This document shows, one piece after another, positions 1 to 64,000 of a stretch of DNA of 64,000 bases (the stretch's first letter is position 1; every line of letters begins with the position of its first letter). The stretch spans positions 8,980,701 through 9,044,700 of the forward strand of contig NC_037261.1 of the NCBI RefSeq assembly GCF_000002425.4, given 5' to 3'. The DNA is from Physcomitrium patens (Eukaryota > Streptophyta > Bryopsida > Funariales > Funariaceae). The notes under the pieces were generated by a model. It had not been told where the DNA came from and ran no database searches. It worked only from the letters and a program-made list of their open reading frames with translations. A program made the translations under genes and the position numbers.

Positions 1-2226
1 GAAGTCATTGAACTGCCTGGCTATACTTCGGAGGAGAAGTTGCGTATTGCCATGCGGCACCTTATACCCCGTGTTCTTGATCAACATGGTATTACTGACC
101 AGCATGTTCAAATATCAGAGGTTAGATGTTGTGCCATCTTTGAACAACTACTCAGTTCTTTGTTTATTGCCTCTTTGTCACTACGCAGATATTTTCCTCA
201 GGTATAAATCAGCTTCAGATGCTCATTTTGGACGAATTTTGGCTCTTAAATCGTTTATTATAGTGGAGCGGCAGAGTATTTCTGCTGTGAATTGTTAAGA
301 TTTATTGACTTGCTTTTTTTAAATGGGTGCAAAACAGTCGATGGTGGAGCTTATGATTTCAAGATACACTAGAGAGGCCGGGGTGCGCAATTTAGAACGA
401 CATATAGCAGCCTTAGCTAGGGCAGCGGCTGTGAAACTGACAGAGAAACTCCAAGTCGAGCGAGTGGCTCGTGATATGCAACCTGATGCTCCTCAAGTCA
501 TTGATCAAGGGCAAGGACCTGGAGGAATTGCCGATTCAGGAGAAGTGGAACTGGTTGTAGAGGTTGATGGCCATGCGCGTGAAGTTGCGCATGCTTCTGT
601 TCACGCAGAACCTCTTCTAGTCGATGAGGCAGTACTGGAAGTAGTATTAGGGGTATTCATCCCTCTCTCATCCTATGTTGTGAAAGATGGATATTATACT
701 GCCGTCCTTTCTGTAGTTAATTCATCCAGAGTTTCATGATGGGTTAATCAATGAAGAGCAGTCGAAGAGCTTGTGCTTTGTTTCTTTTGGAACTGAAGGA
801 GCTCCAAAACTTTCCTGTCGTTGCGCAAAGACAGTTAGCAACCTCATTTTCAATAGATTGGGTGTTTTCCCGACCAAACTAATCTGCTTTTGATTTTTTG
901 ACAGCCTCCAAAATTCGATGGAAAGGAAGCAGCTGAAAGAGTAGCCATTCCAGGGGTGGCTGTAGGATTAGTGTGGACAGCCGTTGGTGGTGAAGTTCAA
1001 TTTGTAGAAGCCACCGCGATGCTTGGAAAGGGAGAACTGCATCTAACAGGGCAATTAGGAGATGTAATCAAAGAATCAGCCCAGATTGCTCTGACATGGG
1101 TAAGTTTGTATTACTAAGAAGAAAAAAAATGGTTACAATTAGGTTATCTCCTGCTAGATGCATTAGGTACTTCACGAAATCGATGTGAACAAATTTGCAT
1201 CTTGACGTTGAAACTGCAATTGCAATTCAGGTGCGAGCCAGAGCAGCAGAGCTGAAGTTGCCAGAAGCAGAGGCGGGAAACCTGATGAAGGATAGAGATG
1301 TTCACATTCACTTTCCTGCAGGTGCAGTGCCGAAGGATGGTCCGTCAGCGGGCGTAACTTTAGTGACTGCCTTGGTGTCCTTGTTCGGCAAGAAATGTGT
1401 ACGAGCAGACACTGCGATGACCGGAGAAATGACTCTTAGAGGTCTCGTGCTTCCAGTTGGCGGTGTCAAAGATAAGGTGTGACATTGTTTCCCCTGTTTT
1501 CAGAATTTCTTTTCCGCGCAGATCTTATCACTGTACGGCAGGTTTAATTGCGCTATTTCTGAGTTATTCTATCATATTGCCTGTATGCTCCCTCTTAGAT
1601 GGCTTGAACGCTGGTGTAGTCTTCTGACAACTCTCTATATTCACGGCATTACAAACCTTTGTCTTGAAACAGATATTAGCTGCTCATCGTTGTGGACTGA
1701 AGAGAGTCATATTACCCGATCGTAACCGAAAAGACCTGCAGGAAGTTCCTCCAGCTATTCTTGCAAACATGGAGGTAATGGATATGCCTGAGTCGGACAT
1801 AGATCTTAGATCTCTTGTTGTTTACAGATTTTGTTAGAGATCACCTATATAGTGATCTCAACCCTTGCAAAGAGTGCAATGAGTTTACAGATCTAGAAGG
1901 CATTTTGAAACACTTTGCGCATCATTTCGTTGCTCTTTTTACTACAACGGTCTGCACAAGGGCTAGTGTAGGAATTTTTAGAGTAAACCAGTTGAGGTAA
2001 CAGGTAATTCTTTCTTATTTCGTCTTGTATTAAACAAATTTGATGTGTTCTTGTTTTTGATATACTTCTATAATTTTGTATTTCTATTTTTTTCCTCATT
2101 GCTCTCAAGTAACCAGTAAATCACGTTGCATCATTTATACAGATCCTTCTAGCGAAACGTATGGAGGATGTTTTGCATCACGCGTTTGAAACAGGGTGCC
2201 CATTGAAGCCTGCATCTCGCTTGTAG
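1..2226 (+). CDS. LON2: LON2-type peroxisomal Lon protease, 3' part (5' end outside window)
   Basis: ATP-dependent Lon serine protease that degrades or refolds peroxisomal matrix proteins. Exons read by eye: 1-120, 338-652, 905-1099, 1231-1476, 1673-1774 and 2143-2226. All borders are GT-AG, all are in phase 0, and together they give about 353 C-terminal residues. The first exon carries the end of the AAA+ module ([16 protein letters not shown]). The exon at 1231 carries the proteolytic Ser in DGPSAG (codon 1345-1347), and the catalytic Lys in GGVKDK is at 1468-1470. The protein ends in Ser-Arg-Leu, a type-1 peroxisomal targeting signal. That separates it from mitochondrial or chloroplast LON1/LON4. 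The ATPase Walker motifs lie upstream of the window. The C45 gene follows on the same strand about 860 bp away. The family call is secure; exact exon edges are inferred. Confidence 0.93.
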
Positions 2227-3087
2227 CTTCTGTAGTGTCCTGGCAAGGTCCCCTGCATTTTGGGTGAACTTGAAAGTTTATCAAGATGTTGGAATACTTG
2301 AAATTGACCTACTGCGTATGTTGAATTAGAGTGATTACCAGTGCACCAAAATTGTGCATGATTGTGCAGCATGAGTTGCTATATATGTTGGACATTGTAT
2401 AGAAAAAGCCATGGGGAGGCTGTCTCAACTGGAGATTATGAAAATTGGCGTAGATTCACTTACTGTAGGGTAATCAGTCGTAGCGTAACAGTAGCTAGAA
2501 TTTGGGACTGCAGTGGGTCATTGAGTGCATTATATTTTGATTTTCCAGTACTTTCAATTGCAAGCATTTTACTCTTGTCATGATTACTGCTTACTTTTGA
2601 CTCACAGCTTTGAAATTGTCGCTTTCCAAAATGTATGAAGGATGCTTTTAGCGCAGTTGTTAGAGGTCTTTTTTACGTCAATGAGATGAAGTTGGCACAC
2701 AGTAGCGGCATGATTTTAAACCAACGAGGTTTCAAAATCGATTTCTATATAATTCTTCGTAACAGGTGGAGAAACCACGTTAAATTTGGGTCAGCAAATT
2801 GTGATCTCCTGGCACCGTTTGGGTTCAGTTTTTGTAATGTGGAGATGTCAGTCGTTTGAATGTATCAAACTTTGGAATGCACAATTATGGGGCTGGTTAG
2901 CGGCATTCTCTGCACTATGGAATTCATCCATGGCCAATAGTTGTGTACAAGGCTGTCCACTCTGTATCTCATCCACACTGATCGACATTCTCGGTGGAGA
3001 TCCAACTAAGGCTTGCTCAGTTTTGATAATGGGGGAGGTAGGAGTAAAGTTGAGAGTGCAAAGGCGCAGGCTCTGAGGATTGTGACG
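2227..3087. other. intergenic: LON2 3' region and upstream region of the C45 gene
   Basis: No convincing gene. This stretch should hold the LON2 3' UTR and the 5' UTR/promoter of the next gene. Short open frames here have no recognisable motif. Confidence 0.6.
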
Positions 3088-5510
3088 ATGGCGGCAGATG
3101 AGCCATGGCTGCCCTGCTTGCACGTGAAGACTCGACGAGGTTACGAGCTGGGTCACGCAATTGGGAAATGGTTTCGGGGGTTGATTCACTCCAGGTTTGC
3201 GTCTGACCCGGCACTGCATTCCGAATTGCTTCCGTTTGCCGCGACTGAGGACGGGGAAAAGCTTGTCGCTGCACTTACCTCCGCGAACAGGTTCGTCACC
3301 GCCTTTAGAATCTCAGCGCCCACTGTTGTAAATTAGTTGTAGATTTTTGTGTAGCCCTCGTATAACCGCATTCTTATTCTTGTGAGAAACAATGTGGTAA
3401 GTTACACGCTGAGGAGCTAGTGCTTTGCATATCTTCTTCATTATTCGCCAGTGTCTCAAGAACTTCGTCCAATAGATCAATGAATTTTGCAATTAAAGTT
3501 TCAGCAGAGAAGTAACCAAGAAGACCTTGTCACCTCATACTTGAATCTCGAGAACCTGGCTTAATTTGTAGACAGTGGTGCTTGTTGGTGCAGAGAGCAG
3601 TTCCCTGTCTATTTCGAAGAATTACGCGGGACAGCCGATGGTGCGGAGGTGCCCTTCATTCAGGTGAGTATCTAGCTATTTTCTTAGTACGTGGGTCTCT
3701 TCCTGTTCGAATATATCTGCCTGAGCAAAGCCTTTGCACGTTGGGAAACCTAAATCCACCTAAAGACTAAATCAATGATGTACTGGAAGGTCTTTTTAAT
3801 CAACATGCGAAAAGAAATTGCACCATTTCTGGCCACCCCCATCAAGCGCGAGAAAGTAGGCGAAGCAGACCAATGCAGCACCATCCTGTTGAACACGGAA
3901 TCACTGGCCGTGATTGCACACAATGAAGATGCGGACGTTTCTCTTCTAAATCACGCGTAATATCGATGGTTTCTGTTACATTATTTGCTGTTATGACATC
4001 ACGTGGTGGGATTTAATTTCTCTGTTTCGTTACTTCTTTGAATGCATTGAGATTGCAGCCATGAAGTGTTTATGATGTTTGCGCACATGGTTTTAAAACT
4101 ATTTGAGGCTATGAGAATCTATCCGCAGATATCTGGTTCACGCGGAATTTGAAGATGGTTTATCATTCGTGGCTTACACATATGCTGGGGAGCTTCCAAG
4201 TTGCGCGTTTGGGTTTAACAGCCACGGTGTTGTGAGATTCCTTTTTTAGACTAGCTTGTATTAAATGTCAATGATAGTGTGTTTACAGCTTTGGAAAATT
4301 AGTTGCCGAACCCAATCGTTATGGTACTTGATTCAGTCCAACTAGAAACGTGGCCCCTCATTATGGTCTTTCAATTTTTGTACAGGTTTTCACTTTGAAT
4401 GCCGTGCCATTAGCTCCGGAGGAAGCTGTAGCAGGAGGAATATGCCGCAACTTTATATCAAGGGACCTGTTGGAAGCTTCGAATCATCGTGATGCACTTA
4501 AGGTAATTCTTGGAGTACCAAATTTAACCAAAGTTGTTCGTATCTTCAACTGTACATTTGAGCTGAGCATCTCCTTCTGTGCAGCGAGTATGCTTGTCGA
4601 ACAGATCTGTGGGGCATAACTACAACATTATGGATACCAACGAAGGGAAGATGATGACAGTGGAAGCAGCATCGAAAGGTAGATGGTCCGTAAAAGAAAT
4701 CGGAGCAGAACCTTTCTTCCATGCCAACATGTATGTACACCTTCATGTTAACCAGGTATAGGGCACCATTCATTACCGTCTAAGGCTGTATCGAGTCACT
4801 AACCCAACCCCGGTAGTTCTAGAGGACTAATTTTCTTAATTAACCATACTGGGTCTTGTACAGTCTAAGGAATTTGGAAACTCCCAGAGTACAGAGATGA
4901 AATTTTATATCTGTTGAAGAAAGTCTACTTATATACAGGTGTGGTCGGCATAGAGAAGATAAATTAGTTTCGTGGAACAGTTGTATCTTGATAGTAGACC
5001 GCAGCAATATATTTGGATATTAAAGTAAGTCTAAAGGTTTTGCATGTTCCAGGTTGCCAATGAGACCTCCTTGTACAGGCACAGGTGTGCAGATAGATAT
5101 TCAAAGCTCTCTAGAGATGACATGTTGTCTCTACTCGGTGATACTACTGACGAACCGTATCCGGTCTACATGCAAGGTATGCTGAGTTAATCCTCGTATT
5201 GCTAAAGTTGAATGAGATCAGCAGCTGGAGAAGTTAAGAAAAGGAAACATTCCAAGAAAAAAAAAAAAAAAAAAAAAAAAAAAACGCGACGTAGCATATG
5301 TGGCGCAAATGTGATATGAAATTCAGAAACAAATACAGTTGCAACAGCAAATTGAAGGATAAATTTTCTTCTCTGCTTGCAGGTCCCAAGCTCGTGACAC
5401 TATGCACGGCCGTCTTTGACTTGTATGTACTGAGTTGTACAATATTCCAAGGGAATCCTGAAAAGCAAGTCGTATACTCAACACTGCCTCTGACCCTTCC
5501 CTGGTCTTGA
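3088..5510 (+). CDS. peptidase C45 / acyl-CoA:6-aminopenicillanate acyltransferase-like protein
   Basis: Predicted N-terminal-nucleophile (Ntn) hydrolase of the C45/AAT family; the plant substrate is not known. Eight exons fit GT-AG rules with consistent phases: 3088-3290, 3594-3663, 3790-3956, 4129-4231, 4386-4502, 4585-4755, 5053-5176 and 5383-5510. They total 1083 nt, or 360 residues. The product starts MAADEPWLPCLHVK. It shows the family features YELGHAIG near residue 24, ELRGTADG near 77-84, VAIIAHNEDA-type NED after the core, YAGELPSCAFGFNSHG, GGICRNFISRDLLEA, and VGHNYNIMD. Cys120 in the context ADQCST is the expected nucleophile exposed by autocleavage. No signal peptide is evident, and the C-terminus LPWS is not a canonical PTS1. 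The start was chosen because it is the first ATG after stops in frame and gives the usual plant N-terminus. A 28-nt A run lies in the last intron. Confidence 0.9.
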
Positions 5511-6371
5511 ACTTCATCAAGATATTAGGGTGTCATTTGCTAACTTCAGTAGTGTATGCCAGTCATTATTGTGTAGGCCGAGAAACTGTATAAGCTAAAA
5601 GATCGACATTGCTAACGTGCAGAAATAGCCAATGTAGGTGAAGTGTGAGAGGTACCATGTGTGATATTCGCTATTTCCGATTGCAACGCTAGCTGTCTCA
5701 GGATAATACGTACTCAGCCAGTTTCTTCAGATAAATACCCCTCTATGTTCTGCTCTGCGTAGCCTAGTTGTCATAGGATTTGAATGTAGAAATGCTTGAG
5801 GTCGTATTATGAAGACGGTTCATTGGGTTAGATGCTTGTCAAGAGGATGATAAGTACAGACTATTGCATTGGAACACTTTCAACATCCAAGAAACAGTTA
5901 GGACTCTGTTACGATTGTACCAAGACCTTTAGCAGCGGAAATCGTCCTAAGGTGTTTCAGGTCGATGTTTCACGTTCAGCATCACGAGTCGCAGCATGCT
6001 CTTGAAAACTGTCTGCTCTAATGTATTAATGCAACGATACAAATGAATTGCGTTGGTAAACTCACAAAAAGACGGCTGTGAACAATCTATTACAAACAAA
6101 TTAAGGAGGCATTCAAGTTATATGCGAGCGGTAGAGAAAAGATTGCCCATAAACGTAACCGAGTTCCAGCCTCATTGATTCAAATGCGCAATAATCACCT
6201 AAAACTGGCTATCTAAGTTCATAATGCACATAGTGTATGTACATTCCAATGCAAGACATGTCTACTTAAAGGCGATATACGAAATTCACTGTGCTACAAT
6301 ATTGATAGGGGAACTGTCTCGTTCCATACTATCGAGTGGAGTATGACTACAAGCATTTGAACGATTCCTTC
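5511..6371. other. convergent 3' intergenic region
   Basis: The region between the stop of the C45 gene (+) and the stop of the EF-hand gene (-) should contain both 3' UTRs. No further gene is seen on either strand. Confidence 0.6.
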
Positions 6372-7301
6372 TCATGCAGCGACAAAAGGGATCACCATAA
6401 GCATGAAAGATGTATAATCGAATGTTGCATTTCCGGTGAGTGATTTGTCTTGTCCCTTGAACTTCTCGGTCAAGCCTTTGACGACAAATCCACACTCCAC
6501 AAAGTTGTCATAACCAATGCTTCTGCTCCCGCCTGTGACATCATACTTAGAAACAAGCATCTGCAGAACAGACGGAGGAATGTTGAAGTTGAAGCTCATC
6601 AGAGCCTGGTGCAACTCCTGCGCATCAATAGATCCACTCCCGTCCCTGTCAAACTCGCTGAACTTCTTGTTCCACTGCTGAATTTCTTTCCACAGCTTCG
6701 CGAAGCCAACCGGGCCGATTCGGGTCGAATCATTCTTAAGATCACCAAAGAGATGCAGCATAAGGCGAAGGGTTCGCGGAGAAAATGCAACTCGGCCAGT
6801 GGACAAAACCCTTCCTAGTTCGTGGGCATCGATGGTACCGCTTCTATCAAGATCCGCCATCTGGAACAACCTTGTGACTTCGGGATCGGTTCCAGGAGGA
6901 AAGCCTCCTCCACCGCCCGGCGCAGGGTAGCCTCCTTGTTGTGGCGGATACTGTCCATAGCCGCCGCCTTGAGGCTGTGAGTAGCCTCCATATCCTCCCG
7001 GTGCTGGAGGAGCTCCATACCCGCTAACTGGAGGAGCTCCATAGCCAGCAGGAGCCCCAGACGTTGCTCCATAGCCCCCTGGAGCTTGACCCGGCGCTCC
7101 ATAACACCCAGGCGCTGATGCATAAGGTCCTGCCGGCGGTGCTGCATAAGGAGCCGCGGGCTGGGCACCATAACCCGAAGCATAACCTCCCGATGTCGGA
7201 GGCTGTCCATAACCAGTCGGTGCACCATACCCACTAGGTGCAGCAGGCTGTCCATAACCTGCCGGCGCACCATACCCCGTCGGTGGTTGTTTGCCCGCCA
7301 T
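6372..7301 (-). CDS. penta-EF-hand (ALG-2/PDCD6-like) calcium-binding protein with Gly/Tyr/Pro-rich N-terminus
   Basis: Calcium sensor of the plant PEF group, similar to the CML48/49/50 type. The coding region is a single 309-residue exon. The ATG at 7301 (MAGKQPPTGYGAP) was chosen over an in-frame ATG 43 codons upstream. The upstream extension is a Val-rich then hydrophobic stretch untypical of the family and reads like 5' UTR. Residues 1-140 are low complexity, with many YGAP/YGQP-like repeats rich in Gly, Pro, Tyr and Ala. EF1 has a canonical loop at 150-161 (DLDRSGTIDAHE), and EF3 at 218-229 (DRDGSGSIDAQE). EF2, EF4 and EF5 are recognisable but degenerate, as is usual. The protein ends FMLMVIPFVAA. 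The N-terminal repeats probably give membrane or partner interactions and self-association, by analogy with ALG-2/annexin-type Gly/Pro/Tyr tails. It is transcribed convergently to the C45 gene. Confidence 0.92.
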   Translation of the reverse strand: MAGKQPPTGYGAPAGYGQPAAPSGYGAPTGYGQPPTSGGYASGYGAQPAAPYAAPPAGPYASAPGCYGAPGQAPGGYGATSGAPAGYGAPPVSGYGAPPAPGGYGGYSQPQGGGYGQYPPQQGGYPAPGGGGGFPPGTDPEVTRLFQMADLDRSGTIDAHELGRVLSTGRVAFSPRTLRLMLHLFGDLKNDSTRIGPVGFAKLWKEIQQWNKKFSEFDRDGSGSIDAQELHQALMSFNFNIPPSVLQMLVSKYDVTGGSRSIGYDNFVECGFVVKGLTEKFKGQDKSLTGNATFDYTSFMLMVIPFVAA

Positions 7302-9481
7302 ACTGCAGTTACACGACAACACACAAACACTCAAAAAACAAACCTTTACACTATCACTACTAGAAAAAACGAAACGCACGACCCTGAATAAGATCGCGGA
7401 AACAACGACGACGACAATGACAACAACCACATCAAAACCTTGCGAATATCTTGAAGCAGCTGGGGCTAGGAGAGATATATGATTTGCGGGGGGTGAGGGG
7501 GATGGGGAGAAAAGTCAGCAGTCAGCAAGCGAGCTCTTCGTGCTCCTTCAGCGCGCTGTGTTGTAGGCAACGCAGTCGCATGGCCGCTACCCTACCGAAC
7601 CACTTGACGACCTCCGAAAGAGGGTTCAGGCCTCCGATCCAGGCCAAGGGATTGAAGACGACGACTTTTTGATTTCGACCCACAATGTTTCCTCGCCTTA
7701 AAATTAGCCTTTGTCTACTCATCAGCTGCCCCGAAGTCGACGCATCCCTTTCTAAACGCAGTGGATCTTTCCTACCTCTCCGCTCCGCTTCCGAGCACAC
7801 GGGACCTCGTTATCGTCTGTAGAGAGAGACTAGGTTATCACCGGCTTCAGTCGGCCTCGCTCTAGCGGTGCTGCTGACGGGGCTGCGAACGGCGACCCCC
7901 AGTCGTGCCTCTTTGATAGTCACCACTTGAGAGTATGGATATTACAGCCCATTTTTCGATTGAATACACACTCACACTCATAAGTATGCATATGAATACA
8001 CACACACATTCATATATATATATATATATGTGTATGTGTGTGTGTGTGTATATGTGTTTGTGTGCATGGGTATGTGTCAGATATTATTTGTAATTGGGTT
8101 GTTTATTTCACTTTATTTTTATTTTTATTTTTATTTTGGGATTGTTGCTTGAGTGACATGTGTTAGTCATGTATGCTGTGTTTCTTGTGCTAACTATTAT
8201 GTTTGAAATATTTTTTGACCAAGGATACGTGCAGACAGATGTGACTTACATGATGATGAATTGTTTTGTAATTTTCTTTCTGTGACACACAAATTTTACT
8301 CCAAAATTAGACAGTTGAGAAATAATAACAACAATAATAATTCATATAGAATATGATTATGGTTTTGCTAACAATTTTGATGTAGAAAACAACCATGAAA
8401 TGAATAGAAATATGTATGCATGCATCTAACAGTTATGAAAAGCAATTGTTAGTGTGCTTTGTTGTTGAATTTTAATTTTAAATATTTCATGAACCATGAT
8501 GACAACTTTCATCAATGTTGGTATTGCTTAAGTAACAAAATCAAACTTCTATGATAGGATCCTTGGTTTGAAAGCTGTAAGAGTAGTTGTATAAAAAATA
8601 GAGGATTTTAAGTGTAAGATATTCTATGTTTTATTTATGTACATGTAAAATCTTACAAATATTCCATACAACATTCGAATTGAGAACATCTATTGACTTA
8701 GCTATACATGGATATAAAAATCCTATCCAAAAAGATCAAGAAGTAGATATCAAGATTGATTCTATCTGCACCAATGAAATAACTACAATAATCACATAAA
8801 TCATATTAATTCAGCAAGGCTTGTATACTACAAAATACAAATAAATGAAAAAAGTATATTCTTAAAATTTAATTTTTTTAATGAGAATATTATGAAACTA
8901 AGAATGTACTTGGTCTTACCTTAGGTATACTTAATGCTTGAAAGAAAAAGAAAAAGAAAAAGAATATATAATTTATTTAAAATAAAATAAAATATAGATT
9001 TTTTTTTTGAATAAATGTGATAATGTGAGAGTAACATCAATCATACACATTTACCTGGATGAGTCATTGTAAAATTGAAATAAAATCAAAAGAATGTGAT
9101 AAAAAGTTAATAGGTTTCAAAAATCACAATAAAATAGAGATGAAATCCAAAAATTAAATAAGGGAACCATTAGGTAGACATTCTTATTTTATTGCGTAGA
9201 CATCTCTTGTGCCACACACTCTTGTATATACACACTAAAATTCTTAGTTACACTAAAAATTTTAAAATAACTTTACATTAAAAGATATGTGTGCATTTCC
9301 ATGAATATGATGAAGACAGCTCAGCTCAGCTTTTAGAATGTAGAATAACGAATCTAGCTTTGATTTTCAAAACACACAGTCAATAACTAGTGAAACTGTA
9401 ATCCGAAGAGTATTGATGTAAATTCAAACAGATTCTGATATAGGTCATGAAAAAAAATAAGGGCAGAAGGAAATACATTAC
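7302..9481. other. upstream region of the EF-hand gene, then AT-rich DNA
   Basis: About 600 bp upstream of the EF-hand ATG are of mixed to high GC and probably hold the promoter and 5' UTR. From about 7980 the sequence becomes AT-rich, with microsatellites. No gene or transposon ends were recognised. Confidence 0.5.
7965..8070. repeat. CA/TA/TG microsatellite cluster
   Basis: A run of CACACA and TATATA is followed by TGTGTG repeats, then ATTTT-type repeats at about 8110-8140. It is a simple-sequence region marking the change from genic to AT-rich DNA. Confidence 0.8.
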
Positions 9482-10613
9482 CTGAATAAAACCAAAGAAA
9501 TTCAGGACCAAGAGGCTTGTGAAAAGCAAGGGACCCAAAAAGTGGAAGTCCATCCCCTTCTTAGCAGCCCAGTAGGTGTAACCAGTTAGCGACACCACCA
9601 CCATGGTCGTTAAATCCAAAGCTTCCAAGACAATTGGCACAGTTTACAATATCAATCCAGTCGAAGATACTGAGTGACATTGAGATAAAACAGCTGCAAG
9701 TATAAGAGTATCATAAGAAGCTACGATTAATCATGATCAGTAAAATATGAAGAGAAATAGGTAAATAGCCATTAAATTCAGAAAAGTCTCAAGCGGGAAA
9801 ATCAACTAGAGTGCAGATTCGGTATCAACAAAGGGTCTCATGAAACAATAAAGAATGTATTAAGAGCAGACCAGTTTTCAGTTTTTAGAATTCGCAACCA
9901 TAAAGATTACATGTGCGTAGTGCCATGGAGCTCGATATACCAATCGAAAGACTCATAGCTACAGTAAGTAGTCCCAATAAAAAAAGGTTCAAAGTATGGT
10001 TTTGAGGGTAATCGTACAGATGACACATAACTGCAAGAACAAACAACTCTGGTGAAACGACGTTCATGTGTGCATTAAGGTATATAACCAAGTATGCTTG
10101 ATAAGCGTCCATCCACAAACAACTGCTCTTGAATTGTTTACCAGAAACAATACTTGTTAATCTCAACGACATCAGAGTTAGATAGAATAGATAAAGAATC
10201 ACACAGCTTCAACATACACAGAAAATAGAGCATGCGGAATCGTTAAAGAAGTAGCCACCTCTTTAGTGAATTTCAGTGTATTCACTGGAAGGAACGATAT
10301 TAAAAGTATGAAGAGAGGGGTATTAATGTGGGGTAGAGGACCAACCCTAGTGTCTGTTGAATAAACGTTTTGAAGCCTCAAAACACACAACGGATCCAGC
10401 AACTATGGTCGTTAGCAGAAGTTGAACACTGAGGACTTCGTACACTTTTCTGATAAATCCCCATCTGATAAATGGCTTTGAAGAAAATAGCGTATTTTCC
10501 TCAAAGCCAACACCTGGGTATCACACAGACGACTCACCGACTCCTGCCTCAAGGTCATCAAACCTGTCGTTCTTGAGCCCCCCGTTGAAGTCCGCCATTT
10601 TGATAGCATCCAT
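9482..10613 (-). pseudogene. LIFEGUARD / BAX-inhibitor-1-like (TMBIM) gene fragment
   Basis: A broken copy of a plant LFG-type multi-pass membrane protein, a suppressor of cell death in ER/Golgi membranes. Reading from 10613, the frame gives MDAIKMADFNGG..DDLEAGVGESSV, an in-frame TGA, then YPGVGFEEN..FIRWGFIRKVYEVLSVQLLLTTIVAGSVV, the family's first membrane segment. After a degenerate stretch, NLFLLGLLTVAMSLSIG (about 9930-10000) matches the third segment. The part near 9482-9640 (LEALDLTTMVVVSLTGYTYWAAKKG..FLGPLLFTSLLVL) matches the following conserved block and ends at a possible GT donor. The C-terminal exons with the last membrane segments are absent. Intron-like gaps are retained, so it is not a processed copy. 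Stops, frame changes and truncation make it a pseudogene. Confidence 0.8.
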
Positions 10614-11387
10614 TCCCATATCACAAGCTCATACAAGCTCAGGTATCTCAAGCCTACTCAGTACCCTCAACACCCAACTGTTGAAGTCAGTTGCACAACA
10701 AGCATTTTTAGTTTCATGATAAGTTCAGTTAAAATTTAAGATCCAGAATCTGAAGGTTAATAAACAAGAACACTACACGATAAGCATTCAAAATTTCCAT
10801 ATGTAACTCTTTTCAATTCAAGATCCCTTAGAATTCTCGCTCTTAACCTACAGAAATATTGACACCGAGGAAATAGCAGTACTAAGAATTCAGACATACA
10901 GGTATTGTGGTAATCATGCACAAATGACCTCTACATGTACAATTCCCAGTACCGAATGCAATACAAACAATAGTATCCAAAACCTCTATCATCTACTGTC
11001 ACGGTTACTAAATTAATTACAAACAGACACGATAGATAACCTGGTAGAAATCTCTTTCAGATCAACCTTGAATTCAACACCTAATCTCGAGAATTCTGAC
11101 CTCAGCGCCTTTTAGCAAACACCGATGTTCCGCAAAGGTTTAAAATGTCCAAAATTCTGCAAAGAGATGGCAATGCGATCCAAAGAGAACACAAACTCTT
11201 ACTATACAAGGGTGAGGCAATAAATGTATGTATGTGTGCTCAGATTCATGGGCCTTCGACAAACTGGACTACAAGCACGAGACTGAAGGTATACCTGAGG
11301 TGGATATCCTGTTTCAATCAGACTGGTCAGGTTATCACCACCCAAGTATCTGGATGTCAGAAGATGGGCAATCTTGGAGGGGGATTA
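10614..11387. other. intergenic flank left of the Harbinger insertion
   Basis: Mixed-composition DNA without a recognised gene. Two short open frames overlap at 11145-11414 and run into the transposon end, but show no domain I recognise. The last three bases (11385-11387, TTA) are the target duplication of the Harbinger element. Confidence 0.5.
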
Positions 11388-11857
11388 GGGCCTCATCCCA
11401 ATCTCAATGGATAGGCAATGTTATTCTTGGATTTTGCTTGCACTTGGAGATCTCTGCAATGCAAAGTCCGCCCAATTTCAAAATTTCCAATTCCATATGT
11501 AAGGGAGTGAAGCATTTTATGACTCAGAGCCTACTTGCATAATATTTTTGGAGAGGAATTTTTTTACCCTTTCATTTTTGTAATTTATATATTGTAATAT
11601 ATTTACGTTTTGTGTCACATATTTCTTAGGCTTATAGTTGTTAAGTATAATTTTTTTAAATTATTATGGATGAAGTTTTGAAAACTTCATTTGCATGTAA
11701 TTTTTGTTAAAATCATCCAATCTTGAAGTTTAATACCATTTTGAAAATGACACTTAATAATGAAGAGCGTGATCATAATGAGATTCTATTTCAATCATGG
11801 ATGTAAAAAAAATATTTGTACAAGTCCATTGATCAATTTAAAAAACAAAGTTTGAAC
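11388..11857 (+). repeat. left terminal inverted repeat of Harbinger element
   Basis: About 470 bp match the inverse of 33346-33780 with small gaps. Shared blocks include GGCAATGTTATTCTTGGA, TAAGGGAGTGAAG, TGGATGAAGTTTTGAAAAC and AAAGTTTGAAC. The extreme end differs from its partner by a short insertion after the first 13 bases. Confidence 0.85.
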
Positions 11858-12346
11858 AACAAAATTACACAAAAAACTTTGATTTGACACATCTTTTTCA
11901 TATGAAGTCCATTTTTACTTATTTTGATTATTTTGAAAACCTTATAAAATTTTCTTTAAGATTTTGATGATTAATATTCTTCAATTTTTTACTATAATTT
12001 TCTTATGTAGAAAATAGGTTCTCAAAGTCCTCTCATTGATTTCAATAGAAAACCTTAGTTAATAATTCTTGAAACACAATCACATAATGAAATTAAGATA
12101 GAATTGAAGAAAATTTATGGTAGTGAAGATAGTAGAGTTTACAAAATTGAGAGATAATCCTTGACAAAGACTCTATCCATGTGTCATTGAAAAAAATTAG
12201 ATTTTGAGAAATATAGACTAAGCAAATTATAATGTGTGCATATGACTATAGTTCCAAAGCAATGAAAAGTTATGGCAAATGATTTGTAGGAAAGGGGTGT
12301 ACATAGAAACCAACAAATAGGAGTAGTTATAACCAGATTTCAAAAA

Positions 12347-12388
<42 letters not shown>

Positions 12389-14077
12389 TTTAGTCAATTA
12401 AATTATTTTTCTATAAATCTATTGGACAAAAAAAACCATCTAAGAAGATTTTCAAAGACACCACTAGATCAAACTATCTACCTAATAATGTTAGAGTGAT
12501 TTCTTAAAACTTTACAAGTTATGGATATTGGAAGCCTTTTTTTTGACAATAGAATAATAGCACCTTTGATTGGTATGTTTTAAAACTTCTTAGTTTATTT
12601 TTTGGATATTATATATTTCAATATTACATATGGAGATATTTTTAAACTTGTTGTATAAATTGAATATATATGTTTTTGCATTCTAATGTTTAATAATAAT
12701 ATCTTTGTGAATTATAGATAATAGTGAATCATCTTTTGATTATTCTACCAAAAAATATTACTTATCAATGAAGGCTGCAAATATTGCATTAGCTTCTATG
12801 GATAAGACTATTCTTAAATTTATTCAAGCCATTAGTGGTAGGCATGATCAAGATATTATTTACTATAAAAAAACTATAAACTTAAATAGATAAAAGTTAC
12901 AATTTGAGGAATTACACTATCTTCATATGATAATTATTACTTGGGCTTTTGAGGTTATTAATAAATATGGAATACATCCTTGTAAGATTAGACTCAATAC
13001 ATACAATAATAAAAAATAAAAAACAAAATAAAACAAAAAATAGTTTATTGCTTAATTAGAAAATTACATGGCCATTGGCTCAACACTAACTTGACTTGTG
13101 TTACTATACAAGACTTGTTACATATTGTGCTTCTTCTCAAATATCTTCTAAGTACTTTTTCTCGGCCTTTAAATACCCTTCTATCTTATTGCATCCCTCA
13201 TTAATTTTAACAACCTTATAATAGTATCTTATTTGTTTGTTTATTATTCCTCTCATGCTATATTATTAGGATACTTTTGTGGATATCATCTATAATGGAT
13301 ACATGCTCTTTCGACATCTAATATCATTACACTCAAGTGTGGATACTTTGGATGGATAATAATAAAACTTGAACATGAAAGAATGGACAATACCATTATT
13401 ACTATATTCTTTTCAATTTGAGTGATGCCATAAAAAAAATTAGAAATGCCTTTCTAAATAGATAATAATTTGAATTATCATCTATGACTTATTTATTTTA
13501 AGAATGTTCTATCATATTATTAAAAAAATCCTTATATAGAAATTAATGTCATTTTACATACCATTGCTTGGTTGGTTATTTTCTTCTTTTATTTATTTTT
13601 TGATAATCTTAATAGTTTTTTTTCTTAATATATACATTTATTTTTTTATTTAGAACTAATTACTATATATTTTTTTTGTGAAGGTCATGCAATATGGATA
13701 ATTCCAACATTAGAGTTATAATTGCTACTATAGAGTTAGTAACATCATTAAATGAACTATAATACAATTGATAACTCATAGAATGTTTGAAAGGAGTTAA
13801 ACAAGAAAAACACCAAAAATATCAATCTTGGCAATTTCAAAACACAAAATGAGAGTTGAAGAAATTTTGCCTATCATTTATTCAATTATGAAATATAAAC
13901 AAGTATTTTAAAAAGTATTTATTCACAAGATTGGCAAAAAAATCATATTTGGATTTGAGCATGGTCTTTATTATATCAAGGTACATACAATTTACCAGTG
14001 GAAATAATTTTTAACTTTAGTAATGGAAGAAGATCTTAAATACCTTTGTCATAATGTTGTGGTTCTCTTAATTGTTC
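11858..14077 (+). other. left interior of Harbinger element (degenerate)
   Basis: AT-rich sequence belonging to the Harbinger element. It presumably held the upstream ORFs (Myb/SANT-like and transposase N-terminus), but no frame is intact and I could not identify a domain. It contains a (TA)n tract near 12346-12386. The TCATG at 14078-14082 is the target duplication of gypsy C. Confidence 0.55.
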
Positions 14078-14082
14078 TCATG

Positions 14083-14194
14083 TATCACGGACATAAAATT
14101 CAGACTCGAGATCTAACAAGAAGTTCAAGAGGAACTGGCAAGAACTAGATTAATCAGATGAATACAAGAACAACACCAGAGAGGTGAGCTAGAG
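14083..14194 (-). repeat. element C 3' LTR, terminal 112 bp
   Basis: Begins TATCACGG where the intact family end is TGTCACGG, a G-to-A change at the LTR terminus. It runs to the insertion point of A after GAGCTAGAG and continues at 26548. Confidence 0.88.
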
Positions 14195-14615
14195 TGTTAG
14201 GGATATAGTCCTTAGAACCTTCTAGAGACAAGTTTCTAGAACCTTCTAGAGACAAGCCTCTAGAATCTTCTAGAAGCAAGTCTCTGGAACCTTCTAGAAG
14301 CTTCTTAGTTGGTAGAAGATGTTAGGGACATAGTCCTTAGAACCTTCTAGAGATAAGTTTCTAGAACCTTCTAGAAGTAAGTCTCTGGAACCTTCTAGAA
14401 GCTTCCTAGTTGGTAGAAGTTGCTTGAGAAGCTTCCTAAATAGTAGTATATATTGGAATTGAGGCTGAAGAGTTCTTCAGTCTCGACAACACATCTCTTG
14501 GAGCTCTAGCTCACCTCTCTGGTGTTGTTCTTGTATTCATCTGATTAATCTAGTTCTTGCCAGTTCTTCTTGAACTTCTTGGTAGATATCAAGTCTGTAT
14601 TCTGTGTCCATGACA
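14195..14615 (+). repeat. element A 5' LTR (421 bp)
   Basis: Runs from TGTTAGGGATAT to CATGACA. About 125 bp at the start are repeated in tandem, with a second TGTTAGGGACAT at 14320. HSE-like TTC/GAA arrays occur, for example at 14287-14304. A TATATA stretch lies near 14446 and the predicted RNA start is near 14479. Confidence 0.92.
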
Positions 14616-14895
14616 GTTTGTCGAGACTTCACTCACCTCAGATATCAGAGCTAGTTTCTTCTTTGTTAGAGTGTGGATTATCCCTCTGCTTGGAAGTGTA
14701 CTAGCACTTTAGAGGTTGTGGATTATCCTCCTCTAAACTGATACTTCTTTTGTTACAATATTGGAGTCTTATTCTTCTTGGAGAGAGTGGATTATCTCTT
14801 TTCTTGAAGCTCTTAAGGCATTTTAGAGGTTGTGGAGTACCCTCCTCTAAACCAATATTGTCTTCTTGTAGAGTCATTTCTGTCCTTCTCTTAGA

Positions 14896-15625
14896 ATGGT
14901 CGGGGGCCAAGACATTAGTATGACGAAAAGTTCAGAGTCCAAGTTAGATGCTATCATGAATGCCCTTGCTACGTTATCGCAAAGAACTGCAGAGATTGAA
15001 GGAGTCGTGGCAAGGCTTCATAATGATGGAGCATCTGGGATGGCACAATCTAGGTTGCACCAGCCTCAAACTTCTACACTTGAAGAAGCAACTTTGCCTC
15101 AAGTTCGACAAGCACCACTGGTTCTACAACATAAGGAACCCCGAGTTAGCCTTTCGGACAAGTTCGATGGTATACGTTCCAAGTTTCGAGGATTCATCAA
15201 ACAAATCAGGTTGATAACAGTTTTACAGCTCGAACGCTATCCAACGGAGGAGTCACGTGTTGGGCTTGTTGGAACCTTACTTATAGGATAAGCTCTATCA
15301 TAGTTTGCTCCTTTATTTGAGAAACAATCGTCCATACTAAACAACTTTGAAACCTTTTTGGAGGCATTTGCGGAAGCATTTGGTGAAGACGACAAGGTTC
15401 GATGGGCTACAACAAAGATCCGGTCACTACGACAAGGGATGCGTTATACATCAGTCTATGCATTGGACTTCACGCAATTAGCATGCGACATGAATTGGGA
15501 CGAAGAAGCGTTGATGAGTCAATTCTATTGGGATTTAAGGGACGATGTGAAGGATTTGCTATTAACTCTTCCTGATCCGCAAACGCTCAACGAAGCTATT
15601 AGCCAAGCTCTGAAGTGTGATAACC
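14896..15625 (+). pseudogene. element A gag, first part
   Basis: Starts MVGGQDISMTKSSESKLDAI and matches the gag of B and C. Two stops near 15288-15306 replace a Gln (CAA to TAA) and a Trp (TGG to TAG) of the GQALSWFAP block. The frame reaches ..ALKCDN and is interrupted by element B at the TAACC site. It continues at 21920. Confidence 0.88.
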
Positions 15626-16120
15626 TGTCACGGACATAAAATACAAACTTGAAATCTAACAAGAAGTTCAAGAAGAAGTGGCAGAACTAGATTAAACAGA
15701 TGAGTACAAGAACAACACCAGAAAGGTGAGCTAGAACTCCAAGAGATGTGTTGTCGAGACTGAAGAACTCTTCAGCCTCGATCCCTATATATACTCCTAC
15801 TTAGGAAGCTTCTCGAGCTACTTCTATTAACTAGGAAGCTTCTAGAAGGTTCCAGAGGCTTCCTTTCTAGAAGGTTCTAGAAACTTCTCGAGCTACTTTT
15901 ATTAACTAGGAAGCTTCTAGAAAGTTCCAGGGGATTCCTTTCTAGAAGCTTCTAGAAACTTCTCTTCTAGAAGGTTCCAGAGACTTCCTTTCTAGAAGCT
16001 TCTAGAAACTTCTCTCTAAAAGGTTCCAGAGGCTTCTCTTCTAGAAGGTTCCAGAGGCTTGTTTTCTAGAAGGTTCTAGAAACCTCTCTCTATAAAGTTC
16101 TAAGGAATATGTCCCTAACA
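15626..16120 (-). repeat. element B 3' LTR (495 bp)
   Basis: Near-identical to 21420-21914. It contains twelve TTCTAGAA palindromes, with perfect TTC/GAA pentamers, for example at 15865-15887. Confidence 0.95.
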
Positions 16121-16167
16121 TCATCCCCTCCTTTAGCTTCGAGGTCTCTGAGAAGCAATGTTGTTGA

Positions 16168-16521
16168 TCAGTACCAATGCAAGAAAATGAAGATCTGTCG
16201 CATAACTTCTGCTATGAACTCCAACTGTTGTTCACGATGCAAGTGGTTCATCGACCCTTGAAGCCAACGGTAGTGGCCCACGCCTTCGACTTCTGACCAA
16301 GCATGAACTTCCGCGTCCTCATTGTGAAATTGTCCTGCAAACACGCCTTCTGGTTGACCATCGTAAGCAGGCTCGATCTCAAATACGATCACCAGTGATC
16401 GGTTACTCGGTATCCTCCGTCGTCGTCGTGGTACATGTAGTTCTTCATCTCGGGGTCGCCTTCGTGAGCTACTTGGTTGCGATACTCTGACTGGCATAGT
16501 ATCTATCTCTTGGCTATCCAT
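16168..16521 (-). CDS. accessory ORF of element B (117 aa), downstream of pol
   Basis: An intact 117-residue frame between pol and the 3' LTR, starting MDSQEIDTMPVRVSQPSS. A basic Arg-rich segment follows (residues about 18-40, SSRRRPRDEE.., RRRRRIPS). After it come SLVIVFEIEP, YDGQPEGVFAGQF, and the conserved GVGHYRWLQG..NHL.REQ..FIAEVMRQIF. The same ORF of identical length occurs as a relic in A and C, and as a 140-residue homologue in the diverged element D. I do not recognise a known domain. Conservation across families suggests a function for the element, but what it does is unknown. It has no membrane segment. Confidence 0.8.
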   Translation of the reverse strand: MDSQEIDTMPVRVSQPSSSRRRPRDEELHVPRRRRRIPSNRSLVIVFEIEPAYDGQPEGVFAGQFHNEDAEVHAWSEVEGVGHYRWLQGSMNHLHREQQLEFIAEVMRQIFIFLHWY

Positions 16522-16682
16522 ATCAAAAGACCAAACTACGATCTATCTTGGAGAAAATAACTACATCAACTATGAATTTTGCTGGTGCTCTCCTCTTTTC
16601 TTATATTGTTGGGAGAACAAGCTTCAGAAAGAAGCTATCATCGAATTGATTTAAGTTTATCGGGATGTCGTTGATGAAACTC

Positions 16683-19600
16683 CTATACCTTTTGTGGCGC
16701 ATTCGCAAGATTTTCAGCTGGCTCCCACGTTCGCTCATTAATGACATAGCCGCACCAATGAACAAGATATTCTAACTTTCCCCACCTTCACCGTGAATTC
16801 AATACATTTTCAACCTCGTATTCTTCGTGGTTCTCGATTTCAATACTAGGTGGTGGACATTGCACTCTTCCAGGAAAAGATGACTCTCGATGAGGTTCCA
16901 ACAGAGAAACATGAAAGACTGGATGTACCTTCATAGAAGCCGGTAACTCCAGCCGGTATGCCACTGGATTAATTTGCTTCTGGATGATAAATGGTCCCAA
17001 TCTTCGATAGTCCAACTTATCACATGGTCGCTTGGTCTTGATATTTCGTCGAAGAAGCCAGGCTTTGTCTCCAACTTTGAAAGTAGGTGTTGGATTCCGA
17101 AATCTATCTATAGACATCTTATAGGATTCTTGAGCGGATTGTAATTGAAGCTTCAACATAGTTTGAAGCTCTGATAGTTGCTTCACAAATCCTTCAGCTG
17201 CTGGATTGAAATTTGTTGACGGACTCAATAAATCAAGCTTCGGATGATACCCATAGTTGGAAAAGAATGGTGTTTGTTGAATCGACACATAGATGGTGTT
17301 GTTATATGCAAACTCGGCTAGTGATAGATATGCAGTCCAATCGTCTTGCTGATAGTTGATGCTGCATCGTAAGTACTGCTCCAAGACTTGGTTCACCCGT
17401 TCCGTTTGGCCATCAGTTTGAGGATGAAAAGCTGAAGAAAGCTTGATATCCACCTTCAATATCCCAAAGAGAGATCTCCAAAACTTTGACACGAATTGGG
17501 TACCTCGATCTGATATGATATCTTCTGGTAGTCCATGATATCAATACACATTATCGAGAAAGAGTCTTGCTGTGACTTCACTAGATGATGTCTTCTTACA
17601 AGGAACAAAGTGTGCCATCTTCGTAAGCCGATCTACCACGACAAAGATGCTGTCAAATGAGTTTGATGATGGCAAGTCCGTAATGAAGTCCATAGAAATT
17701 GAAGACCATGGTCGACGTGGAATTGGCAATGGCTGTAGAAGTCCAAAAGGGCGATGCCGAGGATTCTTAGATCTTGAACAGATATCACAGGAGAGGACAA
17801 AATCTTTCACATCCTTCCACATTTGGGGCCACCAAAAATCTCGGGAAATAAGCTCCAAGGTCTTATTGAATCCAAAATATCCCGCAGCTGGAAAATCATG
17901 GTGAGATTGAAGAACTCGGAGTCGTGCTAGTCCTTTTGGAATGTACAATCGCTCTTCAAAGTATAAAAGATCTCCCTCCACCTTGAACTTGTCGTCATTG
18001 GTACGTTGCTTGATATCAATGGCTACTGAATCTTTAATGGTCATAGCACGTGCCTGGTTTAGGAAGTCAGCATCAAATGATACAATAGTAGCACAAAGTT
18101 GAAATCTCTCTGGCTTCAATAACGTTGTACATTGTTGATCAAACGCTACTTCTTCAACCTTTGGTGCAAGATACGATCTCCTTGATAAAGCATCGGATAG
18201 TCCTTGCTGCCTTCCAGGTTGATAAGTGATAACAAAATCAAATCTAGATAGCGACATATTCCACCGAGCTTGACGCCGATTTAAAACTCAAGCCGTCATG
18301 AAATACTCCAAATTCTTGTGATCCGTATATACGGTTATTGGATGTGCAGCTCCTTCAAGAAAGTGACGCCATTCTTCGAAAGAATCCACTATAGCAAGAA
18401 GTTCCTTATCGTGGATCTCATAATTGATTTCAGCAGCAGAGAACTTCCGAGAATAGAATGCAACCAGATGGAGCTTCTTATCTTCACTCATTTGTGAAAG
18501 CACAGCTCCCAAAGCAAAATCTGAAGCATCAATTTCTAAATAGAAGGCCTTTATAAAGTCTGGATGTACCAAAATTGGAGCTGTAGTAAATACTGTCTTC
18601 AAATCTTGAAACGCCTTCTCCGCCAAAGGTCCCCATTCCAACTTATCTTTGCATGTTAATCGAGTGAGAGGAGCAGCAACTTGAGAATAATTCTTGATGA
18701 AGATCCGATAGAAGTTAGCAAAACCAAGAAAGCATTGTACGTCTCTAACCGTCTTCGGAACCTCCCAAGACATGATTGCTTCTACTTTCTTGGGGTCCAT
18801 CTTCAAACCTTCTGTAGTCGCAATGAACCCCAAAAATTCCATCTCCGTCTGGTGAAATAAACACTTTTCTAATTTGGCATATAGTCCTCGCTTGCGTAGT
18901 TTCTCCAAGACCAAACAAACATGCTCCTCATGCTCTTCCTCGTTTTTAGAGAATATTAGAATATCGTCCAAGTAGATGACAACAAAATCGTCGAGGTTTT
19001 CTCGAAAGATGTCATTCATCATATGTTGGAAAACTGCTGGAGCATTGGTAAGACCAAAAGGCATGACATTATATTCGAAATGACCATACCTTGTACGGAA
19101 TGCTGTCTTCCACTCATCTCCTTCCTTGATTCGTACGAGATTATAAGCTCCCCTTAGATCAATTTTTGTAAAGATCTTCGCACGTCTAAGTTGTTCTAAG
19201 AGACTAGAAATCAATGGTAATGGGTAACGATTTTTCTTTGTTACCTTGTTGAGGCCTCGATAGTCCACACACATCCGTAATGATCCATCTTTCTTCTTCA
19301 CAAATAAGATGGGTGCTCCAGCTGATGATTTTGAATGACGAATGAAGTTCTTGGCTAGATTCTCTTCGATGTACTTTCGTAACTCTGCCAACTCCGTTTG
19401 CAATAGATTGTAGATTGGGCCAAAAGGTGGTTGTGCTCCTTCTTGCAAGTCTATGGCACAATCATATGGTCGGTGTTCCGGTAGTATGTCGGCATTCTTC
19501 TTTTGAAACACCTCTTCAAAATCTTTATATCGCTCCGGTATACTTACTGTTGAGATCTTCTCCTCGGTAGTTGGAGCCGCATAAATGACAAATGGAGTGC

Positions 19601-20108
19601 CTTCCTTAGATGATCTTATAAACGCTCTTGCTCCAATGAATAAGGATTTCTTTTTTCGAGGTTTTTTATTAGGTTTTTTCTTGGGTGGTTTTGTGGGAAA
19701 AGTCATCTTCCGCAACCTCCAATCTATCAATGGATTATGTTTTTTCAACCAAGAAAGACCAAGAATAATAGGATTTGATGGGGTTCTAATAATATTAAAA
19801 ATAATATGACTACTATGGTCTTTAAATGTTACTTCTATAGGTTTTGATTCATGGGTGATGCTACCAGACAATAAAGGTCACCCATCTATGACCTCAACAT
19901 GAACAGGTTTTGATTTTTGTATTAAAGGGATCTTATGACGCTTTGTAAATTCTTCGTCTAAAAAACAAGCAGATGCTCCTGAGTCTAGTAGTGCTAAGGT
20001 TCTCAGTTTTTGAGGGCCGATAAACAGAGGGATTGTAAAACAAAGGGCAGGTTGGGCAGAAAGAAAGGAACCTGATTGTTGTTGGGATATTTCATTGTCC
20101 AGCCGCAT
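16683..20108 (-). pseudogene. element B pol (protease-RT-RNase H-integrase-chromodomain), four TGA stops
   Basis: A single frame from ATG at 20108 (MRLDNEISQQQ) to TAG at 16683. Domains in order: aspartic protease with LLDSGAS; reverse transcriptase with [14 protein letters not shown] and [11 protein letters not shown]; RNase H with [12 protein letters not shown] and [11 protein letters not shown]; integrase with an H..C..C zinc module, MDFITDLP, and later GQTERVNQ; and a C-terminal chromodomain ([22 protein letters not shown]). The stops lie near 19878, 18288, 17541 and 16788. Each is a TGA where sister copies or D have CGA (Arg). There are no frameshifts. The chromodomain assigns the element to the chromoviruses. 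Confidence 0.92.
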
Positions 20109-20113
20109 GGTTC

Positions 20114-21139
20114 CTACTGTGGCTGGGCATCCTCGTTTTCCTGAACAAATACTCCCCTAGTCTTGACTATGCCTCGATTTTGTTTTTTGGGGCAGTTTCT
20201 GACTTTGTGGCCTTCTCTACCGCAATACAAGCATAAATTTTCTTCCATACGTCGCTTTTTTTCTTCTATAGTAAGAGATTTGATACGTACCGCATCAATT
20301 TACATGTCTTCCACCTCTGAATGCAAATTTACACTGCTTGCCAACATAGTTGGAGCATGGCGAATTGTATGTTGTCTTGAGCGTTGATCTTGGCGACGTT
20401 GGAATAGGCGATTATCGCACTTCACAGCTTGGCTAATGGCTTCATTGAGCATTCGTGGATCAGGAAGAGTTAACAGCAAATCCTTCACATCATCTCTTAA
20501 ATCCCAATAGAATTGACTCATCAACGCTTCTTCATCTCAATTGATGTCGCATACTAATTGCCTGAAATCCGAAGCATAGACTGATGTAGAACGCATCCCC
20601 TGTCGTAGCGACCGGATCTTTGTTGTAGCCCATCAAACCTTATCGTGTTCACCAAATGCTTCCGCAAATGCTTCCAAAAAGGTTTCGAAGTTGTTTAATA
20701 TGGATGATCGTTTCTCAAATAAAGGAGCAAACCATGATAGAGCTTGACCCGTAAGTAAGGTTCCAACAAGCCCAACACGTGACTCCTCCGTTGGATATCG
20801 TTCGGGCTGTAAAACTGTTATCAACCTGATTTGATTGACGAATCCTCGAAACTTGGAACATGTTCCATCAAACTTATCTGGAAGGCTAACTCGAGGCTCC
20901 TTATGTTGTAGAACTAGTGGTTCTTGTCGAACCTGAGGTAAAGTTGTTTCTCCAAGTGTCGAAATTTGAGGCTGGTGTAGTTTAGATTGTGCTATCTCAG
21001 ATACTCCATCATTATGAAGCCTTGCCACCACTCCTTCAATCTCTGCAGTTCTTTGTGATAACGTAGCGAGGGCATTCATAATAGCATCTAACTTAGACTC
21101 CGAACTTTCTGTCATAGTAATGTCTTGACCTCCGGCCAT
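20114..21139 (-). pseudogene. element B gag (capsid/nucleocapsid), three stops
   Basis: Gag polyprotein that packages element RNA. It starts MAGGQDITMTESSESKLDAIMNALATLSQRTAEIEG, a coiled-coil-like start. The capsid core follows (LPDKFDGTCSKFRGFVNQI.., YPTEESRVGLVGTLLTGQALSWFAP). Near the end lies the CCHC zinc-knuckle region. The frame is open except for three stops: CGA to TGA before WATTK, TGG to TGA before DEEAL, and CAA to TAA before IDAV. All are transitions compared with copy A. It ends with TAG five bases before the pol ATG. Confidence 0.88.
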
Positions 21140-21406
21140 TTTAAAACAAGGACAAAAATGACCCTATAAGAGGCAATATTGGTTTATAGGAGGGTAATCC
21201 ACAACCTATAAAACGCCTTAAGAATTTAAAGAAGAGAAGTAATCCACTCTCTCCAAGAAGAATAAGACTCCAATATTGTAACAGAAGAAGTATCAGTTTA
21301 GAGGAGGGTAATCCGCAACCTCTAAAAAATGCTAGTATACATTCAAGTAGAGGGGTAATCCACACTCTACTAAGAAAGAACTAGCTCTGATATCTCAAGT
21401 AAGTGT

Positions 21407-21417
21407 AGTCTCGACAA
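21407..21417 (-). other. candidate self-primer binding site of element B
   Basis: Two bases inside the 5' LTR edge, TTGTCGAGACT (minus strand) is perfectly complementary over 11 bases to AGTCTCGACAA at 21545-21555 in the LTR, the predicted 5' end of the RNA. Element A has the same pair at 14618-14628 / 14479-14489, and element C at 32170-32180 / 32310-32320. A tRNA-iMet-like TATCAGAGC lies about 25 bases further in and is an alternative. Confidence 0.65.
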
Positions 21418-21579
21418 ACTGTCACGGATACAAAATACAAACTTGAAATCTAACAAGAAGTTCAAGAAGAAGTAGCAGAACTAGATTAAACAGATGAGTA
21501 CAAGAACAACACCAGAAAGGTGAGCTAGAACTCCAAGAGATGTGTTGTCGAGACTGAAGAACTCTTCAGCCTCGATCCC

Positions 21580-21587
21580 TATATATA
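21580..21587 (-). promoter_or_regulatory. LTR TATA box of element B
   Basis: TATATATA sits about 32 bp upstream of the base (21555) where the self-complementary AGTCTCGACAA begins. That is a normal distance to a transcription start, so it supports the proposed start of R. Confidence 0.65.
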
Positions 21588-21597
21588 CTCCTACTTA

Positions 21598-21880
21598 GGA
21601 AGCTTCTCGAGCTACTTCTATTAACTAGGAAGCTTCTAGAAGGTTCCAGAGGCTTCCTTTCTAGAAGGTTCTAGAAACTTCTCGAGCTACTTTTATTAAC
21701 TAGGAAGCTTCTAGAAAGTTCCAGGGGATTCCTTTCTAGAAGCTTCTAGAAACTTCTCTTCTAGAAGGTTCCAGAGACTTCCTTTCTAGAAGCTTCTAGA
21801 AACTTCTCTCTAAAAGGTTCCAGAGGCTTCTCTTCTAGAAGGTTCCAGAGGCTTGTTTTCTAGAAGGTTCTAGAAACCTC
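21598..21880 (-). promoter_or_regulatory. array of heat-shock-element-like TTC/GAA units in element B U3
   Basis: I count twelve TTCTAGAA octamers in about 280 bp. At 21659-21681, 21734-21756 and 21784-21806 five alternating TTC and GAA triplets occur at exact 5-bp phasing. At 21858-21875 there are four. This is the consensus bound by heat-shock factor trimers. The array lies just upstream of the LTR TATA box in element orientation. Function is inferred. Confidence 0.7.
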
Positions 21881-21919
21881 TCTCTATAAAGTTCTAAGGA
21901 ATATGTCCCTAACATAACC

Positions 21920-22215
21920 GCCTATTCCAACATCGCCAAGACCAATGTTCAAGACAACATACAGTTCGCCACACCCCAACTATGTCGGCAAGCAACGTGA
22001 ATTCACATTCAGAGATAGAAGACATGCAAATTGATGCGGTACGTGTCAAATCTCTTACTCTAGAAGAAAAAAAGCGGCATATGGAGGAAGATCTATGCTT
22101 GTATTGCAGTGAAGAAGGCCACAAAGTTGGAAACTGCCCCAAGAAGCAAAATCGACGTATTATCAAGACTAGGGGTGCGTTTATTCAGGAAAACAAGGAT
22201 GCCCAGCCACAATAG
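21920..22215 (+). pseudogene. element A gag, second part with zinc knuckle
   Basis: Continuation of A gag in the same frame after removal of B and one TAACC copy. It contains an intact CX2CX4HX4C zinc knuckle (CLYCSEEGHKVGNC) for RNA binding and ends DAQPQ-TAG. The pol frame begins five bases after the stop. Confidence 0.9.
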
Positions 22216-22220
22216 GAACT

Positions 22221-25200
22221 GTGTGGCTCGACAGTGAAATATCGCAACAACAACCAGGTTCCTTTCTTTCCGCTCAACCTGCCCTTTGTTTTACAATCCC
22301 TTTGCTTATTGGCCCTCAAAAACTGAGAACCTTAGCATTATTATATTCAGGAGCATCTGCTTGTTTCTTAGATGAAGAATTTGCAAAGCGTCATAAGATC
22401 CCTTTAGTACAAAAATCCAAACCTGTTCACGTTGAGATCATAGATGGATGACCTTTATTGTCTGGTAGTGTCACCCATGAATCAGAACCAATAGAAGTGA
22501 CGTTTAAGGACCATAGTAGTCATATTATTTTCAATATTATTAGAACCCCATCAAATCCTGTTATTCTTGGTCTTTCCTGGTTAAAAAAACATAATCCCTC
22601 CATAGATTGGAAGTTGTGGAAGATGACCTTTCCCACAAAACCACCCAAGAGCAAGCCTAGTAGAAAACCCCGAATAGAGAAATCCTTATTTATTGGAGCA
22701 AGAGCGTTTATAAGATTGTCCAAGGGAGGCACACCATTTGTCATTTATGCGGTTCCAACTATTGGGGAGAAGATCTCGACAGCAAGTATACCGGAGCAAT
22801 ATAAGGATTTTAAAGACGTGTTTCAAAAGAAAAATACCGATATGCTACCGGAACACAGACCATATAATTGCGCCATAGACTTACAGGAAGGAGCACAATC
22901 GCCTTTTGGCCCAATCTACAATCTATCGCAGATGGAGTTCGCGGAGTTGCGGAAGTACATCGACGAGAATCTAGCCAAGAACTTCATCTGTCATTCAAAA
23001 TCGTCAGCTGGAGCACCCATCTTATTTGTGAAGAAGAAAGATGGCTCGTTGCGGATGTGCTTGGACTATCGAGGCCTCAACAAGGTAACAAAGAAGAATC
23101 GTTACATGTTACCCTTGATTTCTGATCTCTTAGAACAACTTGGACGTGCAAGGATCTTTACAAAAATTGATCTAAGGGGAGCTTACAACCTCGTACGAAT
23201 CAATGAAGGAGATAAGTGGAAGACAGCGTTCCATACAAGGTATGGCCATTTTGAGTATAATGTCATGCCCTTTGGTCTTACTAATGCTCAAACGGTCTTT
23301 AAACATATGATGAATGACATTTTCCGAGAGTACCTTGATGATTTTGTTGTCATCTATTTGGATGATATTTTGATATTCTCCAAAAATGAGGAAGAGCATG
23401 AAAAACACGTTCGTTTGGTATTGGAGAAACTACGCGAGCGAGGACTATATGTCAAGTTGGAGAAGTGTTTATTTCACTAAATAGAGATGGAGTTTCTGGA
23501 GTTCGTTGTGACTATAGAAGGCTTGAAGATGGACCCCAAGAAGGTGGAAGCAATCGTGTCCTGGGAGGTTCTGAAGACGGTTAGAGACGTACAATGCTTT
23601 CTTGGTTTTGCCAACTTCTATTGGATCTTTATCAAGAATTACTCTCAAGTTGCTGCTCCTCTCACTCGGTTGATATGCAAGGATAAGCTGGAATGGGGAC
23701 CTCTAGCGGAGAAGGCGTTTTAAAATCTAAAGACCGCATTTACTACGAATCCAATCTTGGTACATCCAGACTTTACAAAGAACTTCTATTTAGAAATTGA
23801 TGCTTTGGATTTTGCTTTGGAAGCTGTACTTTCACAAATGGAAGAAGACAAGAAGCTCCATCTGGTTGCATTCTATTCTCGAAAGTTCTCTGCTGCTGAA
23901 ATCAATTATGAGATCCATGATAAGGAACTTCTTGCTATAGTAGATTCTTTCCAAGAATGGCGTCACTTTCTTGAAGGAGCTGCACATCTAGTGACCGTAT
24001 ACACAGATCACAAGAATTTGGAGTATTTCATATCGGCTCAAGTTTTAAATCGACGTCAAGTTCGATGGAGTATGTTGCTATCTAGGTTCGTTTTTATTAT
24101 CACTTATCGACTTGGAAAGCAGCAAGGACTATCTGATGCCTTATTGAGGAGATCGTATCTTGTACCAAAGGCTGGAGAAGCAGCGTTTGATCAACAATGT
24201 ATGACATTGTTGAAGCCAGAGCAATTTCAGCTTTGTGCTACTATTATGCCAATTGATGCTGACTTCCTGAATCAAGTACGTGCCGTAACCATTGAAGATT
24301 CAATAGCCATTGATATTAAGCAGCGTGCCAATGACGACAAGTTCAAGGTGGAAGGTGATCTTTTATACTTTGAAGAGCAGTTATATATCCCAAAAGGATC
24401 AGCACAACTCCGAGTTCTTCAATCTCGCCACGATTTTCCAGGTGCGGGACATTTTGGATTCAACAAGACCTTGGAGCTTATTTCTCAAGATTTTTGGTGG
24501 CTCCAAATGTAGAAGGATGTGAAAGATTTTGTCTTCTCCTGCGACATTTGTTGAAGATTCAAGAATCCTCGGCATCGCCCTTATGAACTCCTACAGCCAT
24601 TGCCGATTCCACGTCGACAATGGTCTTCAATTTCCATTAAATCCATCACAGACTTGCCATCATCGAACTCATTTGACAACATCTTTGTCGTGGTAGATCG
24701 GCTTACAAAAATGGCAAACTTTGTCCCTTGCAAGAAGACATCATCTAGTGAAGTCACAGCAAGGCTCTTTTTCGATAATGTGTATCGATATCATGGACTA
24801 CCAGATGATATCGTTTCAGATCGAGGAACCCAGTTCGTATCAAAGTTTTGGAGATCTTTCTTTGAGATACTGAAGGTGGATATCAAGCTTTCTTCGGCTT
24901 TTCATCCTCAAACTGACGATCAAACAGAACAGGTGAACCAAGTCTTGGATCAATACTTACGATGCAACATCAACTATCAACAAGACGATTGGACCACATA
25001 TCTGCCGCTAGTCGAGTTTGCATCTAACAACACCCTCCATGCATCGACTCAATACACACCATTCTTTTTCAACTATGGGTATCATCCAAAGCTTGATTTA
25101 TTGAGTCCATCAACAAATAACAATCCAGCAGCTGAAGGATTTGCGAAACAACTATCAGAGCTTCAAAATACGTTGAAGCTTCAATTACAATCCGCTCAAG

Positions 25201-25639
25201 AATCCTACAAGGCGTCTGTAGATAGATTTCGGAATCAAGCACCTACTTATAAAATTGGAGATAAAGCATGGCTTCTTCGACGGAATATTAAGACCAAGCG
25301 ACTATGTGATAAGTTGGACTATTGGGACCATTTATCATCCAGAAGCAAATCAATTCAGTGGCGTACCGTTTGGAATTACCGGCTTCTATGAAGGTACATC
25401 CAGTCTTTCATGTTTCTTTGTTGGAGCCTTATCGAGAGTCATCTTTTTCTGGGAGAGTGCAATGTCGGCCTTCTAGTATTGAGATCGAGAACCACGAGGA
25501 ATACGAGGTTGAAAAGGTGTTGGATTCTCGGCGAAGGTGGGGCAAGTTAGAGTATCTTGTTCATTGGTACGGCTACGACATTAATGAGAGAACGTGAGAG
25601 CCAGCTGAAAATCTCACCAATGCGCCGCAAAAGATATAG
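22221..25639 (+). pseudogene. element A pol, multiple stops and a 7-bp deletion
   Basis: Same domain order as B. The first codon is GTG where B and C have ATG. The protease motif reads LLYSGAS, so the catalytic Asp is lost. RT retains [11 protein letters not shown]. Stops occur near 22449, 23478, 23721, 24510 and 24552. Most match C-to-T changes of CGA, CAA or TGG; the one near 24552 (TCA to TGA) is an exception. Near 25325 a 7-bp deletion relative to B (flanked by ATT) shifts the frame, and the chromodomain ([19 protein letters not shown]) lies in the new frame. A further TGG to TGA occurs at 25595. Confidence 0.9.
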
Positions 25640-25818
25640 GAGTTTCATCAACAACATCCTCATAAACCTAAGTCGGTTCGACAATAGCTTCTTTCTGAAG
25701 CTTGCTCACCCAAGAATATAAGAAAGAGAGAGAGCACCACCAAAATTCGTAGTTGATGTAGTTATTTTCTCCAAGATAAAATAGAATTTTTTCACTAGCC
25801 ATAGTTTGGTCATCTGAT

Positions 25819-26172
25819 ATGGATAGCCAAGAGACAGATACTATGCTAGTCAGATTATCTCAACCAACTAGTTCATGAAGGCGACCCCGAAATGAAGAAC
25901 CACCTGCACCACGACGATGACGGAGGATACCAAGTAACCGATCACTGGTGATTGTAATTGAGTCCGAGTTTGCTTACGATGGTCAACCAGAAGGCATATT
26001 TGCAGGATAATTTCACAATGAAGACACGGAAGTTCATGCTTGGTCAGAAGTTGAAGGAGTGGGCCACTACCATTGGCTTCAAGGGCCGATGAACCACTTA
26101 CCTCGTGAACAACAGTTGGAGTTCATAGCAGACGTTATGCGACAGATCTTCATTTTCTTGCGTTGGTACTGA
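25819..26172 (+). pseudogene. element A accessory ORF relic
   Basis: Same position and same 118-codon length as in B, starting MDSQETDTMLVRLSQP and ending LRWY. Three in-frame stops (TGA, TGA, TAA) replace two Arg-type codons and a Gln. No indels are present, so the reading frame is otherwise kept, including GVGHYHWLQGPMNHLPREQ. Confidence 0.85.
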
Positions 26173-26222
26173 TTGACAATAACATTGCTTCTCAGAGACC
26201 TCGAAGCTAAAGGAGGGGGTGA

Positions 26223-26542
26223 TGTTAGGGACATAGTCCTTAGAACCTTCTAGAGAGAAGTTTCTAGAACCTTCTAGAGATAAGTTTCTAGAACCTTCTA
26301 GAAGCAAGTCTCTGGAACCTTCTAAAAGCTTCCTAGTTGGTAGAAGTTGCTTGAGAAGCTTCCTAAATAGGAGTATATATTGGAATCGAGGCTGAAGAGT
26401 TCTTCAGTCTCGACAACACATCTCTTGGAGCTCTAGTTCACCTCTCTGGTGTTGTTCTTGTATTCATCTGATTAATCTAGTTCTTGCCAGTTCTTCTTGA
26501 ACTTCTTGGTAGATATCAAGTCTGTATTCTTTGTCCGTGACA
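26223..26542 (+). repeat. element A 3' LTR (320 bp)
   Basis: TGTTAGGGACAT to CCGTGACA, with a single copy of the U3 segment that is doubled in the 5' LTR. It is followed by the TAGAG target duplication. Confidence 0.92.
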
Positions 26543-26547
26543 TAGAG

Positions 26548-26862
26548 CTCTAAGAGATGTGTTGTCGAGACTCAAGAACTTTTCAGCCTCGATTCCAATA
26601 TATATTCATATTTAGGAAGCTTCTCAAGCAACTTCTACCAACTAAGAAGCTTCTAGAAGGTTCCAGAGATTTGCTTCTAGAAGATTCTAGAAACTTATCT
26701 CTAGAAGGTTCTAAGGACTATGTTCCTAACATCTTCTACCAACTAGGAAGCTTCTCAAGCAATTTCCATCAATTAAGAAGCTTCTAGAAGGTTCTAGAGA
26801 CTTGCTTCTAGAAGGTTCGAGAAACTTGTTTCTAGAAGGTTCTAAAGACTATGTCCCTAACA
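26548..26862 (-). repeat. element C 3' LTR, remaining 315 bp
   Basis: Continuation of the C LTR after the TAGAG duplicate of element A. It contains the internal duplication of the LTR start (..TTCCTAACATC.. and ..GTCCCTAACA) and several TTCTAGAA units. Confidence 0.88.
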
Positions 26863-26912
26863 TCACCTCCTCTTTTAGCTTCGAGGTCTCTGAGAAGCAA
26901 TGTTGTTGTTAA

Positions 26913-27266
26913 TCAGTACCAACGCAAGAAAATGAAGATCTGTCACATAATGTCTACTATGAACTCCAACTATTGTTTACAAGGCAAGTGGTTTATCTGC
27001 CCTTGAAGCCAACGGTACTGACCTACGCCTTTGACTTCTGACCAAGCATGAACTTCCGTGTCCTCATTGTGAAATTGTCCTGCAAACACGCCTTCTGGTT
27101 GACCATCGTAAGTAGGCTTGAGCTTAAATACAATCACCAATGATCGGTTACTCAGTATCCTCCATCATCATCACGGTATAGGTAATTCTTTATCTCCTAA
27201 TCACCTTCGTGAGCTAGTTGGTTGAGATAATCTGACTGGCATAGTATCTATCTCTTGGCTATCCAT
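26913..27266 (-). pseudogene. element C accessory ORF relic
   Basis: 354 nt without indels, from MDSQEIDTMPVRLSQPTS to LRWY, with several in-frame stops (a cluster of TGA near the Arg-rich part, a TAG after the NHLP.KQ block, and a TGA near the end). It shares YDGQPEGVFAGQFHNEDTEV with B. Confidence 0.82.
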
Positions 27267-27445
27267 ATCAGAAGACCAAACTATGGCTATTGAAAAAAAT
27301 CTACTTTATCTTGGAGAAAATAACTACATTTACTACGAATTTTGGTGGTGCTCTCTCCCTTTCTTATATTTTTGGGTGAGCAAGCTTCAGAAAGAAGTTA
27401 TCGTCGAACTGGCTTAGGTTTATGAGGATGTTGTCGATGAAACTC

Positions 27446-30400
27446 CTATACCTTTTGCAGCGCATTGGCGAGATTTTCAGCTGGCTCCCACTTTCGTTCA
27501 TTAATGCCGTAGCCGCATCAATGAACAAGATACTCCAACTTGCCCCACCTTTGCCGTGAATCCAACACCTTTTCAACCTCATATTTCTCATGGTTCTCGA
27601 TCTCAATACTAGGTGGCCGATATTGCACTCTTCCAAAAAAAGACGACTCTCGATAAGGCTCCAACAAAGAAACATGAAAGACTGGATGTACCTTCATAGA
27701 AGCCGATAATTCAAAACGGTACGCCACTGAATTGATTTGCTTCTGGATGATAAATGGTCCCAACCTTCTATAGTACAACTTATCACATGGTCGCTTAGTC
27801 TTGATATTCTGTCCAAGAAGCCATGCTTTATCTCCAATTTTGAAAGTAGGTGCTTGATTCCGAAATCTATCTACAGACACCTTATAGGATTCTAGAGCGG
27901 ATTATAATTGAAGCTTCAATGTATTTTGAAGCTCTGATAGTTGTTTCGCAAATCCTTCAGCTGCTGGATTGTTATTTGTTGACGGACTCAATAAATCAAG
28001 CTTTGGATGATACCCATAGTTGAAAAAGAATGGTGTGTATTGAGTCGATGCATGGAGGGTGTTGTTATATGCAAACTTGGCTAGCGACAGATATGTGGTC
28101 CAATCGTCTTGCTGATAATTGATGCTGCATCGTAAGTATTGTTCCAAGACTTTGTTCACCCGTTCCGTTTGGCCGTCAGTTTGAGGATGAAAAGTCGACG
28201 AAAGCTTAATATCCACCTTTAGTATCTCAAAGAAAGATCTCCAAAACTTTAATACGAACTGGATTCCTTGATTTGATACAATATCATCTGGTAGTCCATG
28301 ATATCGATATCCATTATCGAGAAAGAACCTTGCTGTCACTTCACTGGACGATGTTTTCTTGCAAGGGACAAAATGTGCCATCTTTGTAAGCCGATCTACC
28401 ATGATAAAGATGTTGTCAAATGAGTTCGATGATGGCAGGTCCATGATGAAGTCCATAGAAACTGAAGACCATGGTCGACGTGGAATCCACAATAGCTATA
28501 AGAGTCCATAAGGGCGATGCTGAGGATTCTTGGATCTTGAAGAGATGTCGCCGGAGAGGACAAAATCTTTCACATCTTTCCACATTTGGGGCCACCAAAA
28601 ATCTCGAGAAATAAGCTCCAAGGTCTTGTTGAATCCAAAATGTCCTGCAGCTGGAAAATCGTGGCGAGATTGAAGAACTCGGAGTTGTGCTAGTCCTTTT
28701 GGGATATACAACCGCTCCTCAAAGTATAAAAGATCTCCCTCCACCTTGAACTTGTCGTCATTGGCATGCTGCTTAATATCAATGGCTATTGAATCTTCAA
28801 TGGTCACGACACATACCTAATTCAAGAAGTCAGCATCAATTGGCATAATAGTAGCACAAAGCTGAAATTGCTCTGGCTTCAACAATGTCATACATTGTTG
28901 ATCAAACGCTGCTTCTCCAGCCTTTGGTACAAGATACGATCTCCTCGATAAGGCATCAGATAGTCCTTACTGCTTTCTAGATCGATAAGTGATAACAAAA
29001 TCGAACCTAAATAGCAACATACTCTATCGACCTTGACGTCAATTTGAAACTCGAGCCGACATGAAATACTCCAAATTCTTATGATCTGTGCATACGATCA
29101 CTGGGTGTACAGCTCCTTCAAGAAAGTGACGCCATTCTTGAAAAGAATCCACTATAGCAAGAAGTTCCTTATCATGGATCTCATAATTGATTTCAGCAGC
29201 AGAGAACTTTCGAGAATAGAATGCAACCGGATGGAGCTTCTTGTCTTCTCCTATTTGTGAAAGTACAACTCCCAAAGCAAAATCCAAAGCATCAGTTTCT
29301 AAATAAAAGGCCTTTGTAAAGTCTGGATGTACCAAGATTGGAGTTGTAGTAAATGCGATTTTTAGGTCTTGAAATGCCTTCTCCGCTAGAGGTCCCCATT
29401 CCAGCTTATCCTTGCATGTCAACCGAGTGAAAGGAGCAGCAACTTGAGAGTAATTCTTGATGAAGATCCGATAAAAGTTGGCAAAACCAAGAAAGCATTA
29501 TACGTCTCTAACCGTCTTCGGAACCTCCCAGGACACGATTGCTTCCACCTTCTTGGAGTCCATCTTTAAGCCTTCCGTAGTCTCAACGAACCCCAAAAAC
29601 TCCATCTCTATTTGGTGAAATAAACACTTCTCCAACTTGGCATATAGTCCTTGCTCGCGTAGTTTCTCCAAGACCAAATGAACATGCTTTTCATGCTCTT
29701 CTTCATTTTTGGAGAATATCAAAATATCATCCAAATAGATGACAACAAAATCATCAAGGTGCTCTCGGAAAATGTCATTCATCATATGTTGAAAGACCGC
29801 TGGAACATTGGTAAGACCAAAGGACATGACATTATACTCAAAATGGCCATACCTTGTACGGAACGTTGTCTTCCACTCATCTCCTTCATTGATTCGTACG
29901 AGGTTGTAAGCTCCCCTTAGATCAATTTTTGTAAAGATCCTTATACGTCCAAGTTGTTCTAAGAGACCAGAAATCAAGGGTAACATGTAACGATTCTTCT
30001 TTGTTACCTTGTTGAGGCCTCGATAGTCCATGCACATCCGCAACGAGCCATCTTTCTTCTTCACAAATAAGATGGGTGCTCCAGCTGACAATTTTGAATG
30101 ACGGATGAAGTTCTTGGCTAGATTTTCATCGATGTACTTCCGTAACTCTACGAACTCTGTCTGCGATAGATTGTAGATTGAGCCAAAAGGCGGTTGTGCT
30201 CCTTCTTGCAAGTCTATGGTGCAATCATATGGTTAATGTTCCAGTAGCATGTCGGCATTCTTCTTTTGAAACACGTCTTTAAAATCCTTATATTGCTCAG
30301 GTACACTTGCTGTTGAGATCTTCTCCCCGATAGCTGGAGCCGCATAAATGACAAACGATGTGCCTTCCTCAGACGATCTTATAAACGCTCTTGCTCCAAT

Positions 30401-30871
30401 GAATAAGGATTTCTCTATTCGGGGTTTTCTACTAGGCTTGCTCTTGGGTGGTTTTGTGGGAAAGGTCATCTTTCGCAACCTCCAATCTATGGATGGGTTA
30501 TGCTTTTTTAACTAGGAAAGACCAAGAATAACAGGATTTGATGGAGTTCCAATAATATTGAAAATAATATGACTATTATGGTTCTTAAACATCACTTTTG
30601 TAGGTTCTGATTCGTGGGTGATACTACTAGACAATAAAGATTGTCCATCTATGACCTCAACGTGAACAGATTTGGATTTTTGTACTAAAGGGATCTTATG
30701 ATGCTTCATAAATTCTTCATCTAAGAAACAAGCAGATGCTCCTGAATCTAATAATACTAAGGTTCTCAGTTTTTGAGGGCCAATAAGCAAAGGGATTGTA
30801 AAGCAAAGGGCAGGTTGAGCGAAAAGAAAGGAACCTGGTTGTTGTTGCGATATTTCATTGTCCAGCCACAT
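27446..30871 (-). pseudogene. element C pol, many in-frame stops
   Basis: One continuous frame from ATG at 30871 (MWLDNEISQQQPG) to the family's TAG at 27446, with no net frameshift. Protease [20 protein letters not shown], RNase H and integrase blocks are all visible. Stops near 30512, 30233, 29498, 29039, 28496, 27902 and 27518 correspond to Trp, Arg or Gln codons in sister copies. That fits transitions in methylated DNA. Confidence 0.9.
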
Positions 30872-30876
30872 GGTTC

Positions 30877-31902
30877 CTATTGTGGCTGGGCATCCTTGTT
30901 TTTTTGAACAAACGCACCCCTAGTCTTGACAATACGTCGATTTTGCTTCTTGGGACAATTTTCAACTTTGTGGCCTTCTTCACTGCAATACAAGCATAGA
31001 CCTTCCTCCATACGCTGCTTTCTTTCTTCTAAAGTAAGGGATTTGACACGTACCGCATCAATTTGCATGTCTTCTACCTCTGAATGTGAATTCACACTAC
31101 TTGCTGACATAGTTGCGACGTGACAAATCGTATGTTGTCTTGAACATTGGTTTTGGTTACGTTGGAATAGGTGATTATCGTACTTCACAGCTTGGCTAAT
31201 AGCTTCATTGAGCGTTTGCGGATCAGGAAGAGTTAACAGCAAATCCTTCACATCGTCCCTTAAATCCCAATAGAATTGACTCATCAACGCTTCTTCGTCC
31301 CAATTGATGTCGCATGCTAATTGCCTAAAATTCGATGCATAGACTGATGTAGAGCGCATCCCTTATCGTAGTGACCGGGTTTTTGTTGTAACCCATCGAA
31401 CCTTATTGTGTTCACCAAATGCTTCCACAAACGCTTCCAAAAAGGTTTCAAAGTTCTTTAGTATGGACGATCGTTTCTCAAACAAAGAAGCAAACCTTGA
31501 TAGAGCTTGCCCTGTAAGTAAGGTTCTAATAAGCCCAACACGTGACTCCTCCGTTGGATAGCGTTCGGGCTGTAAAACTGTTATCATCCTGATTTAGTTG
31601 ACAAATCCTTGAAACTTGGAACGCGTACCATCGAACTTGTTTGGAAGGCTAACTCGGGGCTTCTTATGTTGTAGAACCAGCGGTGCTTGTCAAACCTGAG
31701 GCAAAGTTGCTTCTTCAAGTGCAGAAGTTTGAGGTTGGTGCAACCTAAATTGTACCATCCCAGATGCTCCATCATTATGAAGCCTTGCCATGACTCCTTC
31801 AATCTCTGCAGTTCTTTGCGATAATGTAGCAAGGGCATTCATGATAGCATCCAACTTGGACTTCGAACTTTCCATCATACTAATGTCTTGGCCTCCGACC
31901 AT
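30877..31902 (-). pseudogene. element C gag, stops
   Basis: Starts MVGGQDISMMESSKSKLDAI. Stops occur where sister copies have CGA (near 31690), CAA (near 31588) and CAA (near 31363). The zinc knuckle CLYCSEEGHKVENC is intact. It ends in TAG, five bases before the pol ATG. Confidence 0.88.
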
Positions 31903-32182
31903 TCTAAGAGAAGGACAGAAATGACTCTACAAGAAGACAATATTGGTTTAGAGGAGGGTACTCCACAACCTCTAAAATGCCTTAAGAGCTTCAAAAAAAG
32001 GGGTAATCCACTCTCTCCAAGAAGAATAAGACTCTAATATTGTAACAAAAGAAGTATCAGTTTAGAAGAGGGTACTCCGCAACCTCTAAAATGCTAGTAC
32101 ACTTCCAAGCAGAGGGGTAATCCACACTCTAACGAGGAAGAAACTAGCTCTGATATTTGATGTGAGTGAAGTCTCGACAAAC

Positions 32183-32609
32183 TGTCAAGGACACAGAAAT
32201 ACAGACTCGAGATCTAACAAGAAGTTCAAGAAGAACTGACAAGAATTAGATTAATCAGATGAATACAAGAACAACACCAGAGAGGTGAGCTAGAGCTCCA
32301 AGAGATGTGTTGTCGAGACTGAAGAACTCTTCAACCTCGATTCCAATATATACTCCTATTTAGGAAGCTTCTCAAGCAACTTCTACCAACTAGGAAGCTT
32401 CTAGAAGGTTCCAAAACTTGCTTCTAGAAGGTTCTAGAAACTTATTTCTAGAAAGTTCTAAGGACTATGTCCCTAACATCTTCTACCAACTAGGAAGCTT
32501 CTCAAGCAATTTCCATCAACTAAGAAGCTTCTAGAAGGTTCCAGAGACTTGCTTCTAGAAGGTTCTAGAAACTTGTCTCTAGAAGGTTCTAAGGACTATG
32601 TCCCTAACA
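32183..32609 (-). repeat. element C 5' LTR (427 bp)
   Basis: In element orientation it runs from TGTTAGGGACAT at 32609 to CCTTGACA at 32183. It includes the duplicated U3 segment, a TATA-like stretch near 32344-32352, and the predicted RNA start near 32320. Confidence 0.9.
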
Positions 32610-32831
32610 TCATGTCCAATTTGATCTCCCTATAAAATTAAAATCAATAGATTAGTATGATCATATTCATAACTATTCTATAATAATTAAAACCATTACA
32701 GATCACAAAAGCCTAATTTATAGATATTTTTGTAGGCATTCTTAGATAAATATATGATTATCATATATTTCTAATGTTAAATTACTTCAAAGATATAATT
32801 ACAAAGAAAAAATAGAATGAAATAAGGATAA

Positions 32832-33142
32832 AAATTGAAGGTGGTGATATTAGTGAGTTGATTGTAGCTGATGCAAGATATATTGGTGATAAGAACTTAC
32901 TTATGACTTAGCCTAGAATCCAACTTTCTAGACTATATGATGAATTTAAGTTTAAGCACTCATTAATATATATAGTAGTTGAGAATTTATTTAGAATTTT
33001 GAAAGAAATATGGAAGACTTTGAAAAATCCTATCACAAAACTTAATTTTAAAAGAATTCCTAGCTTGATCTTAACCTATTGTTTGCTTCATAATACTATC
33101 ATTGACAAAAATGATCTCATTAATGAGTCTATTATTCTTTGA
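32832..33142 (+). pseudogene. HARBI1-like (DDE_Tnp_4) transposase C-terminus of the Harbinger element
   Basis: A degenerate frame reads ADARYIGDKNLL, then a stop, then LYDEFKFKHSLIYIVVENLF, RILKEIWKTLKNP, and IPSLILTYCLLHNTIIDKND. This corresponds to the D-x(n)-E part of Harbinger nucleases (GDxxY.., FNxxHS..R.VVERAFG.LK.RW, LHN). The Glu of VVEN is kept. The N-terminal half on the other side of the nested elements could not be recognised. Confidence 0.72.
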
Positions 33143-33221
33143 AGACACAATGACTTGAGATATAGACAATAAGTAATAAGAAATGTATTCCAAAGTAATA
33201 GTGAATAGCTGCAAATGGCAA

Positions 33222-33319
33222 TTGCAAGACATTTGTATCAATTAAAATCAATGTGCTTCAATAAATAAAATTGCAAGACATTTGTATCAATTAAAATCAA
33301 TGTGCTTCAATAAATAAAA
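33222..33319. repeat. 49-bp tandem duplication (two copies)
   Basis: The unit beginning TTGCAAGACATTTGTATC is present twice, head to tail and identical, between the Harbinger transposase relic and the right inverted repeat. Confidence 0.92.
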
Positions 33320-33345
33320 TTTGTGAGGGCCTAACATTACTTGAG

Positions 33346-33780
33346 GTTCAAACTTTATTTTTTAAATTAATCCTTGGACTTACACAAATATTTTTTTGCA
33401 TCCTCAATTATGATCATGCTTTTCATTATTAAATTTTATTTTCAAAATGGTATCTTAATTAAAAATTGGATAATTTTTACAAAAATTACATGCAAAAAAA
33501 GTTTTCAAAACTTCATCCATAACTATTTATAAAAATTATATTTAAGGAATACAAAATACAAAATATAAAATATAAATGTGGTATAATATGTAAATTATAT
33601 AGATGAGGAGGGTAAAAAAAATCCTCTCCATAAATATTGAGTGCAAGTACATCCCGAATCATGAAATTCTTCACTCCCTTACACATAGAAATACAAATTT
33701 TGAAATTGGGAGGACTTTGCCTTCAAGGATCATTGCATGCAGGCAAAGTCCAAGAATAACATTGCCGCTGGGGGAGGTCC
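33346..33780 (-). repeat. right terminal inverted repeat of Harbinger element
   Basis: This is the inverse partner of the left repeat at 11388-11857 and ends just before TTA. A short open frame inside it at 33603-33794 is repeat sequence, not a gene. Confidence 0.85.
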
Positions 33781-33783
33781 TTA

Positions 33784-34511
33784 CTTATCACTAACTAACT
33801 AGATGATGTAATGCCGGTTGTGTTTTGTTTGTGCTAACTAATTATTCAGATCACATTGAGACTTGAGAAGTTTTTCATAGAATTTCCATCTGTCGAGATT
33901 GACAATACGATCCGGGAGTTTATGTTTCCACAAGAGTAGTCTACAGAGTAGAACTGTGTGCACTGTGAATTTCGGGTCTTGAATTTGAGAAGAATAGCAG
34001 AGATATGTCTCAATTTTAAAAAAGAAATACATTGACAGTGCGAGGAAGACAGGTAGAAGGATTAGAACAGTGAGTTTAACAAATTTGCTGCAATGTCGAA
34101 GGGGTTATCAGTAAAAGAAAACTCTTCAATGAGACGGTGTCTTCACTTTGTGTAGATCGTACCCCGCCTCGATCAGCGCAGAGTAGATCTGAGGATATTC
34201 TACTATCAAGCGTTACAACCTTAGTGTGGAATACTGTACTTTATCTCACACCCAATCAAATAACATGGAATTTAAGAAATCAGAATTCAGTAAACCTTTG
34301 ACTAAAATATATATGAACCATTCCATTTCATGAATTTTCACGGACACGAGCGATGAACGAAGCAGTCCTTTATTCTTGGACTTTGCCTGTGTACAATTGC
34401 ACCTTTTTGATTAAGAGAATCAAGTTTATCTTTACACTCATAAGGGCAACAGAATGTACAAGTTTTACACGTGTCTGAATTCAATATCAGACTGAACAAG
34501 ATGAATACAGT
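33784..34511. other. intergenic, right flank of Harbinger and 3' region of SRPBCC gene
   Basis: Holds the probable 3' UTR of the minus-strand SRPBCC gene. No other gene is seen. Confidence 0.55.
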
Positions 34512-36383
34512 TTACACATTAGCGAGTTGCTTGGATTTAGAAAGTTTGGAAAATCGGTTCAAATCATTCTTTATCACACTTTCCACAATTGGTCCCACAG
34601 CCTGCACACGAAAAATACATTAGTTTAAAAACAATTCATGTGGACTCAAACGCATATTACAATTCCTTAAGAATCTCAAAGATATTGGTACAAATACAAA
34701 GCATTTAAGTACGTAACTGCGTGCGACACTGATAACTGCATAAGATGAAAATTGAGTGCAAAAGCTAAGATGTGGACACAACTCAGAAACTCAATAAACC
34801 CACCGTGCCAAGTGGAGCCATGATATCCGGCAACTCGTATGATATTGTTAACTGCGCAAAAACCAAACGAAACATGCCAGCTAGTTTCAGTAAGAAACAC
34901 TAGAACATTATTCATAAATTTAGGATGTGTTTTCAATGACACAATAAGAAAACAAGCGAATGCAAATGGTAGAAGGTAACAGCTAGTGTTTGTGAAGACA
35001 CGTCCAAAGTAAAAGGAAGGGCCTTTCAAGCAAAAGCTCACCTCTATTCTACACGCATTAGGCCCTTGAGGGTAAAATCGCACAGCTCCTCTGCATTCAC
35101 AAAATTAATCATGTCAAGAAGAGACGAAGAAGTACGAACTGAATGCCTCCCACTGCATGCAAATATTATGTGCAAAATTGTTGAGTAATTTGCTAACTAA
35201 CCTGTTGGGGAGACCATCCACTGAACGCCAGTGAATCATCTTGTGATGTATAGGCTGTAACATAGGAAAATAGACCAGACACTGTTAGTAGCCAGGTCGC
35301 ACATCGATTCTTAAAAGCCAGTATCAGTTTTCTATCCCAAGAGTGTACTCGATTCGGGAGAGAAAGAAAAAAGAAAAAAAGAAAACACTTCTCTCTACGG
35401 GAAGATTGACGAAAACCAGTTAACAAATGAAACTCGGAGGAGGAAAGATCAAACACAGCAGTATAAACCACAAGAGTTTATAAAAACTTTATAATTTTTT
35501 TTAATAATGAATAAAAATGACACGCGATCTCACCTTCATATTTCGAGCCAACCACGAAAACTCAAAATCTCTGTTAAAAGCACGATATCGCAGTGTCCAT
35601 TTTGAGAAATCTGGCTTCTGCTTTGACACCTGTGTACATCCGAACAGTGATGTAAAACTCTGGATGATGCAACACAGAGAGAAAGAAAACACATCTTTAC
35701 TGCATAGATGTCTAAACCAAGCCTTGCGAGAATCAGAATTAAGTACTTTACCGTGACTTTGTCAATCCACTTCATCCAACGAGGAATCTTCTCGCGGTCG
35801 TTCCACAACTCCCATGCTTCTGCTACAGAGATGTCTGCATCCACACTTGCCCTACGCAGAGGCAATCAGGACGTTACGTACTCCTCATCCAACAGTAATT
35901 CTGATTGAATTTACAGGATAAACGTTTGCAGAACAAGCTGTTAAACAAAACCAGCTTGCACAAGTACTGAATTCACGACACCAGTCATAATCTAATTCGG
36001 CTAACTAGATGTGAATATAGCACCGTGAACACCAAAAACTGAATGAAGCAGAAAACAAGTAATTCATACTTGTTATCAAGCCAGGTGCCTGCACTCCACA
36101 TGCTGCCATTACGACCTGTACGCCCTAACCCCAGTCCTCGACCAAAATGCTCACGTCTTGCCAATACTCTAGTCCCAAGTACCTCGTTACCCGAACCATT
36201 CAGATATCGTACAGCTTTGCACTTCGGCGATGGCCTGTTTCTATTAAATCGATCGAGTCTAGATAATCGAACTGGTGCAGACGAAGAAAGGCACTTCCCA
36301 CTCAAAGCATGCTGACTAGAATTCACTGCACCAGAGGTGCTGCTGCATACATTTGCCTGTCTCAAACAAAGGGAGTTATTCAT
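34512..36383 (-). CDS. chloroplast-targeted SRPBCC (polyketide cyclase/dehydrase, COQ10-like) protein
   Basis: Seven exons read on the minus strand: 36383-36070, 35851-35752, 35629-35534, 35254-35202, 35090-35042, 34851-34804 and 34601-34512. All borders are GT-AG with consistent phases, giving 249 residues. Residues 1 to about 85 are rich in Ser/Arg and low in acidic residues, like a chloroplast transit peptide. The START-like lipid-binding fold begins ASVDADISVAEAWELWNDREKIPRW. It continues with PDFSKWTLRYRAFNRDFEFSWLARNM, IHWRSVDGLPNRGAVRFYP, LTISYELPDIMAPLG and IVESVIKNDLNRFSKL. This matches the plant plastid polyketide-cyclase/lipid-transport family. The ligand is unknown. The start is the first ATG before the basic leader. 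Confidence 0.9.
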
Positions 36384-38189
36384 GGCTCCACTAACACGAA
36401 AAACTTAAAACAAAATTAACTGCTCCAGTGTTCGGCACTATATACGATCGCAGGCCTTTTTCTATATCGACACGTGGGAGAAGAAGAAGAAGAAGAAAAA
36501 CCGCAATCGCAGCAAGCTCAATTCCCCGAAAACACAAAATCAGCCTCGTAGACACACCACACCACAATGCTTCCTCTCACTCTCACAGGCTTTTTGCTGG
36601 GGGGGGTTAAGGAGCCTGTTCAAAAGTAACGACGCGGCTTCGCCCCCAGGAGAAGAGGACCCGTAGGATGGGGGGACAGGGGGACGGTCAGATGGACGCC
36701 GCGTGGCCTAGTCGACGTCCAATGCTAGGGACGGGGGCGCTGGAGGCGCAGAGGCTGGACAGGTGACTGGTTCTAAAGGTTGCCCTTCCTCCCCCTTCCT
36801 CCTCCTCCCCCCCCCCCCCCCCCGAGTTTCTGTTTTGGAGACATGAGGGCTGTGCTGCTGAGTGAGACACTCATACTCACTCACTATCTCCCCACCCCCC
36901 CTTTTTTTTTCTCATGATTACATAATTTTTTTAAAAAATACAAGTAAACTTGGACCCTTTGTGCATTGTTGGATAGTGACAGTTAATTTTTTTTTTTGAT
37001 GAAAAAAAAAATGTCCATCTTTTTTGCATGATGCAATTAGAAAGTGTGGAGAATATTGTTTTTGGAATCATTTTTATTTTACAGCAAAAATAATCATGAC
37101 ATAAACACACAGAAAGCTATAGACAAGTTTCTTTTTTTCTTTTTTTCTTTTTTTTTCTTTTTTTTTGTAACTTCGATACAATTCTTTTTTTGAATTGAAA
37201 AAAAATAACAAATTAAAAAAAGAAAAAAACTAAATTTTTGAATGGATACAAGAAATTAATTTGTGATTACTGGAATGCATAATAAGATCAATACTATTCA
37301 AAATTGTGGGACTAATATACCTAGGATTAATTTTTTAGTATAAAAACAATTTTATGTCTTCAAATTAAATAAAAGAATATTCTTTCTCATAAAAAGTCTA
37401 AATTTTAGATATAAGATGAATGATGTTGGTTGAAACTAACTTTTAACATGATCATTTATATTGTTATTTTATATGAATTCAACATCAATGAAAATTATTT
37501 TTACATAGAAAAAACTAAATAATAATTTTGAAATGTTAACATGTATATATATGTGCATAACTATATATATTTGTACACACATTTACAAGCATATGTGTAT
37601 AAAGAATCTAAATACAAATAAGATGAGTTATTTTGAAGATCTCAACCAATATTTTATGTTATGATTTGATTCAAAGTATTTGATATTCAATTTATAAGTA
37701 ACAATATAATTAAACATTCTATTATATAAATAAAATTTTATAATTTAAAAATTATATATATTCATACATGTTAATTTTAATAATATAGATATATAAATTT
37801 AATTTTTTATAATTTTATTTAATTTTAAGTAAATAAGTAAGTAAAATATATATAAGAATAATAAATTATTATTATTACATCTATTCTAATATCTCTATAA
37901 CAAATCTTGTATTTGTGATCTCAACAACAAATATTCTACCTAGTCGTAAATTTAATGACATCTTCTAATACTTAATATTATACATTCTTTTCTTTTATTA
38001 AATTTCTTTTACTAACACTACTTTTGTAAAAATATGGTTGTTTTAAGCTCTTCCACATACATCAAATCTATTGTAGTAATATTTTTAAAATTCTCTCTAA
38101 AACCACCTATTTTACATACATTATTTGTAATCACACATAATAAAAATATTGTATCTCTACTATCTCTTATTTTTTCAACATTACTAAAA
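36384..38189. other. upstream region of SRPBCC gene, then AT-rich DNA
   Basis: The first 500 bp are GC-richer and likely hold promoter and 5' UTR, with an AAG-repeat near 36479-36498 and a C-run at about 36808-36823. Beyond 36900 the DNA is AT-rich simple sequence without recognised genes. Confidence 0.5.
36806..36825. repeat. poly-C tract upstream of SRPBCC gene
   Basis: An uninterrupted run of about 17 C in a pyrimidine-rich stretch. It is poly-G on the coding strand of the gene, about 430 bp before its ATG. Confidence 0.85.
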
Positions 38190-38384
38190 TTTTTGTAATC
38201 AATTGTTTTACTATCCCAAATATATTGATAATTATCTAAATAATATGAATAGATAGAAATAGATGAAATTAAATTAATTTAATAATATCTTATAAATAAA
38301 CTTCCTAAAAGCTTCATAGACATGGTTTCACTTTTATGCATGTTATTGATAGGTCAAAAACTTTGCAAATAAGTTAGTCACTTA
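38190..38384 (+). repeat. D-family LTR relic, left part
   Basis: Diverged similarity to the forward-oriented LTR of element D (CTTCCTAAAAGCTTCATAGA, then TTGATAGGTCAAAAACTTTG..). It is interrupted by the Tc1-like element and continues at 40290. The outer boundary is approximate. Confidence 0.6.
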
Positions 38385-38606
38385 TAGTGACTCAAAAAAT
38401 TATTTCAATGTTGACATATTTTAGAAAAAATGGTATATTACAGATGAATTGTAGTGAATAATGATAAATGGTTTGTATAGCAAATAAAATACTCTTTTAT
38501 AGCTATCAAATGAGCTCAGGTTAAAAAGAATCCATCAAGTAATTGTGGAGCTATGACCAATCCAATTTAAAACACTATTGAAATATTTTTTTGAGTGTAG
38601 TGTCTA
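38385..38606 (+). repeat. left inverted repeat of Tc1-like element
   Basis: About 222 bp match the inverse of 40070-40289, including TGACTCAAAAAATT, TGAATTGTAGTGAATA and AAAAGAATCCAT. Confidence 0.88.
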
Positions 38607-38609
38607 ATT

Positions 38610-39632
38610 ACATATTAGTATTATGTAAGACCTCTTTTGGCCTTAATAATTTCTTCTAACCTCCTAAGTATAATTTCTATTAACTTTTGGTATAAAAATA
38701 CTTTAATATTATTCAATTTGGTAGCTATTTTTTCCTATAATTTCTAAACTCCTTTTGGTTTTATCTTCCAACTGTTGAGCTGGCATTTGAGGTGCTCTCA
38801 AAGATGTTTAATAGGATTAAGATCAAGAGACTCAGCAAACTAATCTATTATTTTAATTCCATGATGATCAAACCACTTCCATGCTAATTTTGAGTTATGC
38901 TTGGGATTGTTATCTTGTTAAAAAATCACCTCTTTCTTAGAAATGCCAAATTCTTCAATACTAAGGAGCAAGTTTTTTTCAAGAATTTCTACAAATTGCT
39001 TAGCATCCATCCTCTCCTCAACCTCTGCCATCCTCTCAACTCTATTCCATTCTATACAACCTCATACCGTTATATTTCTATCCTCATGCTTAACTATCTC
39101 TTAAATCTTTTTATCAAGCAAGAACTCATCGTTTTGTTTCCATACCCACTTTCTGCCATATGATCCAAATTTGTTGATTTTTGTTTCATCTGACTAAATA
39201 TCCCTCTTCCAATCCTCTACAATCCATTCCTTGTACTTCAGAGCAAAATCCAAGTGTTGTTTCTAATGGCAGATAGATAATACTAGCTTTATTTTCTTCA
39301 CCACGGCTTTCATATTCCATTTCTTGAAAATATTTTGATGGTTTGGATTGACACAAGATTACTGATAATATTGTTAAGATTTTTAGCAACCTCAATAGCA
39401 TTTTCAGCCTTCTCAATGTTGATTTAGCAAATAATTGTTTTTTCATCTACTACAATGAACTTCTTTGATTTGCCTAATTTAAGCTTCTTCCTATTAAAAG
39501 TGATCTTTTTTGTTAACCTAAAAATAGTAGCTTTATTGCAACTAAGTTCAAAAGCAATTTGGCCATAAGATTTTTGAGAATAAAGAAGAGCAAAGGTAAT
39601 GTTGTCTTAGAGAGAGCAAGAAATAGATCTCA
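38610..39632 (-). pseudogene. Tc1-type transposase relic
   Basis: Read on the minus strand from about 39632: MRSISCS.., then SYGQIAFELSCNKATIFRL (helix-turn-helix). The first catalytic Asp follows in FSDETKINKFG after a small indel (39188-39190), with YGRKWVW after it. The second Asp is in FxQDNNPKHNSKLAWKWF (38912-38914), followed by HGIKIID, FAESLDLNPIKHL. Thirty-four residues separate the second Asp from the position of the Glu, giving DD34E spacing. The Glu itself is changed to Lys (GAA to AAA). Stops at Trp codons and frame breaks are present. Confidence 0.82.
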
Positions 39633-39648
39633 TAATTATTCAAAGAAT

Positions 39649-39931
39649 TGTCAAAGACACAAGAATTTGACAAAGAAATATGTCAAGTTTAAAGACAAAG
39701 AATGAGATGGATAGCAAAAGTGGTTTCAAAGACTCCTATTTATACTATAATAAAGATTACAAAAGTCTATGATACTTTCTATGGAAGATTTTAGAAGTTT
39801 AAAGAGACTTCTAGAAGCTTATGGAACTTTCAAAAAGATTGTAGAAGATTCCACAAGTATCTAAAAGGTTCTAAATTTTTTTAGAAGATTCTAGATCTTA
39901 AAATGTAGTAATTTGGAATATGTCCGTGCCA
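39649..39931 (-). mobile_element. solo LTR (gypsy, A/B/C-like) inside the Tc1-like element
   Basis: TGTCAAAGACAC to GTCCGTGCCA, 283 bp, flanked by AGAAT at 39644-39648 and 39932-39936. It has a TATA-like region and degenerate TTCTAGAA/GAAnnTTC units (ACTTCTAGAAGCTT, GAAGATTCTAGA) like the LTRs at 14-32 kb. No internal sequence remains, so it probably formed by LTR-LTR recombination. Confidence 0.75.
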
Positions 39932-40069
39932 AGAATTGTGATTAAGAATGGTGCTTTTGTAGCTGCTAGTAAGCATTTATAATATCATTAGATGAATAGT
40001 AATATTTTCATAATAAATTTGATGATCATAGAATGTTGTAATGTTGAATAATTGATAAAATCCAAAAAC

Positions 40070-40289
40070 TAGACACTACTCAACAAATTATTTCAATACT
40101 ACTCCAAATTAGATTAGTCATAGCTCCGCAATTATTCAATGGATTCTTTTCAACTTAGGCTCATTTGGTAGCTGTAAAAGTATAATTTATTTGCTATATA
40201 AACCACGTATCAATATTCACTACAATTCATTTGTAATACACCATTCTTTCAAAAATATGTCAATATTAAAACAATTTTTTGAGTCATTG
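40070..40289 (-). repeat. right inverted repeat of Tc1-like element
   Basis: Inverse partner of 38385-38606, ending at the TA target duplicate. Confidence 0.88.
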
Positions 40290-40455
40290 TATCACATGTA
40301 TTAGTAGCTTGTGGAATAAGCTAATGAAGTGGTGTACTTATAACAAACTTGCCTTGCAAGTTAAGACATGTGTCTTACAAATTAGATACATGTTGAAGGT
40401 CCTAAAGAACATCGCTATATAGCTCTTAAGTAGATAGTATAAATAGAAAGAAGAA
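40290..40455 (+). repeat. D-family LTR relic, right part
   Basis: Resembles the middle of the D LTR in forward orientation (AACTTGCCTTGCAAGTTAAG, GACATGTGTCTTACAAATTAG, GAAGGTCCTAAAGAACATCG). It continues the left relic after the Tc1-like insertion and fades out near 40455. Confidence 0.68.
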
Positions 40456-40911
40456 TGAAGTTAAAAAATTAAAATGATATAATAAAAAAGTGACTAAGAT
40501 AGAATAGATGCTAAATATGAAAATTTTAGAAAAATATTCTTAAAGATCACCTTAAAATATTAATTTATATATATAAAAAAAATTAATGAATAGATATGAT
40601 ATGATTTTAGAATCTATTGCTTTAGAAATAAATATTTAATTTTTAAGACTTAAATAATACTAAATAAATAAAATAAATAATACATTCATAAGAGAATTTG
40701 ACTATTATATACAAACAATACTATATAACATAAAACAATCATTACTTTTAACAACAAACAACAATAATTAATTATAGAAGATATAGTTAGAATCTACTTC
40801 AAACAATAGTTTAAATTGCACATAATAATAAGTTAAAATACATAATATGTATGTACTAAAGATACAAAATTGGGCCAAAATAAAATAATACATATTGCAC
40901 TAATTGATATA

Positions 40912-40958
<47 letters not shown>

Positions 40959-43650
40959 TAAGAAATAAGAATAATAGGAACAAATTATATGATGTTATAT
41001 CTAAAATAATTAATATAGATGATAAAATTTATAAAATTTAAGAAGAAAAAATTCAATCCATACTATAAAAGTTGATTAAAAGAGGTAAAAAAGATACAAA
41101 GAGTAGTATATAAAGGTTGTTAAATAAGACTCCAAATAACATTAGAAAAAAAATGTCTTAAACCAAAAAGTATTCTGTAATACTTCTTAAATAATAAATT
41201 AACATATAATGGTTTAAACTATTCTTCTAGAACTAAAAGACTATATAAAAGAAAATTATTTAATTTGTGTTATTATTGAATATTATCAAAATAATCACTT
41301 TGATCACAATATCTATTTTTAAAATTTTCTTCAAGTTGTAACACTCGAATTACTTATTTACATTTAGATAAAAAAAAAATAAAGAAATTATAGAGATTTT
41401 TATTTTTATTTTTAGTACTTCTACTTTGAAGAAATAAATAAAATTATAGATAGCCATAAATTAAAAATAAATAAAAGGGTTCCAAAGAAAACTATCCTAA
41501 AAAAAGTAGATTAGGTTTTTGATAAAATCTATATTATCATACTTATACAAAGCATTAAAGCCTTAGAAATATTTTTTATATGAAAAGTTGTCCAAAATTA
41601 TAATATAAATCTTTATAGGTCAAGAATAAGTAGAATTCTATATTCAATTATTTCTTTTTTAATCAAATTTTTAAGTATTCTTTAAGATAATTTATTTTAA
41701 TATAATTGTAAGTATACTTTAAATACACTTAAAAAGGTTGATTGAAAAAAAAAAGATAAAATTGGTAGAACTGTTATTACCTAACATAGCTTTAGAACTT
41801 GTTTTCAAATTAATTTTTAAAGCGAATAAATAAATATATATATATATAGAATGATTAAAAAGACTAAAAAAGACTTGGATGTAAAAAAGACTTGGAGGAA
41901 ATTTTTTGGATTATAAGTAAATCTTAGAATATATATATATATATATATATATTAAAGAATGTATTAGAATTGAATGTAAAATTTTGCTAATAGTTGGATT
42001 AATAATATTAATTTTTTTTTTTTATATATAAACTAATGCACTTCTATTTAGTTAATTTTTTCTTCTGAAATCGGATAAAATTTGGCCAAAAACCTAAAGT
42101 TTTGAAACTAATATAACTTTAAATTCAAAAGTATTAGTATAATTAATTATACTATTATGAAAAAAATATAAAAAAATGAAATATATATATATATACATAA
42201 TCTTATTTTAAAAAAAATACTCTTACTAGAAATTAAACTTTTTTATTATTATTGTATATATTTTATAATATTTTTGTAAATACATTGAATTAAAGAATTT
42301 AATTAATTTTAACATAATTAATCTATTTTAACCAAAAATCTTGTCGATTTTTAAATACACCTTTGATGACATCTTTGAAATATTAAAAAACCACTACTAA
42401 GTAATACATATATATATTAATTCTGTTAAAACTTGATTTTTTTAAAATACTCTAAAATTATTTTGAGATATTTATTCTTACTTTTAGATTTATCAAGACT
42501 CTATATTGAATTTATAAACATAATCAAAAGATTTTTTAGAAGGTAGAATACATCAATTAATACAAATTCCTACGATTCTAATATCTTGAATTTTTGGATT
42601 TTTTTTTGTATTTTTTTACATATTCTATATTATATATAAAATTTTATATAATTTCATCTAAAATATAAGAAAAATATATATTATTTGAGACACTATACTT
42701 TTCAATAGTTAAAAATAAAAATAAGTATAAAAAATAAAGAAGCTCTATATTAGGTTTCTTTTTATATAATTTTTATAGATTTTTTTTTTAATATATGTAT
42801 TTTTTAAATTAAAATGAAGAGGGTCTAATAAAGGTCATTAACAAAATTAACTTAATAATTTCTATTTTTCTAATAAATTCATTGATTTAATAAATATATA
42901 TTATATTTAAATAAGATAGGGATCTAGGCATTAATAACTTTAAATGATTATAAATATACTACTAGATAAATAAGTATTAATAGTTTTTCAACTAAGACAA
43001 TCTAATATTTAAAATTTTATCAAATATTACTTAATATCAATAAAACTTGTAATCCAAAGCAAATAGTAGTTATATTTTATAAACATTCTTATTTTGCAAT
43101 ATGAATAGAGTTATAATTTTAGAAATTGAATAAAGATAGGATAGACCTAATCAAAATCAATACAATATTTTCAATTACTTTGAATAATTTATAAAATTTA
43201 TAATAGATTCCATTAAAGTTGATTGTTTTAAATCCTAACTTTTCAGCATGAATGTGCTCATTTATTTTACTAAACAACTAAGATATACAAAGTAGGTTTG
43301 TATCTTAAAAAATACATATTATCATATTTTAATAAATTTAAATTAATAAATATTAAGTGATTCACATAAAGTGACTTATATGTAAATCATCTAATCTAAA
43401 ATAGTCTCAATACTTGGAGAAAGATAAGTTGAATAAATGTATAAAAATTTCATCAAAAAATATTATTTAAAATTTAAATGGAATGAGTCATGAACAAAAA
43501 TAAAAAATAAAAAAATAAAAAAATAAAAAAATAAAAAAATAAAAAAATCAATACACCAAAATTGGGATCACATTTAAATGACACACCAACATTTTTTGTG
43601 ATATTATAATTCTATACATACCAAACAAAAATTAAGTAGAGTTGTGAGTT
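40456..43650. other. AT-rich gene-free DNA
   Basis: Very AT-rich, with many TA tracts (about 40909-40952, 41932-41952, 42182-42194). No open frame of note, RNA gene or transposon ends were recognised; probably decayed repeats. Confidence 0.55.
43499..43549. repeat. A6-7/T short tandem repeat
   Basis: About six copies of an 8-bp ATAAAAAA-like unit. Confidence 0.88.
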
Positions 43651-43909
43651 GGATTAGTGGAATTTTGAGTTGGTATCTTCTAAGCCCACCTTTGGAACCA
43701 GAATGTTAGGACCTAGTTTACATGTAACGTGGATATCAATCAACCTATCCAGCAATAGGTCAGCCTTATCTGTGTCAAAATAAAAATAAAAACCAATCAA
43801 ACTCAAAAAAACTTGCATAAATTTGGACACAAGTTGGTGCACCATAAATGCAGAGGAATGGGGGTAAACCTGCACAAGAGAAAGAGCGGTTGTCCACTAT
43901 ATAGCGCCT

Positions 43910-43938
43910 TACTAGTGAGTGAGTGAGTGAGTGAGTGA
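43910..43938. repeat. (GTGA)n microsatellite
   Basis: Six to seven copies of the tetramer GTGA/GAGT. Confidence 0.92.
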
Positions 43939-44339
43939 GGATCACCAGTAGACACAAGGTCAGATACTTCAATCCACACAAGAGAATGGAAATTTGCTGC
44001 ACAATTTAATGCAACTTGCCGCAAACTTAAAACTCTAGGCTTTTGCTTCCTGATCTCCTGATTATTTATTTACTTATTTATTTATTTTGTCTTCATATTA
44101 TTTTGAAATGAATGAGCTCAGTCTTTACCATGAGGTATCGTTGTCTATGATATTCAGCTGTTTGGATGCAGTCCATTGTAAATGCGCTTGCATCATTTGT
44201 CTCATATGTTAGAAATTATAGAGATAACTTTGTGGGAACTATCAACTACCCACACAAGTTGCTTTTGCTTGCTCGTTTAATATTCTCTTCTAATAAGGCG
44301 TTGCAAATTTGTTAAAGAATATGAACATTGTCTCCGTCC

Positions 44340-44960
44340 AAGTGTGCAAATCTATTTATGCTCATCTCTTAATTGCTTCATATGCTTTCTCCGTTTCCAT
44401 CTGACATTCTCATTTGATAGTCTCCTTGATAGTTGATGCACTCCAGGATGACAATATTTGCAGAGTTTTGATCGGCGCTTCGATTCGTTTCTGGTACTCT
44501 CTTCTCGTCTCTTGTGCTTCTCTTCTGCTTCTAGTGACAATGGAGCTGAATAACCTTGGATATGAAGCCTGCACTTGACAAGCTCCGCGGTATTCAACAA
44601 ACGAAACTCCAACCAGCTCCACCACTTAGCGAACACAACAACGTTGCTGTATCAAAGTATTCATCGTTCTGGACATGGTTACGAGTAGAATCCATGAGAA
44701 GTTCTACTCTATTCTTGATCTCAGAAGTTGCACCAGCCAGCATTTCCTTGAGTTTCCCGGTGCTAGGCAACAACTTGCGATTGAACTCTTCTGCAAGAGC
44801 ACATCGACAACATCCAGAAAATTTTTGAGTGATCAATTGGGTATAGATGATTCTCAGATATGCACACACACCAGTGCGTGTCACGCAGAAAGGGGTTGTG
44901 ATGTGAAGATTGTGTGTGCAATTCATTCTCCTGTATCGAATGAATTGTACCCACAAGTGA
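44340..44960 (-). other. GC-richer exon-like island, possible gene fragment
   Basis: In otherwise AT-rich DNA, minus-strand frames here look coding-like. After a possible acceptor near 44795 one frame reads EEFNRKLLPSTGKLKEMLAG, then EIKNRVELLMDSTR, and stops near 44594. A second frame below it reads TRSRREAQETRREYQKRIEAP. The charged helical composition resembles a coiled coil. I do not recognise the family, and there is no complete gene model. It could be a decayed or captured gene fragment, or the edge of a real spliced gene. Confidence 0.35.
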
Positions 44961-45440
44961 AAACCATCTTCTTTAATTGCACCGTTGTTTTGCTCCGGTC
45001 CAAAGTCAATACAACGCTAAACCCAAAATCTTACTACTCTAAAACGTTTATGCCTGATTAGAAATGTCTGACTTTTTTTTTAAATCCAAACTTCATGCAA
45101 ATCGTGCAAATCAATGGTGCACGCTGGCAGCTTTCTTCGATGGGCTTTGATAAAGAATCTATAGGAATATGAGAGATCTGTAGAGCCTGTCTTGTAAAAG
45201 CGTTAGAATGTATGCATTTTATTATTGAAAAATACATTTATGCAATTATTTATAAAAAATAATATAAGTAGGATTTAATGTTTGGAAGAATTTGATATTT
45301 ATTTATTTATTTATTTATTTATGGATTTTTAATTAATAAAATTACAAATAAAATAATAATTTAGAGTATTTTATTTTTGTAATGATTATTATATATATAT
45401 ATATATAGATATATTTTAAATCATTACTAAGTAGAGAGAT

Positions 45441-45477
<37 letters not shown>

Positions 45478-46569
45478 TAGATATATTTTAAAATGGATTA
45501 ATTAATTAATTTTTAAAACTATTTTTGTTAATATCTAAGTGCTATGAAATAAATAGAGACATATACAAGGCTTATTAAACATATAAATACAAATTTCCTA
45601 GCAACCTAAATATTTCAATATTATTGGTCTTACATCTAATTTTGCACTTGATTAAAAAACACTCCTTTACCTTTTTCATTGCATATTGTATTTTTGAAAT
45701 TAACAATGATAAAAAAAATGAAATAAAATATAGTTAATAAATATTTTTTAAAATTCAAAAAACCTATTTTATCTAGGATAATTTTTAAAAAATAATTTAA
45801 TCTAGTATATTATTATTGATTAATTTAATTCTTATTTAATATATCATTACAAAAATCTATGAGAAAATAATAAATTAAAACCAATATCTCTAAGTCACAT
45901 TTTCTTTTATCTATAAAAAAGGATTCAATGCTTCAATTTATTTTCTTTAATTATTTTATAATACATATCTTTGATGCATATAAAATAACTAAAAAAATAA
46001 TAAAAAAAATAAAAATAAAGCAATTTTTTTTACAATAAGGTATTTTATAACATAAATAAAATTAATAACTAATATTTTAGCTTCTTGCTTTGCTTAAAAT
46101 GGAACATGTCATAATAAGTCATCCAATTTTCTTAAAAGACAATATGTAAAATTTAATTAAAAAATAAGTAAGAAATATTTATTTTCTTAATATAATAAAT
46201 TTAATTCTATTAATATTTTATTTTATATTTTATATTTTAAAGTTGGATGTAAAAAATAAGTAATGTATATATTTAACATATATACTTTTATATCAATGTA
46301 GCAACAAGGCCAAGTCATTTTATGCCATATGAGCAACAAATTTAGATGTAATTGGATTTTATTGTCATTTTGACCTTCCTTAGCAATTTCAAGTACTTCT
46401 CTTTAAGTTTGCAGTAGTAGTAGTTGTAATATTGTAATAGTTATAGAAATCTTAGACTTAGCAAAGCCAATCTTTGGAAAAAGAAGCACCAAGTATGCAA
46501 GCAAATTCTTGTAGTGGTTAAGAATTTTTATGCTTATAAATAGTAACAATGCCTGTACTTGCAAGATCC
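44961..46569. other. AT-rich intergenic DNA left of element D
   Basis: TA and TTTA simple repeats (about 45297-45320, 45390-45405, 45450-45480). No gene recognised. GATCC at 46565-46569 is the probable, slightly altered target duplication of element D. Confidence 0.55.
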
Positions 46570-47121
46570 TGTCAAGGACAAAGATTCGATGAAGGAAAAT
46601 ATACACAAAAAAGCTATCTCGATATAATAAGTCAAAATATAAACAAGTAGGTATATTAAAAAGAAACTGGAATGGCTATTGCCACAAGACAAGAAACTAA
46701 AGACTCTTGAACCTGGACTAGAAGCAAGAAAGGAGTTGACAAGAGTGAAGAAGCCTTCACTCTTGTCTCTATATATAATATCTAACTAGGGGCTACGTGG
46801 CGACGTTCTATAGGACCTCCAATATGTGTTGACTTTGTAGGACACATGCCTTGACTTACAAGGCAAGTTTTTCTACGTGTGGGCCACATAGTTAGCTTGA
46901 TCTTCAAGCTAACAACATGTGTGGTACATGGCCAACTTGTTGACCACGTTTCTAATCCAAAAAGTCAATTAAAGACACCTATGAAGTCAAAGCAGCGTCT
47001 AGGAAGTTTCTAGGAAGCTTCTATATTAAATATTATAGAATTAACTTACTTTTATCTACTTTTACTTACTTCTACCTATTTGTATATGTAATTATTAGCT
47101 TACATGATTATGGCCGTGACA
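46570..47121 (-). repeat. element D 3' LTR (552 bp)
   Basis: TGTCAAGGACAA to GGCCGTGACA on the plus strand; near-identical to 52391-52942. Confidence 0.95.
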
Positions 47122-47162
47122 TTACCCCCCCTTCTAGAGACGAGTTCCACGAGGACCGGTCA

Positions 47163-47585
47163 TCATATGTTGAGGAAATCTATGATGCGACGAATTGTAT
47201 TCGCCACATACTTTGATCTCTGTTCTCTTCGAAGATGATTGATAGGGCCTCTCAACCATCGGTAGTGTCCTATACCAGGGCGGGAAGACCACCCAGTTAT
47301 TTGATCATTGTTGAGGCCTTCGTAACTTCCTTCGAATAGAATATTCGGAACACCATCAGGAGTTGTTCCTACCTCTAGCAAAATCACCAAACATCGAGAG
47401 TCCCTTCCCAAATCGTGATACCAAACGCGTTGTATCTCACCATCTGTTCGAGGAAGAACATGTCGTTCTTGAAGATCTTCATCTCGATTGCGTCGTCTTG
47501 AAGGTTGTGACAATCGTAATGTCTCGTCCGGCAGGTCAGCAAACGAAGGTTCTTGAGTTGAATCCGCTGGTTGTTGGCTCTCCAT
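47163..47585 (-). CDS. accessory ORF of element D (140 aa)
   Basis: An intact 140-residue frame between pol and the 3' LTR, homologous to the 117-residue ORF of element B. Shared features are M-x-SQ at the start, an Arg-rich SRRRNRDEDL segment, a hydrophobic strand (CLVILLEVG / SLVIVFEIE), a D-G-x-P turn, F.G.., and the strongly conserved G(I/V)GHYRWL.G.(I/M)NHL.REQ followed by an amphipathic C-terminus. No known domain is recognised. It has stayed open although gag and pol of this copy carry stops. The role is unknown; it is encoded on the element's sense strand, perhaps from a subgenomic or spliced RNA. Confidence 0.8.
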   Translation of the reverse strand: MESQQPADSTQEPSFADLPDETLRLSQPSRRRNRDEDLQERHVLPRTDGEIQRVWYHDLGRDSRCLVILLEVGTTPDGVPNILFEGSYEGLNNDQITGWSSRPGIGHYRWLRGPINHLRREQRSKYVANTIRRIIDFLNI

Positions 47586-47679
47586 CTAATTAGCATCACA
47601 AATGCAAAGAAGTTACAAACAAGGATAGGAAATTGAATGTTATCTTGCCTCAATCTTGTCTCTTTTATAAGAGAGATTT

Positions 47680-50600
47680 TCATCTTGGTTTTGATGGATG
47701 TCGTTGATGAAAAACTTTGACTTTAGCTGATGCATTTCCTAGATTCCTGGATGGCTCCCATGTGCGTTCACTAATATCATATCCGCGCCAATGAACAAGA
47801 TATTCCAGCTTATTTCGGCGCCGCCTTGAGTCTAATATCTCTTCCACCTCAAATTCTTCATTATTATCTACTTCTATAGGAGGCGGTGGCATTTGTCTTC
47901 TTCCTTGTATATCCACTGTCTTATATGGTTCAAGAAGAGATACATGGAATACAGGATGGATCTTCATTGACTCCGGTAGATGTAACCGATATGCAACTGG
48001 GTTGATCTGTTCAGAAACAGAAAAGGGGCCAAGCCTACGATAGTCCAACTTGTCACAAGAACGAGTAGTCTTGATATTGCGACGAAGTAACCATACCTTA
48101 TCACCCACGTTGATTTGTGGTTGCTCCTTACGATATAGATCTGCGTTTATTTTTTGTCGTTCTTGAGCTTCCTTCAATTGCGTCTTCATTATTGCATGTA
48201 ACTCTGACAACCGATTTGCCATATCTTCTGCTGCAGGATTATCAACTTTTAAAAAATCAAAAGTATCAAGTCGTGGATGATAGCCATAATTGGCAAAGAA
48301 AGGTGTTTGTTGCGTGGAAGAATGTACCGTATTATTATAAGCAAACTCTGCCAATGGCAGAAGGGTTGTCCAATCATCTTGTTGGTAGTTGATAGTACAC
48401 CTTAAATATTGCTCCAAGACTTGGTTTACGCGCTCTATTTGTCCATCAGTTTGAGGATGGAAAGCCGAAGATAGCTTTATGTCCACTTTTAAAAACTTGA
48501 AAAGGGTCCTCCAAAATCTTGACACAAATTGAGTTCCCCTATCCGATATGATATCTTTAGGTAATCCATGATAGCGATAGATATTATCAATGAAAAGCTT
48601 AGCTGTTTCTTCACCTGTGATAGATTTTGTACATGGCACAAAATGTGCCATCTTGGTGAAACGATCTACTATCACAAATATAGAATCATAAGATCTTGAG
48701 CTTGGAAGATCTGTGATGAAATCCATAGAAACAGAAGACCATGGTTGTTCTGGTATAGGTAATGGCTGAAGAAGTCCGTAAGGTCGATGACGAGGAATTT
48801 TTGATCTTGAACAAATATCACATGATTGTACAAAGTCTTTGACTGACTTCCACATTTGTGGCCACCAAAAATCTCTTGATATGAGTTCCAAAGTCTTATT
48901 ATATCCAAAGTGCCCTGCTGCTGGAAAGTCATGACGTGCTTGAAGAACACGTAAACGTACTTCTCCTTCTGGAACATATAGGCGTCCTTCAAAATATAAT
49001 AGATTATTCTTGAACTCGAACTTAGAAGGATCATGAGACTTGGAAGAATTATTCTCGATATCATAAACAAGAGGGTCTAAGGACATACTGGACTGGATTT
49101 GCTTGAGAAAAGTTGAATCAACAGTCAATGTTGATTTCATTGCTCGGAGATGAAATTGCTCCAGTTTCAAGAGGACCGTTCTTTGTTGCTCAAAAGCTGC
49201 ATCTCCTTCTTTTGGTGCAAAATAAGAACGTCTGGATAGGGCATCAGACAAACCTTGTTGTTTTCCTGGCCAATAAGTGATAATAAACTCGAATCTTGAC
49301 AAAGACATACTCCAACGAGCTTGACGACGATTCAACACGCTTACTGACATGAAATAATCGAGGTTCTTGTGATCTGTATACACAGTGACTGGACTAGAAG
49401 CGCCTTCTAGATAATGACGCCATTCTTGAAAGGAATCCACGATCGCAAGAAGTTCTTTATCGTGGATCTCATAATTGATCTCGGCTGCTGAGAATTTTCT
49501 TGAATGAAAAGTTATCGGATGAAGTTTGTTATCTATTCCCATTTGTGATAAAACTGCACCCAAGGCAAAATCTGATGCATCTGTTTCCATAAAAAATGCC
49601 TTGGAGAAGTCAACACGATATAAGACTGGTGCAGAGACAAACGATGTCTTCAAGGCTTCAAATGCTGCTTCCGCTTCTTGATTCCATTGAAATTTATCTT
49701 TACTAGTCAAGCGTGTAAGTGGAGCTGCAACTCATGAGAAATCTTTGATGAAGATCCGATAGTAATTGGCAAATCCCAAGAAACATTGGACATCTCTTAC
49801 TGTCCTTGGAATCTTCCAATCCATGATTGTTTGGACTTTCTTAGAATCCATCATGAGACCATCATTTGAAATGATGTATCCTAAAAAGTCAACTTGAGTA
49901 GTATGAAATACACACTTTTCCATCTTGGCGTACAATCCTGCATCTCTAAGTTTTTGTAATACTTGACGAACATATATTTCATGTTCTTCGACGTTCTTAG
50001 AATAGATCAGGATATCGTCTAGATAGCAGACGACAAAATTGTCTAAGAATTCACGAAATACATCATTCATGAGATGTTGAAAAGCAGCTGGTGCATTCGT
50101 GAGTCCAAAGGGCATGACATTATATTCGAAATGTCCATACCTGGTTCGAAACGCAGTCTTCCATTCATCTCCTTCTTTGATCCGTACTAGATTATATGCT
50201 CCTCTTAGATCTATTTTTATATAGATCTTAGCTTGATTCAACTGGTCAAGGAGTCCTGATATCAAAGGTAATGGATACCTGTTCTTGATTGTGATCTTGT
50301 TGAGTCCTCGATAATCAACACACATTCGTAAAGATCCATCTTTTTTCTTTACGAATAGAATTGGAGCTCCTGCTGGAGATTTTGAATGGCGTATGAAATT
50401 CTTGGCTAAATTCTCATCAATATATGTCTTGAGTTCAGCCATCTCATCTTGCGATAAACTGTAAATTGGTCCAAATGGTGGCTGAGTTCCTTCCTTGAGG
50501 TCGATTGAACAATCATATGGGCGATGCTCAGGAAAAATATCTGCATTCTTTTTCTCAAAAACGTCTTGATACTCCTGATATTGACTTGGAACGCCACTTG

Positions 50601-51168
50601 AAGTCTTTACGTTTTCAGAAATAGGTGCAGCATAAACAGCAAAAATTGATCCTTCTTTTGTTGCGTGTATAAATGCTTTTGCACCTATCAGTACGGGTTT
50701 TACTATACTAGACTTATAATTTTTTACTTGGTTAGTAGAACTATTAATAACGCTCTGGGAAAAGTCAAGTTTACGCGAATTCCAATCTATTCGAGGGTTA
50801 TATTTTTCTAGCCAAGATAAACCTAAAATAACTGGATTGGACGGGGATTTAATTATGTTAAAAGCTATGTAGCTATCATGACCGTCTATTGTTACTTTTA
50901 TAGGATGAGTTTCATGAGTGACATCTCCAGAAGACAAGGGACGACCATCTATGACTTCTACATGTATTGGTTTAGGTTTCTGTACAAAGGGTATTTTACG
51001 ACTTTTAACAAATTGTTCATCTAAAAAACATGCTGAGGCTCGCGAATCTAATAAAGCAGAGGCTTTGTAATTCTTAGGTCCTAAATATAAGTCTATTATA
51101 AAACAAGGAGAGGGTTTTGAGGAGAAGATAGGACCTTCATTAGGAATTGTACAAGGTTCCAGCTGCAC
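47680..51168 (-). pseudogene. element D pol with chromodomain, one in-frame stop
   Basis: One frame from GTG/Met at 51168 to 47680, with a single TGA at 49732 between RT and RNase H (FS-stop-VAAPLTRL). The protease motif is LLDSRAS, so the Gly of DSG is replaced by Arg. RT has LRMCVDYRGLNKIT and YLDDILIYSKN. RNase H has [12 protein letters not shown]. Integrase has the zinc module (RHDFPAAGHFG.., CDICSRSK) and the catalytic Asp, Asp and Glu in MDFITDLP, SDRGTQF and GQIERVN. The chromodomain is complete near the end ([29 protein letters not shown]). The accessory ORF follows about 95 bp downstream. Confidence 0.93.
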
Positions 51169-51173
51169 GGTCC

Positions 51174-52217
51174 CTATTGTAGCTGGACAAATCTATTTTC
51201 CGACATGTTGTCTTTTTTGACCGTCATACCCCTCATTTTATAGTTGCGTCATTTCTTTGGACAATGTTGAGCAGTGTGCTTAGGTTCTCCGCAATATAAA
51301 CATAATCCTTCTTGACGACGACGAATCTTTTCTTGCTCAGTTAGAGGTTTAAAACGTATCGCGTCAATTTGCATGTCTTCTACTTCCGAATGTACGTTTG
51401 GCAAAGATGTTGATGTTGCCATTGAGTAATAACGTTGAGGTTCCCGTGAATGATTCTCAGATCGAAATTCGAAAAGTCGATTATCACATTTTACTGCAAA
51501 ATCGATTGCTTGACTCAAAGTTTGAGGATCAGGTAAGTTGAGCATCAATTTCTTTACTTCGTATTGCAATCCATAAAGAAATTGACTGATGAGTGCAACA
51601 TCATCTCACTTGATGTCAATTGCAAGTTGTCGAAATTGTGAAGCATACATTGTTACTGAGCGATTTTCTTGTCGTAGAATTCGGATCTTATTTGTTGCAA
51701 CACGAGTTGCATCGTGTTCACCATACATAGATCGAAACTCCGCCAAAAAAGCTTTCAAATTATCCAATATTGGATTTCGTTGTTCAAGAAAAGACGAAAA
51801 CCATGATAATGAAGAACCAGAAAGTAGAGTGCCAATAAACCTGACTTGTGATCCTGGAGTTGGATAGCTTTGCGGTTGAAGTTCAATTGCCAATTGTACT
51901 TGATTGATGAACCCTCGAAACTTTGATCTCGTACCATCAAATTTCTTAGGTAAGGCAATTCTTGGTTCTCTAGTGCTTATAGGGTGTTGTACAATTGGAG
52001 AAGGAACGTGATTTGTTGTAGATGTTGAAGCAGCTCCGATCATCTCTATATCTCCACTTTCTGCTATTCTTGTTCTTTCCTGTGTTGGTGAATTGAGTTG
52101 ATGCATCGCAAGCATTAACTCCCTCATTTGCTCTTGCATTTGTGCCATTGCACTCTTCATTTCAACAAGCTCTACCATAATGATACGAAGAAGAAAAATT
52201 TGTTTGATATTGCTCAA
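51174..52217 (-). pseudogene. element D gag, two stops
   Basis: The start may be 52217 or the ATG at 52178 (MVELVEMKSAMAQMQEQMRE, a coiled-coil-like start). The capsid core includes LPKKFDGTRSKFRGFINQV and GSQVRFIGTLLSGSSLSWF. The zinc knuckle is CLYCGEPKHTAQHC. A TGA replaces the conserved Trp before DDV (51606), and another stop follows CPKK (51249). It ends in TAG, five bases before the pol start codon, as in the other family. Confidence 0.88.
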
Positions 52218-52377
52218 GACAAAAGAAAAGAAAGACTTGATAACAAAGAAGATACTAAGAACAATATCAGTTTAGAAGTGGGTAATCCGCAAACTTCTAA
52301 TACGCTTATGTCTTGTCAAGAGAAAGGAGTAATCCACTCTTACTCAAGAAAAAACAAAGCTCTGATATTATAAGTGT

Positions 52378-52388
52378 ACTCTTGTCAA
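52378..52388 (-). other. candidate self-primer binding site of element D
   Basis: Minus-strand TTGACAAGAGT, two bases inside the LTR, pairs over 11 bases with ACTCTTGTCAA at 52557-52567 in the LTR, about 32 bp downstream of the TATA box. The sequence differs from the A/B/C pair, but length, offset and position are the same. TATCAGAGC, resembling an iMet tRNA site, occurs about 25 bases further in. Confidence 0.65.
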
Positions 52389-52390
52389 TC

Positions 52391-52942
52391 TGTCAAGGAC
52401 AAAGACTCGATGAAGGAAAATATACACAAAAAAGCTATCTCGATATAATAAGTCAAAATATAAACAAGTAGGTATATTAAAAAGAAACTGGAATGGCTAT
52501 TGCCACAAGACAAGAAACTAAAGACTCTTGAACCTGGACTAGAAGCAAGAAAGGAGTTGACAAGAGTGAAGAAGCCTTCACTCTTGTCTCTATATATACT
52601 ATCTAACTAGGGGCTACGTGGCGACGTTCTATAGGACCTCCAATATGTGTTGACTTTGTAGGACACATGCCTTGACTTACAAGGCAAGTTTTTCTACGTG
52701 TGGGCCACATAGTTAGCTTGATCTTCAAGCTAACAACATGTGTGGCACATGGCCAACTTGTTGACCACGTTTCTAATCCAAAAAGTCAATTAAAGACACC
52801 TATGAAGTCAAATCAGCGTCTAGGAAGTTTCTAGGAAGCTTCTATATTAAATATTATAGAATTAACTTACTTTTATCTACTTTTACTTACTTCTACCTAT
52901 TTGTATATGTAATTATTAGCTTACATGATTATGGCCGTGACA
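52391..52942 (-). repeat. element D 5' LTR (552 bp)
   Basis: In element orientation it starts TGTCACGGCCAT at 52942 and ends GTCCTTGACA at 52391. It contains two imperfectly spaced GAAnnTTC dyads near 52824-52842, a TATATATA box near 52590-52598, and the predicted RNA start at about 52567 preceded by a hairpin. Confidence 0.95.
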
Positions 52943-52947
52943 GAGCC

Positions 52948-55506
52948 CCATGAAGTGTTTGATTTTTTTTATGAGATGTAAATTGTCAAAAAATGATTAC
53001 AATAATAAAATAAAAAAATCAATTTTTTTCATTTTTTCATTTTTTTGTAAATAAATTTGTAAATATGTCAACATCTTAGTGCAATTAAATAATTAAGAGT
53101 GATAATTTATTGCTTTAAATGTAAGAGGCACAAATAAAGCAGTTTTTAGTGTGTTGTTGTAGATATGATTATTTTCTTTCAAAAAATTATTTCTTAATAG
53201 TTATTATTGATGGTAAATTATAAGGTTTTGAGAATTATCTGATGTTATTACTATATCTTTTTGTAGTGTTTGATAAATTTTTGTAATAGGAATAAAAAAG
53301 TATTTATGCATATTTTACTATTATAAGTATGTATTTTGTCCACATCTTAATTACTACATAGTCTCATTTTTTTAATACTAATATTTATATAAGTTTTATT
53401 TTTCACTATAATGATGAAACATACATTTGTATAAAAGTAAATAAAATAAAACGTTTTTTTTTGCTATAAATTTACATATTATAACTTCTAATACAACACC
53501 TACTCCTCTTTTTCTATATTTTCTATCTTTTAATCAATTACTAAATTAATGAACTTTAATCTCTTTGACAACTTTTACTTCTAGGTCAACAAAAGATTTT
53601 AGATATTATAAAATAATCAGTCTAAAGTTTTTTAAACACATTGAAATTTTATCCAGCGCAATTTTATTTCAACAAAAATTTATAAGTTAGTATTTAAATT
53701 ATCTTTTGTTCCAATAAAAGAATAATTATTCTTTCTTTATTTTATCTATATAATAAATCCACCAAGGTGCACCTTTTTGTAATTATAGAGTACCTTTTAT
53801 ATTATACTATTTACCTACCATAAAAATATAAAATTAGAAACATGAAAAATAAAACTCGTAAACTTATTACTTATGATAATTTTCAACTTACAACTATTAG
53901 GTTCTATAAATTTTTTAATATGGCAGTTGGATTAGCCAAAACAAGTTGGATACTTAACAAGATTATTATATTACAACATGATGAATGCATAGTTGGAAAC
54001 CATTTAAAATTATATATATATACACTCTTTTTTATGGTGGGAGAAAAAATAGACAGCATTAATTATTTCATAATTATAAACCTTCAGTGCTTTGTTTATG
54101 AAATGTAAGCATAGAAATCGCAATAAATTTTGCAATGTTAAAACTGAACACACCCATCAAAGAAACTTTTAAAAATTAAATAAATTTATGTACAATTTTT
54201 TTTTATTATTATTATAAAAATTGTTCATTAAGCTCATTGTAACCTAAATGACTTAATATAAAACCTTGAACGAGGGCAAAATTATAAATAACTTCATTTA
54301 GAATTTAAGACAGTACCAATGGAATGTAACCACTCTTTTTGATGGCTTCATGATGTATGAAGAATAGTAACCAGTCTCAAAATATAATAATAAAAATAAT
54401 AAAAATAAAAATAAAAAGGATTTGTAAGAATGTAGGATGATATTCACATGTGCAAAGAAGTCAGTCTACAAATATTAGTTTGACATAGAACTGCAGCCAC
54501 TAGTAACTTAAACATTGGAGTGGATATGCAAGTGGACTTTTTGCATACAGTGAAAGTATATATATACATATATATACACTCACACAAAATTCAAACTCCT
54601 AAATCTGATGGAGTAAAAAAAGTAAGAAAGAAAAAAACCACATACTTGGAAACCTAGTTTATACAAAAAGAATATATACCACAAAAAATTGCAAACATTT
54701 CACCAAAATAATAGATTGGAGATAGTTAATTGATATTCTCATACAAATTTTATAAGAAGAATAAAAACAATAAGGTGATCAAGTGCATCTTAAAAACTTT
54801 ATCAAAGTAAACTAAAAAAATAAAAAATAAAGAAGGAGAAGAAGAATGAAGAAAACTTTCAAAGTTCATTTTGAAAACAAATTCAACATTGTGGCACCAC
54901 AGCACCTTTATCATACACTGTTATGTTATATTAGATTTGTTTATTTATGTATTCTGGTCTCAGTTTGTTTCACGCATCCAAAACTTTTTTCCCTCTCATG
55001 GTCAAAGATTCCATGCCACTATGTAACACTTGCTTACTAGGTTGAATTTTGTGGGTGTAATCTGCCACGTGGTATTTGTGTGGAGAAGGATTTCATGAGT
55101 CCATTCCATTCTTCTCCACCATGTAGGACCCTTTTTTAGGTAACAGGGACCCACATACCAAATACTATCACTGAACCCATTCTCACTGACTTGCTCACTG
55201 TCACTGAAGCTTGTCTTCTCTCCCACAGATCAGTTTTGCATGCAGTGAAGTTGATGATGTTGTTGGTGTTTTTGGATCCTCAAAGCTGAACCCTCCTTTC
55301 ACATACTTCAAATACCATCATTGATGGTGAAAATAGTGCAATCAAAGGAAGGAAGAAAGAAAGAAAATTGAATGAATGAATAAAAAAATAAATAATAATG
55401 AATGCTGCCAGCTCACTACAGTTGTTGCAAATCATTCATCTCATTGCCTTCATGAAGAAAATAATGCATGGGAATTTTCACACACTCGAAGTAGCTTAAT
55501 TTAATT

Positions 55507-55540
<34 letters not shown>

Positions 55541-55919
55541 GGTAGGTAGAGAGAGAGAGAGAGAGAGGTATGTGTGAATGGGCTTTTTGTGTTTCAAGGT
55601 ATGTGTGTATTCCATAATGGGCTTTATGAGAGGGAGTAGAATTTCTGTCCTCCACTCCAAGTATGTGCCCAATATTCAACCATGCTGGCTTGTGTGCCTC
55701 TGAGTATCCCAACAAACTTAAGCCATCTGCCAGGGTTAAATTTCCAGGTCCCCCAAGGATTTTGAAAAGTACAATGAAATTGCTTTTGTACAGATGTGAG
55801 CTTTCTCTGCAAGGATACTTTGTAGACTCAATGGAGGAGAAAACTGGCCCTGCACAGTGTGCCTTTAAATAGCACTATATAATTAGTTGTTTCAACAATT
55901 CTGAAATCATTGATGCACG

Positions 55920-55950
<31 letters not shown>

Positions 55951-58499
55951 AAAAGCTCTGACCTTGCCCACCAATGTTTGGTATATGAGTACAAATGCAT
56001 GCACTGCAGCAAGAGTAGGGAAGTTGCATTCCTACAGACACAGATACATACACACACACACACAACCTTAAAAGAGATTTGGGATGAACCTGGGTTCACC
56101 CACATATCTTCTGGTAAATCCTTATGGCTGGTTTCAGTTTCAGCATGCAATGCACTACTGGGTCCAAATCTGCATCAGCAGCTCGATACTTTCCACATCT
56201 AGAAGCTTTAGCATTTGCACAAAATCCCTCCCCACAACTGAGCAACCATAAAATTAACATCAATGCAGTAGATTGGAAATTACTCTGGGCAATTTCATTG
56301 TTACAAACCTCATCCTCCGCATATGATAACAATGACAACCCAGAAAGGAAATTCATATTTCGATGGCTAAGGAGACTTGAGAAGTGAAGAGGACAGCAGC
56401 ACACTCACATCAGAACTCTTGTTCAGCATGCAAATCTAAATATAGAAGAGGAGATAACAAAAAAGAAAGACCCAAAGGGTATAATAGTAAGAAAAACAGA
56501 GGAAAAAAAAGGACAAGGTCATGGTTCAGTGTCTGAATAGAGAGAGAACACCATTATGTGCATCAACGAAACCTTTGAAATTTTGTGGTCCTTTTTCTGG
56601 CCAAGCGCACGTGAATGCAAAAAAGCAAAAAGGTTTGCGTTTGTGCGAGTGATCATGGCGAGAAAGCTTTTTTTTTTCTCTTTTTTTTTAAATTTAATTT
56701 AATTTCTTCCTGCAGCACCACAAGTCGCCATTTCTCGGCACACACAAAAGATCAAATATATTTTGTAAAATATATTACATCGAGTAATGGGTTAGTCTTC
56801 GAATGTGTGAAAGCTTCTTCCACTTTAAAGAAAACAAACAAAGAATGAATCCCTAGAAACAGTAAATTAAGTAATAGTCATAAAAGAAAACAAGGTGAGT
56901 GGAGTCTCAGAGAAGCAGCAACTGGAGAGTTTAGCGATGGCGACGAATGACACCTCAATTCTTCTCCAGACATGCGGCGACTGTTCACTAGCACTTATCT
57001 CTGAGGGTGCAACGGAATTAGCAATGGATTCTACCAGCGAAATTAGGCTTTCGGCTTCTGATCGGTAATCTTTCAGGTAGGAAGCGCGGATCGCACACCT
57101 TGTGCAACACTGGCCCCACATCTCATGGTGGTACTTCTATAGATGCGGTGACTTAATATGATGCTGTTTCCTCGAGTCTAGCCACGTTTTCAGCCCCGGA
57201 ATCTGAACCCAAGTGCAAGAGGGGTTTCTTTTACAGCGGTAGTTTGGCCTGTGCCGCACCCCTATTTCCAGACATGGCCACTTCAATCGCCTTGAGGTGC
57301 GATGATTCCGCGATCCTTTTTGTAGGAGTTCCGTGAGCGCAGTGCACGTAACTGGCACTTGAATGGGTGAATTCGGAGCCCTATTTTAGCACTCGCTGTA
57401 GCGTAGCCGCGAATGTGGAGAAAATCCTCCCGCTCATTGAAAATCTTGGCCGTGTCTGCAAGGAAAGGTTGATGCGATTTTCCTGTGGGGAACGTGGAGG
57501 GACCTAACCGGAAACCAAGCTAGATAATCGGCCTAGAACGCCACGCTGGAAAAAGAAAATTGAAACCTGGATGCTGCCTGGAGAAAGTCTTGAAAGTAGG
57601 CTGGTGACTTCGCAGCAGTATGTCGCCTAGTCCCGTCATTTTGTTTCTCGGAGGTAATTCTTGCATGCAAATAATTTTTCTTCGTCGTCTTCTCCTACTG
57701 CTATTTCGTTTACCTTCGTTCGGTGCCGTTCGCAGGAGTCGATGACGCACTTTGACCCTCCAATCAGGGCAAGAACCTCTTCCAGGCGGTTTACGGAGAT
57801 GAGTCATTCAGTCTATTAGGTTTTGTGGGAGCGATAAGGGAATGTTACTGCACCATGCCCCACTCACCCTGCCATCAAATTTGATACTTATTTTAGACAA
57901 CGTTTTCGTTCATTTGAAAACTAGGTGGGGTGTGAAAACTGGTGGGACGCTGGACTTGTCTGGCACCGACCAGGCACTACGCTTAAATATAGTTACAAAG
58001 TATGACGAACCTGGACTGACGTATTGGCGAGGGAATCAGTCATTACGTTTCATGTGCATCTTTTTTTTGCTTGTTTTAAAATTTATTTTTGTGGTGATTG
58101 AATGACTTGATAAATTCGGAAGATGGTAGGCAAAGCACAAGACCGTGTGACCGTGCTTTTTTTCAAGCCATTGGGGAATTAAATGCTTCATGTGTGCTTT
58201 AGTAATTCTCACGGATCGTGTTGAATTGCTTGGTTGGCAGAGACTATGGATTTGACAGCTTCAAAGCCGATTATTTTTGAAGAATGGACTGCACAAGCCA
58301 TTGAGTTATTGAATTCCATTGAAGACTCACTTGGGGTTTCCGTTCCTGAATATTAGCTCGTCGGAACTGTCATTAAAGTCGGACTCCTCTTCGCCAATTC
58401 AATAAGATAGGGTAGATCTCTCATTGCAGTCACACGAGCACTTGTCTACCACTAATCAAGCCGGGTTTTTTCATACATCGATTTTCAGATAATCTAAAA
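52948..58499. other. gene-poor AT-rich region with microsatellites
   Basis: No gene recognised on either strand. There are simple repeats at 55507-55565 (GT, TA and GA runs), 55919-55946 (TA) and 56048-56065 (AC). A perfect G-box palindrome CCACGTGG occurs at 55065-55072. The part from about 56900 to 57850 is GC-richer and could contain non-coding exons or a decayed gene, but I see no family similarity. Confidence 0.5.
55507..55565. repeat. compound microsatellite (GT)n(TA)n..(GA)n
   Basis: Consecutive GT, TA, GGTA and GA dinucleotide runs. Confidence 0.92.
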
Positions 58500-59689
58500 C
58501 CAACTTACACCGCAAGCCTTTGTTGTTAGAATATCAAATATTAGTTCTTTACCTCTGCAATTCCGCCATTAGCATGTGGCAACAATTTCGAGGACAGTAG
58601 CCTTAATAGTGACCGCCACTGTTGCAGTGCACTGCAGTTGAATATTAGGAAACCGAAATTGATAGGAAGGTATTTTTGGGTTTTTATGTCAACTTTGTGA
58701 ACAGAAAAGTCCAGAGGGAAAAAGATACTGGAAAAGTTTACAGAATTACGGCCGTCATTTCCCTCATTTACAACCCAAATGGAAAGGAGCTCTCCCCGAG
58801 GCACTGTGCGAGGTGGAGTGGTCTTCCGGGTGCGCGCACGCGTGAGATTGACCTACGAAAGCACCCCCCCCCCCCCCCCCCCCCCCGTATGCGATGCTGG
58901 TGGCGCTGCAATCTCATTTTTTCTACAGCAGTCCACTGTCGAGGGTGCGCTGGAGAAGACGAATTTCAAGCTGGCTCCGCCGAGTTTCTGATCAACCATC
59001 TTCGCCACATCAAATCCCCGCACCGCTTTCCCTTGTTTCCACCACGGCGCACTGATGCTTAACTTCTCCATTCGGTGTGAGCTGCACTTGATGTAGCGAG
59101 TTGGTTGCCTTTTGTCGAAGATCGTTGGACACCGACCTTGTGTTCGATCGATTGCTACGGCAGGAGTTCACAAGTGTTGGCTGGTTGCACCAGACTTCGG
59201 GTTCGTAGCAGTTGCGGTGCTTGCTGATTGTGAGTCGCGAAAGAGGAGGATGTCTGCGTTAGCGCATTGGATAAGGAACGTGCAATTCATTGCGTGTCCG
59301 TGATGTTTCATATTGATGCATAGTTTTGATGAAAGCCGAGGAGCGTTTGTCTTTATGCGAAATACTAGTGTTGGACTGCCCGCGCTACTTTGGTTTCTTT
59401 CATGGTCTAATCTCTGCTCTCTAGTTTTTCGAAGCGGCGTTCGGGTCAAGTGATTTATATCACACCATTCTTTGGTATCGAAAAATTGATTACAGCATTT
59501 AGGTTGACTGGCAACTGTGTGGCTAAGCAATTGAATGATTCGGGGGACTGCCCCATCGCTAGTTCGGTTCCAGGTGTTAAAGATCATGGAGAGTCGGTTG
59601 CAGAAAGTGAGGTTGTAGTAGTCATATTCTCGAATGGAGTTGTTGAAAGGTTTCAATTCAGGTTGCACCAGGTTTTAAAAAATTAAGTG
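58500..59689 (+). promoter_or_regulatory. upstream region of the Cys-motif protein gene
   Basis: Mixed-GC DNA preceding the ATG at 59690. It probably contains promoter and 5' UTR, and perhaps a 5' UTR intron. A run of about 24 C lies at 58863-58886. In-frame TAA at 59684 closes the frame just upstream of the ATG. Confidence 0.45.
58863..58886. repeat. poly-C tract
   Basis: An uninterrupted C run of about 24 bases, about 800 bp upstream of the gene at 59690. Confidence 0.88.
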
Positions 59690-61471
59690 ATGGGGAAGTG
59701 CAAGCATCATCCACAGTCCGTCATCCCCGGTGATGGCATCTGCCCAAGCTGCTTACAGAAGAAGCTAAACTCCGTGTGGCGAGGGGAAAGTTACTCTGAT
59801 GTGTCCGCCAAGGACACAGTAAGCTATATGGCCCCGCATCGATTATCAACCGGCGAGCCTATTCATCCACAGGAAGCGATTTCGGTGATTGGATCTATAG
59901 CCAGCATCACAAAGAGGAGCCATTTGAAGCAGTTCGGCCGGAACACGGCGGGGTTGAACATCGACAGCAGACGTGCGGACGATGTGCACACACTTAGAAA
60001 GGCCCCACATCCTTCATTCGATAGAGGGGACGCGGGTGTAAAGGCCGAAGCCGTAGGGGTGAGTATGTCAGGTTTAAGAACAGAACCCCGCAAGTTATTT
60101 CAGGATAGAGCGGGTTTTACGCAGGATTGGACGGAGCTCTACACTAAGCGGCGCTCCGACGTCTCACCGTCAGCCGGCTCCAGGCTGGTGTCGAACACCG
60201 TCTCCGGCGGACTTAGTGTGGGATCCCGGTCGAAGCCTCTGGTGGATCGAATAGCTAAGGAGACAGCCATGCGAGTGATCAGAGAAGTTGGCGATCGGCC
60301 GGTCGAGGAAGCGGAAGGCATCAGCCCCGCCAATCGATACCGCGAGCGGAGCAACCTCGCCGATTCTGATTCCAGTAGGATGCCTCATGAAAAGGCTGGT
60401 AGTGTAAGTCCCCTACCTTGGCATAGCAAAATCCGATCCAAGTGGGTCAAGGGACTCGGAAGTCCGATGAATTCCAGCAACAAGATATTCCCGAGCAAAT
60501 CCGTCGAGACTGTGCAGAAATCTCAGGTTCACAGCAGTAGTCCAGCAAGGGAGCATTCGAGGCCAAAACCTGCCAGAGGCGATAAGAAGGCTTCGAATCG
60601 TGTAAACCTCCAGATCTACAACGTGGAACACGATAGCGACATCTCATCCCTCCGAGCGAAAGCTTCCAAGGCTTCGGAGACCGTTATCGAGGGGATGCCT
60701 GATCAGATTCTGAGGCCCGAGGATATGAAGCAGCGGTTGAGGACCTCACACAATACTGTGCTTCTGTGGCTACAGGCAATTATTTCGACCTAATCTCATT
60801 GAGTTTCATGCACACAGTGATTTCATTTTTGCATCGCTTATCTGGTCCCAACCACCAACTGGTTGTCATTTATGTGAGATTTGCGGTCTGTTTTACAGTT
60901 TTGGAACCGATCTCTAGGAATGATGTGCACATCATTTTCTTTTGTTTTTTTTTGTGCAACTTGGTATCCTCTGAACTGTGACACCTTTAGGGTTTGCTCA
61001 TTGAGAAATGTGTTAGCAAATCTACTTATTGAGTTACTAGGAGATTCTCTTTCAAATGCGGATTGTCCTGCTCGTGAATACAATTATTCTGTTGTAATTT
61101 CAGTCAGGAGTGCTATCATTAAACCTTGTTTTTATTTCTTTTTCTGACTGCAGGATCTACCATGTCCACAATCGTCGCCGTATCACACATCCGATGGGTG
61201 GGAAGATCCATGTTCTTCGTCCTCCGACTGCGCGATGGAGACGAGGAACAATGATCTTTACCACGAGGATCTTACTCTTGTGGGGCATCTGCATGAGATT
61301 GCGGAGGAGCATGAATACTTCGAGGAATGTAGCGAAGAGCAGGAATTACGAACGTCCACAACCAACCATCTGAGTGATGTCTCTTCTTTCGGCAAATTCC
61401 TCATCAGAGCTGCACAGCGTCAGCCAAAAGAAGGGCTCTCCAGAGTTGCTCTTGCCACCCCAGCCCGGTGA
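59690..61471 (+). CDS. plant-specific protein with N-terminal Cys/His motif (DUF740/OCTOPUS-like N-terminus)
   Basis: Exon 1 runs 59690-60775 and exon 2 runs 61154-61471, giving 362 plus 105 residues. The start is the first ATG after an in-frame TAA at 59684. The N-terminus GKCKHHPQSVIPGDGICPSC followed by LQKKL has the CxxHP..G.CP.CL..KL pattern found at the start of OCTOPUS-like and other plant proteins of unknown function. It may bind metal. The rest is Ser/Arg/Lys-rich and probably disordered; the C-terminal exon is acidic (HEIAEEHEYFEECSEEQE). The splice donor would be CAG|GCAATT, a GC-AG intron. If it is not used, exon 1 reads five more residues to a stop. The family call is tentative. 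Confidence 0.7.
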
Positions 61472-63409
61472 AGATTGCACGATATCAGCAGCGCGAATTG
61501 CTTTCCATTCCCTGAGGTGTCCAAGTGGGATTATCTAGTCAAAGGAAGGCGAATGGTGGGGAGTATTCGCCAGTGCTCGAAATTCTTTTGGCAACCCCAC
61601 AATTCCACTAGCTTCATGCACATCGTGAACTGGAACGAGGGCGTCGTGTGACATGGTAAAAATTAACCTCGAAAGGGACGCCATCCAGCGCTTAGGTCAA
61701 GCAAAGTCGTTGCCAGGGAATACAAAAATTTGCTCGTATTGAATCGTCGACTTGCTCTGAGCCAGTAGATTGACTGTGGTGTGCACCGTGCGGCTGTTAC
61801 ATTGTGTTCCAGCTTGTGCGTGTACTGCTCTGCTATAGAGCCTGGACAACGTAACCCCCTAACAACTCCAGTGCAGTGACCCACCGCCGTATCCACTCAT
61901 TCTGTCGGCCTGCCGCTGCTGCTTAGATTTCTTGTTTTGCCAGCCTGTCACTGCTTAAGGCTCTGGCGTGTAGAAGTGGCCTTAGTGTATCCATATTATC
62001 ACCCGAATTGGGTACTTCCATTTACTTATCCTCAATCATCTCCCCGCGGTTCAGAATTCCTCTTCAAATGTGTATAGATCTCCCTGTACTGAGTCCCATG
62101 TGAGAAGTCTTTGCAAGGTGCAGTTCTACGATTTGACGGAGGATGAGCTCTGACCATTTGATTCATAAGTGGGCTGAAAGCAGTACCTCCAAACAACTAA
62201 ATTATCGAACTGTTGAAACCCCTAATAGTTACCCTTCATAGTGTAGACATGGGCTCTTTCAGTCGTAGGTAGAGCATATTCATAACACTAAATGTTAATA
62301 CCTTACCTGAGTTATCAAATTGTTCAGTGCATTTTTACAGCTTTTAAATTACAGGGTTCATTTGAATCTTGCATCAAACTCTCCAATTATGCATGATTTT
62401 GTTCCTTCAATTGGGATATAATTTAACAGTAAAATTACGTACAGCATTCATTGAGAAACAGTTAGATGATTACTATGTTCTGCAGGAGCCCTCTGTTATT
62501 TCTCATTCTGGTCCTCTTTAATGCTTCTCAGAAAGTGCACTGCAACTTAGTACCATTGAAAACGTTATCACAGATGAGCAGTTTGCTCAATCAAAAGATC
62601 GCATAGATATTATGATTGTTTGAAGGTTCTGGAAGCCTACATTTGTCAAAACACTGTGCTTTTCTAAACACAGGAGCCTTCTGCAGGAGTAATCCTGATA
62701 GAGATTGAGCAACTTCTGCTTCTGCTTGCTCTGCCCTTCATTTCATTTCGTCATGCCTTCCAACTCAAAATTCCCTTGGATCGCTTCATTGCCAAGTAGT
62801 TGATGAATGGATTACTATCATTGCCAGTAGTTAAAGCAGAGATTGCATGCTCTGCCAAAACCTGACTGAGTAATCTAATTTTGTAGTGGATGAAACCACT
62901 TTCCTTGCCTTCTTGCCTCATTAGGAAATGAGTGGTGAGGTTGGGTGATGCACAATACAAAGAAAGAGAACTGAGTGAAGTGTTGATATCAAAGGTTTTG
63001 TTTTGTTTTGTTAATATGTATTAAACTAATATTATAGTAGAACATTACGAAATATTTGGAGTATTGCATTAGTGACTGTAATTTAGTTTTGAAGATTCAA
63101 CATCAACGGCATGGAAACCTAGGTTTGAATCCTAATATACATTGATGTAGATTTAAAATGTATGTTTTTTGGTCTTCTTACATATGATAAATTTAATTTT
63201 TTTTCTTTCAATAATAATAATGATTTCTCTTATGTATAATTTTCAAAAAGATATGTTTTGTATAATTGGATTAAAATTATATCTAAAATATCATTATATA
63301 ATTTATTTAAATTTATTTTTTTATCTGTAAGTGATGATAGTCGAGGTGGGATATAAAAAAGTGTGATACTCTCAATTGCAAACATGATATTAGGAAGATT
63401 AATATATAG
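61472..63409. other. 3' region of the Cys-motif gene and intergenic DNA
   Basis: Presumably starts with the 3' UTR. No gene recognised. The DNA becomes AT-rich after about 63000. Confidence 0.5.
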
Positions 63410-63944
63410 TGTAATGGGCATAATCAACACTAGGAATTACTTAAATAAAAATGTTTAAATAAAAATAAATAAAAGTAGGTAAACATTAATAATATTTTGT
63501 GTATAAGCTTCTTAGAAGCTCCATAGATGTTGATTTGACTTTATAGATGTTTGTAGGTGATTAGTGAATTGAAAACTTGGCAAACAAGTTGGCCAAGTGT
63601 AGCATATGTTAGCCACTTGTAGTACAAGAAACTTGCCTTATAAGTTAGATACATGTCACATAAGTTGGATAATTATTGGAGGTCTTATAAAAGGTTGCTA
63701 TATAGCTCCTAATTAGGAAGTATATATAGAAGTAAGAAAGAGGTATTTTTTCACTCTTGTTAACTTTTTTCTTGCTTCTTGTCTACTTGTAAGAGTCTCT
63801 AGTTTTTTATTCTTTGGAAATAGCCATTCCAATTTCTTCTTGAATATACATATTTTTTTTATTTCAATTTTATCATCATTTTTTTTTCTTTTTTTTACAC
63901 ATCTTACTTATTTATGTATCTTTTTTGAATTCTTATTCTTGATA
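63410..63944 (+). repeat. 5' LTR of a diverged D-family gypsy element entering the window edge
   Basis: Diverged but collinear with the D LTR in forward orientation: start TGTAATGGGCATAATCA, then AGAAGCTCCATAGATG, AACTTGCCTTATAAGTTAG, TATA box at 63721, CTTTGGAAATAGCCATTCCA, end near TTCTTGATA. The predicted RNA start is at 63753, and the 11-bp partner lies at 63947-63957, two bases inside the LTR. Internal sequence continues to the window end and includes a decayed TATCAGAGC-like motif. Confidence 0.75.
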
Positions 63945-64000
63945 GATTAACAAGAATATACCTTCAAGATTACAGATTTGTTTTTTTTTTAAAAATTAAG

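Follow-up and report, generated by a model that had tools for sequence, protein, structure and literature searches.

Predicted self-priming in moss chromoviruses and a U3/R hairpin that may hold the primer

Introduction

In Tf1 of fission yeast, the RNA begins with 11 nt complementary to the PBS beside the LTR (PMC7175516), and the 5′ leader forms a "pretzel" of three duplexes into which U3 does not enter (PMC10085805), as described in the parts of these papers drawn on here. The same part of the first paper records a proposal of self-priming for the fungal (Cryptococcus) element Tcn1. For plants, the portion of a survey consulted here (PMC6317226) confines the chromovirus groups Tekay, Reina and CRM to seed plants and reports Galadriel from vascular plants and Tcn1 from mosses and club-mosses. 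It predicts self-priming for most Tcn1 elements and for no other plant chromovirus group, and likewise for the TAR lineage of plant Ty1/copia elements. The Selaginella element SM-Tcn1 differs, being reported without evidence of tRNA or self-priming in the pages of that study used here (PMC2864245). Chromodomains of group I carry an aromatic cage of Y24, W45 and Y48 (PMC3350952, in part), and the most abundant Physcomitrium patens element, RLG1, is a gypsy element with a chromodomain that is expressed in protonema (PMC7466625, in part).

Here we analyze a window, the whole 64,000-nucleotide stretch of the P. patens genome that was read, which holds four LTR elements (A to D) and one LTR with a leader stub (E). 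Our overall explanation is that A-E are moss chromoviruses, most likely of the Tcn1 clade (related to Tf1/Sushi), that start reverse transcription by self-priming and, in A-D, can close the primer in a U3/R hairpin, and we give this explanation as a whole a probability of roughly 0.8. Self-priming itself is not new here, as the consulted part of the survey already predicts it at the clade level for moss and club-moss Tcn1 (PMC6317226); the original prediction for this locus had described it as known for fungi and vertebrates, and it is not limited to them. Beyond that prediction we add primer:PBS pairs from fern elements and a U3/R hairpin, which it had not mentioned.

Results

Elements in the window

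Three of the elements form a nest of three levels at 14195-32609, with A (forward strand) inserted in the 3′ LTR of C (reverse strand) and B (reverse strand) inserted in A. LTR identities over the aligned parts rise from 93.6% in C to 97.5% in A and 97.9% in B, which agrees with the nesting order. D, on the reverse strand, is not nested; its 552-bp LTRs are 98% alike and its target duplication is imperfect. E, an LTR plus leader stub, lies at the window end.

14195-14615, forward strand: 5′ LTR of A (TG...CA)
26223-26542, forward strand: 3′ LTR of A, with R at 26406-26416 and the U3/R hairpin at 26385-26414
15626-16120, reverse strand: 3′ LTR of B
21420-21914, reverse strand: 5′ LTR of B
15621-15625 and 21915-21919: 5-bp target site duplication TAACC from the insertion of B into A
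32183-32609, reverse strand: 5′ LTR of C
26543-26862 and about 14064-14194: 3′ LTR of C, split by A, with target site duplication TAGAG
52391-52942, reverse strand: 5′ LTR of D
46570-47121, reverse strand: 3′ LTR of D, with R at 46736-46746 and the U3/R hairpin at 46738-46767
47680-49731, reverse strand: open piece of D with RNase H, integrase and chromodomain (F-W-Y cage)
49732-51192, reverse strand: open piece of D with protease and RT

The U3 of the ABC family is made up of short palindromic TTCTAGAA-type repeats whose number differs among copies (14195-14440, 15840-16105, 26265-26380 and 32360-32619).

Pfam matches give the domain order of D as protease, RT, RNase H, integrase and chromodomain, which is the gypsy order. 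The pieces of B follow in the same order, with a chromodomain that is read with stops; RT and integrase pieces were seen in A and C, in which no chromodomain matched. Aligned to a CDYL chromodomain, D has F-W-Y at the cage positions. B has Y-W-Y, where the W and the last Y belonged to the search motif, and the six fern contigs with a chromodomain match (described below) have F or Y as the first cage residue, again with the W and last Y in the search motif. By these residues the chromodomains of D and B are of group I type, and the ordered pieces of D and B identify the window elements at the sequence level as chromoviruses, that is, Ty3/gypsy elements with a chromodomain. The original prediction of plant chromoviruses holds, with the plant being a moss. 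Elements of the TAR lineage have the copia order, with integrase before RT. A-D are unlike TAR in having RNase H before integrase, as are D and B in having a chromodomain; we rejected membership in copia TAR because the integrase-before-RT order was not found.

The host also bears on classification. An EF-hand (CML-type) gene at 6372-7514 has its closest named relative in Ceratodon purpureus (85%, covering 45% of the query), and the other named matches are a second Ceratodon protein (65%) and, at 41-54%, proteins of lycophytes, liverworts and seed plants, all among the 120 of 421 matches listed. These moss relatives point to a moss host, a non-seed plant as expected for the Tcn1 clade. Since the host is a moss and Tcn1 is the only plant chromovirus group predicted to self-prime, A-E most likely belong to the Tcn1 clade, the RT tree covering only the sequences found here. 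The elements share with that clade the gypsy order, a C-terminal chromodomain with an aromatic cage, the moss host and the lack of a tRNA PBS beside the LTR. They are also like RLG1 in being gypsy elements with a chromodomain whose copies are plentiful in the 470 Mb genome, and one of the two window families is probably the expressed, mobile RLG1, as judged from these likenesses.

Primer and PBS pairing

Each of the elements has an 11-mer at the predicted start of R and its complement just past the LTR.

14479-14489, forward strand: self-primer of A, R nt 1-11, AGTCTCGACAA, TATA 32 nt before
14618-14628, forward strand: PBS of A, TTGTCGAGACT, 2 nt past the LTR end
21545-21555, reverse strand: self-primer of B, R nt 1-11
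21407-21417, reverse strand: PBS of B
32310-32320, reverse strand: self-primer of C, R nt 1-11
32170-32180, reverse strand: PBS of C
52557-52567, reverse strand: self-primer of D, R nt 1-11, ACTCTTGTCAA, TATA 31 nt before
52378-52388, reverse strand: PBS of D, TTGACAAGAGT
63753-63763, forward strand: decayed self-primer of E, in the LTR at the window end
63947-63957, forward strand: decayed PBS of E, 10 of 11 pairs, without a U3/R hairpin

Read directly at these coordinates, PBS and primer are complementary at 11 of 11 positions in A, B and C (TTGTCGAGACT/AGTCTCGACAA) and in D (TTGACAAGAGT/ACTCTTGTCAA), as originally predicted, and D keeps the same length and 2-nt spacer with a different sequence. 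The PBS and primer of E (TTAACAAGAAT/ACTCTTGTTAA) pair at 10 of 11 positions and carry two changes relative to D, one compensated and one uncompensated, again as predicted. Two details needed revision. The PBS, described as lying 2 nt inside the 5′ LTR, instead starts 2 nt downstream of the LTR 3′ CA in A-D (GACA followed by GT or GA). The distance from the first T of TATA to R+1, given as about 33 nt in A, B and C and about 32 nt in D, was nearly right and is measured as 32 and 31 nt, respectively. The predicted R+1 base is an A preceded by C; C then A is a usual transcription start context.

The ABC and D families differ at 3 of the 11 positions, and all three differences are compensated. 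When LTRs were dinucleotide-shuffled (4000 trials each) and scored for an exact complement of at least 11 nt located 0-5 nt inside the element, the rule was passed by 1 shuffle of A, 0 of B, 2 of C and 5 of D; as copies of a single family, A, B and C are not mutually independent. A tRNA-complementary site next to the LTR, which the original prediction named as part of what would count against it, was not seen: by eye, no TGG-starting tRNA-type PBS lies within the first 25 nt of A-D. The motif TATCAGAGC, which corresponds to the core part of the PBS for plant initiator tRNA-Met, occurs 23-27 nt into each of A, B, C and D (in A at 14643-14651) and also in two further ABC copies. It may be a relic, an arm of a third duplex (CTAGCTC/GAGCTAG in A, B and C) or a chance match.

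Relatives on fern and bog contigs

Relatives were fetched by protein only, by scanning bacterial and archaeal genome contigs with an alignment of 19 related proteins, which yielded 12 contaminant contigs (L001-L012); a scan of IMG/VR for more copies found no relative. Eight contigs (L001-L006, L010 and L012) come from a Trichormus MAG, L011 from a Synechococcales MAG, L007 from a bog MAG and two from other sources. Because of the symbiont's name, the retrotransposon contigs of the Trichormus MAG are most likely sequence of its host, the water fern Azolla, contaminating a bacterial genome record. On the tree, L011 groups with the ABC family of the window. An LTR-leader junction is present in eight contigs (L001, L002, L004, L005, L006, L007, L011 and L012); L003, L008, L009 and L010, which are without one, were left out of the counts.

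At the junction, 7 of the 8 contigs with a leader carry an exact inverted repeat 11 or 12 nt long; these were taken from the exact inverted repeats listed per contig (at most 12 each), with no set sequence sought. The 5′ copy of L001 pairs at only 7 of 11 positions by eye. The primer of L011 is AGTCTCGACAA, the same as in ABC, and the others are AAGGCGAACAA in L002, L004 and L006, AAGGTGAACAA in L012, ACTCTTGATCAA in L005 and TTACTTGGTAA in L007. L012 differs from L002, L004 and L006 by one compensated change. TATA precedes R+1 by 32 nt in L001 (3′ end), L002, L004, L006, L011 and L012 and by 33 nt in L005, while no TATA at a spacing of 31-33 nt was seen in L007. The geometry in moss and fern families comprises a 2-nt spacer, a duplex of 11 bp (12 in L005) and 31-33 nt from TATA to R+1. 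TATCAGAGC is absent from the printed leader parts of L011, L001, L002, L004, L005, L006 and L012.

We folded 11 leaders and found that the first 11 nt (12 in L005) are paired with the PBS in the MFE structures of 10 of them (A, B, C, D, L011, L002, L004, L006, L012 and L005); the leader of E lacks the primer helix, with a mean pair probability of 0.10. For RNA starting at R, the mean primer:PBS pair probability is 0.85-0.96 in nine elements, L005 and E apart, the 12-nt pair of L005 being read from its MFE fold rather than from pair probability. The Tf1 "pretzel" (PMC10085805, in part) is found only in part here: a second helix within the primer duplex appears in the folds of L002, L006, L012 and L005, and candidates for a third duplex are weak (7 nt in A, B and C, 9 nt in L005 and only 6 nt in D). 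Geometry, covariation and the folds of 10 of 11 leaders support the Tf1-type self-priming originally proposed, and we consider it very probable that A-E start reverse transcription in this way, from a start site placed by TATA spacing.

Copies elsewhere in the genome

Across the moss's own genome (470,438,890 bases in 101 contigs), the ABC 11-mer occurs 3648 + 3629 times, compared with 38 + 47 times for its reversed control. A blind pair scan of 200 kb elsewhere in that genome (C2:3.0-3.2 Mb) returned 14 matches. Two were pairs, one of ABC type and one of D type; the other 12 were AT-rich, and we rejected them as chance matches since by eye they have no LTR end. A looser scan of the same 200 kb added one exact D-type pair and one D-type pair with two mismatches. 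One D-type copy in the sample (TTGATAAGAGT/ACTCTTATCAA) carries an additional compensated change. Another eight ABC copies each carry a single uncompensated change. These were picked for a single intact 11-mer, a choice that forces uncompensated changes, and we set such solitary copies aside as uninformative about compensation. A PBS variant, TTTTCGAGACT, recurs with an unchanged primer in three copies on contig C1 of the same genome (L061, L077 and L080) that have differing LTR types.

In retroviral PBS inheritance, a new PBS may be copied from the primer. If the same applies here, the mechanism should keep R and PBS alike, which would make their covariation less surprising, yet more telling.

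A hairpin at the U3/R boundary

The primer also has a partner upstream. A 5′ arm that lies between TATA and the start site and closely resembles the PBS forms a stem with the U3/R junction, taking in 3-4 nt at the end of U3 and 8-9 nt at the beginning of R; the 3′ arm of this hairpin is the primer. The loop is 4 nt, and the stem is 12-13 bp in both moss families and one fern clade.

14458-14487, forward strand: U3/R hairpin of A, 5′ LTR
21547-21576, reverse strand: U3/R hairpin of B
32312-32341, reverse strand: U3/R hairpin of C, 5′ LTR
26564-26593: U3/R hairpin of C, 3′ LTR, 3 of 13 positions unpaired
52559-52588, reverse strand: U3/R hairpin of D, 13 Watson-Crick pairs, 4-nt loop, 5′ arm starting with PBS nt 3-11

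D forms 13 Watson-Crick pairs and the 5′ LTRs of A, B and C form 12 with 1-2 wobbles. L011 has 13 pairs including one wobble, L012 has 11 and one mismatch, and L001 (3′ LTR), L002, L004 and L006 have 12, with one wobble each in L004 and L006. The 5′ arm matches PBS nt 3-11 at 9 of 9 positions in D, L002, L004 and L006, at 8 in L011 and L012, at 7 in B and at 6 in A and C. Fold energies have z scores of -3.6 to -7.5 in 9 of 11 elements; 2 of 500 shuffles reached the hairpin energy in C and 0 of 500 in the other eight. In the same test of 11 elements the hairpin is absent from L005 and L007, and it is also absent from E. As L005 and L007 self-pair without it, the hairpin is not required for self-priming. 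On the midpoint-rooted RT tree the L005 group adjoins the moss group with support of 90/90 and is separate from the fern hairpin group. This position does not fit a single gain of the hairpin without loss, on a branch that is not strongly supported. At 40293-40460 the window also holds a D-like U3 piece that ends at the tip of the 5′ arm of the U3/R hairpin, as if copying or recombination had broken at the hairpin loop.

We aligned the hairpins of 18 chosen moss copies (15 distinct, identical rows being used once), made up of 15 of the 25 R regions found by a downstream tag (the varying ones and those of the window) together with B, D and L011, with E left out. Most of the aligned copies had been fetched for an intact primer or PBS 11-mer, which leaves the left arm unselected. 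In this alignment paired cells make up 88.2% of the total and two-sided changes affect 5 of 13 pairs, compared with 33-49% of cells and 0-2 two-sided pairs when the structure is slid. None of 500 shuffles reached the covariation score, 5 reached the number of two-sided pairs and 80 reached the number of pair types, in controls that do not remove the relatedness among copies. Two of the five two-sided pairs lie within U3, outside primer and PBS, where one copy (L038) has AAGG/CCTT in place of GAAG/CTTC in part of the stem. The outermost pair forms in only 4 of the 15 rows.

Five fern hairpin copies have 98.3% of cells paired and 2 of 12 pairs changed on both sides, with C-G, T.G or T-A at U3 -2; with five rows only, their covariation score was reached by 64 of 500 shuffles. 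All 12 inner pairs are kept in 17 of the 25 ABC-type R regions found by the tag, and of the other eight, five lose one pair, two lose two and one loses three. A further 15 R regions include 13 with the 12 inner pairs intact, one that lacks a single pair and one that lacks three. The compensated D-type copy of the 200-kb sample has a hairpin arm without the matching change. Altogether, the hairpin is likely to be a selected structure. It may also be undescribed, as the portions of the Tcn1 and Tf1/self-priming literature covered by our partial search do not mention a U3/R hairpin over the primer.

Competition between the hairpin and the PBS

The U3-R-U5-PBS strand of 11 elements was folded as RNA and as DNA, with U3 -22 to -1 held open as the control. 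When U3 was free to pair, the RNA probability of primer:PBS pairing was 0.00 in A, B, C, D and L011, 0.01 in L002, 0.18 in L004, 0.84 in L006 and 0.68 in L012, and in the hairpin-less L005 and L007 it was 0.97 and 0.87. With U3 held open it was 0.87-0.97 in all 11 elements (0.87-0.95 in A, B, C, D and L011). DNA folds gave 0.00-0.02 in A, B, C, D, L011 and L002, 0.19 in L004, 0.36 in L006, 0.10 in L012, 0.97 in L005 and 0.85 in L007. In these models the predicted lock holds strictly in moss, leaks in most of the fern folds and does not form in L005 and L007.

Discussion

Like Tf1, the window elements have a predicted RNA whose first 11 nt are complementary to a PBS beside the LTR (PMC7175516, in part). 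We propose that the RNA would begin at an A 31-32 nt past TATA, placed there by spacing, and that its first 11 nt would fold back onto the PBS, 2 nt inside the element. By analogy with Tf1, RNase H would then cut after nt 11 and the freed 11-mer would prime minus-strand DNA. The stretch of U3 that immediately precedes R, and that nearly repeats the PBS, could close the primer in a hairpin of 12-13 bp that would form in LTR DNA, in 3′-LTR RNA and in read-through RNA. Because RNA starting at R is without the left arm, the primer would be free only at the true 5′ end, and elsewhere the hairpin would bar it from the PBS. Plus-strand strong-stop DNA has the PBS at its 3′ end, and the hairpin would also stop this end from snapping back or from priming on its own R. 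Copies of the 11-mer are found in the 3′ LTR, read-through RNA and cDNA as well, so a self-priming element would have to stop the primer from pairing in the wrong place.

On the modeled folds, the hairpin could plausibly act as a lock, releasing the primer only when the RNA starts at R, and we put this at a little under even odds. We suggest more tentatively that the third copy of the priming sequence, in U3, guards against mispairing, and that primer, PBS and lock change together in a three-way covariation common to moss and fern elements.

Alternatively, the hairpin could serve transcription or 3′-end formation, for example by distinguishing the 5′ from the 3′ LTR for polyadenylation, or it could be a promoter palindrome, which we regard as a real if not a favored possibility. 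It lies between TATA and a point just past the start site, it is inherently absent from R-starting RNA save for the 3′ LTR part, and the U3 of ABC is rich in short palindromes. However, the stem sequence varies by family and tracks the primer, which fits base pairing better than a protein-bound motif, and the fern hairpins are without the GAAG/CTTC core. It is unlikely that the hairpin is a functionless by-product of snap-back synthesis, in which plus-strand DNA would copy R from the PBS at its 3′ end: the left arm does nearly copy PBS nt 3-11 (9 of 9 in D and three fern contigs), but the stem runs 3-4 pairs beyond the primer into U3 and has two-sided changes there.

Turning to the 11-mers, pairing and covariation alone do not show priming, and their duplex could be a structural RNA element for packaging, translation or dimerisation, with another primer in use. 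We find this quite improbable, as one arm of the duplex sits exactly at the start of minus-strand DNA, 2 nt from the LTR end, the other is exactly at the predicted RNA 5′ end, and the same arrangement has been shown to prime in Tf1 (PMC7175516 and PMC10085805, in part). Least probable is tRNA priming at TATCAGAGC with another role for the 11-mers, which we rejected because the motif, despite its presence in A-D and two further ABC copies, has no TGG start, lies too far from the LTR to define the LTR end and is missing from the printed leaders of relatives that keep the 11-mer pairs (all those listed above except L001).

Self-priming is seldom used in place of tRNA priming, and it has been worked out experimentally mainly in yeast Tf1. 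The moss genome holds thousands of copies of two families, which would permit direct tests on native RNA and cDNA in a laboratory plant. If the U3/R hairpin is a lock, it would explain how a self-primer avoids misfiring at its other copies, and it would make some self-priming elements in other genomes easy to recognize from their sequence.
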